From positions 33,478,309 to 33,542,308 of the forward strand of contig NC_023751.2 of the NCBI RefSeq assembly GCF_000499845.2: DNA of 64,000 nucleotides. The letters run 5' to 3'. How positions within the stretch are numbered: the stretch's first letter is position 1; each line of letters starts with the position of its first letter. The DNA comes from Phaseolus vulgaris (Eukaryota > Streptophyta > Magnoliopsida > Fabales > Fabaceae). Made by a program: the position numbers and the translations under genes. The notes under the pieces are model-generated. The model saw only the letters and a list, made by a program, of their open reading frames with translations. It was not told where the DNA came from and did no database searches. Positions 1-64,000 of this stretch are shown here, one piece after another.

Positions 1-684
1 CGTGATCCACTCAATTGATTGGAAAATAAAAGGAAAACGAAACAAAAGGAATAAAAAAGTGAGATAGTGAGAAATAGAGAAGAGTTGAAAACAAATAGAA
101 AAGGGAAAAGGTGTGGTGGTATCCAAGACTGGTTGGTTGGAGTTGGAAGAGAAGACTGTTTTGGGAGAGTTGAGAATGAAAAGTAGTGACACCTATGAGA
201 CTACCAAAGGACCCGTGAAAGCTTACCTCATTTCATTTTGTGCGATTTTTAAGTTATATGGGTTAATTTTTCACCATCATATAACTAAACTATTATAAAT
301 TTATAATTTCTAAAATATTTTGCGTCAGCTAAACCTACAAAATTTCAATAAAATATTTTTTTTTGCGTCGAATAAGCCTCCATCAAAGTTAAATTAGTTT
401 TAAAATTTTTGGAAATTATTTAGTGGTGGCCTAACCTACACTTAATGCAATTATTTTTCTCCCAAATTTAGTGTCTCATTTGTGTTTCCTTAACTGACAC
501 AAATAAATTAATTTTATTTAATTATTTTTTACAATGATTTGCGTGGATTTTTTGTGTGTTTGACCAACGCTATCTATTTTACTTTTTTTTCTTGTTCACT
601 TTGCGTAGGCTTAATCAATGCAAATAGCGTCTGTCTGTTGGTCCACGCTTTCAATGACATCTAAATCTTATTATTTTTGTAGTG
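1..684. mobile_element. CACTA-type terminal region (one end only)
   Basis: The segment ends at 684 in TTTTTGTAGTG, the complement of the CACTACAAAAA terminus usual for plant CACTA transposons. Before it, short G+C-richer motifs of the form GCGTnnGCTnAACCTAC recur at irregular spacing in an A+T-rich background, as in CACTA subterminal repeats; related motifs occur at 55.7-59.0 kb. The other end lies outside the window. A 61-codon open frame at 113-298 has no recognisable domain and is not called as a gene. Confidence 0.4.
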
Positions 685-2573
685 ATCGTAGAGTCGTTTA
701 GTATTTCTTATTAATCTTGACTTTTAAGAGAGAAGTTTTACATTCGTTATACGATATTTTGTATTTTTTTAAAGAAAATTGAAACATATCTTTGTATTTC
801 AATTTTATTTATTTATTATTTATTGATTAAAAAAAATCATAACACAGATGTTTTAAACCTATTTCCTCTCGACAGAGGGATACACTAGAATTTCCCAAAT
901 TTGTTCGATAGTGTTTGGTAAAAGAGAAAGTCATTGAATGCATGTTTGGTTTTGACTCAGGTATAATAATATAGAATCTACAAATAGCTTTTGCAGAATT
1001 AATAAACGCGTCTAAAACACAGAAGATTTCAAACACATTCTACAAGGAGAGAAAAAACTTAACGTTGAAAAGCGTGTGAAGCCATCGCATGCAATATTTG
1101 CCATGGAAAAGACAGATTGAAAGATAAGAGAAAGAAGAAAAAAAGAAAAGAGTTTGGAAAAAATATTTACATTGAAATCCATCTTGATAATCTCCATAAC
1201 AAAAATGTTTTATTTTTGTATAAATTATTAAAATGAATTACGATTGGAAACCTTCCAAACAAGGAATGGAATTAATATTATTCCATTTGTTATAAAAGCC
1301 CCACTCCAATAAAATGCTAATGACATTTTTTGAGTTTTCATAAGTGATTTCGTAATAAGTTTGTAATATTAATTACCATATATAGTGTTCCATAAATGTG
1401 CATTAAAAGGACCATAACGAAAGTCATAAATTCCTTCATAAATTTCTTGATACTTTAGATGATACATGCATTCTCACATGGTGGATCCACAAATTTACGA
1501 ACCACATTAATTATGTCTTAAATGTTAGACATAACAATTAGTATACTTGTAAAAAGTCAAACAAAGTTGGAGCTCAACATGGGATAAGAGACAAATATGC
1601 AACAGTTATACAAAAATTTGGATTCTTAAAAAAAAAACATAGAAGTGGTTTTTCCTCTATCAGAGTTCTAACCTCATTTACCTAAGAAAAAAAATATAAT
1701 CTTAATTACTAAACTAATAGAAGTCACATAAAAAAAAATAGTAAGTGTATGCTTGTTCTAATATTTGGTTACGAATCCATATTGCAAATGTGAAAAAATA
1801 TAATTTGTTTTAAATAATTTTAACTTGAATATAGATAATGCATATGTTTAACTTAATTTGACGCGAAATCATATATATGTACTAAATAACTTTTATCGAA
1901 AAACAATAAAAGTAAGGACTTAAAAATGTGGCATATACATCCATAAGTTGTTAGTTTAAATAATATTATACTCAAATATACGAATATAACTTTAAAATGT
2001 TTGAAAATCTTATTTTCTTCCAAAATTTGGGATTAATTAATCAAGAAATGACATATGAACATAAATACCTTTGTGCTTAAAATTTGTAAAAAATGTTTAT
2101 ATTAGTTCACGGTTATGAGAGACTAGTTGCTTAAACATTCTTATTAAGAAAATTTACGAATTTCAAGTTTTTACAAGCATTTTCAAAAAAGATAACATAA
2201 TACAAAATCTTAACACTACAAGATCCAATCATACTTATGAAATCCTTCCACAAGCAAATCTTGATAACCATAACCAAAAAACCACACTTACAAACACTTA
2301 AAAATAAAACTAGAATAAAATCACTTGGACAATGAAGAACAAAAGAAACTCCATCTAGAATTCAGTGAGATGCAACACTTTAAACTTGAAAGTTTTGAAA
2401 AATTTGCCTTTTTTTAGCACATTTTATATTGAATGTTACACTGGTTAGTGTTTATTACCATTAATTGATGTATATATTACATTGTTTATATGTTTCACTT
2501 TCTGCATCTTTGTTTTTAATCAATGTAAAATTTAGATCTTGTAGGGAGTTGACATAATACATTGAACTTTTAA
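685..2573. other. A+T-rich intergenic stretch
   Basis: No convincing coding region, RNA gene or bounded repeat was recognised. Short open frames on the minus strand near 827-1197 lack any family signature and have A+T-driven composition. Confidence 0.5.
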
Positions 2574-3413
2574 GCACTACATGAAATAAATATTTTGATC
2601 ATATGATTAATATTATTCGTATAATGATAATTACTATTATTATTATAATTCTTCTTCTTATTATTATTAATATAGGAATAATATAGTAGTAATAATATTA
2701 ATAATGTTAATAATAATTAATGTTATTAATAGTATTAAAAATAACATTAATAATATTTATAATAATAATATTATCATTTTCATACTATTGTTAATCTTAA
2801 TATTAATATTAATAATATTATTAGTAATGTTAATAATAATATTTATAAATTAAAAATTATATTTATATAATTAATATAAATAATATTAATATTGTTAATA
2901 GTAATATTAATAATATTATTATTAGATCTTGATAATAATAATTATAATAAAAGTAATATTAATAATAATAACATTAACCATATTAATAATATTAGTAATT
3001 TTATTACTAATGTTAATAATAAAAATAAAATTAACAATATTATTAATAATGTTAATAATATCAACCATATACAAATTAAAAATAATAATATGAATAATTT
3101 ATTAATAATAATGATCATATTAATAATAACTATAATTTGTACATATGTTTAAATTTTATCCATAGGTAACAATCCGTATGTAATATCCATAGGTAAAAGT
3201 TTCTTGCCTCAACCCACCATAATTAAATACAAATTTTACCTATTGATTTTTTCCGCCAAACTATTTTATTATTAAATACAAAAAATTTTGTAGGTAACTT
3301 ATTTTTATTTATAGATAATAATTCGTATGTAAGTCCCAATTTACATACAGATCCATACAGATCCAAATCTATACGTAAATATTAGTAAGTAATAGCAAAT
3401 TTTCTTGTAATAT
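2574..3413. mobile_element. Non-autonomous CACTA-like repeat with AAT-rich core
   Basis: It begins near CACTACATGAAAT and ends near TTTTCTTGTAATA, a decayed match to CACTA-type inverted ends. The core (about 2600-3140) is a low-complexity run of AAT/ATT triplets. The 3' part (about 3160-3390) holds degenerate copies of a GTAGGTAATnnCCGTA-like motif. The same order, AAT-rich core then these motifs then TTTTGTAGTG, recurs at 54.7-55.2 kb, which supports a repeat family. The 86-codon frame inside is a composition artefact. Confidence 0.45.
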
Positions 3414-5061
3414 GAATAATTTTGATAATTGATGTTAATGTTAATTTGGTACATTAGTTAGGTTAAAAATTTCATATTCATCTTTATATCAAAATTTCAT
3501 AGTTTAATTAGTTTAGATAGTAAGAAATTATCTACTTTGTTAGTATTACATAAGTCTCTTGGGAAAATAATACTTAAACTTTTCATTTTACTACTTATAC
3601 GCTTCGATACACTTGCCAATGTTGTAATAGTGGGTTGATGAACATTGTTTTATTCACACTTTAAAACTTTAACCATAGATTCTTAGACTATAATCATGAA
3701 TAAATTCATTGTTTTAATTCAGATTCATCTAATTGAATTTATTTTGGCCTTAATTGCTAGTTTTGTGCTTTTAGCCAAAGTAGACGATTTAAAGGAAGTT
3801 TCTACCTCTGCGAAGGGGCCAAATACGCGAAAGTTCAAGTTGTTTTCTTGAATCAAAATAGAAAATGAAATCTAAGTTAAAGAATTAGAAAATAAAATCT
3901 ACAATATCTTAGAAACGGATATTCTACAAGAATACAAAGAAATAGACTTCGTGATAAAAGTGAAAAAAGAATCCGAGAATTCTAAATAGTTAGAAACTGA
4001 TAAACTTTGAACAAAATCTGAACATAAATATATTTCCAAAATCGATGAAGCAAAAATACCTATAAAAACCTGCAAGCTTCAAGGAGAAAACATCAAGCTT
4101 CGGAGTTTGACAGTGGTGTTAGAAAAACATGTCATTAGGGTTTTTTTTTCTTCATTGTAATCCTTTCATTTTTCCTCCATATGGAAGACTAAAATTATTA
4201 GGGTTGATTCTCTTGTGATTTTTGCAATTAATTTTGTGGTTTCTGTTCAATAAAATTTTATTCTTAAATTCTTTATAGCAAATTGTGTTTTACCATTGGT
4301 CTTTCTGAAATTTGATTTTTGTCAAAAGAGTCATTTTTTAATGCTTGTTGAGAATTCATTTCTTTTTTTTAATTGATTTTCTTTGTTGTTTCTCTTAGTC
4401 TTAATCAATCTCTTGTTTGTTTAATTCAAGAGATAGAAGATAAACATCTTAGGAGTAGACGTTGGAACTAGTGAGATAGTGAATACATTAGTGAACGTTT
4501 GTTATGCTGATAAGATTTTATTGAATTTGATTAAGTTTGACACAGTGTGAGGACTAAAAGAGGACAAATCTTAAAGAAAATCAATGATGAATTCATTGTT
4601 GAATAAACTTGAGAGTTAACCTGTGTCCTTTTATTGTTTTATATACTTTATTTTTTTTGCATAACAATATCGACCCCTTTTATTTTCATTGTTATTCCTG
4701 ACCGTTTTGATTGTAGATAAGTTTTTAATAATGTCTTAACTAGATTTACTACTGAATTAATTGGAAGACGACTTAATATAATCTGACATTATTTATATTA
4801 TCATATCTTTGGTGTTAGACAGTCTAACATTGTATTAGATGATCTCCACTAAAATCCTTTTAATCAAGTAATTACCCTATAAAGATGGTTAACTTCTTCT
4901 TCATGATGGGTTTTGGTCTATCTATTTATCTCTTGGAGTAAGTATTTTTCTCATATTCTTCTCATCTTGAGGTGTGTATCTAAAATTTTCTTATTTCTAA
5001 TGCATTTTTAATATTAAAATATATTTCTAAAATTGTGCAATTTTTTATTTATATCCTACTA
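3414..5061. other. Intergenic stretch without a recognised gene
   Basis: A+T-rich sequence with no supported open frame. The part around 4130-4700 resembles untranslated or LTR-like sequence (pyrimidine runs, polyadenylation-like signals), but no paired boundary was found. Confidence 0.4.
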
Positions 5062-5392
5062 GTTTATGTTTTATTGTTTTTTTTTTATCAGCAATGAATA
5101 AATAAAATTAAAGGGGATACTTCAGGGGTATCCCAACCCATATACATATCTCTCCTTTATGGTTCGAACAAAACAACCTTAAAGTGAGAAAACCATACCC
5201 AATCAAGAAAAACCATGTTCTCGGGGAGGATCCACTCGGGAAAACCCCATCTCATTGCTCTTATACGGTTAACAGACATCTTTATCGAACCAGCACAAAC
5301 CCGGCGATGTGTCAACCTCGGTAATTTTCAGTACCTGATCTTCCGTTCTTCGAATACGGCAATGATACACAACTTCACCGACCACTTCATGG

Positions 5393-5815
5393 AGATCGCC
5401 GCTTCATCGACCGGCGATCATGTTTACCTTTGCCTTCGGCGACCACCGACTAGCGCATGGAGATCGCCATTTCAAGTTTCGACGACCACCAGCTACGCAC
5501 GCAAGGAGATCGTCGTTTCCTCGACCGGCGATCATGTTTACCTTTGCCTTCGGCGACCACCGACTAGCGCATGGAGATCGCCATTTCAAGTTTCGACGAC
5601 CACCAGCAACGCACGCAAGGAGATCGCCGTTTCCTCGACCGGCGATCATGTTTACCTTTGCCTTCGGCGACCACCGACTAGTGCATGGAGATCACCATTA
5701 CAAGTTTCGACGACCAACAGCTACGCACACATGGAGATCGCCGTTTCATCAACCGACGATCATGTTTACCTTTGCCTTCGGCAACCACCGACTAGCACAT
5801 GGAGATCGCCATGCC
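5393..5815. repeat. Four tandem copies of a 114-bp unit inside the LINE 3' region
   Basis: The marker CATGTTTACC starts at 5419, 5533, 5647 and 5761, exactly 114 bp apart. Units are highly similar and G+C-rich compared with the surroundings. Because 114 is divisible by 3 and the unit lacks stops in several frames, long open frames appear on both strands (5215-6012 and 5420-5866 on +, 5404-5649 on -). These predicted peptides are repetitive, with no known domain. Confidence 0.9.
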
Positions 5816-6047
5816 TGCCAGATTCCCTCAACACCAACAAGAGCCAGGTCAGCCACTTCACCATAACACCTTCCATTGCCACCTGCTTTCTCCCCAGCCC
5901 CAACACCGGGGATCCTCTTGTACCAAACAGCCCCTTTGAAGGCTTTCTGCCAAGCCGCTCTTCTGCTCTTGATGACAACTCCACTATTTACCTCTGTTCC
6001 TGCAGCACCTAATGCCTCTCCTCAAGAAAAACTTTTCCAGCAACCCG

Positions 6048-6332
6048 TTACTTGAAGCTTTTGATACAGATAAATGGATTTAGGACCCAATCAGCCAGAG
6101 AATAGCTACAGCGGTGACCTTTATGCTTTAACCATTGCCATGATTTGAGTTGAGCCAACAAGAAAGTCTCTTCCGCATCAACAACACCTTGTTTGAACAC
6201 AACAGAATTCCTATGCTCCCAAATACTCCTCACTACACATGCCCAAACTCCTTTCCACAAGAGATTTTGCTTACTACTCACTTGGGGCAAGCAGAAATTT
6301 TCAAAGTGCATCAGAGGAACATTGTGCTGCAC
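6048..6332 (-). pseudogene. LINE ORF2 C-terminal tail fragment
   Basis: This 94-residue frame carries the tryptophan-rich block typical of the region after reverse transcriptase in plant L1-type ORF2 proteins: a GVWACVVRSIWEHRN-like stretch, a VVFKQGVVD-like stretch, then a short helix ending LKSWQWLK. The same block is seen in the LINE fragment at 61067-61404, in the same order. Endonuclease and reverse transcriptase are absent because of 5' truncation, so no activity is expected. Confidence 0.75.
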
Positions 6333-6366
6333 AAACGAGATGCCAATCCGTTTATGTTTTATTGTT

Positions 6367-7324
6367 CTTAGTATTTTTCTAATGTAGAACCTATTTTAAA
6401 TGTTTCTTATATATTTTTATTATTTAATCTTATTATTATTATTATTATTAATTATAGGAACAATATTTTTGGAAAATGATTAAAATTTACTATTAAATAA
6501 AAAAATTATTTTTTATTGTAATTGTATGAATTAAAACTCCAATATGAAAACATTGAAAAAAAATATATAGAAAGGAGCATGCATATATAAATATGTTATT
6601 AAAATTGCATAAATTATACACGAAAAAGATGAACCTGTCTAATACGCAACTTGTATATACCACAAGACCCAAAAGAGATGGAACATTCATCTTCGCTCCA
6701 TAGTTTTCTACGTAATATGATTTTTTACTTCATAAAAGAATAATATTATTTTTTAATGATTTTAAATTTATCCATCTAATTAATATTCTTAATATTACAG
6801 TTATTGTAATTTAAATCTAAAAAAACTCGTTTATAAGATAAGATTTGAACATTTATATATTATATATTCCATCGTAGTATAGTAATTAACACGAGATATA
6901 AAGAAACATGTCTAACATTCAAAATTAGACATTTCAAAATGGAACATTTGCATGTGCATCAATAGCATCTAACAGTGGTATACCTGGCTAAACAATTATT
7001 AGAATAGACTTAATACTACATTTCAAATATATAAATTTTAATTAATACTATATTAAATATATATAAATTTTACTTAATGCTTAATATTACTATATTAAGT
7101 AATGTGCTTCAATTCCAAACTTAAAGGGTTGATTTCTTAAAGCAGAGTATTTATTTGAAGTCACAGTAAACTACTTTATTTCAATTGCATGCAACCTTAG
7201 TTAGGTTTTCATACTTTATATCATTAAACTACCATAATTCAATAATCATAAATACATGTTTCAATTTTAATTCAATTTTTGTTTTGTGTCACGGGTCTTC
7301 CAAGTTCATTGATCAAAGATCAAT

Positions 7325-7327
<3 letters not shown>
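6367..7327. other. A+T-rich intergenic stretch
   Basis: No supported gene. Short open frames here are A+T-driven and match no family that I recognise. Confidence 0.45.

Positions 7328-7365
<38 letters not shown>
7328..7365. repeat. (TA)n microsatellite
   Basis: Uninterrupted TA dinucleotide run of about 38 bp. A second, shorter run lies at about 7610-7628. Confidence 0.95.
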
Positions 7366-7367
<2 letters not shown>

Positions 7368-7738
7368 GAGTGTTGGTTGTCCAACAAAATTTTCTACAAA
7401 AATGGAACATAACAAAAATACACAAGTGCCTAATTTGTAAACCAAACCTATGAGATTTTTTATTGAAAAAAATTGGATTATTAATTTTGTACAAGTGGCA
7501 ATAGCACGAAAGCAAGCTGTAAACGCGCTTTTCTTGTTGGGGCATCACCGCATCTTTAAAGCAGGTCTCTTTCCACTTCATTGCTTTCTCAATAGTCAGA
7601 CAGACATTCATATATATATATATATATAATCATAATAATATAAATTTATATGATATGAAATTTTGAACTTAGTCCCACCAAACAAAAAATGCCTTTGATA
7701 AATGATGTGGTTAGCTATAAACTAACATGTATTAAATA

Positions 7739-8652
7739 GGTATAATTACTTTTTTATATATATTTAGGTTTAAAAAAATCAATTTACTATAATGGTTTAA
7801 AAAAATCAATTTGATCTCAAGTTTTTTAAAAAAATATATAATTTGGTTCCTTCTATGAACAACTTTAAATGATGATTATGTGGCACACTATATGGTACAG
7901 TTGGATTCTGCGTATTATGCACAATTATAATTAATTATATTTATTTTTAATTTTTGAATATTATTTTTTCTCTGCACAAACTCTAAACCCAAACTCATAA
8001 GCGAAATCACGGGTGCAACTTCAACTAGATGGGAGACATTTGGTGCAACCGGTGTAAGAGGAGTTCCGACAATTGTTCTCCAAGTTGCGAACGGAGGCGA
8101 TAGAAGTGGTATTTCTGTGGGAGAAAAACGTTACGTTGCGTTGCAAGTTAGGAATGTTATTTAGTGGGGTTTGATGACACAGAAGTAGAGAATGGCGTCG
8201 CAAATAGTGTTGGGTTGGGGTATTCAGATGTTGCGGGTGAGGAGTGAGTCTTGGAGTGAGTTGACGCATTTCTAGGAGTCGTCAGGCATCATGGAGAGAA
8301 AATTTGTGTTGAGCGTGGTGCAACCACACTATTGCAATTAAAAAATCCTAATCTCATTGCTCACTCACTCATTGCAATTCAAAAAACTCTAACCCCCCAT
8401 TTCGAAAAACCTTAATCCCCAATTGATTTTCACTAATTTGTCAATTCACTCCACTTGCCACCTCACACACACCTAATCCCACTTCTCTCTGCCACATAAA
8501 CAACACTTGACGCCGTAAGATATGATTTAATGGAAATGACCAATTTGGATACTTTTTAAAAAACATAAGGACCAAATTGATTTTTAAAAAAAAACCACTA
8601 TACTAAATTGAATATTGATTCTAAATGTAGGGACCAATAAGGTAATTATACC
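7739..8652. mobile_element. Mutator-like non-autonomous element with 9-bp target duplication
   Basis: The 914-bp element is bounded by perfect 11-bp inverted ends GGTATAATTAC (left) and GTAATTATACC (right). The looser inverted similarity runs further in, including AAAAATCAATTT-like blocks on both sides. It is flanked by the 9-bp direct repeat TATTAAATA at 7730-7738 and 8653-8661. A 9-bp duplication is the hallmark of Mutator-like transposition. The middle (about 7980-8520) is richer in G+C and has an 82-codon minus-strand frame (8021-8269) with no recognised domain; it could be captured sequence. No transposase is present. Confidence 0.8.
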
Positions 8653-8661
8653 TATTAAATA

Positions 8662-10439
8662 TATGGGTATATAAAAAACATGGAAAAAATAAAGTTATGC
8701 ATTTTGTCCTTCTAACCCATAATTATCAAGAGACAATATGTGGAAAATGAAAAATTTAATTATGGAGTTGAGAGTCTTATATTTGGTAGAGATAAAGATA
8801 AATAAAATAAGGAATGTATAAGAAAAAAAATTATAAATTTATTATTTAATTTTTTTGAATTGAAGATGATATCAAATCTTTTGTATGAGTTGACTCATGA
8901 ATTATCGGAATCATATCTCCTCGATTAAATATTGATTATCCCATATACAAGACAATCTATCCAATCACAAAAATTAAAATTATTAATTTTGAATCACACT
9001 TCAATAAAAAAATACCACCAATCACTATACATCTAAAACAATTATAGTAGTTGTAAGTTTATTCGATATACCAATATATTTGGAAAAACATAAAAAAGTT
9101 ACCTTCAAAATCCTAAAAAATTTCATCCCTTGAAGCATGATTAGGTCTAAACAACCAACTTACACTAATGTTAAATACAAACAACCAACTTCATTCATGT
9201 TAAATACAATTGAGCAAATATGGATGTCAATAGTCAAATGTAGTTCGACAACCTCTTATTGTTCTCTTGTACTCATTGCACAATTAAATTAATAGTTTGA
9301 CAATTAGAAATATACTCGACGCGTAAGTTATTTATTATTTTGTTTTCTATGTTATATGATTTCATAGTTAATAGAGTCTTAATGTATGTAACTATTTATA
9401 GAGCTATAAAGCTCATTTGAGGTTGCACGACTTCCACATGTTGCTAGAAAGAAGTTACAATACATTACACCAAATGTAAGTAATTCATATTATATTCATT
9501 ACAATATATAAATTATTATATTATAATATTTGTATTTAACTTGTGCTCACATAAATGTTAATTTCATCTTAAATATTTGATTATGTAGATATCCAATGAT
9601 TCATCTTCATTGAAAGAGGAAGTGTTAAAAGAGGTCCGAGAACAATAGACTTTATTTTTTTTTAAGTATTTACTGTAAATGATCATGTTAGAATTATCTA
9701 ACAATTTTGTATGAACTTGAACATATTAACTTTAGTATATTTTAAAATTATTTATGTATTAGACCACTAAGATTTTATTTGAAAATATTTGCTTGAGAAA
9801 TGTGTTTATTATGCAAGTTATGTTATGCAAGTATGAAAATGAATATATCACAAAAAGTTAAAAAAAAAAAATACACTCTCTATGGTTATTGCTATATATG
9901 TCTTAAAAAGTATTACTTTCTATCACTAGTTTGACCTTAACCATCATAAAAGTTAATACATTATGTGACAATTAAAACATCATTGATCATAGAAACTGGG
10001 TGTAATTTCAACCGTAATAGAAAATAGGCACAAACATAGGAATGTAACATATATTAATGCTTTTATTATGAGGAATTGTTTAGAACCGATATAGAAGGTG
10101 AATTTTCTATTACGTTTATACAATCATTATAAAAAAAATAAATTTTCTATGTCTCTTGTATCAATGACAGTTCTAAAATAATTTATATTATTAATAAAAA
10201 ATTATAAAATGGTCTCTAAATTGATATTTAACTTTAGTTACCAAAGTATTAACTACACAGTGACTAAATTAGAATATAAAGTAGTTAGAAACTAAAACTT
10301 TAGTAATTAATGTTAGATACCAATTTAGAAATTACTTTATAAATTTTTATTATTAATAGAAACTATTTTAAATATTAAAAAAAATAGTTTATAAAATATA
10401 TTTAACATAGTTAATATAATAATTAATTATTTTTCTCTC
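8662..10439. other. A+T-rich intergenic stretch with decayed repeats
   Basis: No supported gene. The part around 10180-10390 has AGAAACTAAAACTTT-like motifs related to the foldback element at 54316-54695 and may be a decayed relative. Confidence 0.4.
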
Positions 10440-11468
10440 TAAATATCTCGCTTGGGTGAGACATCACGCTTGGGTGAGAATGGGTCTCGCTCAAGCGAAA
10501 ATTATCTTGCTTGAGCGAGATTGAACCTAAGAGCATCTAAAATTTCATCTCAGGTCTCGCTTGAGCGAGGTTCCTTCTCGATTGAGCGAAAAAAGACCCG
10601 AGAGTACCCCATCCTTTCATTCTATTCTCGCTTGGGTGAGAATTATCTTGCCTGAGGGAGATATGCAGAAAATCTGCATAATTCTGCCTAATTCCATCAT
10701 CCAGAGTCAAACAAAAACAATTTTAACAACTCGTTCACTTCAAGAGTAACTTACACTATATCAACTATACAAATCAACCCATTTTTCCGAATCAAACAAA
10801 AACATCTACCATAAATCATTCATATCAAAATCAACATATTCCCATTATATTTCAAGCAATACCTTGCTTTGGTCATAAACAACCCATCCTGCAAAAAAAA
10901 TTTGGAACTGGTGATCACGACACCCCCACATCCAGATATTCTAGTCTATGGTTCTATTGGAAATTTAAAACTAGCTTCCCTTACCTGAACTTTATCAAAT
11001 GCTCACTAAGAGCTTCAATCCTATAATTGTTCAAAGGGCTTAACCTGCACCACAAAGTCCTAATAAAAATTCTAACTATATCACTAGGACCCTGAGCTAA
11101 CATAGACTAATTATGAAGATAAAAACATCACATGCAATCTTAAACTAAAGGCAAACCTAACCAGATCAAAATTAACTCAAAGGAAAAGGAACCAGAATAA
11201 ACTTACTCTATCTGAGATTTTGATATGGCATTCTTGTAGAGTTCACTTTTAGAAGTCCAATGGTGAACTCCGATCGTTGATCTGATGAGCGAGGAGGTTA
11301 AAATCTTAGAGAAAAAATGAGTGTTTAGAGAGATGATGGTTCTTTTAAAATAAAACTTGAATAACTGAATTTTTATTTATATATACTTTTCACTTTAATA
11401 ATAAAATATTCAAGTGTCATTTTAATTGTACCACTTCTACTCTAAGACTAATTTTCTCGGTCCTTACA
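10440..11468. repeat. Fragment of the long LTR family (second copy at 30.6-32.6 kb)
   Basis: This is a diverged copy of the right half of 30569-32624. It starts in the block of CTCGCTTGAGCGAG-like palindromes and ends at the same terminus CGGTCCTTACA (11458-11468). The shared order of features is clear by eye. The left half is missing, so this is a truncated fragment. The 62-codon frame at 10561-10749 lies within the repeat and is not a gene. Confidence 0.75.
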
Positions 11469-11990
11469 TAAAATATGATATACAAACTTGTATACCAAAA
11501 CAATGTATATTTCTATGTATGCTTCATAGATTACTTTGTTATTAGCCTGTCATTTTGTTTAGCTAGACAAACTTTATGTTTTGACTTATATGGTTAATTA
11601 TGTTATTATTAGTTTATACACATTGTAATTTAGTTGCGAAATGAGAGAAATTATACACATATTTGTATTGATCACTTAACTTTTTTTTGTTTGAGGGTGT
11701 TTTTTTATAGATTGTTGTATTTATGTTCTTGTATGTGTTTATCAATAATTGATTTATAAATATACCACTTTTTCTTCAATACATCATTTCTTTGATATTT
11801 TTTTTACGCATTTTTGTTCTGTGCTCGTTAGATCGTCTAGTTTTCTTTACATGTTTTTTCATGAACTTCTTTATCGGATACCTAACAAACTATTATCAAG
11901 GTTTCAGTTCTAATTCTTTCTGCATCTGTTGGTGGTTGATTCTTGATCAAGATTAGTCTCTTTTATTTGTTTCTTTATCATGAAGAATAT
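11469..11990. other. Intergenic stretch before a copia relic
   Basis: A+T-rich, no open frame of note. It may include the decayed 5' end of the copia relic that follows, but no LTR pair was found. Confidence 0.35.
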
Positions 11991-14066
11991 GTTCAAGAAA
12001 ATGACCAACACGATTAAGATTGAGGAATTTACAGGAAAGAACAACTTTAATCTACGACACATCAAGACAAAAAAAAATCTTTGTTGAAAGAATAGGAGTT
12101 TGGATGCTCCTATCTAGTAGGATTGCACACTTGGAGAAGTTAGTTTTGAGAATTCAAAAGGATAAGGCTTATTTGCTAATCATTTTTGTCTCTTTTAGAG
12201 GAAATTCTTTACGAGGTAACAATTGAAGACACAACTTATGGGTTCTGGTTAAAGCTAAAGAAGTTATTCATGACAAAGTTTGTATGTAGTAAATTGTTTC
12301 TTAAAAAATAGTTGACTGAGATTTGCATGAAGGAGAGTTCATCCTTAAAGGAGCATCATGATGAAATAAATGAAATTGTAATGGATCTAAGGGGTATGGA
12401 TGTGAAGATGAAGCATGAAGATCTAAGAGTGATCCTTAGGGGCAGTCTTCCCCCCTTCGATCATGAATTTTGTTAATCTTTTTAGTGTTGGTAAGTATTA
12501 CATCACACTGAAGGATGTGAAGTCTTTCCTATATGATCATAACATTCAAACCAAGGAAAATGGAGGAATAAACGAATTTGGGTCATCTGGGTTTATAACA
12601 TCTAATGTTGCTAAAGGTAGAGAAAAAAAAGAAAGAAAATGTTAAGATCAATCTCAAAAACATATAACACTACAAGGAAGAACTGATTCATTCAAAGAAA
12701 AATTGTCTTAAGAGATGGGACAAAGATTCTTTAGCTATTATGCCTCAAGATGGTTCAATATCTTATGAAGATCATCTAATGCTTGCAAAGCGATAACCTG
12801 AATTACTCTAAAGAACGAATTATAGGCTCTAATTGTACTTTCCATATGTGTCCAAACCAGAGTTGGATTTCTTTATATGAGTAAAGGGCTAGCGATAATG
12901 CTATGATGGACAATGAAAATCCCTGCAAAATTGTGAGCATTGAGTCTATAAAGATTTTCATGCAAGACTGTGTAATGAGGACATTTTATGATGTTCGTCA
13001 TATTCTAGAATTGAAAACAAACTTGGTTTCAATGGGGGCACTAGATGCTAGTGGGCTCACTTATAATGTTGAAGATGTTGTGATGCAGGTGTATGAAAAA
13101 AGTAGTTTTATGGTAAAGTAGGGAAACATGGTGGAGGTATACAACGTTTATCTTTTACACGTTGAAGCAACTATCTAAAGCATCATCCAACCACATTGAA
13201 AGGTATTCTCAAGTACACAATTAGAGTTTGGAAAGGAGATCATATGGACACATCAAATAGTTTTCAACCAGTAGGATCTAAGTGGGTCTATAAAAAGAAG
13301 GTTTAATGTTGCGGTGTTAAAAATCTAATGTTGAAGTTAAACAATCTAAAGTATTTTATATTGAATCCATCATATATAAGGTTTTTCTAGTGGCCAAAGG
13401 GTAAATTCAAAAGGATGGAGTGGACTACATTGAGATTTTCTCACCTGTAGTCAACCACACCTCCATCAGGTTTCTACTATTGCTTGTGGCTTTCATGGAT
13501 ATGAAGTAGGAGTAACATGATATGACAACCTCTTTCCTCCATGGAAACATTGAGGACCATATTATGATGTCTTAATTAACTTGGAAGTTTTGAAGAACTA
13601 GAGAAGGAGAATTGGGTTTGCAAAATAAATAGGTCCTTCTATGGTTTAAATCAATCTTTAAGGCAATGGTACAAGAGGTTCGATGAATTCATTTTCTCTC
13701 ATGAGTACTTCAAAAGATTGATGGGAATAAATTCAGAAGGTCCTAAATCGTTTTTGCATGAGTGGTGTCAAGCTAATTGCTACTCTATTAACATAGTCCA
13801 TTGACTTATTTATAATAAGTACTACTCTATTAGAAGTCAAGAAGGAATACATGACTCACATTCCTTATAATAGTGCAATAGAGAGTCTTATGTATGTCAT
13901 GATTTGCATTAGATTAAACATTGCTCAAGTAGTTAGTCTAATGAGCACTTACATGATTAATCCTAAAAAGAAACATCGACAAGTGGCAAAACATATACTT
14001 AAGGACCTTAAGGGTACGTTGACTATAGGACTCGTCTATGAAGAAGACATAACGACTAGTGTATAG
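11991..14066 (+). pseudogene. Decayed Ty1-copia retrotransposon relic (gag, protease region, RT, RNase H)
   Basis: Broken frames read in copia order. Around 12000-12480 are gag-like motifs (IEEFTGKNNF, then ESSSLKEHHDEINEIVMDL, then a SLPP motif). Around 12880-13121 is the post-protease region (YDVRHILELKTNLVSMGAL). Around 13400-13700 are reverse transcriptase remnants (VAKG, VDYIEIFSPVV, SFLHGNIED). At 13851-14066 is the RT/RNase H joint (PYNSAIESLMYVM and NPKKKHRQVAKHILKDLKGT). Many stops and frameshifts interrupt it. The integrase block is missing between the second and third parts, an internal deletion. No LTRs were found, so it looks old. Confidence 0.8.
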
Positions 14067-15435
14067 CTATGGAGAAAAAAAAAATTAAATAATAAATAAA
14101 ACTCTTATATAGTAGAGTTTATTTTTTGTGATTTGTTTTTAGAAATTAGAAATCCGCTTACATTTTATTTCATGTAAAAATATAGGTATAAATAGTAAAA
14201 ATAGTTTGAATTGTAATTCCCTTGTTATTTGGTTAGTTTTTTTTTTTATGTTGTTCATAATTTTTTCGATAATTTCTTTATCAATGAATGATGTTGTTTC
14301 CTTCTAGTTACTTTTTACCAATCTAGTTGTTCAAACAAGTTTTTATTTACGGTATAAGTTTGATATTTCTTTTAGTTTGAATTACTTAGTAGACTTCAAA
14401 CATAATGTTCATATCATTGAATCATATAGTTATACTGAGTTCAAGCTTTAGAACTTCAAAATCACATAAAAGAAAATTAAAAACCCTAAAGTCATGAGTA
14501 ATCTTTAAAAGAACAAGGCAAATAAAATAGAATTAAAAAAATAAAGTGCTAATCCAAATTGTTCTTACCTTAGGTGCAATATTATTTTTAGAGTTTAAAC
14601 AAATCAGGATCCTGAAAATTTAGTTATTGTCCTGCGCTCTAAATTAGACTCTCCCGTACAGTAATTTAAAGAAGACAGCCACGCATGGGTCTCTGGTGTT
14701 ATTTTTTTTTTGCTTCAAACTTGTTCTTGCGTCCAAAAATGGAAATGGGACAGGGTTAACATTTCTTTGGTGGGTCACGTCAGAGGAAGAAGATCGTGAT
14801 CGTTGCAGATCTTTCAGGGAAGGAAGTTCACACAGATGTCAAAATTGATTCGGCAGAAGCTGTACAATTCACTGTAGGCACTGGCCACAAATGCCCTTAT
14901 AGATTTCTTGTTCGATCATCGAGAGTGACATGCCCACAAGAAACTATTAACAACAATCTACGTATCTAAAACTAAAGTAACTCTATAACTACTTCAAAAT
15001 AAAATCTACAGAATAGACAGTAATTAGATTAAAGTCTGTTGTGACAACATTATTAAGGTTAATGGAAGTTTGTTCCACCAAGTGTTTACTTCAGAATAGC
15101 AACCTTAAAAGCTGGAACATAAATTTTATCCAATATAACAAGAAAGTGAGAGTATCTATGAAGTTTATGAGTGGATAGTCACCGCCGACACTGCAACAAC
15201 TTAAACACCCCTTCCTTGTAGACCACCTTACTGTTCCGAAGCAAAGGTTGACTCACAAGGATTTTTAAAAAAAAGCTTTGAATTTTAGATACCTACATTC
15301 ACATTAATGTGAAACAAAATAATTTTTTTTATACTATTTTTCCAAACTCTGCTGCAACACACCAGTTTGCCTTAAATTCCCTCACCTGCCCATCTAACCA
15401 TTACATTCTGCACTATTTATTCCACTTTTCCTCTC
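14067..15435. other. Intergenic region upstream of PME gene 1
   Basis: No gene recognised. The 14640-14900 part is somewhat richer in G+C. The last few hundred bases presumably hold the promoter of the downstream pectin methylesterase. Confidence 0.4.
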
Positions 15436-15445
15436 TTTATAATAT
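15436..15445 (+). promoter_or_regulatory. Candidate TATA box of PME gene 1
   Basis: TTTATAATAT lies about 46-55 bp before the chosen ATG. That spacing leaves a short leader of about 20 nt. Inferred from sequence and position only. Confidence 0.4.
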
Positions 15446-15490
15446 GCAACTCTCCTGAGCTTGTTACAACACAACACGGTTCTTCTCCCA

Positions 15491-17400
15491 ATGGCGCTTT
15501 CTTCAACCAAATACTTATCTCCAACAGTGGCCACACAAACACTCATCTTCTTCTTCCTTTTGTTTTTTCCTACTGTGTTCACTGCCTCGCATGGCGGCAG
15601 CAGCAGCAGCATCAACCCCGTGGGATTCGAGTCTCTGAAGGTTTCGCCTTCTGAATTCGCGGGGACAGTGAAAACTGTGGTTGATGTGTTGCAAGATGTG
15701 ACCTCTATCCTCTCTGAGTTTGGTTCCGGCTTCGGAGACTCGCTTCTTTCTAACGCCGTCTCTGATTGTCTAGATTTGCTTGACCTCTCCTCTGATGAAC
15801 TTGATTGGTCTGTCTCTGCTACCCAGACGCCCCAAGGTATCATCTTCCTCTTCAAAACTTTGTCACTGTATCTCTACCATGTTTTTTCTTCACATTTATC
15901 TTTCGAAATCTCTGCTGAAAGATGAAAACGCATATACTAAGATTTCCAGTTCCATTATTCTTTAATTCTTTCTTACACAGAAATGCATTTTGAAAGGTAG
16001 AATAAGCAATTTTGGGCTTTTATCTTATTTTTATTTTCAGTCTAGTTCTCCGTTTTTCTTTTCGGTTTTAAAATTTGGTCGAGTATGTCAATTATCACAG
16101 TTTTTGACTGCTAAAGCTGTGTACTTTTTCAATTGTGTCCATTTTCAATTGGAATGACTTGACCAAGTTATAACTAAAGGTTAAAACCCAAATGGTGAGC
16201 ACAAGTATCAAATTACTAATTTCAGCCATCTTAGAAGCAATATATTGGTATTGCAAAATTAAAGACAACTTTTTATTTTCTGAAACTTGTATACCTTATG
16301 TTGCAGGGAAGCATAACAGCACAGGAAACCTAAGTTCAGATTTGAGGACATGGGTAAGTGCTGCACTTGCGAACCAAGACACATGCATGGACGGATTCGA
16401 CGGCACCAACGGCATTGTTAAGGGTTTAGTGTCCTCAGGGCTAGGCCAAGTGATGTCATTGCTGCAACAACTTCTTACACAGGTGAACCCCGTTTCGAAC
16501 CACTTCCCTTTCCCTTCCACACAAGGGCAGTTTCCGTCGTGGGTTAAACCAGAGGACAGCAAGCTGCTCCAGGCAAATGGGGTGGTCGTGGATGCGGTGG
16601 TTTCCACCGATGGTACCGGGAACTTCACCAAGCTCATGGATGCAGTCATGGCTGCGCCTAATTACAGCATGAAACGCTACGTGATATTCGTGAAGAGAGG
16701 GGTTTACCATGAGAACGTTGAGATCAAGAAGAAGAAGTGGAACCTCATGATGATCGGAGAAGGCATAAGTGCCACTGTTATCACCGGTAACAGGAGCTTC
16801 ATCGACGGTTGGACCACGTTCCGGTCAGCAACTTTTGGTAAGAACACTCCTCCATATACTTTACTTACATATAAAGTAGTATAAAGTAGGATGTAACAAG
16901 TTCCATAAATATTTTTAGAAAAAGAAAGTTTCGTAAGTTAAAATAAGTTATGTATACGACAATTTTTTTTTTACTATTTTTTAATTTATTTACGAATTAA
17001 TTTTAATATATAATTTTTTTTTTCGTATTTTCAATCTAAAAATATTTTTGGAGAAATTCTTCTGTCCATATTTTTTTCTCCTTCGTTTAATTCTGAGGGC
17101 CCAATTTTTGGTATTTTCTTTTGTCATATTGGAGAGAATCGTACTGTTACAATTAGATATAACAAGTGATACATTCTTAATGATTTTGAATATGACATTA
17201 ATAAAAAAATATTCTTTTAAAATTTGATTTTTTTTTTACTTATATATATATGTTAGGAAATTTAAATTTTTCATATAAATAATATTGAATAAGTCAATTC
17301 TTACTTCCAGAGAAGCCTATATTAGGATTTTTTTTCAGTTTTTATTGAATGAGGGTTTTAATCATATATAATCATTACTAATTTTATCATCATGTAAAAA

Positions 17401-17431
<31 letters not shown>

Positions 17432-19236
17432 ATAATAATAATAATAGTAGTAGTAGTATGACGAAAATAAATTTAGATGTTATATTGAAAGAAATTTGAT
17501 GTAAAAAACATTTAAAAAAAATGTTAAGTAACAAAATTAGCAATAATATTGTCTGTATAAGACAGTAATATAAAATTAAATCCTACAAATGCTTTGATTT
17601 ATTTAAATGAATAATTTGTGGTGAAATATTTAATTTATAAGATAATGACATGCTAATCTCAGCAAGAACATTGACTTAGTATGAATTATTTTGTGCATGT
17701 TTTTGTAATACTGAAGGAGACCTAAAGTTGACTGCTATTACCTATTTGGAGGAGCATCACAATAGATAACATTAACTTAACAAATTAATATAATAATATT
17801 TTAATTATAGTTAATTTATTTTTTAATTAAAAATATTATTATAATATGTTGTGAAGTATTTATTGTGTAGTTGTTGCCGATAAAAATAAATAAATTCTGT
17901 GATTATGAAAGAAGTTTTTTCCATTCCCGAGGTTAGGTATATCCTACCATATTACAAGTGTGTGTAGGAGCACACACATGAGATGTTTACCATACCTACA
18001 AACATGATACATGCATCCCCACTTAAGAGGTGAAAGAAAAAGAAAGAACCACAGAAAATAAAATAAAATAAAATTAGAAAAAGTAATCGTAGTGTGTGCT
18101 ATGATAAAAAAAAAGAATTAAGTATTTTGAACACAGAAGAATAGTTTAATTAAAAAAATTATGAAAGATAATTTCGACGGAATTAGTTATCGTACTTTAT
18201 TGATAAAGCTGATGAAACAACTGCATATGATTAATGTAGTTATTAGAAATATGAGGAAAATAGAAAGAGATGAAGTTAGTGTTAAGTTGAAGATGTTGTA
18301 CGTGAGAAAAAAAAAGTACGTTGTTACGTATGATTCATCCAATGCAAAGTTGGCAAGTTGGCCCTACTATTTAAACGCTAACCACGTACTAACATATTAT
18401 TAATCCATGAATGCAAGTATTAATGATGAAAATAAATGTGCATGTGCTGCATTAATTACGTTCATGAGACCAAAAAACACTTTTATTTTTTATATTTTTA
18501 GTTATTTATTTATTTATGTGGTTGGTTTGCATGAGTAGCTGTGAGTGGCAGAGGATTCATAGCACGAGACATTACCTTCCAGAACACAGCAGGACCAGAA
18601 AAGCACCAAGCGGTGGCACTGAGATCAGACTCTGACCTCTCTGTATTCTACCGATGTGGGATTTTTGGTTACCAAGACAGCCTTTATACTCACACCATGC
18701 GCCAATTCTACAGAGAATGCAGAATCAGTGGCACTGTGGATTTCATATTTGGTGATGCCACTGCCATTTTCCAAAACTGCCACATAGAGGTCAAAAAAGG
18801 GTTGCCAAATCAAAAGAACACCATCACAGCTCAAGGAAGGAAAACCCCTGATGAACCAACTGGTTTCTCAATCCAGTTTTGCAACATTTCTGCTGATTCT
18901 GACCTTGTGAACTCGGTTAACTCCACCCACACATACCTTGGCAGACCCTGGAAACCATATTCCAGAACAGTTTTCATGCAGTCTTACATCAGTGATGTGT
19001 TGAGCCCAGAAGGGTGGTTGGAGTGGAATGGGGACTTTGCCTTGGACACATTATACTATGCAGAGTACTTGAATTATGGGCCTGGTGCTGGTGTTGCTAA
19101 CCGAGTGAAATGGCCAGGGTACCATGTGATGAATAATTCTAGCCAGGCTAGTAATTTCACAGTATCACAATTTATTGAGGGGAATCTTTGGCTACCTTCA
19201 ACTGGTGTAACCTTCACATCTGGATTGGAAGAATGA
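15491..19236 (+). CDS. Pectin methylesterase with inhibitor-like pro-domain (type I), three exons
   Basis: Exons 15491-15836, 16307-16837 and 18539-19236 join in frame across GT/AG introns to give 524 residues. The product de-esterifies cell-wall homogalacturonan, releasing methanol. A hydrophobic stretch at about residues 16-31 suggests secretion, and a PMEI-like helical pro-region follows to about residue 190. Catalytic-domain residues line up with carrot PME: Q316, Q338, D339 (GYQDSLY), D360 (GTVDFIFG), R428 and W430 (LGRPW). The usual basic processing motif before the mature enzyme is weak (DSKLLQ follows WVKPE). The ATG at 15491 is the first in frame. Intron 2 is long (about 1.7 kb, with an ATT/AAT microsatellite near 17400-17455), against 107 bp in the paralogue at 50991-52729. 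Family call is certain; exact isoform is unknown. Confidence 0.93.
17400..17458. repeat. ATT/AAT/TAG triplet microsatellite in intron 2 of PME gene 1
   Basis: A run of ATT triplets passes into AAT and then TAG triplets. The ATT-then-AAT order makes it self-complementary. Confidence 0.85.
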
Positions 19237-20093
19237 AATTGAAACACTGCCAAATCTTTCATGTCCTTGTTGTACTTTGCTTATTCAAAGTGTTTTTTTC
19301 AGAGCAAAGAACCAGATGAAATGTAAAAAATGGTGGTGGGTAGGTGTTCAATTTCATTAATTTGTACTTTGGCTATTTAATATTTTTCTGTTTGGTCTCG
19401 GAATTGGGTGTTCCTCAATGTTGTGCTGCACGATACAACTTGAATAAGCTTAAAGAAGTGCCTTGTGTATTGTTTCGTAGTAGGAAAATGTTTGGTAGGT
19501 AGTTCTTGATACCCAGAGAAAAAGAGTACTGTTAAAATGTTTGTAAACAAAGATATTACAAGAATTGTTACATGAAGTCATTTTCGCACTTTTCTCATTA
19601 GGTGAAAAGCTCTTTTTTCTTGAGGCATTAAGGGAAGCCTTTATCCCTTGTGGTGTCAAATAGTTTTTTATGGTCGGTACTATGGGGATCTACTAAGAGA
19701 TTGTACTGAATGTTATTAACATACGCTCTGATATTATGTCGTAACAGATAATTTATAATCATGTTCATAAGTCGTTGATGTATGGCTTCAAACACTTAGT
19801 CATTGTATTTAGTATCTCATTTCATCTTATTAGGAGCTACCATGCAAAATGTGACATAGTAACGAACACATGATTTCACAATTGGTGAAAATAACAAGTA
19901 GGTTAGATGCACATAAGTGATTTATACACCCATTTAATAAATGAATCAATACCTCATTGACTTTGAGTTCATTTTCAAGAAGATTATGTTAAGGTTACTT
20001 TCTTACCAATGGAAACTAATCATACATAATAAAAGTTTAGTCCTCGTATGTCTAGAATTTCTCTTATAAAAGGTTAAGACAAAGGATCGGGAT
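19237..20093. other. 3' flank of PME gene 1
   Basis: It holds the presumed 3' UTR and A+T-rich intergenic sequence. No further gene is recognised; the short minus-strand frame at 19450-19659 has no family signature. Confidence 0.4.
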
Positions 20094-21212
20094 ATATATT
20101 AACACCACAAACAATAAAAAAAACATACATTTTACAAATCAATAAAACAATATTTTAATCATATTTAATTTATTTTTTAATTTTAAATATTATTATATTT
20201 TTGAGTCCTGATATATTGACATCCTCGACAGTAACACACATTCGACGTTGCAAACATGGCAATGACGTGACAGAGTAAGATTGCACGCGAATGAGCAGCG
20301 CGAGCTTCAAAATAGGGTAAAAAAGAATATATTACATTGGTTCTTAGAAACAACCGGTGTAATATTATTTTTTTTTACTCAGAATTACCCATATTACATC
20401 GGTTAAGTCATCAAACCGATGTAATATATGGCCCATATTAAAAAAAATTGAATTTTTGTTTCATAAAGAGTGAGTGGGTCATAAATGTCACATAGGTAAC
20501 CACTTACAGACACACGGGTAACCAGTTTTGTGTGTGCCAGTATATGTGGAGAAACCTACATCGGCTAAGCCATCTAACCGATGTAATATATGGTTTTTAT
20601 TGAAAAAAATTGATTTTTTTTCATGAAGAGTGGGTGACCATAAACGTCACATAGGTAACCACTTACAGACACACGGGGTAACCAGTTTTGTGTGTGCCAG
20701 TATATGTGGAGAAACCTACATCGGTTAAGCCATCTAACCGATGTAATATATGGTTTTTATTAAAATAAAATTGATTTTTTTTCATGAAGAGTGCCATAAA
20801 CGTCACATATGTAACCACTTACAGACACACGGGTAATCAGTTTTGCGTGTGCCAGTATATGTGGAGGAACCTGTGGCTAGGTAGTTATGGTAGGGTTATT
20901 ACATCGGTTAAGTCATCTAACCGATGTAATATATGATTCTTATTAAAAAAATTGAATTTTTTTTTCATGAAGAGTGGGTAATCATAAACGTCACCTAAGT
21001 AACCACTTACGCACACGGGTAACCAGTTTTGCGTGTGTCACATAAGTAACCACTTATAGACACACGGGTAGCCAATTTTGCGTGTGCTACGGGTCATATA
21101 TTATAATATAGATGCCAATGTCACATCCTCACCAAATGTCATGTTTGCAGCGTCAATTAATATCACGCAAGCAGTGTCAAGTCTATGTTAGTGACAAAGG
21201 GTGTTAATAAAA
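20094..21212. mobile_element. Probable non-autonomous DNA transposon with hairpin-bearing tandem repeats
   Basis: The segment is bounded by TTAACACC (about 20099) and GGTGTTAA (about 21208), with a loose inverted similarity further in (CGACGTTGCAAACATGGC on the left against GACGCTGCAAACATGAC complementary on the right). The interior has about four diverged units of 156-190 bp; the marker CACTTAC starts at 20501, 20660, 20816 and 21004. Each unit carries a short inverted repeat, ACATCGGTTAA...TTAACCGATGT-like, able to form a stem. No transposase. Class is uncertain; a TA target duplication is possible but weak. Confidence 0.5.
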
Positions 21213-21267
21213 GATTTTTCTATATTATTATAATGTGGTGTCAATTTTGGCTCAATTACCTATCTAG

Positions 21268-22907
21268 CACCATTTACTCTTTTATTTCCCCATCTAGCAC
21301 CCTTTTATTTTTATTTCCCTATTTAGCACCCTTTTGTTTTTATTTCCCTGTCTAGCACCCTTTTATTTTTTATTTCCCTATCTAGCACCATTTCAAAAAT
21401 AAATTAAAAAATAATAAATTAAAAAATTTGATAATTTTAATATTAAATGCATTAAAAAATAAATATTTTTAATGTTTAAAATAGTTATAAATATAATTAA
21501 TGAATAAAGAAATGAGTTTCTACAAAATAAAAAAGTAATAAATTAAAAATGTTTAGTTTAAAATTATTTTTTTTAAGAATGAAGAAAATAAAAAAAATTA
21601 AACTTTACAACAACATAAAAGTTGAATCTATAAACATAAATTAGTATTTATTTTTATTATTATTGATGATGTAATCATGTTAATTTCAAGTAAAAAATAC
21701 ATGACATAATTATAAAAAAATCAAAGTCAATTAGTATTAATTAATAGTGACACAAATAATATTGAAGTGTTTACCCTAAATGCAAAATCCTAAAAAAAAC
21801 TAATGCAATTGCTACACTTAATGCTTAAAAATAAGAAAAAAATGAAATAAATAAATAAATATAGAAAATAAAAACAACAACATTACAATAGGTCTTTCAT
21901 CTTACGAAAGACTATTTGATGGAACTCATAAATGAAGAGTATTGACATGCATACACTGGTCAAATACTCTGTCCAAGTCCCCACATGAAAAGAATCTCAA
22001 AGGTGAGGCCTAAGTCAAGTCGAATAAGGACTGATATGGATATAAAAGAACAAAATGATCAAACAAAAAATATTCATATTGTCAAATATCAGGACACACA
22101 AAAAACACAGGTCCCAACATTACTGGATTGTGCACTTCTCGTCATTAATTATATTTCATTTCTAACAAACTATTTAATGTAACATTGAAGAAAATATTAA
22201 ATAAATGATAATCTTTTATTTATTTTTCTTTACATGATCAACATATACTTATTTAGTATCGCCTTATATTTTTTTTTCTGTCATTCTTTATTTATTTTTT
22301 ATTTTTGTTTTTATTTTATTGTTGTTGTTTTTATTTTCTATACTTATTTATTTTTTCATTTTTTCTTCTCATTTTTAAGCATTAAGTGTAACATTTGCAT
22401 TAGTTTTTTTTTAGGATTTTGCATTTAGGGTAGACATTTCAATATTATTTGTGTCCACTATTAATTAATACTAATTGACTTTGGTTTTTTTTGTAATTAT
22501 GTGTTGTATTTTTACTTGAAATTAACATGATTACATCATCAATAATAATAAAAATAAATACTAATTTGTGTTTATAGATTCAACTTTTATGTTGTTGTAG
22601 GGTTTAATTTTTTATTTTCTTCATTTAAAAAAAATTAAACTAAACATTTTTAATTTATTACTTTTTTATTTTTATTTTGTAAAAATTCATTTTTTTATTC
22701 ATTAATTATATTTCTAATTATTTTAAACATTATAAATATTTATTTTTTAATGCATTCAAAATTAAAATTATAAAAAGTTTGATATTTTTATTTATTTTTG
22801 AAATGGTGCTAGATAGAGAAATAAAAACTAAAAAAATGCTAAAAAAATAAAAAAAATACTAAATAGAAAAAGAAAAATACTAGATAGAAAAATAAAAGTG
22901 AAAAGGT
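21268..22907. repeat. Large foldback (inverted repeat) element upstream of ALS
   Basis: The left arm (about 21268-21895) and right arm (about 22318-22907) are reverse complements over about 600 bp with moderate divergence. Shared landmarks, in opposite order and orientation, are CTAGCACC/GGTGCTAG, TTAATGCATT, CATAAAAGTTGAATCTATAA, GATGATGTAATCATGTTAA, ACCCTAAATGCAAAATCC and TTTTCTAT near the loop. The unpaired middle is about 420 bp. Left-arm outer sequence has tandem 'TATTTCCCTATCTAGCACCC'-like units of about 30 bp (about 21260-21395). Short open frames inside are not genes. It may be a foldback transposon or a duplicated-inverted repeat; no target duplication was found. Confidence 0.8.
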
Positions 22908-22945
22908 GAAGAATTTGAAATTGATTCTTAATTCTTCTTCCTCTC

Positions 22946-22953
22946 TATATAAT
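22946..22953 (+). promoter_or_regulatory. Candidate TATA box of the ALS gene
   Basis: TATATAAT lies about 45 bp before the ALS ATG. A tiny upstream open frame (22961-22981, six codons plus stop) lies between it and the ALS start. Position-based inference. Confidence 0.4.
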
Positions 22954-24027
22954 CATTTCCATGCAGATGGTGTGTTCATAGAACTGTCAGTTCACAATGG
23001 CAGCCACTGCTTCTTCGAGAATCCCATTTTCTGCTTCTTCCAGAACCCCATTTTCTGCTTCTTCTTCCTACTCGGCATTCCTTAAATGCACTGTCAGATC
23101 CACCATCCTTCTCCCTTACCCAACCCTCACCAAGCCCTCTCACGCTCACCCACTCGCAATCTCATTCTGCCACCCCAGGCCTCCGGCAGCTACACCATCT
23201 GCCTTGGTCGTGTCGCCCTCGGCCGCTGACCCCTTCCTCTCGCGGTTCGCGCCAGGCAAGATGCGCAAGGGCGCCGACATCCTCGTGGAGGCGCTGGAGC
23301 GGCACGGCGTCACCACCGTCTTCGCGTACCCCGGCGGCGCGTCGATGGAGATCCACCAGGCACTCACGCGTACCCTAGCCATTCGCAACGTGCTCCCACG
23401 CCACGAGCAGGGCGGCGTGTTCGCGGCTGAGGGCTACGCGTGGTCGACGGGGTTCCCCGGCGTGTGCATCTCCTCCTCCGGCCCCGGCGCCACAAATCTA
23501 GTGAGTAGCCTAGCGGACGCGATGATGGACAGCGTGCCGGTGGTGACCATCACTGGGCAGGTCCCGCGGAGAATGCTCGGTACCAACGCCTTCCAAGAAA
23601 TCCCCATCGTGGAAGTTACCAGTACCATCACCAAACACAACTACCTCATCCTCGACGTCGACGACATTCCTCGGGTCGTGAGCGAGGCCTTCTTCCTTGC
23701 CACTTCGGGCCGGCCTGGCCCAGTCCTGATCGACGTCCCCAAAGACGTTCAGGAGCAACTTGCAGTTCCTAGTTGGGACCTTCCGGTTATGCTCCCCGGG
23801 TACACCGCCAGGCTGCCCAAGCTCTCCAGCGAGGCCCAATTGGGACTGATTGCCAGACTCATATTGGAGGCCAAGAAACCTGTTTTGTACGTGGGAGGTG
23901 GCTCTTTGAACTCCAGCGCCGAGTTAAAGCAGTTTGTAGAACTCACTGGGATTCCCGTTGCCAGCACTTTGATGGGCCTCGAAACTTTTCCTATTGGCCA
24001 CGAGCATTCCCTTTAAATATGTTGGGG

Positions 24028-24032
24028 ATGCA
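24028..24032. repeat. 5-bp target duplication ATGCA (left) of the copia element in ALS
   Basis: ATGCA at 24028-24032 is repeated at 28459-28463, directly outside the two LTRs. Removing the element and one copy brings the two ALS halves together. Confidence 0.9.
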
Positions 24033-24298
24033 TCTTAATATATTTAATTTTCTATTTTAAATTATTGGGCTTTGTTTGTTTGATCCAACTTTCCTTTTTC
24101 TGTTTCAGCTAGGTTTTAATCTTTTTCTTATATATACACCATGTATTTTACTCTCTAGTATACAAGTGAATAAAAGTTTTTTTTATATTTATTTTTCTCT
24201 CTACAATTAGGGTTCATCAAAACCTCTCTTTCTTCATTACGATTACGTGCTACGCTATATTAAAGCATCACAAATATTCATCTTCATTTACTGTAATA
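24033..24298 (+). repeat. 5' LTR of the copia element in ALS
   Basis: Paired with 28172-28458. The last bases CTGTAATA are shared, and the primer-binding site starts at the next base. A 21-23-bp stretch near the end of the 3' copy (about 28400-28435) is shorter here, giving the length difference. Confidence 0.9.
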
Positions 24299-24310
24299 TG
24301 GTATCAGAGC
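24299..24310 (+). other. Primer-binding site of the copia element
   Basis: TGGTATCAGAGC directly after the 5' LTR is the usual initiator-methionine tRNA complement of plant copia elements. Confidence 0.9.
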
Positions 24311-24436
24311 TCTTCGAATGAAGAGTTCTACTGCGCTTCTCTCTGATTTTTATTTCCCTCTTTGTTGTTCTTGGTTATTCTTTTTTTTTTCTGTTCTCTT
24401 TCAAAATCTTGATTGGTTTTAAAAATCTTTTAGGCA

Positions 24437-27226
24437 ATGTTTAATGAAAACCCTAGTCTTCATAGTCTTAATAGTAGTCACACTATTACATGCAATTTTT
24501 GTGGTAAATATGGTCATACTGAGGCTGTTTGTTTTCACAAAGTGGGTTTTCCTGGTAATGTTAAAACCTCAAAGTTTTCTTTTACTAGAAAAGTCTGCAC
24601 TTTTTGTAATCGTCTTGGCCACACTGTTGACACCTGTTATAAAAAGCATGGGTTCCCTCCTGGCTACAAATTCACCAATTGGACATCCCAAGCCAATAAT
24701 ATGATTACTACTGACACTTTTTCTGAGCTTTTTCCTAAAGAACAGGATGTAAAGGGGATTCAACTTACATCACAACAGTGTCAATTCCTTACCAACATTT
24801 TGCGTCAGCAAAACCTTGAGGATCCTGCCTCTCACACTCAAATTAATCAAGTCGGCAGCATCTCTACGGATGAAATCCCCAATACTGAGCATTCTTCAAC
24901 AGGTAAGTTTCTCTCTTCACTATCTTCTATAAAAGAATCTTGGATTATTGATTCTGGTGCCACTGATCATGTTTGTCACAATTTGAACGTATTTACTACT
25001 TATACTAAAATTAAACCTGTCTTAATTAGTCTTCCAAATGGCCAAACTGTTTATGCCACATATTCTGGTTCAGTACGTTTTTCTGATCAGTTTTATTTGT
25101 CTGATGTGTTATACGTGCCTCATTTTCAATTAAACTTAATATCTGTTTCTAAACTCACACACCAACTTAAATGCACTTTAACTTTCACTTCAACCCACTG
25201 CATTATACAAGACAATCTCACTCAAGAGAGGATTGGTACAGTTAAAGCCACTGCTGGCTTGTATCTTGTCACTACCTTGCCTGCTTCTAGTCAATCTAAA
25301 CCGCATTGTTTTGCTCCTTTTATTAATTGTAATATCACAGACAAAACACTATGGCATTATAGACTAGGACACCCTTCACATGAAAGATTACATGTCTTAA
25401 GCAAACAATACTCTTTTATTACTGTTGATACTCATCATGTATGTGACACTTGTAGTCGTGCAAAACAGAGAAAACTTCCTTTCACTTTAAGTAATACTGT
25501 TACCTCTGCTATTTTTGATCTTGTACACTTTGATATTTGGGGACCATGTTCCATAATTTCTATGCAAGGTTTTCGTTATTTCTTGACTATTGTTGATGAT
25601 TACTCGCGTTATACTTGGGTTATTCTGTTGCATAACAAATCTGAAGTGCGTCAGCACATCATTAACTTCACTGTTTTCGTTCAAAATCATTTCAAAACTA
25701 ATATCAAAACGATTCGTACTGACAATGGTGTTGAGTTTGCTATGTCAAATTTTTATGCTTCAAAGGGAATTATACATAAAAAATCTTGTGTTGAAACACC
25801 ACAACAAAATGGCATTGTAGAACGTAAACATCAGCACATACTAAATGTAACCCGGGCTTTACTTTTTCAAGCAAATCTTCCTCCTATTTTTTGGGAATTT
25901 GCTGTAAATCATGTTGTTTTCTTAATAAATGCTATTCCTACTCCATTACTTGATAACATCACTCCTCATGAAAAGTTGTTTGGAAAACCATATGACATTT
26001 CCTTTCTAAAAGTGTTTGGTTGTCTTTGTTATGCTAGTACCATTACTGCACATAGGAAAAAATTAGATGATAGATCTATCAAAGGTATTTTTCTTGGCTT
26101 CCCGCAAAATACAAAAGGTTATATTATCTTAAATTTAAAGTTTCATAGCATAGAGATATCAAGACATGTAATCTTTCATGAAAACCACTTTCCATATAAA
26201 TTGGACAGTGGCTTGCCTAAGGACCCTAACACTTTATCTCTCCCTATTTCTAATGCATATAATTCTGCTTTTGATTTTTTTTCTGATACTGCACCTCCTG
26301 TCGAGCCATGTGCTTCTACTCCTGCACCCAATATTGTTCCTCCATCAGCCTCATTATCCTATGATCTTCCAACAAATAGTGCCTCTGCTCCTGCATCCAA
26401 CATTGCACCTCCATCAGAATTATCACCGCCTGCATCTCCAGAAAGCATCTCACCCCAATTTCCAAGAAGATCAGCTCGTCTTCACCGACAACCTGCCTAT
26501 CTTGCAGATTTCCACACTGCAACCAACACTGTAAGTAGTAGATATCCTATTCATAATTACTTGTCTTACAATTCCTTATCTTCCAATTTTAGAAATGTTA
26601 TTTCCTCTATCAATTCTCATCCTGAACCTCGGACATATAACGAAGCCTCCAAACATGCTTCTTGGCAATCTGCCATGCAAGATGAGCTTCAAGCTCTTGC
26701 TGCTAACAATACTTGGCAACTTACCCCTCTCCCTCCAGAAAAGAAAATTATTGGTTGTAAATGGGTATATAAAATCAAATACCATTCTGATGGCACTGTT
26801 GAGCGCCACAAAGCTAGAGTTGTTGCCAAAGGGTTTACCCAACTTGAAGGACTTGATTTCTTAGACACTTTTGCACCTGTTGCTAAACTCACTACCCTCC
26901 GCCTTCTGCTTGCTATTGCCACTACCAAAAATTGGATTTTAAAACAACTTGATGTCAATAATGCATTTCTTCATGGTGATCTCCATGAAGAGATATACAT
27001 GACCCCCCCACCTGGCCTCTCTCTTCCTTCTCCCCAGCATGTTTGCAAGCTTCAACGGTCTTTGTATGGCCTTCGTCAAGCTGGTCGCCAATGGTATGCC
27101 AAACTTTCTACTTTTCTTTTATCAACTAATTACTCTATTTTTGTTGCTGATCACTCTCTTTTTCTCTTAAATATAATAATGATAAACTCACTGTTATTCT
27201 TGTTTATGTTGATGACTTGCTCTTAA
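24437..27226 (+). pseudogene. Copia gag-pol fragment: zinc knuckles, protease, integrase, RT (N-terminal part)
   Basis: This 929-codon frame starts just before two CX2CX4HX4C knuckles (residues 19-32 and 54-67), so the capsid part of gag is lacking. Then come the protease motif DSGATDH (about residue 171), the integrase zinc finger (about 305-345), the integrase core with FDIWGP, RTDNG and the Glu in NGIVERKH (about 364-460), and reverse transcriptase (KWVYKIK at about 773, then YGLRQAGRQWY). The frame shifts shortly before the YVDD catalytic box (about 27205-27216 in another frame) and ends in a short missense tail. It cannot yield an active polyprotein. Confidence 0.93.
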
Positions 27227-27398
27227 CTGGTGATGACACGGAGGAAATCAATACAATTACTGCATCCCTTCACCATCACTTCAAGATAAAAAATTTAGGT
27301 AATCTCACTTACTTTTTGGGACTGGAAATTGCTCGCAACAGTACTAGTCTTCATTTAAGTTAACGCAAGTATACTCTTATCTCCTTCAAGAAACTGGC

Positions 27399-28166
27399 AT
27401 GCTTGACTCTGCACCTGTGGCCACTCCTATGACTCACACCTCCCGTCTCTCTCCCGACCAAGGCTCCCCTCTCGATGCTGATGCCACTTCTCAATACAGA
27501 AGACTTCTTGGACGTCTAATTTACTTAACCAACACGCGACCAGACATCGCCTTCGCTGTCCACAATTTAAGCCAATTCATATCTGCACCCACAACTCATC
27601 ATCAGCAAGCTGTCTCACGTCTTTTGCGTTACCTCAAGGGCACCCCTGGTGAAGGACTATATTTTTCTCACACTAGTTCACTTCACCTTTGTGGTTTTAG
27701 TGACTCTGACTGGGCAACATGTCCTACCACACGCAAATCTGTCACTGGATATTCCATCTACTTAGGAGACTCCCTAATATCATGGAAATCAAAGAAGCAG
27801 TCAACTATCTCCCACAGCTCCTCTGAAGCCGAGTATAGAGCCCTTGCCACCACCACATGTGAGTTACAATGGTTGTCTTACCTCCTTCAGGATTTACATC
27901 TTCCTCTCTCCCAGCCTGCAACCCTGTACTGTGACAACAAATCTGCCCTTCAAATAGCTTCCAATCAAGTTTTTCATGAACGAACCAAGCCTATCGAAAT
28001 TGATTGCCACCTAGTTCGTGAAAAACTTAACTCTTGTCTCCTCAAACTACTACCCATTACTTCTGCAATGCAAGTTGCTGACATATTCACCAAGCCCCTT
28101 GCTTCCGCACAATTCTCTACTCTCAAATCCAAGCTGGGCCTGACAAATATCTACTCCCCAGCTTGA
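27399..28166 (+). pseudogene. Copia pol C-terminal fragment: RT end and RNase H
   Basis: The 255-codon frame has the RT connection motif (YRRLLGRLIYLTNTRPDIAF) and RNase H signature (SDSDWATCPTTRKS, ISHSSSEAEYRA, CDNKSA) of copia elements. It is separated from the upstream frame by a stop at 27361-27363 and a single-base loss near 27375, and by the earlier frameshift before YVDD. It ends directly before the polypurine tract. Confidence 0.9.
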
Positions 28167-28171
28167 GGGCG

Positions 28172-28458
28172 TGTTAATATATTTAATTTTCTATTTTAAA
28201 TTATTGGGCTTTGTTTGTTTGACCCAACTTTCCTTTTTCTGTTTCAGCTAGGTCTTAATCTTTTTCTTATATATACACCATGTATTTTGCTCTCTAATAT
28301 ACAAGTGAATAAAAGTTTCTTTTATATTTATTTATTTTTCTCTCTACAATTAGGGTTCATCAAAACCTCTATTTCTTCATTACGATTACGTGCGATTACG
28401 TACGCTACATTAAAGCATCACATCAGACAAGGAATATTCATCTTCATTTACTGTAATA
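28172..28458 (+). repeat. 3' LTR of the copia element in ALS
   Basis: Partner of 24033-24298. Starts TGTTAATA and ends CTGTAATA, followed by the second ATGCA target copy and the ALS 3' half. The two LTRs end TA rather than the usual CA. Confidence 0.9.
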
Positions 28459-29421
28459 ATGCATGGTACTGTTTATGCCAACTATGCTCTTGATAAGAGT
28501 GATTTGTTGCTTGCATTTGGGGTAAGGTTTGACGACCGTGTCACGGGGAAGATCGAGGCTTTTGCTAGTAGGGCTAAGATTGTTCACATTGATATTGATT
28601 CCGATGAGCTTGGGAAGATTAAGCAGCCACACGTATCGGTTTGTGGAGATTTGAAGTTGGCATTGCAGGGGATTAATAGGATTTTGGAGGATATGGGGGT
28701 GAAGGGTAAGCTTGATCTTGGAGCTTGGAGAGAAGAAATTAATGTGCAGAAAGAAAAGTTTCCTTTGAGCTATAAAACGTTTGATGATGAGATTTCTCCT
28801 CAGTACGCAATTGAGGTTCTTGATGAGTTGACAAATGGGGATGCTATTATAACCACTGGGGTAGGGCAGCATCAGATGTGGGCTGCACAATTCTACAAGT
28901 ACAAGAGCCCTAGACAGTGGTTGACGTCAGGGGGTTTTGGAGCCATGGGTTTTGGATTGCCTGCGGCTATGGGTGCTGCTGTTGCCAACCCTGGTGCTGT
29001 GGTGGTTGACATTGATGGGGATGGGAGTTTCCTAATGAATGTTCAGGAGTTGGCCACTGTAAGAGTGGAGAATCTCCCTGTTAAGATATTGTTGTTGAAT
29101 AATCAGCACTTGGGTATGGCGGTTCAGTGGGAGGATCGGTTCTACAAGGGCAACAGAGGTCACAGCTATCTGGGAGATCCCTCTAGGGAGAATGAGATAT
29201 TCCCAAACATGCTAAAGTTTGCAGATGCTTGTGGGATACCCGCTGTGCGTGTGATGAAGAAGGAAGAGCTCAGAGCGGCAATTCAGAAAATGTTGGAGAC
29301 CCCTGGTCCTTATCTTCTTGATGTCATAGTTCCATATCCGGAACACGTGTTGCCCATGATTCCCACTAATGGATCCTTTGAGGATGTGATTACTGAGGGT
29401 GATGGTAGAACAAGGTACTGA

Positions 29422-30563
29422 TTGGCAACACCAAGTGTTCCTGGTGCTTCTTTTGTAAAATATATATCAGTGTCTTCCTAGTTGCAGGGTTGGCAGCATC
29501 ATAATTTCTAGTTGTTGTTTTTGGTAGTAAGAGTATTTTTTTTTCCTTTTATTTAACTTGTCATATGCAGTGGTGACTATCCCTAGTTCTATTTAACTTG
29601 TCATAATATGCAGTGGTGACTGTCCCTAGGTCTATGTACTGTACCTCTGGGTTTTGTTGTAGTAATGAGACTAAAGATAATATGCTTTGTCACAAATATA
29701 AGTAGTTGTGAAAGGAGTGTATGAGTGCTAATACATCTAAAATATAAAATTAAAATATTAAAAATAAATAATAATTTAATTACTAATTATATGAGTGCAT
29801 GAATATTATATATACTACGAAAACATATGTAATATATATATATATATATATAATATTAAAAAAATGATGTTTTTTCTTTTACTAGAATTAGTTTAGATTC
29901 ACATTAAAAAATATATAATCTACTATTAATGTTTAAATTTAAGTAAACAAGATAAGAATGGTAATACTTATACTTGAACCTTTAACTCAATATTTAAAGG
30001 ATAAAATTAATTACCAAGACATATCAGTTGAATTAATTTAATTTATTAAAATAAATTATATTATCTAATTGTGTAACTTAAATTTAAAATAATTATTTGA
30101 TTAAAAAGTATTTTAATTATATTTTTAATTAAGAAAAAAATATTTAAAATTAAAAAAAAATATATTTAAATATAATAGAAAAATAAGAATAGTTTGAATT
30201 AATATTTTTAAGAAATACATAAGAACACTAATTTGGTCAATTTTTAGATATTGTTGTGCTATATCATCTTCAGATAATTGTCTAGGAGTTAGACGATTTT
30301 CTTTAGTACCATCGAAGATTTTTGCATTATTTCTTCAAGAATGATCAATTAGCAAAAATTGACGATTTTTCATATAACAATTTTTTTTCCATTTGGTAAA
30401 CTTAAGGACCGTGTATTTCAATTATAATAAGGATATGCAATTTTTTATTTAATACCCCATCCTTATATATATTCTATATATGGAAAAATCATTAATAGTC
30501 CACACAAATAGATGCATGTAATTGAAAGGTTTCTTTCATTGACGCATCATATGTCTCTACACC
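29422..30563. other. 3' flank of ALS, partly duplicated at 46.4-47.1 kb
   Basis: It includes the presumed ALS 3' UTR, then A+T-rich sequence with a TA run near 29829-29852. From there to about 30490 it matches 46404-47035 closely. No gene recognised. Confidence 0.6.
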
Positions 30564-30568
30564 GTTCT

Positions 30569-32624
30569 TGTAACATCCTATATTTTTCCACATCTAATAA
30601 CCATAATCTGTATGAAATATTAAAATAAATATATAAACATAATACAAATATGTTTACAACTCTTTCATATAACGTTTCAAAACATATCTCTTTTCATAAG
30701 AGTTTAAATATTTACATAAAATTAAAACAAATATTCAAAATAAAATAAAATATTTTCATCATCCAGCTCCTCACCGAGGAGTTATATCACTTGTAAAATC
30801 ATCTGCTCCCGTGTAAATACATGATTATCACATATTAAAGAAAACAACCACAAAACAAAGCAAAGAGTAAGCTAGCTATTTTTTAAACTTATACTATAAA
30901 TATAACTTTAAACATCCACATAAAGGCAACAATTCTCATGCATTTCACACAACCATCAAGTGTCTATCAAAATTCACAATTCATCTTTCTCATGTTAGAC
31001 TTCTACTGACTCACAACACATAGACACTTGACTCTACTTCTGGAAGTATCATGTATTGAAATTAGAATCCTGAGACATTCACCTGTCATACTGCTCCCTG
31101 TGAATTCACACAGCCATGTGCATAAACATCTCAATATTTCATAATCTCATCATCTCGTATGACAAGGTAAATTCATATGACTTGAAAGACCTGTTTATAT
31201 TTCAAACCGCAAACAAAGTCATATAAACCTCCATCGAGTCTCACTAACTCAATAACTTCATCTATGTGATTCCATTATATTAGTAGAGTCAGGATCATCT
31301 CATTGGATCGGGACCTGATAGATCAATACACCCTAATAACACTCTCAACACGGTATTTCCTTTCCTGAAAAATACTATGTTTTGATCACACTTTCACATC
31401 ATTGCACACTTCATTTAACACATCAATACCTCATTCAATCACAACATATTTTAAACTTTCTAAACAATTCAAACACATCTCAAAATTCACTAAAACGCAT
31501 AACTAAGTTCCTTTAATCATATTTTGAAATAAAATTTAGAATTTTCACTTAAAAACAATATGCAATAATAAAATAGGCTTTCAAAAGCAAAAATAAAATT
31601 TTAAGGTTTTTTTTTTTATATATAGAGAATCTAGCTTGAGCGAAAATTTGCTTGCTTGAGCGAGAATGGTCTCGCTCGAGCGAGATCGAACCAGAGAGCA
31701 TCCAGAATTTCATCTTAGGTCTCGCTTGAGCGAGATTCTTTCTCGCTCGAGCGAGAATGAACCCGAGAGCTTCTCATCTTTTCATTCTATTCTCGCTTGA
31801 GCGAGAATTATCTACATAATTCTGCCTAATTTCACCATTCAGAGTCAAACAAAAACAATTTCAACAACTCATTCACTTCAAGAGTAACTTGCACTATATC
31901 AACTATACAAATCAACTAAACTTTCATATTCAAACAAAAACCTCTACCATAAATCATCTGTATCAAAAACAACATTTTTCACATTTTATTTCAAATAATA
32001 CCACATTACTCATAAACAATCAATCATGCAAACCAAATTTGGAATTGGTGACCATGTCACCCTCACATCCAGATCTTCTAGCCTAAGGTTCTATTGAAAA
32101 TTTAAACTAGTTTTCCTTATCTGAACTTGAACATATGCTCACTAAAAGCTCCAAACCTACCAAAAGCTCAAGGGTAGCCTAACCTGCACCATAGAGTCCT
32201 GATAAAAAATCTAACTATATAACTAAGACTCTGAGCTAACAGAGATTAACCCCGAAGCTAAAAGAGTCACATGCAAAGCCTATGCAGAGACAACCTAGCA
32301 AGTTCAAAATTTGACTCAATGAGAAGAACAAAAATGAACTTACTCTATTAAAGATTTTGATCGGGCAGTCTTGTAGTATTCATCACTACCAGGAGCCTGA
32401 TGGCGGACTCCGATCGTCAAACTGATGAGCGAGGAGATCAGAATCTTAGAGAGAAGGCAAAGAAAATGAAAAAGAAGTTTTTAGAGAGATGATAGTTCTT
32501 TTAAAATGAAACCTAAATAACTGAATTTATATTTATATACTCTTTTAACTTTAATAATAAAATATTGAGGTGCCATTTTAATTGTACAACTTCTACTCTA
32601 AGACTATTTTTTTCGGTCCTTACA
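30569..32624. mobile_element. Probable solo LTR (about 2.06 kb) with 5-bp target duplication
   Basis: The segment starts TGTAACATCC and ends GGTCCTTACA, so it has TG...CA ends and short inverted tips (TGTAA/TTACA). It is flanked by GTTCT at 30564-30568 and 32625-32629. No gag or pol frame is inside, which fits an LTR left by recombination. Around 31630-31805 it has several CTCGCTTGAGCGAG-like palindromes, two of them perfect (TCTCGCTCGAGCGAGA at 31670-31685 and 31741-31756). A partial copy is at 10440-11468 and another at 47100-48064. The length suggests a Ty3-gypsy family, but that is inference. Confidence 0.75.
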
Positions 32625-32689
32625 GTTCTCCCATAATTCTTTCAATTCATCAATCAAAGGTATAAATATACATTAATGTCATCTCTAGG

Positions 32690-33620
32690 AGCTCTAGTAC
32701 CTAAAATAAGTATTGTTATTATAAAATAAGGATCTTTCATTCACATCTAAGGTGGAAAATTGTAAGGAAATAAAACAATTGGTCACACAATATATCAATT
32801 ACTCACATTTTCAAATGGATTTAAACCCTCACTTACTAGACCAAATATAATATTACGTGAAGTAGTCGCAAAAGATGGATATTGTGAGTCAAAATTCTTC
32901 CAAGCAATAGAATCAATTGAATGTCTCATTTTCCATCTTCATTAAAAAACTTATCTTTGTGCCACCTTATTTCTTTAGTCATAATATATGTCACATACAA
33001 TTGTTGTAACCTTAAAGGAAAATAATGCAAAACTTTCTGAGGTAACTTTTTATGTGGTTCTTTATATTGGAAAAATTTGCAGGTTGGACAAGAAGTTGAT
33101 TTCAAATAGTCACCTCGATAAAGAATACAGTCATTCGCACAAGCGTTTATTCTTGTGTAATCATGATCAAGTTCATGAATAATTTTTTAGCCTTAAAGCA
33201 TGATTCAAGAACTTTATTTCCTTGTAAAAATGTTTTTGTTAATAAAGTAAGTATCATATGGATCGCTTTTATACTCAAATAAAAGACCTTTGATATTCAA
33301 TAATTGAACGATAAATAATAACTTGGACAAGTTTATAATGCTTCTTCAACATTCTCTAGTAGTTTATAAAACTTCCATGTATTTCATTCATTGTATTGTA
33401 CTTTGGACTTATTGTATACTTTGTTTCCTTACTTTATTTGTCTTCAATATTAATAGCACTCTCAATATCATGTAACATCGTAGGAGTCCCATCATTATAA
33501 TTTTGCTTGTCATCATCTTCTTCCTTCGCTACTTCTCCATGAAGATGCCATATGTCGATCCTAGATAACATAGTCTCTTTTTATCCCAATTGTAATCAAG
33601 TGCTCACAAATTATTCTTTT
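32690..33620 (-). pseudogene. Decayed CACTA (En/Spm, TNP2-type) transposase fragment
   Basis: Reading the minus strand, the broken frames show HGEVAKEEDDD then GTPTMLHDIE (33450-33560), then the family signature INACANDCILYRGDY with CPTCKFS (about 33060-33170), then a W/F-rich block resembling the part around DSIAWKNFD in TNP2 transposases. In intact family members this is the HACPNDCILYR...CPxC motif and the following region. Numerous stops and frameshifts break it. No CACTA ends were located. Confidence 0.7.
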
Positions 33621-34090
33621 AGACTAAAAGAGATTATTGTTGTACTTTTTTCATGGTCAATGTATGTATTAATTTTCCTTTCTCAAAATCGCAAATTCAA
33701 TAAAGTCAATAACTCCTTCCTCACATAAAGATTATGTTCTATCAATTATTTGCATCAAACTTTTATCTAATCTCATACTTTTCTCAAATGGGGGTTGGGG
33801 CCCAGAGAAATATTGGAAGAGTTCCTCTCCCTCCTTGGTCGATTGGTCAGACAACACTTCACTTACTCTCCAAGCAAACTCCTTCCTCCTCTCTACTCGT
33901 TTCACCTCTCGGTCTTCTTGTAACTCAAACTCGGATGGTACCTGCAAAAGGCACTCCGACACTCAAGTCAGATTTAGTATATGAACTCAGTAATCAAAGC
34001 ACTGTGTGATGACGTACCTGGTTCTTGGAATGTGTGCTATTTATATTACCTTAGTGGGCCTTCCTTATTGGGCTAGATTAGAGAGTTTGG
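33621..34090. other. Stretch with unassigned short open frames
   Basis: Open frames on both strands (33734-34009 + and 33732-33962 -) have no recognisable family. It could be part of the neighbouring CACTA relic or unrelated repeat sequence. Confidence 0.3.
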
Positions 34091-34422
34091 GTCATGTTTA
34101 TAAATACATTACATAGCTCTTAACCATTGATTAACTTGTGATTAATTCTGCTTGAGCTAATTGGATTTATGATGTCGGTCGGCCCATTGATGGGGACCGA
34201 GACATGGTTTCAGTTGTACAACTCTCACCGGTACACATATCTATTAGAGGGCTTTGGTCATGTTTAGAAATACATTACCTAGCTCTTAACCATTGATTAA
34301 CTTGATTAATTCTGTTTGAGTGTAATTGGATTTATGGTGTCGGTCGACCCATTGATGGGGATCGAGACATGGTTTCGGTCGTACGACTCTCACTGATACA
34401 CATGCCTATTAAAGAAAATTAT
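34091..34422. repeat. Tandem duplication, 166-bp unit, two copies
   Basis: The marker GTCATGTTTA starts at 34091 and again at 34257. Both copies contain TTAACCATTGATTAACTTG, GGTCG, CCCATTGATGGGG and GAGACATGGTTTC in the same order with few differences. Confidence 0.85.
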
Positions 34423-37409
34423 TATATTAAATTTTTGAGAAATTATACAATTAAATGTGTTAAAGTTAAAATGAAAACACATAATAAAAATTCATATAAT
34501 CATAGAATAATTAAAATTTTACAATTTCATATTTAGAGGATAAGAATACTATTATTTTTTATGGGATAAAAAAAATCTCTATGACCTTGTTTTGATAAGT
34601 CTATGAAATATAAAACAAATTTAACGAAAAAAAAATGAATAACTTATGAGAACTTTATCTGTCATTTTATACCAAAAAATATAGTAGTCTAATTGTAGTT
34701 TACATGTTGGCTTTATTTTACTAACTTGCATGCATTGGTTTGGATGGTAATGAGTTGGAAGACTGATTCCTCCAAACAGTGTCCAAATGCTGGTAAATGA
34801 GAAAAAAAATACATAATACATGAGGGATGTGATTTTTTTAACTTTTCTTTTTCATTTTTAATTATATAACTTTATTTTTTATTTAATGAAAATAGTTATA
34901 TTATTAATAATGGTATAATTTCGCAATTCAAAGATAACTATTTAACTCCTCAACTCTTATTACTATTATAAAATTATTTACTATTCATTTTTAAAATTTA
35001 TATTATTTAATATAGTAGCAATGCGAAGCTTTACATATGATTCTGGTAATATATTATAAATATTTCGATTTTATTGTACAATATTAATACATATTGTTAA
35101 TTTTTTATAATTTTTTTAAAAAATAAATGTTTATAATTGTTTATAACGTTTTTTTTAATGCATATATAAACTTCAGAAACATATCTTCACCACCAATCTG
35201 GAGTATATCTTTTAATAAAATAAATGTAAATTATTTTCAATCATGGCAATTTTAGCTTGGTATGGAACTTTTTTTTTTCTGAAAACAAAATGTATTACAA
35301 ATATAAACAAAATTGTTAGAAAAGTTATTATCATAAAAAAACATTAAATAGTTTTTTATTAATAACAATCATAGAAAAAATTAACCTGACAATAAAATTC
35401 TAGTAGCGCTACTATAGTGGCTATGACTTATTTTAAGTCAACAAATTATTGAAATTCTTGATGAACCTAATTCTTTATGAAAATAAACATTAAACAATAA
35501 TTTTATTTGAGGATGCATGCATCTTTCTAAAAATAAAGTTTATCCTTATCTTTAATATATTTAAAATTTAAAATTTATTTAAAAAATGTTATAAATTTTG
35601 TTATTGACATTATAGTATATAACTGTCTGATTATATTTCTTAAAATATTATTAACAAGATAATATGATCATATATAATTATAAAACATATTTAATTAAGT
35701 ATAAAGTTTATTATTATACATAAATGCATAAGTATAGAGAATAACAAAATGTAGTTAGTTTAAACACTTATATAAAAAAAATCATCAATAAAATCAACTG
35801 AAATAAAATTAATGGATATTTTTTATCGAGAAGAAGCGTTAATTAGTTAAGGTGAAACAAGTGGAGCTTTGGAAAAGTTGAATTGGATCGTCTGGATAAT
35901 AGTCACCGAACTGTTGAGAAATACTTGACTTGACTGGAAATTTATCTAGAGAAGATTCTTCAAAGTCAGTAGGAACCATAAAAATGTAAGAGTGTGACTA
36001 TATGAGTATCAAATGAGAAGATTAAGTGAGTAGTTTATAAAGAATCAATATGTATTTATAAATTTTTGGATCTAGGTTAAATATTCAAAGATAAGTTTGT
36101 TATTGAGTACCGATCATTTAGTCACTTATAACCAAATTAGTTATCATGTATATATGGATATCCGAGTTGTAGATATACATATCTTGAAAGCGAGTAACAT
36201 CTTTCAATATCTCAAATTGTTGAGAATCCATCCTTAATTTAGTGGGAGACCATGACGAATGAATACTAGTAATTGATCCATTGAGTATACTCAATGATGG
36301 TCATTCCAAAGTATTGGAATTATTCTCTCTTGAAGACTATGAAATCTAACTTTTAAAGTTGAAGATAGTATTTTCAAGGTATCTTGAAAATGTTATAAGC
36401 ATTAATTATCCGTTATCTCCTTGTGAAGAAGTCTTCCTCTCATTCTCTATATAGAGATAACTTGTGAGGAAGAGAAAGGCAAGCAAGGGAAAAGAGCAAC
36501 ATAGAGAGAAATGAGAGAATAGATATTCACCAATGTGAGATTATAAATCCTAGTTAGATACTAGAGAGACTTTGTATTCAATCATTCTTGAGTGAGATTA
36601 AGTGGTATCCTCACATAGTAAGAGAAACAAATATTGTAATCAATAGTAGAGACATTTTCTGGACTAGATTTCGTGGGTTTTTATTTCTCAATTTGAGAAT
36701 GTTTCCTCAGGTTAAAAATTCTTTGTGTCATTATTTTATTTTGCTTTATTTTCTATTCTTTGTTTATTGCTTCCGCATGTACCAATTTTGTAACTACACC
36801 AAAGGGAAGAATTAATTCTAATTTTTTCCCATAGTTACAAATAAAGATATAGTATTTAGATATCTGATTATAAGAAAAAAAATACAATTATTCTCTTCGA
36901 CATTAAGTTTATCAATTTTATTTTAAAAAATCTACAATAAACATTGTCATTAACATCATAATATACAATTATTTAATTATAATTATTACTTTTATTATGT
37001 ATAGGTAATATATTAAAATAAATAAATAATAAAATATAAATATAATCATATTTAATTTAATATATAACCAACACCTATTTCTAAATAAAATAAGAATAAA
37101 GTGTCACTTCTACCTTTTTTCATTATATCAAATTATATATTTTTATTATTAAAAAAATAATATATAATTATAATTTAATTTTTAATTTATTAAATAATTA
37201 AAAAATACAACTATTTATTATTATATTAATTATTTTTTTAATATAAAATAATTTTTTACTTGTATTTATTTGGTTTTCTTGAAAATACAGTAGTTTTCCA
37301 TTTATGAGATATTCATAGTTAGATTTTTCCAATCTTTCCTTATAAAAATATTTGAAAATGTTGTAATTGACTACTTAAAGACATCTACTACAATATCATC
37401 ACAATACCG
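34423..37409. other. A+T-rich stretch without a recognised gene
   Basis: Several short frames were examined (34621-34821 -, 36588-36815 +), with no family signature. The part at about 36200-36790 is less A+T-rich and looks LTR-like (repeated direct pyrimidine/purine blocks), but paired ends and a target duplication were not found. Confidence 0.4.
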
Positions 37410-38520
37410 GCCCATTCACACTTCATTGTTCATTTATCATATCATATATGCCTTCTTCTACCTCACTCCCCACTATTATTTCACACCCCCTCCCCACTCC
37501 TACTTTACGTGCCCAAATCTTCAACTCAAAGCACCTTTGCCAAAAACTTCAATCAAGGTTTAAGATATCTTCCTTCGTACATTTTTCTCATGGTTAGATT
37601 TTCATTATGAAAATTGAGATTTGAATTCATTTAGGATTTAGGGCTGATCTTTCATTAATTTTGTTTCTGATTTTTATTTTTTGAATTTGATTTTGAAATA
37701 TTTTGGTTGATTTATATGGCGATTAATAACATGTGAGTAGCATTTTGAGGATGGTCGAGAAAGTAGTTGATTATGACTAGTTTAGATTGTCAACATCCAA
37801 GAATAAAATAAAATTTATATTAAAAAAGAAAGTTAATTATTTTTTTTAAATAATAATGAAAGATGAGAAAAACAGAAATCCGTGAATAATAAAATTTTAT
37901 GTTTCAAGATATTTAAAAAAAAATTATGTTTACTTTTACTTTTAGTTTTCTTACTTATTTCTTTTTGTTGTAAAAAAATATAATTACATGTCACTAAATA
38001 TGTTTCTCGATCTATCCATGAGCTGAAACTTTTTATCTCTCAAGACAAAAAATTTAAAAAACAAAGATAACAAAAAAAACGTTTTTACTTTTCGTAGCGC
38101 CATTTCACTGTCTGCGCCCTTCTCTTTTCTTATTCTCTTTACTTTTCCACCCGCATTTCACTTTCCGCACTTCCCTCTCCTCTCACTAACTTTATTTTTC
38201 GCACCCCCATTTGTCCGCATCCCTCTCTTCTCTCCTTCATCTTTACTTTTTGTACGCGCATTTCACTCTCCTCACTCCCCCAATCCACACCCTCTTCGCT
38301 TCTCAGGACCCTCAACCCCACATTAACTCTCTCTTTCACATGTTCCTCTCTCTCTTCTCTTCTACAAGAACATAAGATGAGTAATGATACTTTGATATTC
38401 CAATATTTTTCTCTTTCATTCAACTTACAATTTCATTAATTATTATTTTCTTATAATATATTTTTTATATTTTTATTTTTATTATTATAATAGAATATTT
38501 TATTATAAAAAACAATTGTC
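37410..38520. repeat. Segment duplicated at 48.24-49.24 kb, with CGCA/CATTTCACT motifs
   Basis: Sequence from about 37410 to 38520 matches 48270-49240 in order with scattered changes. Near 38090-38300 are repeated motifs of the form CGCATTTCACT(n)CGCAC inside pyrimidine-rich runs (CTCTCTTCTC). A 94-codon minus-strand frame (38139-38423) and a 101-codon + frame in the other copy are composition effects. No gene called. Confidence 0.65.
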
Positions 38521-39136
38521 AAGTAATTTGGCTTAAGCTTAATTTTGGAAGAAAGTAATGCGAAGTAATACCACTTTTCTCATTTAGTTCTCGCATCATT
38601 CTTCTTTTTTTCTTGAAATGAAACACATGAGAAACTGATGATTTATCACAGGCGTTGCAGAATTTTCATATCTACATTTTTACTCCACCTCTGTTGATAA
38701 GTTTCTCCATGTAAGGATGCATTATTTTCTTTATTATTGTTGCTTGCATTGTCCAAATCTTTCCCAATTCCACTACCTGTGAAGTTGAATGTGAATTCTA
38801 GGTTGGGAATAATTAGGGATAAGTTGAATTTGTATGTGATTATTTTAAGTCTTGTCAACCTGGTGGTATTTTATTACTATTACTCTTAGTGGATTGAAAA
38901 ATTGGTCTTGGCATCAGTGTTTGTTTTAGAATTTATAATAAAGTTAAGAGAGGTTAGTCTGAAGCACATACTACCTTACTAAAAGTTACTATGAGCTTTA
39001 TCTTTCAAATGATTTTATTTCACTATGTTCTTGTGCATATTAGATGATGGCTCTTTCTTGTTAATATTTATTTTTTCATTTTACCTGTTGATCTTTTCTG
39101 TCTTGGTTAATGTTGTTATGATATTGCTTCTGTTTT
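38521..39136. other. Intergenic stretch
   Basis: No gene or bounded repeat recognised. Confidence 0.4.
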
Positions 39137-40785
39137 TAAATGTGTTGTGAGTGGTTTCTTTATCTTTGATTTTGTTTTAGTTAACTAGGTAATTCATTTA
39201 GAAGTGTTTGAGTTTGTTTGAAATGATAAGTTATATTTTAATGGATTAAAAAATGTGTTGTGATATATTAAAATATTTTTAGATTTGTTGAATTTGTAAG
39301 GACATTTTAATTGATTAAAAATACGCATTAATTGATTAAAAATACTTAAATAATTCACAATTTGATGATCTCATTGTTTTAATTGATTCAAAAAAATTAA
39401 TTAATTAAAATGACATTTTAATATATTAAAACAATTTAAAATTAATTTTAATTTGTTAAAAACTCATTTTAATGGATTAAAAATTTGGAGTAAGGCATCA
39501 ACTTCTATTTTAATGGATTAAAACATATTTTTAATATATTAAAATTGATAACTTTATATAAGAGTTATCTTAATCAATCTTTAATCAAATCAAATTAATT
39601 TGTAAAAATTTCTTAATAATTTCTAAACATTGAAAGTGGTGTTGATTGTAATAGGGTTTCACAAGTGGTAGTAGAAGATCTTGAGGAATTTATGTAAAAA
39701 TTGAAAATATAATGAATTGATTTATTTAATTAGAGTAATTAGACAATTAGATGTAACTCTTGGGAGTGAACAAGTATAAATATTGACGTTATTTTCTTAT
39801 CATGTATTTTGTATTGATATATTGTTTACTATTTATATTTCCATAAGTAAAATAATCATAAATATTGTATTTCAAATATTTGTAAAACTTATCTTACAAC
39901 TCTTCTTATCAAGGATGAGTTGGAGTCGTCTAATGTGAATGTCAGAACTAAGTGAATAAATTGACTTCTTCGAGAAGAGTTGTCGAGTTTTATGATTCAA
40001 AATCGAATGGTGATCCATATGTAAAAACTCTCTGATGCTCAAGTTAGTAAGAATTATAAAATAATTGAATAAAAATAAATAAATAATAATCACTAGTAAA
40101 AGATACTCCCTAAGATTATATTTAAGCATATAAAATATCTGAAGTTAGCAAAATGTACTACATGAATTTTTTCATGTGAATTAGTTATTTTTCAGTATGA
40201 ACGAGATATATAGTAACTACCGTTGAGATAATTAATATCTATGATTTCATGGTCAATAAATGTTCCATACCTTTCGGTACTAGGTACTACAACAATCTTG
40301 ATTAATTTGATTTAATAAAGTTTAATAATCTTTTATGAAATATTTTGATTGTTTAATTAACCTTCTTCCTTCAACTTAGTCCATATTTCTAACAACAGTA
40401 TGCAGATAACTAAATAACTAAAGAACTACAATTCTAAAATCTAACTGAACGTTGTAATACTAACCTTAAAAAATTAAATATATATAAATGTAAATAACAA
40501 AATAAAAAAAAATAAAAACATAATTTGAAGAAGAGAAGAAAAGGTGCCTTTTTTCACGTGAGTAGTGCATAGTGACATGGACAAAATGGTGGCGATGGCA
40601 GAGAGAGAATGGGAATGAAAAGGGAAGAGCAACTTCAAGCCCAGAAAGAATAGAACCGAAATGATGACACAGTTGGAGGAGGAGTGACACATTTTGCAGC
40701 AAAATTAAGAGATACAATGAGAGTTCCTATTAATAATCGTTCATCTTCATTTGATAATTGTCATAGTTTCCTCGTAGGAAGATAG
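39137..40785. repeat. Segment duplicated at 59.88-61.69 kb
   Basis: Sequence from about 39137 to 40200 and 40670 to 40785 matches 59878-61600 and onward. This copy has about 450 bp (about 40220-40675) that the other lacks. The other copy has a LINE insertion (60881-61404) at the place equivalent to about 40062, so this copy shows the empty site. The A+T-rich content includes repeated ATTTTAATGGATTAAAA-like motifs. No gene recognised; the minus-strand frame 40466-40717 is not supported. Confidence 0.75.
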
Positions 40786-42093
40786 GTCTTTAGGTTTAGG
40801 TTTTGTAAGAAGAAAGAGATAGAGAGAAGGAAGAATTGTAGGGCAAAGATGAGGTCCACATTAGGAAAGTGGCAATGTCGTTGATAGCAAGCACATGAGG
40901 TGCCAACCATTGGGTTTGGGGACCACAAATATACATACACAACACACTATTTTGCTTCCGTTCTCAATGGCTTTGGCTTAAGTACAAACCCCACCTTCCA
41001 TGCAACCCAATTACAAGAAACATGCAGCACAATACAAATATGGCAATTTGTTTCTAAATAAAAAAACACCATCATAATTTAAAAACCCCTTTTCTTTCTT
41101 GTAAGCTCCCAGCGGCCCCACTTCCATCACCTCCTAAAACTCATTCTTCTTAGCCTATTATAGAGGAAAGAAAAGTGACCACTCACCGCTGTAGAATAAT
41201 GCTATAGGAACCTAGAGAAATACCACGTGCCTTCACAAAAAAGAAGCCAGCACAGATACATCTTTTGAAAAGCAGAAAAAGAACAGAGAGAAACGAATAT
41301 CCAGTATCTATTATTCTCTTAAATGATGCTTATGCTGCTTCCAGAATATCATTTACTTCTCTGTATACCAAGTAAAACCGCACTGCTTCCTTCCAAAAAC
41401 TCTTATACTAGAACCTTCGTCATTTCTTCCTACCATTCTGCTTCCTTAAGTCTGCATATACTCACCACAGGGAACACTTTGATTTTCCTGACATCACCTA
41501 CTACTTATGCCCCCATCCAGCCCTCCACCCCCGATAAAAACTAGCAAATTACACCTCCTTATAATAAGATCCTTTGCTTCCCCTCATTCCCTGCAAAAAA
41601 AAAAAACAAACACCAGTTTTGTCGCTTCGTATCCTCAAAGATATGCTGAAGCGTATTGTCCTGCCCTGCAGAACCTCTGTTTTACTCAAAATTTTGGTCC
41701 CTTGTCCATAGTATCCCTTCATCAGCACGACTACAACTCACTGCCATCCTCTAACCTCTCCTAGTTAGCCCCGGTATCGTGTACATGACGTGAAGTTGCC
41801 ACTTCTCAGCAACATCCCCCACCTCAGCAGCTTAGCTTTTTCTTTCGGTTTGGGTGGGTGGGGACTACCAAAGCTTCCATTTAATGCATCAATACCACTA
41901 AAGCCTTCCATTCAAAAAGGGAACCACAACCATCATATGCTGCATCTATATATCTGTGTAAGTATATTTGTGTGTTTTAGAGTGAAAGAACCATCTAAAT
42001 TATAAATAATATTTGACATGGGTTGACACACTTTTGCTCTTGAACTTGGTTGAGGTTTTCTAGTCCAAAGAGATGTGTGAGGATGGATTTAGT
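40786..42093. other. Unassigned stretch upstream of the ALS/PME chimera
   Basis: Less A+T-rich than its surroundings, with a C-rich part at about 41100-41900. Two short overlapping frames (41323-41544 and 41507-41764) have no recognised family. Because it lies directly upstream of the hairpin-forming locus it is a candidate promoter region; CTATATATC near 41950 could serve as a TATA box. That is inference only. Confidence 0.35.
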
Positions 42094-42543
42094 TTTACGT
42101 TACCTCCACTCTCAAATCCGAGCTCAACAATGTGAAGAGTGTGTTTCCTCTTTCTGATGCCATTTTCGCATGTCTCGAGTTGTTGGACTTGTCAGCTGAT
42201 GAACTCAGCTGGTCCATTTCTGCAGTTGAAAGTCCCCAAGGTATCATTTTATCTCAAGGTTCTATAAAACCAAACAAATTCTCCATGATTCTCTCATATA
42301 TAATATCATTTATGTTACTTAGAATAAAGGGTATACGTATGTACATAATATTTGTGGCATGGCAAGGAAGCATAACAGGACTGGGAATCTGAGCTCTGAT
42401 TTGAGCACATGGCTAAGTGCTGTACTTGCGAACACAGACACGTGCATGGAAGGTTTAGAAGGTACAAGTGAGAGTGTGAAGGATTTGATATCAATGAAAT
42501 TAAGGAATCGACATGGTTGCTCCAAAAGCTGGTGAACCAAATT
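42094..42543 (+). pseudogene. Truncated pectin methylesterase fragment
   Basis: Nearly identical to 51160-51600 of the intact PME: the end of exon 1 (from TTACCTCCACTCTCAAATCC to the CCCCAAG|GT donor), intron 1 and the start of exon 2. The acceptor region has CAAGG in place of CAGGG, and one base is lost in exon 2 (GATATCAATG against GATATCCAATG). It begins without the signal peptide and stops abruptly where it is joined to an antisense ALS fragment. It has no catalytic domain. Confidence 0.9.
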
Positions 42544-42893
42544 GTCAACCACCACAGCACCAGGGTTGGCAACAGCAGCACCCATAGCCGCAGGCAATCC
42601 AAAACCCATGGCTCCAAAACCCCTTGACGTCAACCACTGTCTAGGCCTCTTGTACTTGTAGAATTGCGCAGCCCACATCTGATGCTGCCCTACCCCAGTA
42701 GTAATAATAGCATCCCCATTTCTCCATTCATCAAGAACCTCAATTGCGTACTGAGGAGAAATCCCATCATCAAACGTCTTATAGCTCAAAGGAAACTTTT
42801 CTTTCTGCACATTAATCTCTTTTCTCCAAGCTCCAAGATCAAGCTTAACCTTCACCCCATATCCTCCAAAATCCTATTAATTCCCTGCAATGC
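42544..42893 (-). pseudogene. Antisense ALS fragment (left arm of inverted repeat)
   Basis: Read on the minus strand it matches ALS codons from GINRILED to GAVVVD, i.e. the stretch at about 28662-29013 of the split ALS gene. One base is lost near the start (ATGGGGTG for ATGGGGGTG), so the frame is not clean. It joins the PME fragment at TTGT|CAACC with a few shared bases, and joins the sense ALS fragment at a shared GC. It pairs with 42982-43332. Confidence 0.93.
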
Positions 42894-43332
42894 TAAGATG
42901 ATTGTTTACATTGATATTGATTCCGCTGAGCTTGGGAAGATTAAGCAGCCACACGTATCGGTTTGTGGAGATTTGAAGTTGGCATTGCAGGGGATTAATA
43001 GGATTTTGGAGGACATGGAGGTGAAGGGTAAGCTTGATCTTGGAGCTTGGAGAGAAGAGATTAATGTGCAGAAAGAAAAGTTTCCTTTGAGTTATAAGAC
43101 GTTTGATGATGAGATTTCTCCTCAGTACGCAATTGAGGTTCTTGATGAGTTGACAAATGGGGATGCTATTATAACCGCTGGGGTAGGGCAGCATCAGATG
43201 TGGGCTGCGCAATTCTACAAGTACAAGAGGCCTAGACAGTGGTTGACGTCAGGGGGTTTTGGAGCCATGGGTTTTGGATTGCCTGCTGCTATGGGTGCTG
43301 CTGTTGCCAACCCTGGTGCTGTGGTGGTTGAC
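42544..43332. repeat. ALS inverted repeat: about 350-bp arms, 88-nt loop
   Basis: The left arm is 42544-42893 and the right arm is 42982-43332. Arms of 350 and 351 bp differ at roughly a dozen places by eye. A transcript across it would fold into a long, almost continuous double-stranded stem. Confidence 0.93.
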
Positions 43333-43396
43333 ATTGATGGGGATGGGAGTTTCATAATGAATGTTCAGGAATTGGCCCTGTAAGAGTGGAGAATGT
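42894..43396 (+). pseudogene. Sense ALS fragment (loop and right arm of inverted repeat)
   Basis: From 42894 the sense ALS sequence runs from the KIVHIDIDS region (with an extra codon) to the GDGSF...NVQEL region, then a one-base loss (GGCCCTG for GGCCACTG) shifts the frame. Homology stops near 43396. The part 42982-43332 is the complement of 42544-42893. The preceding 88 nt (42894-42981) are ALS sequence without a partner and form the loop. It matches the split ALS gene and the left arm at about 95% or better by eye. It cannot encode an enzyme. Confidence 0.93.
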
Positions 43397-43455
43397 CGTA
43401 AATAATTTAAGAGTTTATCATTCACTTTAGAATTTGGTCATTTTGTTTTTATCTC
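43397..43455. other. PME 3' flank left of the copia insertion
   Basis: The sequence ending TTGTTTTTATCTCATC matches the PME 3' flank near 53090-53110 (TTGTTTTTGTCTCATC). The match continues at 45927 on the other side of the copia element, which shows that the element went into an existing chimera. Confidence 0.6.
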
Positions 43456-43460
43456 ATCAC

Positions 43461-43740
43461 TGTTAGCATTAAACTAAAAGTCTTCAGCCGTCATCAGTTT
43501 TATTTTAGCATCTGAATAGACAATAATTATTATCTTTAATTCTAGTGTTGAAAGTCATTTATACTATGATTTAAATGTAAATTATAGTATAGGTTTTATG
43601 AGAGAGAAGGTAGAATTTGAGAAGTCTATTGTAAGACTATTTAGAGAGATTGTATTCTTATTTGAAAAATAACAGTGAAATAAAATATATATTTTCTGTT
43701 CACAAATATCTTGCTCTGTTTTATTCCCTCAACACCAACA
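43461..43740 (+). repeat. 5' LTR of the 2.46-kb copia element
   Basis: 280 bp. It differs from the 3' LTR at three places near its start (AAACTAAAAGTCTTCAG against AAACTCAAAGCCTTCGG) and at one near position 43650. Confidence 0.93.
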
Positions 43741-43794
43741 ATTGGTATCGGAGCTATTTTCTTGAGGGATCTGTAAGGTTAGTAAAGTGCACCA

Positions 43795-45612
43795 ATGGAA
43801 GGAGGATCAAATTTTTCAGCAATGGCACCACCTGTCTTTGATGGAGACAGTTATCAAATGTGGGCTGTTCGTATGGAGACCTATCTAGAAGCATTGGATT
43901 TATGGGAAGCTGTAGAAGAGGACTATGAAATTCAGTCCCTTCCAGAAAACCCTACGGTGGCACAAATAAAATCACAGAAAGATAAAAAGATGAAGAGATC
44001 AAAGGCAAAAGCATGCCTATTTGCAGCTGTATCTCCTATGGTATTCACAAGGATAATGTCCTTGAAGTCAGCAAAAGAAATCTGGGATTACCTCAAGGCA
44101 GAATATGAAGGTGATGAAAGGATTCGGGGAATGCAAGCCCTGAATCTAATCAGAGAGTTTGAATTGCAGAAAATGAAGGAGTCGGAATCCATAAAAGAGT
44201 ACTCAGACAGACTTCTAACCATTGCCAACAAAGTGAGGTTGCTGGGATCTGTGTTTAAAGATTCAAGAATTGTGGAAAAACTGTTTGTAACAGTTCCAGA
44301 GAGGTTTGAAGCCACCATAACAACCCTGGAGAACACAAAGGACCTATCAAAGATTTCTCTTGCAGAGCTCTTAAATGCTTTACAAGCACAAGAACAAAGG
44401 AGAGCCATGAGACAAGATGGAGCAATAGAAGGAGCCTTACTAGTCAAACATGAAGGTGGCTGGAGAAACAAAGGTAGAAATTATCCTCCTTGTAAGCATT
44501 GCAACAAGTTAGGTCATCCACCGTTTAAGTGTTGGAGAAGACCTGATGCTAAGTGCAACAAGTGCAATCAACTTGGGCATGAAGCAATTATTTGTAGAAA
44601 CCAAAGTGAACAACAAGATGTAGATGCTCAAATTGCAAATGAGGAGGAGGATGTGCTTTTCGTTGCAACTGGTTTTTGCAGCAATATTTCAAGTGCATCT
44701 TGGTTAATTGACAGTGGCTGCACCAACCACATGACACATGACAAGGAACTCTTCAAGGAATTGAGAACTACTGATGTTAAAAGGGTGAGGATTGGAAATG
44801 GTGAACACCTGGCAGTAAAAGGAAAAGGCACAATAGCTATCACAAGCTATAAAAGTATAAAAATCATTACAGATGTTCTTTTTGTGCCAGAGATTGATCA
44901 AAACCTTTTGAGTGTTGGTCAATTGTTGGAAAAAGGCTATAAGGCGATGTTTGAAAATAAACATTGTTTAATCAAAGATGTTGATGGCAGAGATTTGTTT
45001 AAAGTTGAAATGAAGGGAAAAAGTTTGGCTCTCAATCCAATGGAGGAGGAGCACATTGCCTTTAAATCCAAAGAAAATGTCACAGAAATTTATGTACCTG
45101 ACTTGAAGAATAATATTCTCAGTATGGGAAAATTATTGGAGAGTGTTGAAGCAAAATTTGATAACTTGGAAAAAAGATTTACAAAATTGGAAGAAAAATA
45201 TGTTGATATGGAGAAAGACAAGGAAAGTAGAGTCAATCAAGTTGAAGAACTCCATTTGTTGCTTTTGACACAAAAAGAAAAGGTGAATGAATTACAATTC
45301 AAATTAAAAGCCCCTTTTGGTTCATGTGTTTTACTTGAAAATAATGGTTTTGACTTAGGAGAAGACCATAAATGGAATGGTGTTGAGACATCATCTGAAA
45401 GAGAAATATGGTATAATCATTATCTTCGAAGCTCATTGAAGTCAAAGTCTTTCTTAAATCCTTTTAATTCAAAGGGTGAAAGTGGAGAAGATTTTGTTTG
45501 GAAAATTAAAAGTAATTCAATTCAAAATTCTGCACGGATTGATGCAGTGAAGGAAAATATTGGAGGCAGTGTGAGCGATGACAATCAGAAAAGCAACAAT
45601 CTGAATGAATAA
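43795..45612 (+). CDS. Copia gag-protease with unusual coiled-coil tail
   Basis: The 605-codon frame starts with the DUF4219-like gag N-terminus (residues about 7-35, YQMWAVRMETYLEA), then a UBN2-type gag region, then two CX2CX4HX4C knuckles (about residues 233-265) and a protease motif (WLIDSGCTNHM, about residue 305). The expected pol domains are absent. After the post-protease motif VPEIDQNLLSVGQLLEKGYK a second related motif appears (YVPDLKNNILSMGKLLE, about 433), then a heptad-like helix (about 455-500; EKRFTKLEEKYVDMEKDKES), then an acidic/Ser-rich tail. The helix resembles coiled coils of plant NET/KIP1-type actin-binding proteins; that is recall-based and unverified. The whole frame is intact. 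Copy-specific transcription cannot be judged. Confidence 0.85.
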   Translation: MEGGSNFSAMAPPVFDGDSYQMWAVRMETYLEALDLWEAVEEDYEIQSLPENPTVAQIKSQKDKKMKRSKAKACLFAAVSPMVFTRIMSLKSAKEIWDYLKAEYEGDERIRGMQALNLIREFELQKMKESESIKEYSDRLLTIANKVRLLGSVFKDSRIVEKLFVTVPERFEATITTLENTKDLSKISLAELLNALQAQEQRRAMRQDGAIEGALLVKHEGGWRNKGRNYPPCKHCNKLGHPPFKCWRRPDAKCNKCNQLGHEAIICRNQSEQQDVDAQIANEEEDVLFVATGFCSNISSASWLIDSGCTNHMTHDKELFKELRTTDVKRVRIGNGEHLAVKGKGTIAITSYKSIKIITDVLFVPEIDQNLLSVGQLLEKGYKAMFENKHCLIKDVDGRDLFKVEMKGKSLALNPMEEEHIAFKSKENVTEIYVPDLKNNILSMGKLLESVEAKFDNLEKRFTKLEEKYVDMEKDKESRVNQVEELHLLLLTQKEKVNELQFKLKAPFGSCVLLENNGFDLGEDHKWNGVETSSEREIWYNHYLRSSLKSKSFLNPFNSKGESGEDFVWKIKSNSIQNSARIDAVKENIGGSVSDDNQKSNNLNE

Positions 45613-45641
45613 TATGAAAGGTTTGAGTTTAAGGGGGAATT

Positions 45642-45921
45642 TGTTAGCATTAAACTCAAAGCCTTCGGCCGTCATCAGTTTTATTTTAGCATCTGAATAG
45701 ACAATAATTATTATCTTTAATTCTAGTGTTGAAAGTCATTTATACTATGATTTAAATGTAAATTATAGTATAGGTTTTATGAGAGAGAAGGTAGAATTTG
45801 AGAAGTCTATTGTAAGACTATTTAGAGAGATTCTATTCTTATTTGAAAAATAACAGTGAAATAAAATATATATTTTCTGTTCACAAATATCTTGCTCTGT
45901 TTTATTCCCTCAACACCAACA
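45642..45921 (+). repeat. 3' LTR of the 2.46-kb copia element
   Basis: Partner of 43461-43740. Directly preceded by a purine-rich tract and followed by the ATCAC target copy. Confidence 0.93.
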
Positions 45922-45926
45922 ATCAC

Positions 45927-46352
45927 CAAAAGGTTGTAATTCAAAACGTTGTACTTCCATATTTTTTTTCTTTTTTTGTCGTATTAGTTATCATCTTTCA
46001 ATGTTAAAGTTAGCATACAACTGAAAAAGAGAAAGTAAGAGGCACATGTTATGTTTTTTTTTTATCAAAGAATAAAATATCCCAACCCTTATACATGATT
46101 CAGAGACCACTTTAGTGTCATATGTTAGCAACAAATCATAAGCAATCAAAATAAAAGCTGTTTACTGCATAAAATGCATAAAAGCTGCACCAACTGTGCT
46201 ATAAGACTTTCGACCTGCATCTTCTGGATTGGCCAACTCCTGCACACCAAAAATCTCCAAAATTCTAGAACAAGTAAGAGGCACATGTAAAATGGAATAA
46301 TGATTTGTCAAATGGTAGGAAAATAAGAGTGAAACTAATTGATAAAAAAACA

Positions 46353-46355
<3 letters not shown>
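45927..46355. other. PME 3' flank copy
   Basis: The sequence around CTTCCATA...TTTTTGTCGTATTAGTTATCATCTTTCAATG and GAGTGAAACTAATTGATAAAAAAAC matches 53110-53313, the 3' flank of the intact PME, and is interrupted by a short LINE tail (46050-46271). The order confirms that this is the downstream end of the truncated PME copy. Confidence 0.8.
46050..46271 (-). mobile_element. Short LINE 3' tail with 17-bp target duplication
   Basis: The 222-bp insertion lies between copies of AAGTAAGAGGCACATGT (46033-46049 and 46272-46288). It has a poly(A) run on the minus strand (T-run at about 46053-46062), and the adjacent 3' sequence (TTGGGATATTTTATTCTTTGATAAAAA on minus) resembles the LINE at 5079-6349. 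The matching PME flank at about 53196-53215 has a single uninterrupted copy of this target. It holds a small C-terminal peptide only. Confidence 0.85.

Positions 46356-46400
<45 letters not shown>
46351..46400. repeat. (AT)n microsatellite at a junction
   Basis: A TA run of about 48 bp that separates PME 3' flank from ALS 3' flank. The ALS flank has its own TA run at 29829-29852 at the matching place, so the switch occurred in or next to the microsatellite. Confidence 0.9.
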
Positions 46401-46401
<1 letters not shown>

Positions 46402-46403
46402 GA

Positions 46404-47019
46404 AAAAAAATGATGTTTTTCTTTTACTAGAATTAGTTTAGATTCATATTAAAAAATATATAATCTACTATTAATGTTTAATTTTAAAATAAATTTAAGT
46501 AAACAAGATAAAAATGGTAATACTCATACTTGAACCTTTAACTCAATATTTAAAGGATAAAATTAATTGCCGAGACATATCATGTTTGTTGAATTAATTT
46601 AATTTATTAAAATAAATTATATTATCTAATTGTGTAACTTAAATTTAAAATAATTATTTGATTAAAAAATATTTTTAATTAAGAAAAAATATTTAAAATT
46701 AAAAAAATATATTTATATATAATAGAAAAATAAGAATATTTTGAATTAATATTTTTAAGAAACACATAAGAAAACTAATTTGGCCAAATTGTAAATATTA
46801 TTGTACTATATCATATATCATCTTCGGATAATTGTCTAGGAGTTAGACGATTTTCTTTAGTACCATCGAAGCCTTTTGCATTATTTATTCAAGAATGATC
46901 AATTGGCAAAAGTTGACGATTTTTCATATAACAAATTTTTTTTTCATTTGGTAAACTTAAGGATCGTGTATTTCTATTATAATAAGGATATGCAATTTTT
47001 TATTTAATACTCCATCCTA

Positions 47020-47055
<36 letters not shown>

Positions 47056-48064
47056 TATGATGCATGTAATATTAAAATGAAAACAACAACAATCTTTCTT
47101 GTAACATCGCTATATTTTCTAGTAACCATAATCTGTATGAAATATTAAAATAAATATATAAACATAATACAAATATGTTTACAACTCTTTCATATAACGT
47201 TTCAAAACATATCTCTCTTCATAAGACTTTAAATATTTACATAAAATTAAAACAAATATTCAAAATAAAATAAAATATTTTTATCATCCAGCTCCTCTCA
47301 CCGAGGAGTTATATCACCGGTAACATCATCTGCTCTCGTGTAAATACATGATCATCACAGATTAAAGAAAACAACAACAAAATAAAACAAATGGTAAGCT
47401 AGCTATTTTTAAAACTTATAATATAAATATAACTTTAAACATCCACATAAAGGCAACAATTCTCATGCATTTCACACAACCATCAAGTGTCTATCAAAAT
47501 TCACAATTCATCTTTCTCATGTCAGACTTCTACTGACTCACAACACATAGACACTTGACTCTACTTCTGGAAGACTCGTGTATTGAAATTAGAATCCTGA
47601 GACATTCACCTGTCATACTACTCGCTATGAATCCACACAACCATGTGCATAAACATCTTAATATCTCATCATCTCGTATGACAAGGTAAATTCATATGAC
47701 TTGAAATACCTGTTTATATTTCAAACCGCAAACAAAGTCATATGAACCTTCATCGACTCTCACCAATTGAATAACTTCGTCTATGTGATTCCATTATATC
47801 ACTAAAATCAAGATCGTCTCATTGGATCGGGACCTGACAGATCAATACACCCTAATAACAGTTTCAACACGGTATTTCCTTTTCTGAAAATACTATGTTT
47901 TTATCACACTTTTGCATCCTTGCACACTTCATTTAAGACATCAATACACCATTTAAATCACAATATATTTTAAACTTTCTAAACAATCCAAATATATCTC
48001 AAAATTCATTAAAACACATAACTAAGTTCCTTTAATCATATTTTTAAATAAAAATTAGAATTTT
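46404..48064. repeat. Copy of the ALS 3' flank and part of the long LTR
   Basis: It matches about 29858-31545: A+T-rich ALS flank up to about 47040, then from TGTAACATC (47100) about 960 bp of the LTR family at 30569-32624. The LTR is cut off near 48064, before the palindrome block. A TA run of about 35 bp near 47020-47053 is longer than in the other copy. Confidence 0.85.
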
Positions 48065-48269
48065 GATAAGTGCCAATGTGTAGTTTTTATGATTGAGAAA
48101 ATTGAACACTTAGAAACTTAATGGTTGCTTAATGTAAGCAAATTACCCTAATATGAAAATTATTGAATCCGATTATATATGTTCTACGAGTGTCGGTGTT
48201 CAATACGTGTGTCCAACACGGACACGCCTTTTAAGAGGAGTGTCCGAACTTCATAAATTACAATATCAC

Positions 48270-49240
48270 AATATCTCCTTATTCACACTCCATTGTTCAT
48301 TTATACTACGTACGTCTTCTTCTACTTCACTCTCCACTACTTTTTCACACTCCACCCCACCCTGCTTGTACTTTAGTGTGCTCAAATCTTCAATTGAAAG
48401 CACCTTTGTCCAAAACTCCATTCACCATCGCGTTATCGTATTACTGTCAAAGTCAAAATGTTGTGAAAAATCAAGGTCTAAGACATTTAATTTTCTCATA
48501 GTTTAGGTTTTCATTATGAAAATTGGGATTTGAATCCATTTAGGATTTATGGGTGACCTTCCAATTGATATTTTTTAAATGAAAGTTAAATAATTATTTT
48601 AAATAAAAATGAAGGATGATAAAAAAAAATCCGTGAAAAGTAAAATTTTATGTTTCAAGAACTTTAAAAAAAATTGTTTACTTTTAGTTTTAGTTTTTTA
48701 CTTATTTCTTTTTGTTGTAAAAAAATATAATAAATATAAAAATATAATTATATATCACTAAATATATTTCTCGATCTAACTCCGCTGAAAATTTTTATCT
48801 CTCAAGACAAAAAAATTTAAAACAATGATACCAAAAAATATCTTTTTACTTTTCGCAGCGCCATTTCACTGTCCGCACTCCTCACTTTTCTTATTCATCT
48901 TTACTTTTCCACCCGCATTTCACTGTCCGCACCGCTTTCTCCTCTCACTAACTTTTTTTTTCGCACCCCTATTTCACTGTCCGCATGCCTCTCTTCTCTC
49001 CTTCACCTTTACTTTTTGCACGCGCATTTCACTGTTCTCACTCCCCTCATCCACACCCTCTTCGCCTCAACCCCACATCAACTCTCTTTCGCATGTTCCT
49101 CTCTCTCTTCTCTTCAACAAAACCATATAGATGAGTAATGATACTTTTGATACTCCAATTTTTTCTCTTTCATTCAACTTAAAATTTCATTAATTATTAT
49201 TTTATTTTTATTATAATAATAAAATATTTTTCAAGTGATT
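48270..49240. repeat. Copy of the 37.4-38.5 kb segment
   Basis: Matches 37410-38520 with shared CGCATTTCACTGTCCGCAC-type motifs and pyrimidine-rich blocks. Open frames (48153-48506, 48825-49130) are not supported as genes. Confidence 0.7.
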
Positions 49241-50917
49241 GTGAAAAAAAAAGTAATGTTAAATAAAACTTTTTCTAATAATAATAATGATATTTACCTA
49301 CAAATGAGTATGAGTGAGAAAACTTAAAATTATATTACCCACAAATAAAATTTTGGAAAATTTGTCGTGATTATCTATGAATTTGGACGGTTGGTAATAA
49401 GTAATTACCTTAAAAAAAAATTTGCTATTTCTATGAATTCTTTTTCTGATAATAAAGTCAAAAGAGTTTTGTGATCCAAGATACCAAGAAAATGAAAACA
49501 AATAGAAATGAGCACAGCAACAAAGAAAATTCACCTGTAATTAACGTTCAACCATAAAATAGTAAGTGAATAAAAAAAGAAAGTTTGGATTCAATTATAT
49601 TTCGGTGTAATAGAGTATATCAATATATAAGCTTTTAGATTTTATCCTACAAGTCAAATTATATTTTTAAAAAATAACCTCCGATATAATAAGAATTATG
49701 TTTTAATGGATTATATGACCTATATCATATTACTGTAACAAATATAAACTATAAGATAGAATCTCGACTAGTGCATAACTGAAATAAGATAAATAATAAA
49801 AAAACATTATTTAAAAAATGTTCAAATATTTTTGTTCTTAAAAATATAGTTATATTTTGTTCTCGTAAAACTTCATTTAACTTTTAGCTTTGGAAAAATA
49901 AATAATGATCATTATTATTTTGTTTTTATAATTCTTTAAATATATTTTGCAAAAAATTAAAATTAAATTATCTAATACATTTTACAAGGACGAAATATAT
50001 TTACAAAAACTAAATAAAATCACAAAGACCAAATTCCAAAACCAAACTTTTGCAATTATAGACTATTTGAATACTAATTTTTCTTCTTTCTTTTACAGTT
50101 AAATTTCACACATACTTATGCAATTAGTAAAAATATATTTATTAATAATTATTTAAAATTACATTGAATTCTTGTGATTTTGATCTTATATTACCCTTCC
50201 TTTTATTACCCTCTAGTAATTAAAATTCCCCTCTATATAAATGCTATATTGGTGCTACACTTCATTCAGAAAACCAGCTGCTATCTGTAATGCTTTAGCC
50301 AGTGTCCATGCAATTTGGATTTTCTGCAATAGTTGCAAAATCTCTTCATTACATTCTAAATATGCCCTCCTTTCTGTACCTACTGAATCAGTTCCCTAAA
50401 TACATAACTTTCCATATAACACTCTTTTTACGGTTCAATTATTCTTCATTCTTTGCAAAATTTTGCAACCTTAGAAAGCACAGAAATTCTTTTTTATATT
50501 TCTTTCTTTATCACTAAATTATTATGTAGAGTATAAACAGTTTCTCAACGAGTGTCATTGTGTTCGACATGTTGAATTATTAATGATGTTTTTTAGAAGT
50601 GGAAAAAATAAGAAAGCTGAGAGGCAGCCGGAGATGATTTTAGTTAACTTTATTATGAAGTTCTTCAAGTAGATGTTATCCTTTTCATTGATGATTATAA
50701 AAAAAGATAAAATATTTTAAATAAATTAGATATTTCTTTCACTTCAACATGGCATGAGTTAAATGGTAGGTAATAATATGTTGAAAATGTTATATTTGAA
50801 TAACAGTCTGATTTTTAATATATAAATTATAATTATCAACTTAAACAGTGATGATATAAATTTTCATACCATGTTTCATAAATTTTGGAGATTATAGATA
50901 TTACAGTGTTTCACTGT
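49241..50917. other. Intergenic region upstream of the second PME gene
   Basis: No gene recognised. Short open frames (49298-49534 -, 50302-50517 +) lack family signatures. The last part is presumed promoter. Confidence 0.4.
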
Positions 50918-50925
50918 CTATAAAT
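50918..50925 (+). promoter_or_regulatory. Candidate TATA box of the second PME gene
   Basis: CTATAAAT about 65-73 bp before the chosen ATG. Positional inference. Confidence 0.45.
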
Positions 50926-50990
50926 TCTGCCTCCAAAACACAAGGTTACACTTGAATAAACTACTAAAAAGTCTTATGCAATTCATTTCA

Positions 50991-52729
50991 ATGGCTGTTT
51001 TCTGGACAAAACAGCCAGCTCCTATTCCATCTGCTACATTCATCTTCATCTTCTTCTTCTTTGCTCCCTGTGATTTGGCGATACTCCATAACCTGAAAGT
51101 TTCTCCTTCCGAATTCTTAGGCTCCGTGAGAAAAGTAGGTGATGTTTTGCAAAACGTTACCTCCACTCTCAAATCCGAGTTCAACAATGTGAAGAGTGTG
51201 TTTCCTCTTTCTGATGCCATTTTCGCATGTCTGGAGTTGTTGGACTTGTCAGCTGATGAACTCAGCTGGTCTATTTCCGCAGTTGAAAGTCCCCAAGGTA
51301 TCATCTTTATCTCAAGGTTCTATAAAACCAAACAAATTCTCCATGAGTCTCTCATATATAATCTCATTTATGTTACTTAGAATAAAAGGTATACGTATGT
51401 ACATAATATTTGTGGCATGGCAGGGAAGCATAACAGTACTGGGAATCTGAGCTCTGATTTGAGCACATGGCTAAGTGCTGTACTTGCGAACACAGACACG
51501 TGCATGGAAGGTTTTGATGGTACAAGTGAAAGTGTGAAGGATTTGATATCCAATGAAATTAAGGAAGTGACGTGGTATCTCCAAAAGCTGGTGAACCAGA
51601 TTGTTTGGGATTATTTCAGAAGGGACAAAGTTCCTTCATGGGTTGAACCACTGCTGCAGAGAAAAACGATGCCTGCGGATGCTGTAGTTGCTGCTGATGG
51701 GAGTGGTGATTTTACTAGGGTGATGGATGCTGTGAATGCAGCTCCTGAGTATAGCATGAGACACTTTGTGATACACATAAAGAAGGGTTTGTACACTGAG
51801 AAAGTTGAGATTAAAAAGAACAAGTGGAACCTTGTGATGATTGGAGAGGGTATGGATGCTACTGTTATCTCCGGTAACCTCAGCCGTACTGAAAATTTAA
51901 CCACATTCAGAACAGCTACCTTTGGTAAGGAAACTTCATGATAATACTAACAACTAAAAAGTAATTTGTCTGCTTCACTTGCTGAAATTTCGGGTTTGAT
52001 TCTAATTCTTTTACCTTCTTTTATGGTGAAGCTGTGAATGGGAGAGGATTCATAGCAACAGCCATTTCCTTCAAGAACACTGCAGGACCCGAAAGAAACC
52101 AAGCTGTTGCACTGAGATCAGATTCTGATCTCTCTGTGTTCCACCGATGTGGGATTTTTGGCTACCAAGACACCCTCTATGCTCACTCCTTGCGCCAATT
52201 TTACAGAGAATGCAAAATAAGTGGCACTGTGGATTTCATATTTGGACATGCCAGTGCAGTGTTCCAGAACTGCACAATACTGGTAAAAAAGGGCTTACAA
52301 GGACAGAAGAACACAATCACAGCTCAAGGAGAAACGTGCCCTTCTCAGTCATCTGGCTTCTCCATCCAATTCTCCAACATTTCAGCAGACTATGACCTTC
52401 TGCCCTCAGTTAACAGCACCTCAACGTACCTTGGGAGGCCGTGGAAGAAATATTCTAGAGCAGTTTTCATGCAGTCTTACATGAGTGAGGTGTTAAGGCC
52501 AGAAGGGTGGCTCGAGTGGAATGGATCATTGTATTTGGACACTTTGTACTTTGGAGAGTACAAGAATTATGGACCAGGAGCTAGGGTTGATAAGAGAGTG
52601 AAGTGGCCAGGGTACCATGTCATAAATGATTCTAGCCAGGTTTATAACTTCACTGTTGCCAATCTCCTTTTGGGGGATCTTTGGATACCTTCAACTGGTG
52701 TAACATACACTCCTGGATTTGGAGTCTGA
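50991..52729 (+). CDS. Pectin methylesterase with inhibitor-like pro-domain (type I), three exons
   Basis: Exons 50991-51297, 51424-51924 and 52032-52729 join in frame to give 501 residues, paralogous to 15491-19236 with the same exon phases. A hydrophobic stretch (residues about 15-28) suggests secretion, and a PMEI-like region follows. Catalytic-domain residues are Q293, Q315, D316 (GYQDTLY), D337 (GTVDFIFG), R405 and W407 (LGRPW). The pro-region to mature junction reads [11 protein letters not shown], without the usual basic motif just before LLQ. An in-frame ATG 15 bp upstream (50976) is an alternative start, but the one at 50991 gives a cleaner signal-like N-terminus. Introns are short (126 and 107 bp). 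The gene appears intact. Confidence 0.95.
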
Positions 52730-54312
52730 AACACTACTCCTACACTTTGCCTGTGTTCATAACTTGCTAAAGTGATTATGTAGATTAAAGATATGAACAA
52801 TAATTATTATAAAATAACTGCAGAAATTATAGCTTTGTCTTACTTTATCTGTTGGTGCCTAATTCCTAAATATTATCTACGAATGACTTTTTTATACACA
52901 TTTTTTAGAAGAGAATACAGGAAGATTTGATGAAGTAATATTTTTTTAGAAACCAAAACTAACTATGAAGGTAAGTTAGTGTTAGAAATTCAATTAGAAC
53001 CTTATTTAATAGGATTGAAACATATGTGAAATGCTCAATTTTTTATTATTTTTTCTGATAAAAAAATTTAACTTGAGAATTATATTGTGCTTTTGTTTTT
53101 GTCTCATCATCAAAGAGGTGTACTTCCATATACTTTCCTTTTTTTGTCACATTAGTCATCATGTTTCAATGTTAAGCTAATATACAACTTAAAAGAGAAA
53201 GTAAGAAGCACAGGTAATAAAATGGAAGGGTATTAATTAATTGCCACTTTATAATTGGTAGTGACAAAAGGTAGGAGTAAGAGTGAAACTAATTGATAAA
53301 AAAACACAGCATATATGTCATTTTGTGTTGTTAAGAGGTCAAGCAATTTAAGAGAAAAAAAACAAAGGCAAAGGTCAAGATCAAAGAATGATCACAAGCT
53401 TCAAACTAAATAACCAGTGCAGCTATGACAATTGATAAGTTTTGTTGCTTAGTTGCCATGGACAAGGACTTGTTGGAACCAGGCTCTAATGCCCCCATTG
53501 GTGGGTGAAGGGTCTTGGTCAGTTATAATTGATAAACCATTGAAGTTGCATCCATATCTGCTTTAATCTGTCACTTGTTGGCAACACAAATGAAGTAAGT
53601 TTTGGTCCTATTACCCAATTAGTGCACTCCCTTGAAGTCCCACGCAATCTTTAAGCTATATATCCCTTCTTCCTCTTGTTATCAATTCTAGCAAAGAAAA
53701 GAGCAAGTATTTTAATTTGCATTATTGAAAATTAATAACACCGATAATAATTATTTGATCAAGTATTTATCATCATATAAAAATTATAATTTATAATTAT
53801 TTTTTTCTACTTAATAACATAACAACCAATATAAATTTGTTTATTATGGATCAACCTCACTTATTTTTACTATATGAACATTAATGAAATTTGAAACAAA
53901 AGTCAGTTTCTTTAAGTACTTTGTCCCTTCGGCTTACTCGAGTTTTTTTTCCTATTTTCCAAGTAAAGTTGACATCATAGTTTGTCATGAGTATAATCAT
54001 GACAAGGGCATGGAAGATATAATTTGGAGGGAAACAAGAAAGAACAAGTGGCTATAGATTCAAAGGCAAATCAATCCAAGAAACACTACAAGAATTCCGT
54101 AGGTAAGGTAACAGCTAAAATCTAGGAGTAAGTAATTCAAAATACTTTATTTTTTAAATTTTAATTATTATTTGAATCTTTTATTTATTTATTTTCAATT
54201 ATTATAATTAAAGTTAGAACTAAACTCCAGCAACAGGTGAAACTCAAAGCTAAGTCCCTTGAAGAATGTCCAAAGAAGCTTTAACCATTACACCAGTCAA
54301 GTTTTATTGTCA
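52730..54312. other. 3' flank of the second PME and intergenic sequence
   Basis: The first part (to about 53315) is the parent of the flank copied at 45927-46355. No further gene recognised. Confidence 0.5.
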
Positions 54313-54315
54313 TGT

Positions 54316-54695
54316 CACTACAAGAAAATTATGAAATAGAAACCAAATTTTAGATACCAAAATAATTAGTTGCAATAGTAACTAAATTAGAGACCATTTT
54401 AAAAACTAAAAAAAATTGGTTTCTAAACTAGTTTCTATTATTGTTAAATAGTTTCTAAATTGGTATCTAATTAACAATCAAGATTTTTGCTACCAAATTT
54501 AGAAACTAAATTATTGGTAGTTAAAACTTTGGTTGCTAATTAGATACCAATTTAGAAACTATTTAACAATAATAGAAACTAATTTAGAAACCATTTTTTT
54601 TTTAGTTTCTAAAATGATCTTTAATTTAGTTACTATTGTAACTAATTATTTTGGTCTCTAAAAATTGGTTTCTATTTGATGATTTTCTTGTAGTG
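54316..54695. mobile_element. Foldback MITE with CACTA ends and TGT target duplication
   Basis: It starts CACTACAAGAAAAT and ends ATTTTCTTGTAGTG, flanked by TGT at 54313-54315 and 54696-54698 (3-bp duplication, as in CACTA elements). Both arms are reverse complements over nearly the whole 380 bp: TAGATACCAAAATAATTAGTT and its complement lie at matching places. No coding capacity. Confidence 0.85.
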
Positions 54696-54698
54696 TGT

Positions 54699-55223
54699 TA
54701 TGATTATTATTATACTTATTAGTATGATCATCAATATTAATAATATTATTAATATTATGAAATATTATTAATATTATTAATATTATTAAATATTATTATT
54801 ATTATTAAATATTATTATTATTAAATATTATTATTATTAAATATTATTATTATTATTTATGAATATTAATTATGGTTTTATAATTATTCATATTATAATA
54901 ATATTTTTAATATTATGTATATAATTATTATGATAATAATTGGTAGGTAATAAATATCCGTGAGTGATAGTTCGTAGGTAATAGAGATTCGTGAGTAATA
55001 GTTAGAAGGTAATAGATATCCGTAAGTAAAAGGTGGTAGGTAATAAGATCCGTGGATAATAGTTGGTAGGTAATGCTGAATTTACCTACGGATTCAGAAT
55101 TTGTGTGTAATATCCGGAGATAATGTTGTTTGTGGGTAATATCCGTAGATAATGTTGAATTTACCTACGGATTCAGATTCGTAGGTAAAAGTCCGTAGAT
55201 AATATTGATTTTTTTTTGTAGTG
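54699..55223. mobile_element. CACTA-like repeat with AAT-rich core and GTAGGTAAT tandem motifs
   Basis: An AAT/ATT-rich core (about 54720-54945) is followed by repeated copies of GGTAGGTAATAnATATCCGT-type units (about 54950-55200) and ends TTTTTTTTGTAGTG at 55223, a CACTA-type end. It resembles 2574-3413 in layout. The left end was not resolved and may be masked by the MITE next to it. Confidence 0.5.
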
Positions 55224-55690
55224 AAAATGCAAGGTATAGAATAATTACGTGATTATTAATAAAACCTAAAATAAATATTTAAGAAATGAGTATTTTGTTA
55301 AGTTTCTTCGTCGATCCATTTGATGCAAATACTTTCACATCTTCTTGCACTGAATCCATAAGTTAGGGTAAGTTTTAATTTAAACTAAAGAAATTTTGTT
55401 GTCATTGAAGAAAAACCAATTGATCTCAATATTCCCATATTATCATAGTGCATCTTCATTGTAAAAAAAAAAACAAAATATCAACTAGTTCTTTGAATTT
55501 AACTATTTAATATTTTAAAAAAATTATAAAATTTTACCAATATCCTACCATATAATTTTCTTCTCTTACTGACTAACATATGATCTCAAGAACGTGTAAA
55601 AGATTGAAATCTTTTTTTTTTTTAGTTAAGGCATCAATAGTGAGGATCGTATGTGGACACTAAATAGCATCAACCAAACTTTCGCTATTA
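55224..55690. other. Intergenic stretch
   Basis: A+T-rich; no gene or bounded repeat recognised. Confidence 0.4.
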
Positions 55691-55699
55691 AAAAAATCA

Positions 55700-58600
55700 T
55701 ATAAAACGAGAGAAAGTGTGGGTTATACTCACGTAAACTTAAAAAAAAATGGGTTGCGTTGGTCAAACCGTCACTCCTTAAAATATAAATAATAATAAAA
55801 ATTTGAAGGTTAAGCCCACGCTATCCATTTTAAAATTAAATTTAAATAATAATAAAATTGTGAAGGTTGAGCCTACGCAAATAATTAATTTTTATTTATT
55901 TTAAAACTGCTCAGGGTGCGTGGAGAAAAAAATGTGTGTGGAAAACGTTCGTACTCCACAATACTTTTAACCTTTTCGAAGCTTCAGCATAGCCGTTGAG
56001 CAGTGCGTGGTGCGAGCTTGAGCAGTGTGTGAGAACCTTCGTACTCAATAGCGTGCGAACGTGAGAACGCGACCGTGGGAATGTGCGATCGTGAAACCGT
56101 GGAACTGTGACCGTGAGTTTCACATTTCCTTCCTTTTTCAGACTCAACTTTAGGTTTTGCCTAATTTAATTCTTCTTGTGTATATTGTGTAATTTTGTTT
56201 TACCCTAGGTTTGTAATTCACCATGGTAGAAACAGCTTAATCCTTGGACCAAGAATTTTGGGTTCTGGAGGCTACGGAGGATTTTGTATAGGAAGAGGTT
56301 TGGTGTGCATTGTGAGGTCCACTCTTTGGGTGGAGCAAAACCAGTGGCAAGGCTTTGAAACTAGTATGGAGCTTTGGTGAATTAGACACGTTGCAACAAT
56401 TAAATAGAAGGCTTCCTAATCTTTCGGCTGCTGCAGAATTGTTATTTCTTAGGCAACTGAAGGAGAAAGTGAATGTTGTGGTTGAGAAAGTGTGATTCTG
56501 CAGGGGCTTAGTTGTAGGGGCTTAGAAGACAAGGTAGGGGCTGGTGGTATTGGAGGGGTAGTATTTATGAAGCTGGTTTTTCTGATGAGAGGATTGTGAT
56601 GCCAACTTGATGGATATGTGAAGTTTTTTATATGTTGCCATATTAGTTTCAATTTCTAATTTTGTCCCAACATTAATTATATTAAATGTAAGTTTATTCT
56701 TGGAGGCTTTAGTTGGAGCATATGGAAAAACAAAGGGTTCTATGAATGAGTTATTGAATAACCAAGAAGCCTTGGCGTTTTCCCATACAGGCAGAGGGAT
56801 ATCAAAAGGCTTGAAATGGTTGATGGAAGGATACTGCAGTGTTTACCAAGGCAACAACTAGCTTGGTGCAGGTGCTGCTTACGATGGGTAATGAGTAGGA
56901 CGGTTATGGATGGACCAAAATGTTGAACAGAACATTGGCTGGAGCTGTGAACTTGGACTATGGAGTTATGAACCTTGTAGGGGTTGGTATAGGTGGAACT
57001 TGTTGAAGGCCTATGTTAAAGGTTAGATTGGTGGAGGTGCTGGTTTTTGCTGGGTGGTTAGATTGGTGCAGAATTGGGGTTGGTTAAGAGGCATAGAAGA
57101 TTGAAGAATAACATATGACTGAAGCCTATATTCATGCTACGGGTGGTATAATACAAAGGAAAACTGAAAATCAGGTTCATTTGCGTGGTGGACCAGTTGG
57201 CTTACCATCAAGTTGATTACTTTTTTGCTGATTGGTGGTGTTAAGTACATAACCAGTAGGTGCTATGTCTCTTTTTTGGGTCCAGTACAGGTGGTATCTA
57301 AATTCTTGCTCATATCAGTTACAACTATAACAATTCTTAGGGGTTTATGTTTTTGGTATTTATTGGTTTTGCTTTACCGCATCTAGTGTAGCTCCTGGTG
57401 TAGTATTGGCTTATTATAACGCATATGGGTGGTTTACATGCCTTCCTTTAGAAGGTCTTGACACACGTTCAAGGTTTAAGTGTGCCTAGAAGATGATCTT
57501 TTTTGGTTCGATTGCAAGGACTTTTATGTGAATATTTTGAACAATTCTGTAGGTCTAACATTGATGCAGTGTAATGGTATGAAGGGTGCATGGTCTGCTG
57601 TTTGTTAGGGGAAGTTTTTTGGTGTTTAAATGTTTTTTTGTAGCTGCATAAAGTGTTGTAGAACCATGCAATAATAGCCAAGAAATCTAGCAACCTTTTT
57701 TAGATGAAGTTTGTCTCTATTTGGACTCTGGATATATACAAAAGTTATGAACCCAAATATTCTATGAATGAGGCCATTTGGGATCTTCTTGAAGTGAGGG
57801 AAATATTTTTTAGAGTTTCTCAAAGTGTTCCCAGTAGGTTTTTCGGCCTTTTTAATATTGAATCCTACCTCTGTTGATTTTGGGATTAGACATTATGGAG
57901 ATGCAAATCAACAACTGACTGTGTAATAGGTGATTTTACAAAGAAGAGAAAACAACAATAAAGACTGTTACAATAAGTGCATCAATTAAGGTTGCACCCT
58001 CTTGAAGGTCATAAGTGATCAAAACAGAGACAAGAGCTAGAACTCTAATACCTAATGAAAAAAATATGCATTAACTGTCCTCAAATAAAGGAAATAAATC
58101 TCCACAAATAAAGATTTTAAATTTATAGCAAATTTACAAAATAAATTCCTAATTCCAATTCCCTAACTTTAGGATTTCTTACAAACAAATATAGATTTAT
58201 TATCCAATCATTCTATATTGACCGTACAATCAATATGCAGTATTTACACCCTTATTTCAACATCTTTTTTAGTCAATTTGTGATTCTCCTAGATTGTGCG
58301 AAATCTCATATGGCAAGTACTATGTGTAAGCACAAACTATATAAAATTTAGAAAATATAGTAAGATTATATAGATAAAAAGTTATGTGTATATTAAGATA
58401 ATGATTTGAGAGAGTGTGTGTGAAAAATGATTGATGCAGTCTGTGATATTAGTACACTGTAAACACAAATAAAGGACATATAAAAGATTGAGTATCCATG
58501 CTATTTGAGCTTATGAAAGTGTAGGTTTAGCCCACGCTTCTTTGTGTGACAAACTTTAATAAATATAAATATCTTTTGAAGGCTAAGCCCACACTAATTT

Positions 58601-59002
58601 GTGGTCAACATGAAGGCTTAGCACTCGCTAGTTTAAAAATTGTGTGGCACTCACGCTTCTTTAAAAGTGTGTGGCATTCAAGTGGGCTTAGCCCATGCTT
58701 CTTTAAAAATGTGTGGACACCTCGAAGGCTAAGCCCACGCTCCTTTAAATAAATATCATTTTGTGTGGACAACACGTAGGTCAAACCCACGCTAGTTTAA
58801 AAATTGCATCACCTCCTTATAGGCTTGACCTACGCAAAAAAGACACCAATGAGTCGCTCTCACCCGCCAATATTTTTACATTGAGCACATTAGCTTCGAA
58901 ATTTCCATTAACGCTAAGCCCACAATTGTTACATTGTTGCATCCGTTTTTTATGGTTAGCGTCCGTTTTTGGCTCATTCTAATAAACATATTTTTTGTAG
59001 TG
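55700..59002. mobile_element. CACTA-like region with AAGGCTAAGCCCACGCT motifs; left end unresolved
   Basis: The right end (58515-59002) has about eight copies of GAAGGCTAAGCCCACGCT-like motifs spaced about 40-55 bp apart and finishes TTTTTTGTAGTG. At 55700-55890 similar motifs occur four times (GAAGGTTAAGCCCACGCT at 55807, GAAGGTTGAGCCTACGC at 55862). The motifs at both ends have the same orientation, unlike typical inverted CACTA ends, so these could be parts of two elements. Between them (55920-57900) is less A+T-rich sequence with Gly-rich readings (GGTGGTATTGGAGG) and no recognisable domain, perhaps captured sequence. Confidence 0.45.
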
Positions 59003-59710
59003 TCCTAAAAGATTCAACATTTGGTCAAAGGCTACTATAGTATTAATGTCAATGTTAAGTGGTGTCTTCTCATCCACCTACGCATGTGAGTGTCAAAAAT
59101 CTCAATCTTATAACTCCTCTACAAATTTTGTGGAGATCGTGTCAGAAGTAGATGGAGTCTGATCATTAGTCATATTCCTATTTATAAATAAAAATAGCAA
59201 ATGTTATAACAACATTAAACAAAACAATACATAGATTATGAAATTAAGAAAAAAATGGTTATTTATATATTCCCTATCATGGTTTATCCAAGTGGTGTGC
59301 ACATCATCCACATCATCATCACTAATCATTTTGTAAATGAATAAATGTCACAAATATCTAAATTAAACTCTTTTTATGAACAATTTTTTTTTTCATGAAA
59401 AACAAAAAGCTATTTTTTGGATGATGAGTCTTAAACATGAAATACTTGTGAAACTTGATATTCCATGATAAATACTTCACTATGATATTCTATCTTTCAA
59501 AAGTCAACAACATTATTCCTAATTCATCGATTTTCATAGCAATTTTATTATCAACTCGCTTGCACTTGTTTAATAACCTAAATTATATATCTAAATTTTT
59601 TAAATAATAAAATTACGAACATAATTAAATTTTTAAGATAACTAAATATCTACACATAAAACTATAAATAAAAGTTCTAAAGATTAATCAAATATATTAA
59701 CCGTAACATG

Positions 59711-59749
<39 letters not shown>

Positions 59750-59877
59750 ATTGTTGATATAGAAATTTTGAATTTTAAATATGTAATGTTTCTAACACAA
59801 CATGTCATGTTGATGATAATGCAAGTGGTGACAATGTTGATATTCTGCTTTATCTTTTGTTTAGGTTGTAACTAATG
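59003..59877. other. Intergenic stretch with (TA)n at 59714-59746
   Basis: No gene recognised. It includes a TA microsatellite of about 33 bp. Confidence 0.5.
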
Positions 59878-61690
59878 ATTTAAATGTGTTGTAAGTGGTT
59901 TCTTTATCATTGATTTTGTTTTAGTTAACTAGGTAATTCATTTAGAAGTGTTTTGTTTTAGTTAACTAGGTAATTATCCTTGATTTTGTTTTAGTTAACC
60001 AGGTAATTAGAAGTGTTTTAGTTTGTTTGAAATGATAAGTTATGTTTTAATGGATTAAAAAATATATTTTGATATATTAAAATATTTTTAGATTTGTTGG
60101 ATTTGTAAGGATATTTTAAATTATTAAAATTATGAATTAATCGATTAAAATTATTAAATAATTCATAATTTGATGGTCTCATTGTTTTAATTGATTAAAA
60201 AATTTAATTGATTAAAATGACATTTTAATATATTAAAATAATTTAAAATTGATTTTAATTTGTTAAAAACTCATTTTAATGGATTAAATATTTGGAGTTG
60301 GACATTAACTTCTATTTTAATGGATTAAAACATATTTTAATCTATTAAAATTGATAACTTTATATAAGAGTTATTTTAATCAATCTTTTAATCAAATCAA
60401 ATTAATTTTGAAAAAGTTCTTAATAATTTCTAAATATTGAGATAAGTTCTACAAGCTAGAAAAATATTTATTGGAGTTAATTTTCTTATTTTCTTGAGGA
60501 ATTTATATAAAATTTGAAAATATAATGGATTGATTTAATTAGAGTGATTAGACAACTAGATGTAACTCTTGCGAGTGAATCCGTATAAATATTGACGTTA
60601 TTTTTTTCTCATTTATTTTGTATTGATATATAGTTTATTATTCATATTCTCATAACTTAAATAATCATAAATATTGTATTTCAAATATTTGTAAAACTTA
60701 TCTTACAACTCTTCTTATCAAGGATGAGTTGGAGTCGTCTGAGGTGGATGTCTAAATTGTGTGAATAAATTGACTTCTTCTAGAAGAGTTGCCGAGTTTT
60801 ATGATTGAAAATCGAACGGTAATCCAACTGGAAGAAATTCTCTAACACTCAAGTCAATTAGGGATATAAGATAATTGAGTTTTTTTTTATCAGCAAAAAG
60901 CAATGAAATTAAAAGGTATCACTTCAGGGGTGATCCAACCTTATACAGTAAAATGATGTTCACAAATTACCTTTCTAACTACAAATCAGCCAACAAAACC
61001 TTCTACAGTCAAACCCATCTCTATCAAAATAACAAAGAATAACAAGGATCAATCCTCATATCAAAACTAAATTGAATGCATACAAACCAAAGGTTCAAGA
61101 CACCAATCAGAGAATGAGAAATTAGCTGACGGTACCTTTGAAGAGATCCAGGACCAAGCCTTAATTTGTGCCAAAGAGAACACCTCAATGTGGTCAACCA
61201 CTCCACCTTTAAATAAACAGTTGTTCCTATGCCTCCAAATTTCACTAATCAACGCAATCCACACGTTGCCCGTAATAAGATTAACTGAAGTGGCTGCATC
61301 CAGAATCTTGAAATGTTTAAAATGAGACATAGGATCCATAAAATCGACAGATCTTACTCCTAACCAATCATAACAAAGATTCCAAATTAACCAAGCAACT
61401 CGACAGATAATTGAGTAGAAAGTAAGAAAAATAATCACTAGTAAAAGATACTCTATGAGATTATATTTAACCATATATTAATATCTAGATAACTAATTAG
61501 ATTAACAAAATGTACTACCTAAGTTCAAAAAAATGTGAATAAGTTATTTTTGAGTATGAATAAGATACATGGTAACCACCGGTGAAGTGACACATTTTGC
61601 AGCAAAATTAAAAGAGATATAATGAGACTTCCTATTAATAATCGTTCATCTTCATTTGATGATTGTCATAGTTCTTACGTAGGAAGTGTT
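59878..61690. repeat. Segment duplicated from 39.1-40.8 kb
   Basis: Matches 39137-40785 in order, with a LINE insertion at 60881-61404 absent from the other copy and a deletion of about 450 bp relative to it just after about 61585. Confidence 0.75.
60881..61404 (-). mobile_element. 5'-truncated LINE (L1 type) with 12-bp target duplication
   Basis: Inserted between copies of AGATAATTGAGT (60869-60880 and 61405-61416). It has a poly(A) run on the minus strand (T-run at 60881-60888). The 3' end (TTGGATCACCCCTGAAGTGATACC on minus) matches the LINE at 5079-6349. The minus-strand frame 61067-61404 carries the ORF2 tail with IWRHRNNCLFKGGVVD. The segment copy at about 40050-40075 lacks the insertion. 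Confidence 0.88.
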
Positions 61691-64000
61691 ATTATTATTA
61701 TTTTAATTAGAAAAGAGTCGCAATATCTTTTTTAAACTATAATTTTTATATAATCATCATAAAAAAAGGTTATAAAAGTCTCATTTTGTAGAAGTCCTAA
61801 TATCACATTCTCTTCTTTCTCCCACTATTCAGGTGACATGTTTCTTTGTCTACGCAAAAGCACGTGAAAGAAAAGTACTAGTCAAATTATTACCTAATAT
61901 CAACTTCTTTGTTCACGCATGCAGAGACAATATCTGAATTTGCAAGACCTTCAGTGCCTCAGGATCACAGCTTCAACAAGATTTACCTTATTATCTGTTA
62001 TCCTTCGTAATACTCACGCCTGTGACCGATTTGGATAAATTCCGCAAGTTGAAAAGCATTTTCTTAAACACAATATACTATTTTTCACGAAGTAGTTTTC
62101 ACTTCTACTTTCTCTTAAAATCTCTACAATAATAAAATATCAAATTAATTATTAAATAGTAATATCGATCAAATGGTAATGTTGGTCTGATATAATACAA
62201 CGATTACTTTTTCAAGAAAACCTAAAAATTATAAAAATAAATAAATAATATTTGTGTTGTTGTCATATTAGCATTGATTTAGTAGAATTAGTTGATTTAA
62301 TCGATATTAATAGAGTTAATTTAATCTTGAATACTAATAGAATCGACTATATAAACTTTAATATAACGTAAAATATTTAAAAAAAACAAATTTAATAAAC
62401 AAATATTTATGTTAGTGTCAGATTATAACATTGATTTAGCTGACACTAATAAAGTTGTTTATTGTTAAACATTATTAGAGTCAGTTTAGCTAACTCTACT
62501 ATAATACTAATTTTTTTAACATTGGTAAAAAAAGTTAATTATTTGTAACTTTCTCTAATGAGTAAAATTATTTATATTAATGGAAGACTAGCATTAGCTA
62601 AATGGACACTAACTAAAATAAATAAGGTTAAAAGATACTAATTTTATTTATTTTTAATATATATAAAAATTAGTGTCGATTTAGTCATTTCTAAATTTTA
62701 TATATTATGAATCTATGCGCTTTTGTAACAAGAATAGGGAGTCTAAATTATTTTGAATCTAAAGACAAATTTTAAAGAAGATAAATCTCTTCATTCACAA
62801 TTTTTTTTCTCTCTCTTACTTTCTATATAAATATTCTCACACATCTTTTTTATTACACTCATAAATTGTCTCACACTCATCTCTTTCATCCACATTGATT
62901 CCTTTCATCCACACACATTTTATTCATCCACATTTATATTCTTCATCCATGCATATATCCTTCATCCACACACAACTCATTCACATACATTTATATTCTT
63001 CATCCATACATATATCCTTCATCCACAATATACTTCATCAACATTCATCTCCTTCATCCACTACAATTTTTTTTTTAATTTTTTGTTTATATTTTATTTT
63101 CTTGAATATAAAGGCGTTATATAAGAATTTTTTTAAAAAAAAATTATTGTCATTAGCATTAATCAAACTGATGTAAGTCGATACTAAATTAACATTAACG
63201 TTGATTTAATCAATCTTAAATTACTTTAATTAAAAAAATAATTTAAAAACTAATAATAAATTATATCGACACTAATAAATCAGTATTAATAAGTTTCAGA
63301 ATCGCACACAAATTCATCTTTAAATATCGACACTAATAAATCAGTATTAATAAGTTTTAGAATCACACACAAATTGGACATAAATTTGACTCTATTTATT
63401 AACTAGTGTCTATTTTTAGCCTTGGCTTTAGGTTGATATTAAATATCTGTAATGAATGTTTAGGGTTTATCTAAACAAAACATTATATATCGTAGAAGGG
63501 GATCATGCAAAGACTAATACACCCTAAACTATACTTTGACAAAGATCTCCACCAAAACGCTGGAAAGAGTTTTGTTTCATTATCTAAAAGCTTTTTCTAT
63601 TTTATGTCCACATCAAAGCCAAAAAAGTAATTCATTATAGCAGAAAAGAAAAAACATTTTCAGCCATAAGATTACATACCTTCCGCAGAGAATAAATTGA
63701 TTTTTACAAAGGACGTAGGTACAGACAGACATAACATCAGCACCAAAATAATGCTTAAGTTATGATATAGATTGGGTGTCACGGGCACAAATAGAACATA
63801 TTTTACAGAAAGAAAACGCATGCCTATTGGATTATTGTGCCAAGAAGAGAAGGTATATGAAAAATTTGATGCCTTTATTCTCCGCCATCACCATATCATG
63901 AAATTAATATCACGCATAATTTGTTCTTAATCAAACTTACACATGCATTTTGGTGTACGTGTTACAGTGATAGGAATTTAAGTGTTTTTTCTTAGTGTTT
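61691..64000. other. A+T-rich stretch with short tandem duplications
   Basis: No gene recognised. Near 62931-63030 two 58-bp units share CATTTATATTCTTCATCCAT. At 63264-63385 two 61-bp units share TATCGACACTAATAAATCAG. Motifs around ATTAGTGTC, in both orientations, recur from 62270 to 63440 and may belong to a MITE-like element whose ends were not resolved. Confidence 0.45.

Follow-up and report, generated by a model that had tools for sequence, protein, structure and literature searches.

A long inverted repeat of ALS fragments in common bean, probably a decayed patchwork of copies from neighbouring genes

Results

We analysed a window of 64,000 nucleotides of Phaseolus vulgaris DNA (contig NC_023751.2, positions 33,478,309 to 33,542,308 of the forward strand; coordinates below are those of the window), which contains an acetolactate synthase pseudogene (ALS1), PME-related sequences, LTR retrotransposons and an inverted repeat of ALS sequence that sits between two PME-derived stretches (Table 1).

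Table 1. Features at and around the ALS inverted repeat (window coordinates)
Feature	Position	Strand	Remarks
ALS1 pseudogene	22997..29421	+	ALS of the window closest to the arms, which stem from its lineage; from ORFs, lesions and Pfam
PME fragment	42097..42545	+	Part of exon 1, intron 1 (42241-42365), part of exon 2
Left arm, reversed ALS fragment	42543..42896	-	Corresponds to ALS1 28657-29011; 1-nt deletion (frameshift)
Loop	42897..42978	.	Made up largely of the 5' portion of the right ALS fragment, with about 3 additional nt at the junction
Right ALS fragment	42900..43397	+	Corresponds to ALS1 28578-29076; part 42979-43333 pairs with the left arm
PME-like 3' flank, first part	43421..43460	+	Resumes at 45929-46052 and 46306-46360 after the retrotransposon
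Gag-only Copia-type LTR element	43461..45923	+	LTRs 43461-43742 and 45642-45923; target-site duplication ATCAC
PME2, paralogue matching the PME fragment	51154..52729	+	Coding sequence starts upstream of 51154

Within-window alignment delimited two arms of ALS sequence, 354 and 355 bp long, bearing out the original prediction of an inverted repeat of about 350 bp. The arms differ from each other by 15 mismatches in 354 aligned sites and one 1-nt gap; an ungapped search returned a block of 314 nt at 96% complementarity (42543-42856/43020-43333) and a second of 40 nt at 93% (42857-42896/42979-43018), which the gapped alignment merges through that gap. The two fragments are joined by a loop, as had been described, although it measures 82 nt rather than 88. 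The close match of the arms to the ALS gene of the same window was likewise recovered: identity to ALS1 is 97.0% over 499 columns for the right piece and 95.5% over 355 columns for the reversed left arm (E 3e-163), in both cases within the 3' half of the gene. Both ALS pieces are frameshifted, the right one by a 1-nt deletion near its 3' end. The structure thus has the properties of a natural gene-derived long inverted repeat, namely gene sequence, a length of hundreds of bp and near-complementarity.

A transcript of the region could form a long double-stranded RNA, as anticipated. As RNA, 42543-43397 (855 nt) is predicted to fold into a long stem, the MFE being -702 kcal/mol; a strong predicted fold is, however, to be expected for any such repeat and is not evidence of use. 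Perfect matches in the right piece were found for 132 of the 334 distinct left-arm 21-mers, 85 of which also occur in ALS1, and 249 of the 478 21-mers of the right piece have a perfect match in ALS1. A 233-aa protein record (P0121), corresponding to 42682-43380, starts antisense in the left arm and runs into the right piece; it is a gene model read across the hairpin join.

ALS1 itself is interrupted. Pfam places TPP_enzyme N, M and C domains in its ORFs at 22997-24016 and 28459-29421, and all 320 residues of the 3' ORF are covered by PDB chains of plant acetolactate synthase (best 60 of 139 matches). Just before the break, a TAA stop is present, and comparison with the SLQMLGMHG motif conserved in relatives reveals a 2-nt insertion. 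It is split by a Copia LTR retrotransposon, whose LTRs (24035-24298 and 28174-28458) show 7 mismatches in 264 sites and which is flanked by a 5-nt target duplication, ATGCA, read by eye. Together, the stop codon, the insertion and the retrotransposon indicate that ALS1 is dead. Among the candidates scored (7,999, sharing most words), the joined ALS1 protein is best matched by V7AYC7 of P. vulgaris (651 residues), in which the first 320 and the last 320 residues are identical to the window. This record crosses the split by way of 11 residues ([11 protein letters not shown]) encoded at the end of the 5' LTR (24266-24298), a stretch at which the 3' LTR in the window differs by an insertion; V7AYC7 may therefore represent another allele or a solo LTR. 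For annotation, both records are a warning, in that V7AYC7 bridges a pseudogene split by a retrotransposon and the 233-aa record crosses the join of a hairpin.

To the left of the hairpin lies a 449-bp scrap of PME sequence, 95.6% identical to PME2 51154-51604. It begins within exon 1, so that the PME2 start codon and signal-peptide region, as placed by alignment and translation, are not included. The original prediction had given this fragment its own donor and acceptor sites. The fragment and its donor (GTATCA at 42241) are present, whereas the acceptor has been lost through a change of AG to AA (CAG in the PME2 frame, here CAA, at a position inferred from the PME2 translation). The next AG lies 1 nt beyond the old acceptor, so that its use would shift the frame, and the exon 2 part has a 1-nt deletion. 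The location downstream of a broken PME gene was also correct with respect to the scrap, which lies upstream, but incomplete, in that a PME-like 3' flank follows the hairpin as well. With the LTR element at 43461-45923 skipped, this flank matches PME2 53068-53218 (E 1.4e-25) and 53262-53316 (E 4e-13), and its alignment score of 160 compares with a maximum of 91 in a control on random segments of the window (up to 200, excluding any close to one of the two loci). Since the PME-like flank resumes 3' of the hairpin, the ALS pieces occupy the place of about 1.46 kb of expected PME.

Sequence before the scrap has no match to the upstream sequence of PME1 or PME2 at E 1e-4, and 41500-42097 aligned to PME2 upstream with a score of 28, equal to the random-segment median of 28. 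A PME promoter as driver of the hairpin is thus rejected: the scrap starts inside exon 1 and, by comparison with PME2, has neither start codon nor promoter. The interval directly ahead of it (40782-42096) is richer in GC (~37-44%), has no match elsewhere in the window at E 1e-4 and contains 32 stop-to-stop frames of at least 35 aa, the longest inside it being 90 aa; it is the nearest candidate place for a plus-strand promoter.

On the other side, the LTRs of the Copia-type element differ at 4 of 282 sites. Its 605-aa ORF has Pfam matches to gag, DUF4219 and Pol_BBD and none to RT or integrase. The element is young and non-autonomous and appears to have inserted later than the patchwork of PME and ALS pieces, and we take it to be TR-GAG-like. 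Two further long inverted repeats were noted in the 64 kb, so that such structures are not unique in the window. One (21273-21890/22312-22904), with identity in 538 of 629 columns, stops 92 nt short of the ALS1 start codon; the other (54316-54695) is a nearly perfect palindrome with 171 of 190 columns identical around a 3-nt centre, possibly a foldback or MITE element. Dispersed duplications (blast, 69-89%) also lie near the PME and ALS copies, at 29825-31545/46371-48064, 37389-38452/48259-49206 and 39160-40068/59974-60878.

The lineage of the arms was examined in a comparison of 159 residues with six full-length ALS proteins, from Phaseolus coccineus (P0002), P. vulgaris (P0033), Vigna (P0003 and P0042), Sphenostylis (P0004) and soybean (P0006). 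ALS1 and the right piece have L11, I14, T92 and F120 in common, against all six full-length proteins; the left arm covers T92 and F120 and shares both with ALS1. The arms therefore carry residues of the ALS1 lineage that are absent from the six full-length proteins, which indicates that the hairpin is built from the pseudogene lineage and not from working genes; derivation from a functional ALS is rejected at the protein level. The right piece differs from the full-length P. coccineus protein (P0002) at 14 of 159 residues and from the P. vulgaris AHAS C9E7B6 (P0033) at 27 of 159. Seven-residue windows are identical in 88 of 153 and 56 of 153 cases, respectively, and these protein-level counts are an upper bound on in-frame perfect 21-nt matches to working genes.

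Residue 71 is G in the left arm, in P0002-P0004 and in P0005, and E in ALS1, the right piece and P0122, an ALS1-like JGI record on a 1,654-bp contig that was aligned but left out of the dating; R is found in P0163, an ALS1-like record from P. coccineus. E recurs in the more distant P0033 and P0042, and A occurs in P0006, which shows that this residue can change in parallel. This single site is no more than a hint that the two arms were copied from different templates or at different times. P0163 is a truncated model that contains [18 protein letters not shown] in two copies, one of which precedes MLGMHG; ALS sequence seems to have undergone rearrangement in scarlet runner bean as well.

Three adjoining blocks match different neighbours at similar divergence (2.9-4.4%), their donors, taken as the best matches within the window, lying 8-14 kb away. 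K2P distances are 0.041 for the PME scrap against PME2 (449 sites), 0.044 for the left arm against ALS1 (354 sites), 0.029 for the right piece against ALS1 (498 sites) and 0.044 between the arms. The PME-like 3' flank (0.175) and the duplicated segment D/D' (0.069) are further apart, and the LTR pairs stand at 0.014 in the neighbouring element and 0.027 in the ALS1 element. Assuming a neutral substitution rate in plants of 6.5e-9 to 1.3e-8 per site per year, the arms would have separated about 1.7-3.4 million years ago, and the neighbouring element would have an age of about 0.6-1.1 million years.

Differences are fewer in the PME scrap than in the 3' flank (18/449 against 23/148; Fisher p 1.4e-5), and the contrast persists for the intron of the scrap alone (4/125; p 8e-4). 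The scrap accordingly looks younger than the flank duplication, after which it seems to have arrived, a reading tempered by constraint on the donor exons: because flanks evolve faster than exons, it is chiefly the 125 intron sites that carry the contrast.

Of the private changes in the 354 columns shared by both arms and ALS1, 11 belong to the left arm, 4 to the right arm and 4 to ALS1. The left arm thus differs from the right arm at 15 columns and from ALS1 at 15, and the right arm differs from ALS1 at 8 (4 private to each). The excess of left over right changes (11 against 4) is not significant (p 0.12). The left arm being no closer to the right arm than to ALS1, pairing has not been visibly preserved. 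Maintained pairing, which would be expected of a selected locus and is not required of a young one, left no sign in these columns, a weak negative given the small numbers. A maintained silencing role is thus not borne out by arms that, on these small counts, drift independently.

Discussion

Collectively, these results suggest that the hairpin is a non-functional genomic patchwork of copies of neighbouring genes that has since decayed, a reading to which we assign a probability of roughly two in three. Presumably, a stretch with a PME-like 3' flank was hit by a break and took up, in one event or a few, copies made at the DNA level from genes nearby: a segment of PME2 including an intron, followed by one reversed and one forward fragment of the ALS1 lineage, each abutting the next. 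Retention of the intron shows that the PME scrap is not a retrocopy. Microhomology at the joins would have been slight or absent, in the manner of plant double-strand-break repair using copied filler DNA; as read by eye, the overlap is TGT at the PME/ALS join and GC at the turn (GCYAA with one mismatch allowed), where about 3 extra nt are also present, and overlaps of 2-3 nt are little above chance. The gag-only Copia element would then have inserted alongside, and the pieces would have decayed as neutral sequence. The repair mechanism, the order of these events and the lack of function are what we infer, whereas the anatomy, the best-matching donors in the window, the divergences, the broken source gene and the missing start of the PME piece are observed.

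Filler DNA copied from sites near the break has been described in maize, according to the excerpted text of PMC2686159. The filler at maize p2/p1 resembles the bean locus in being a mosaic copied from nearby, next to a deletion, which links formerly separate genes (PMC2686159, in excerpt). The scale differs, and this is a caveat to reading the bean blocks as filler: the excerpt gives 1-131 bp for maize filler and 50 bp for p2/p1, far exceeded by the ~1.3 kb in three blocks in bean, where the mechanism is inferred.

Compatible with a patchwork origin, and tentatively worth considering, is a present-day role of the locus as a weak source of 24-nt (RdDM) or sporadic siRNAs, which would mark the locus and ALS1 as heterochromatic and leave working ALS genes unaffected. 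Inverted repeats and fresh LTR elements commonly attract small RNAs. Here, an LTR element with few mismatches between its LTRs begins 63 nt past the end of the ALS match, and about half of the right-piece 21-mers are perfectly shared with ALS1, which fits such marking.

A different history is suggested by the order of the pieces. PME, ALS and segment D follow one another in the same order and orientation at PME1 (16192), ALS1 (22997) and D (29825), and this caveat to the patchwork could instead mean that a PME-ALS unit was duplicated and then suffered a deletion. The locus would then be the remnant of a tandem unit in which the deletion fused the PME copy to the ALS copy, with the left arm a fold-back copy of the right. 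We consider this doubtful. Between the ALS pieces and D' lies the PME-like 3' flank, whereas the interval separating the end of ALS1 from D (29060-29860) yielded no such flank at E 1e-4. A fold-back copy should, moreover, be nearest to the right arm, yet the left arm is equally distant from the right arm and from ALS1, and the right arm is closer to ALS1 than to the left. The difference counts thus disfavour a fold-back origin of the left arm, with the caution that the rate test is not significant.

The original prediction was that the hairpin, if expressed, could produce siRNAs against functional ALS genes. Under this reading, a long hairpin RNA would be cut by DCL2 and DCL4 into 21-22-nt siRNAs, and functional ALS mRNAs would be lowered. 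DCL4 and 21-nt siRNAs take a share in hairpin processing, and siRNAs tolerate some mismatches, so that imperfect matches to working ALS genes are compatible with silencing. DCL2 makes 22-nt siRNAs from hairpins (PMC11390486 and PMC9009170, both in excerpt). The long, stable predicted stem and the 21-mers shared between the arms and with ALS1 are in keeping with such a locus, as are the comparable soybean 621-bp aquaporin NIP6-1 repeat (PMC3534067, in excerpt) and maize Tpd1 hairpin (PMC11390486, in excerpt). Nevertheless, the PME scrap brings neither promoter nor start, the source lineage is that of a dead gene, the arms side with ALS1 at residues 92 and 120 against all six full-length proteins, the right piece departs from P0002 and C9E7B6 to the extent given above, and maintained pairing left no sign. 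An expressed silencing locus of this kind is accordingly improbable. In particular, functional ALS as the natural target is not supported, with both arms of the ALS1 pseudogene lineage and the best-matching gene of the window dead. Any read-through transcript, whichever its direction, would form a stem of about 350 bp and feed Dicer-like enzymes, and the best-matched RNA for its siRNAs would be that of dead ALS1.

An active hairpin is possible but unlikely, and its most far-reaching form would be a young RNAi gene of common bean, built through break repair from two fragments of a dead ALS, transcribed from unrelated upstream sequence, and producing siRNAs that tune a branched-chain amino-acid enzyme in some tissue, e.g., pollen or seed coat. 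We regard this form as very improbable.

Capture of the gene fragments by a DNA transposon, either a Pack-MULE or a Helitron, would account for several joined fragments, one of them retaining an intron, but is highly improbable. Besides the arms, the interval 40400-43460 has one inverted pair, of 26 nt at 73%, and 38000-48000 has three AT-rich inverted pairs (40-56 nt, 71-80%), none of these at the ends of the patchwork; no short repeat is shared, by eye, at 42097 and 43397. Neither terminal inverted repeats with a target-site duplication nor Helitron ends were found, the duplication and the Helitron ends having been sought by eye only, and in the absence of element ends capture was rejected. 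Inverted repeats being classic places of misassembly, an assembly artefact was also weighed and is barely conceivable, as the arms differ by 4%, each with private changes (a protein record identical to the join-crossing ORF exists, but it is listed as belonging to the window itself, in a cluster of 2 members, and is not independent).

Gene-derived silencing hairpins are already known in soybean and maize, and an active bean hairpin would join them. At the soybean I locus, chalcone synthase inverted repeats give rise to DCL2-dependent 22-nt siRNAs (Jia et al. 2020, as cited in the excerpt of PMC9009170). As in bean, inverted copies of a metabolic gene lie in one locus of a legume; unlike in bean, CHS genes are involved and, in the excerpted account, siRNAs and a seed-coat phenotype accompany them, whereas the bean pieces are short, frameshifted and of a pseudogene lineage. 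On soybean Gm14, a 621-bp inverted repeat with similarity to aquaporin NIP6-1 is accompanied by matching siRNAs (PMC3534067, in excerpt). It shares with the bean hairpin its nature as a legume gene-fragment repeat, its order of size and a match to a gene elsewhere, but differs in having siRNAs in all tissues examined, according to the excerpt, and a spacer of ~1,000 nt against 82. Maize Tpd1 (Teosinte Pollen Drive) produces abundant 22-nt hp-siRNAs with a demonstrated target, whereas the W22 copy, interrupted by two transposons, makes no small RNA (PMC11390486, in excerpt). Tpd1 and the bean locus are both long natural inverted repeats associated with transposon insertion, although in bean the transposon lies beside the repeat and not inside it. 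Among the literature matches listed, whose titles and abstract openings were covered, there was no report of an ALS inverted repeat in bean.

Inverted duplication of a piece of a target gene is also the proposed starting point of MIRNA genes, the typical stem of which is far shorter than the arms of the bean hairpin. The inverted gene piece is alike in the two cases; the bean locus differs in its far longer arms and in the lack of curated miRNAs or structured RNAs, with 0 Rfam matches at gathering scores in the 64,000 bases.

ALS is a herbicide target, and if the hairpin is expressed, it would tie ALS to a natural source of RNAi in a crop. If it is silent, it would be a readable relic of the way in which inverted gene fragments arise in plant genomes, with both best-matching donors still within 15 kb. 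Hairpin siRNA loci, and perhaps MIRNA genes, take such fragments as their starting material.
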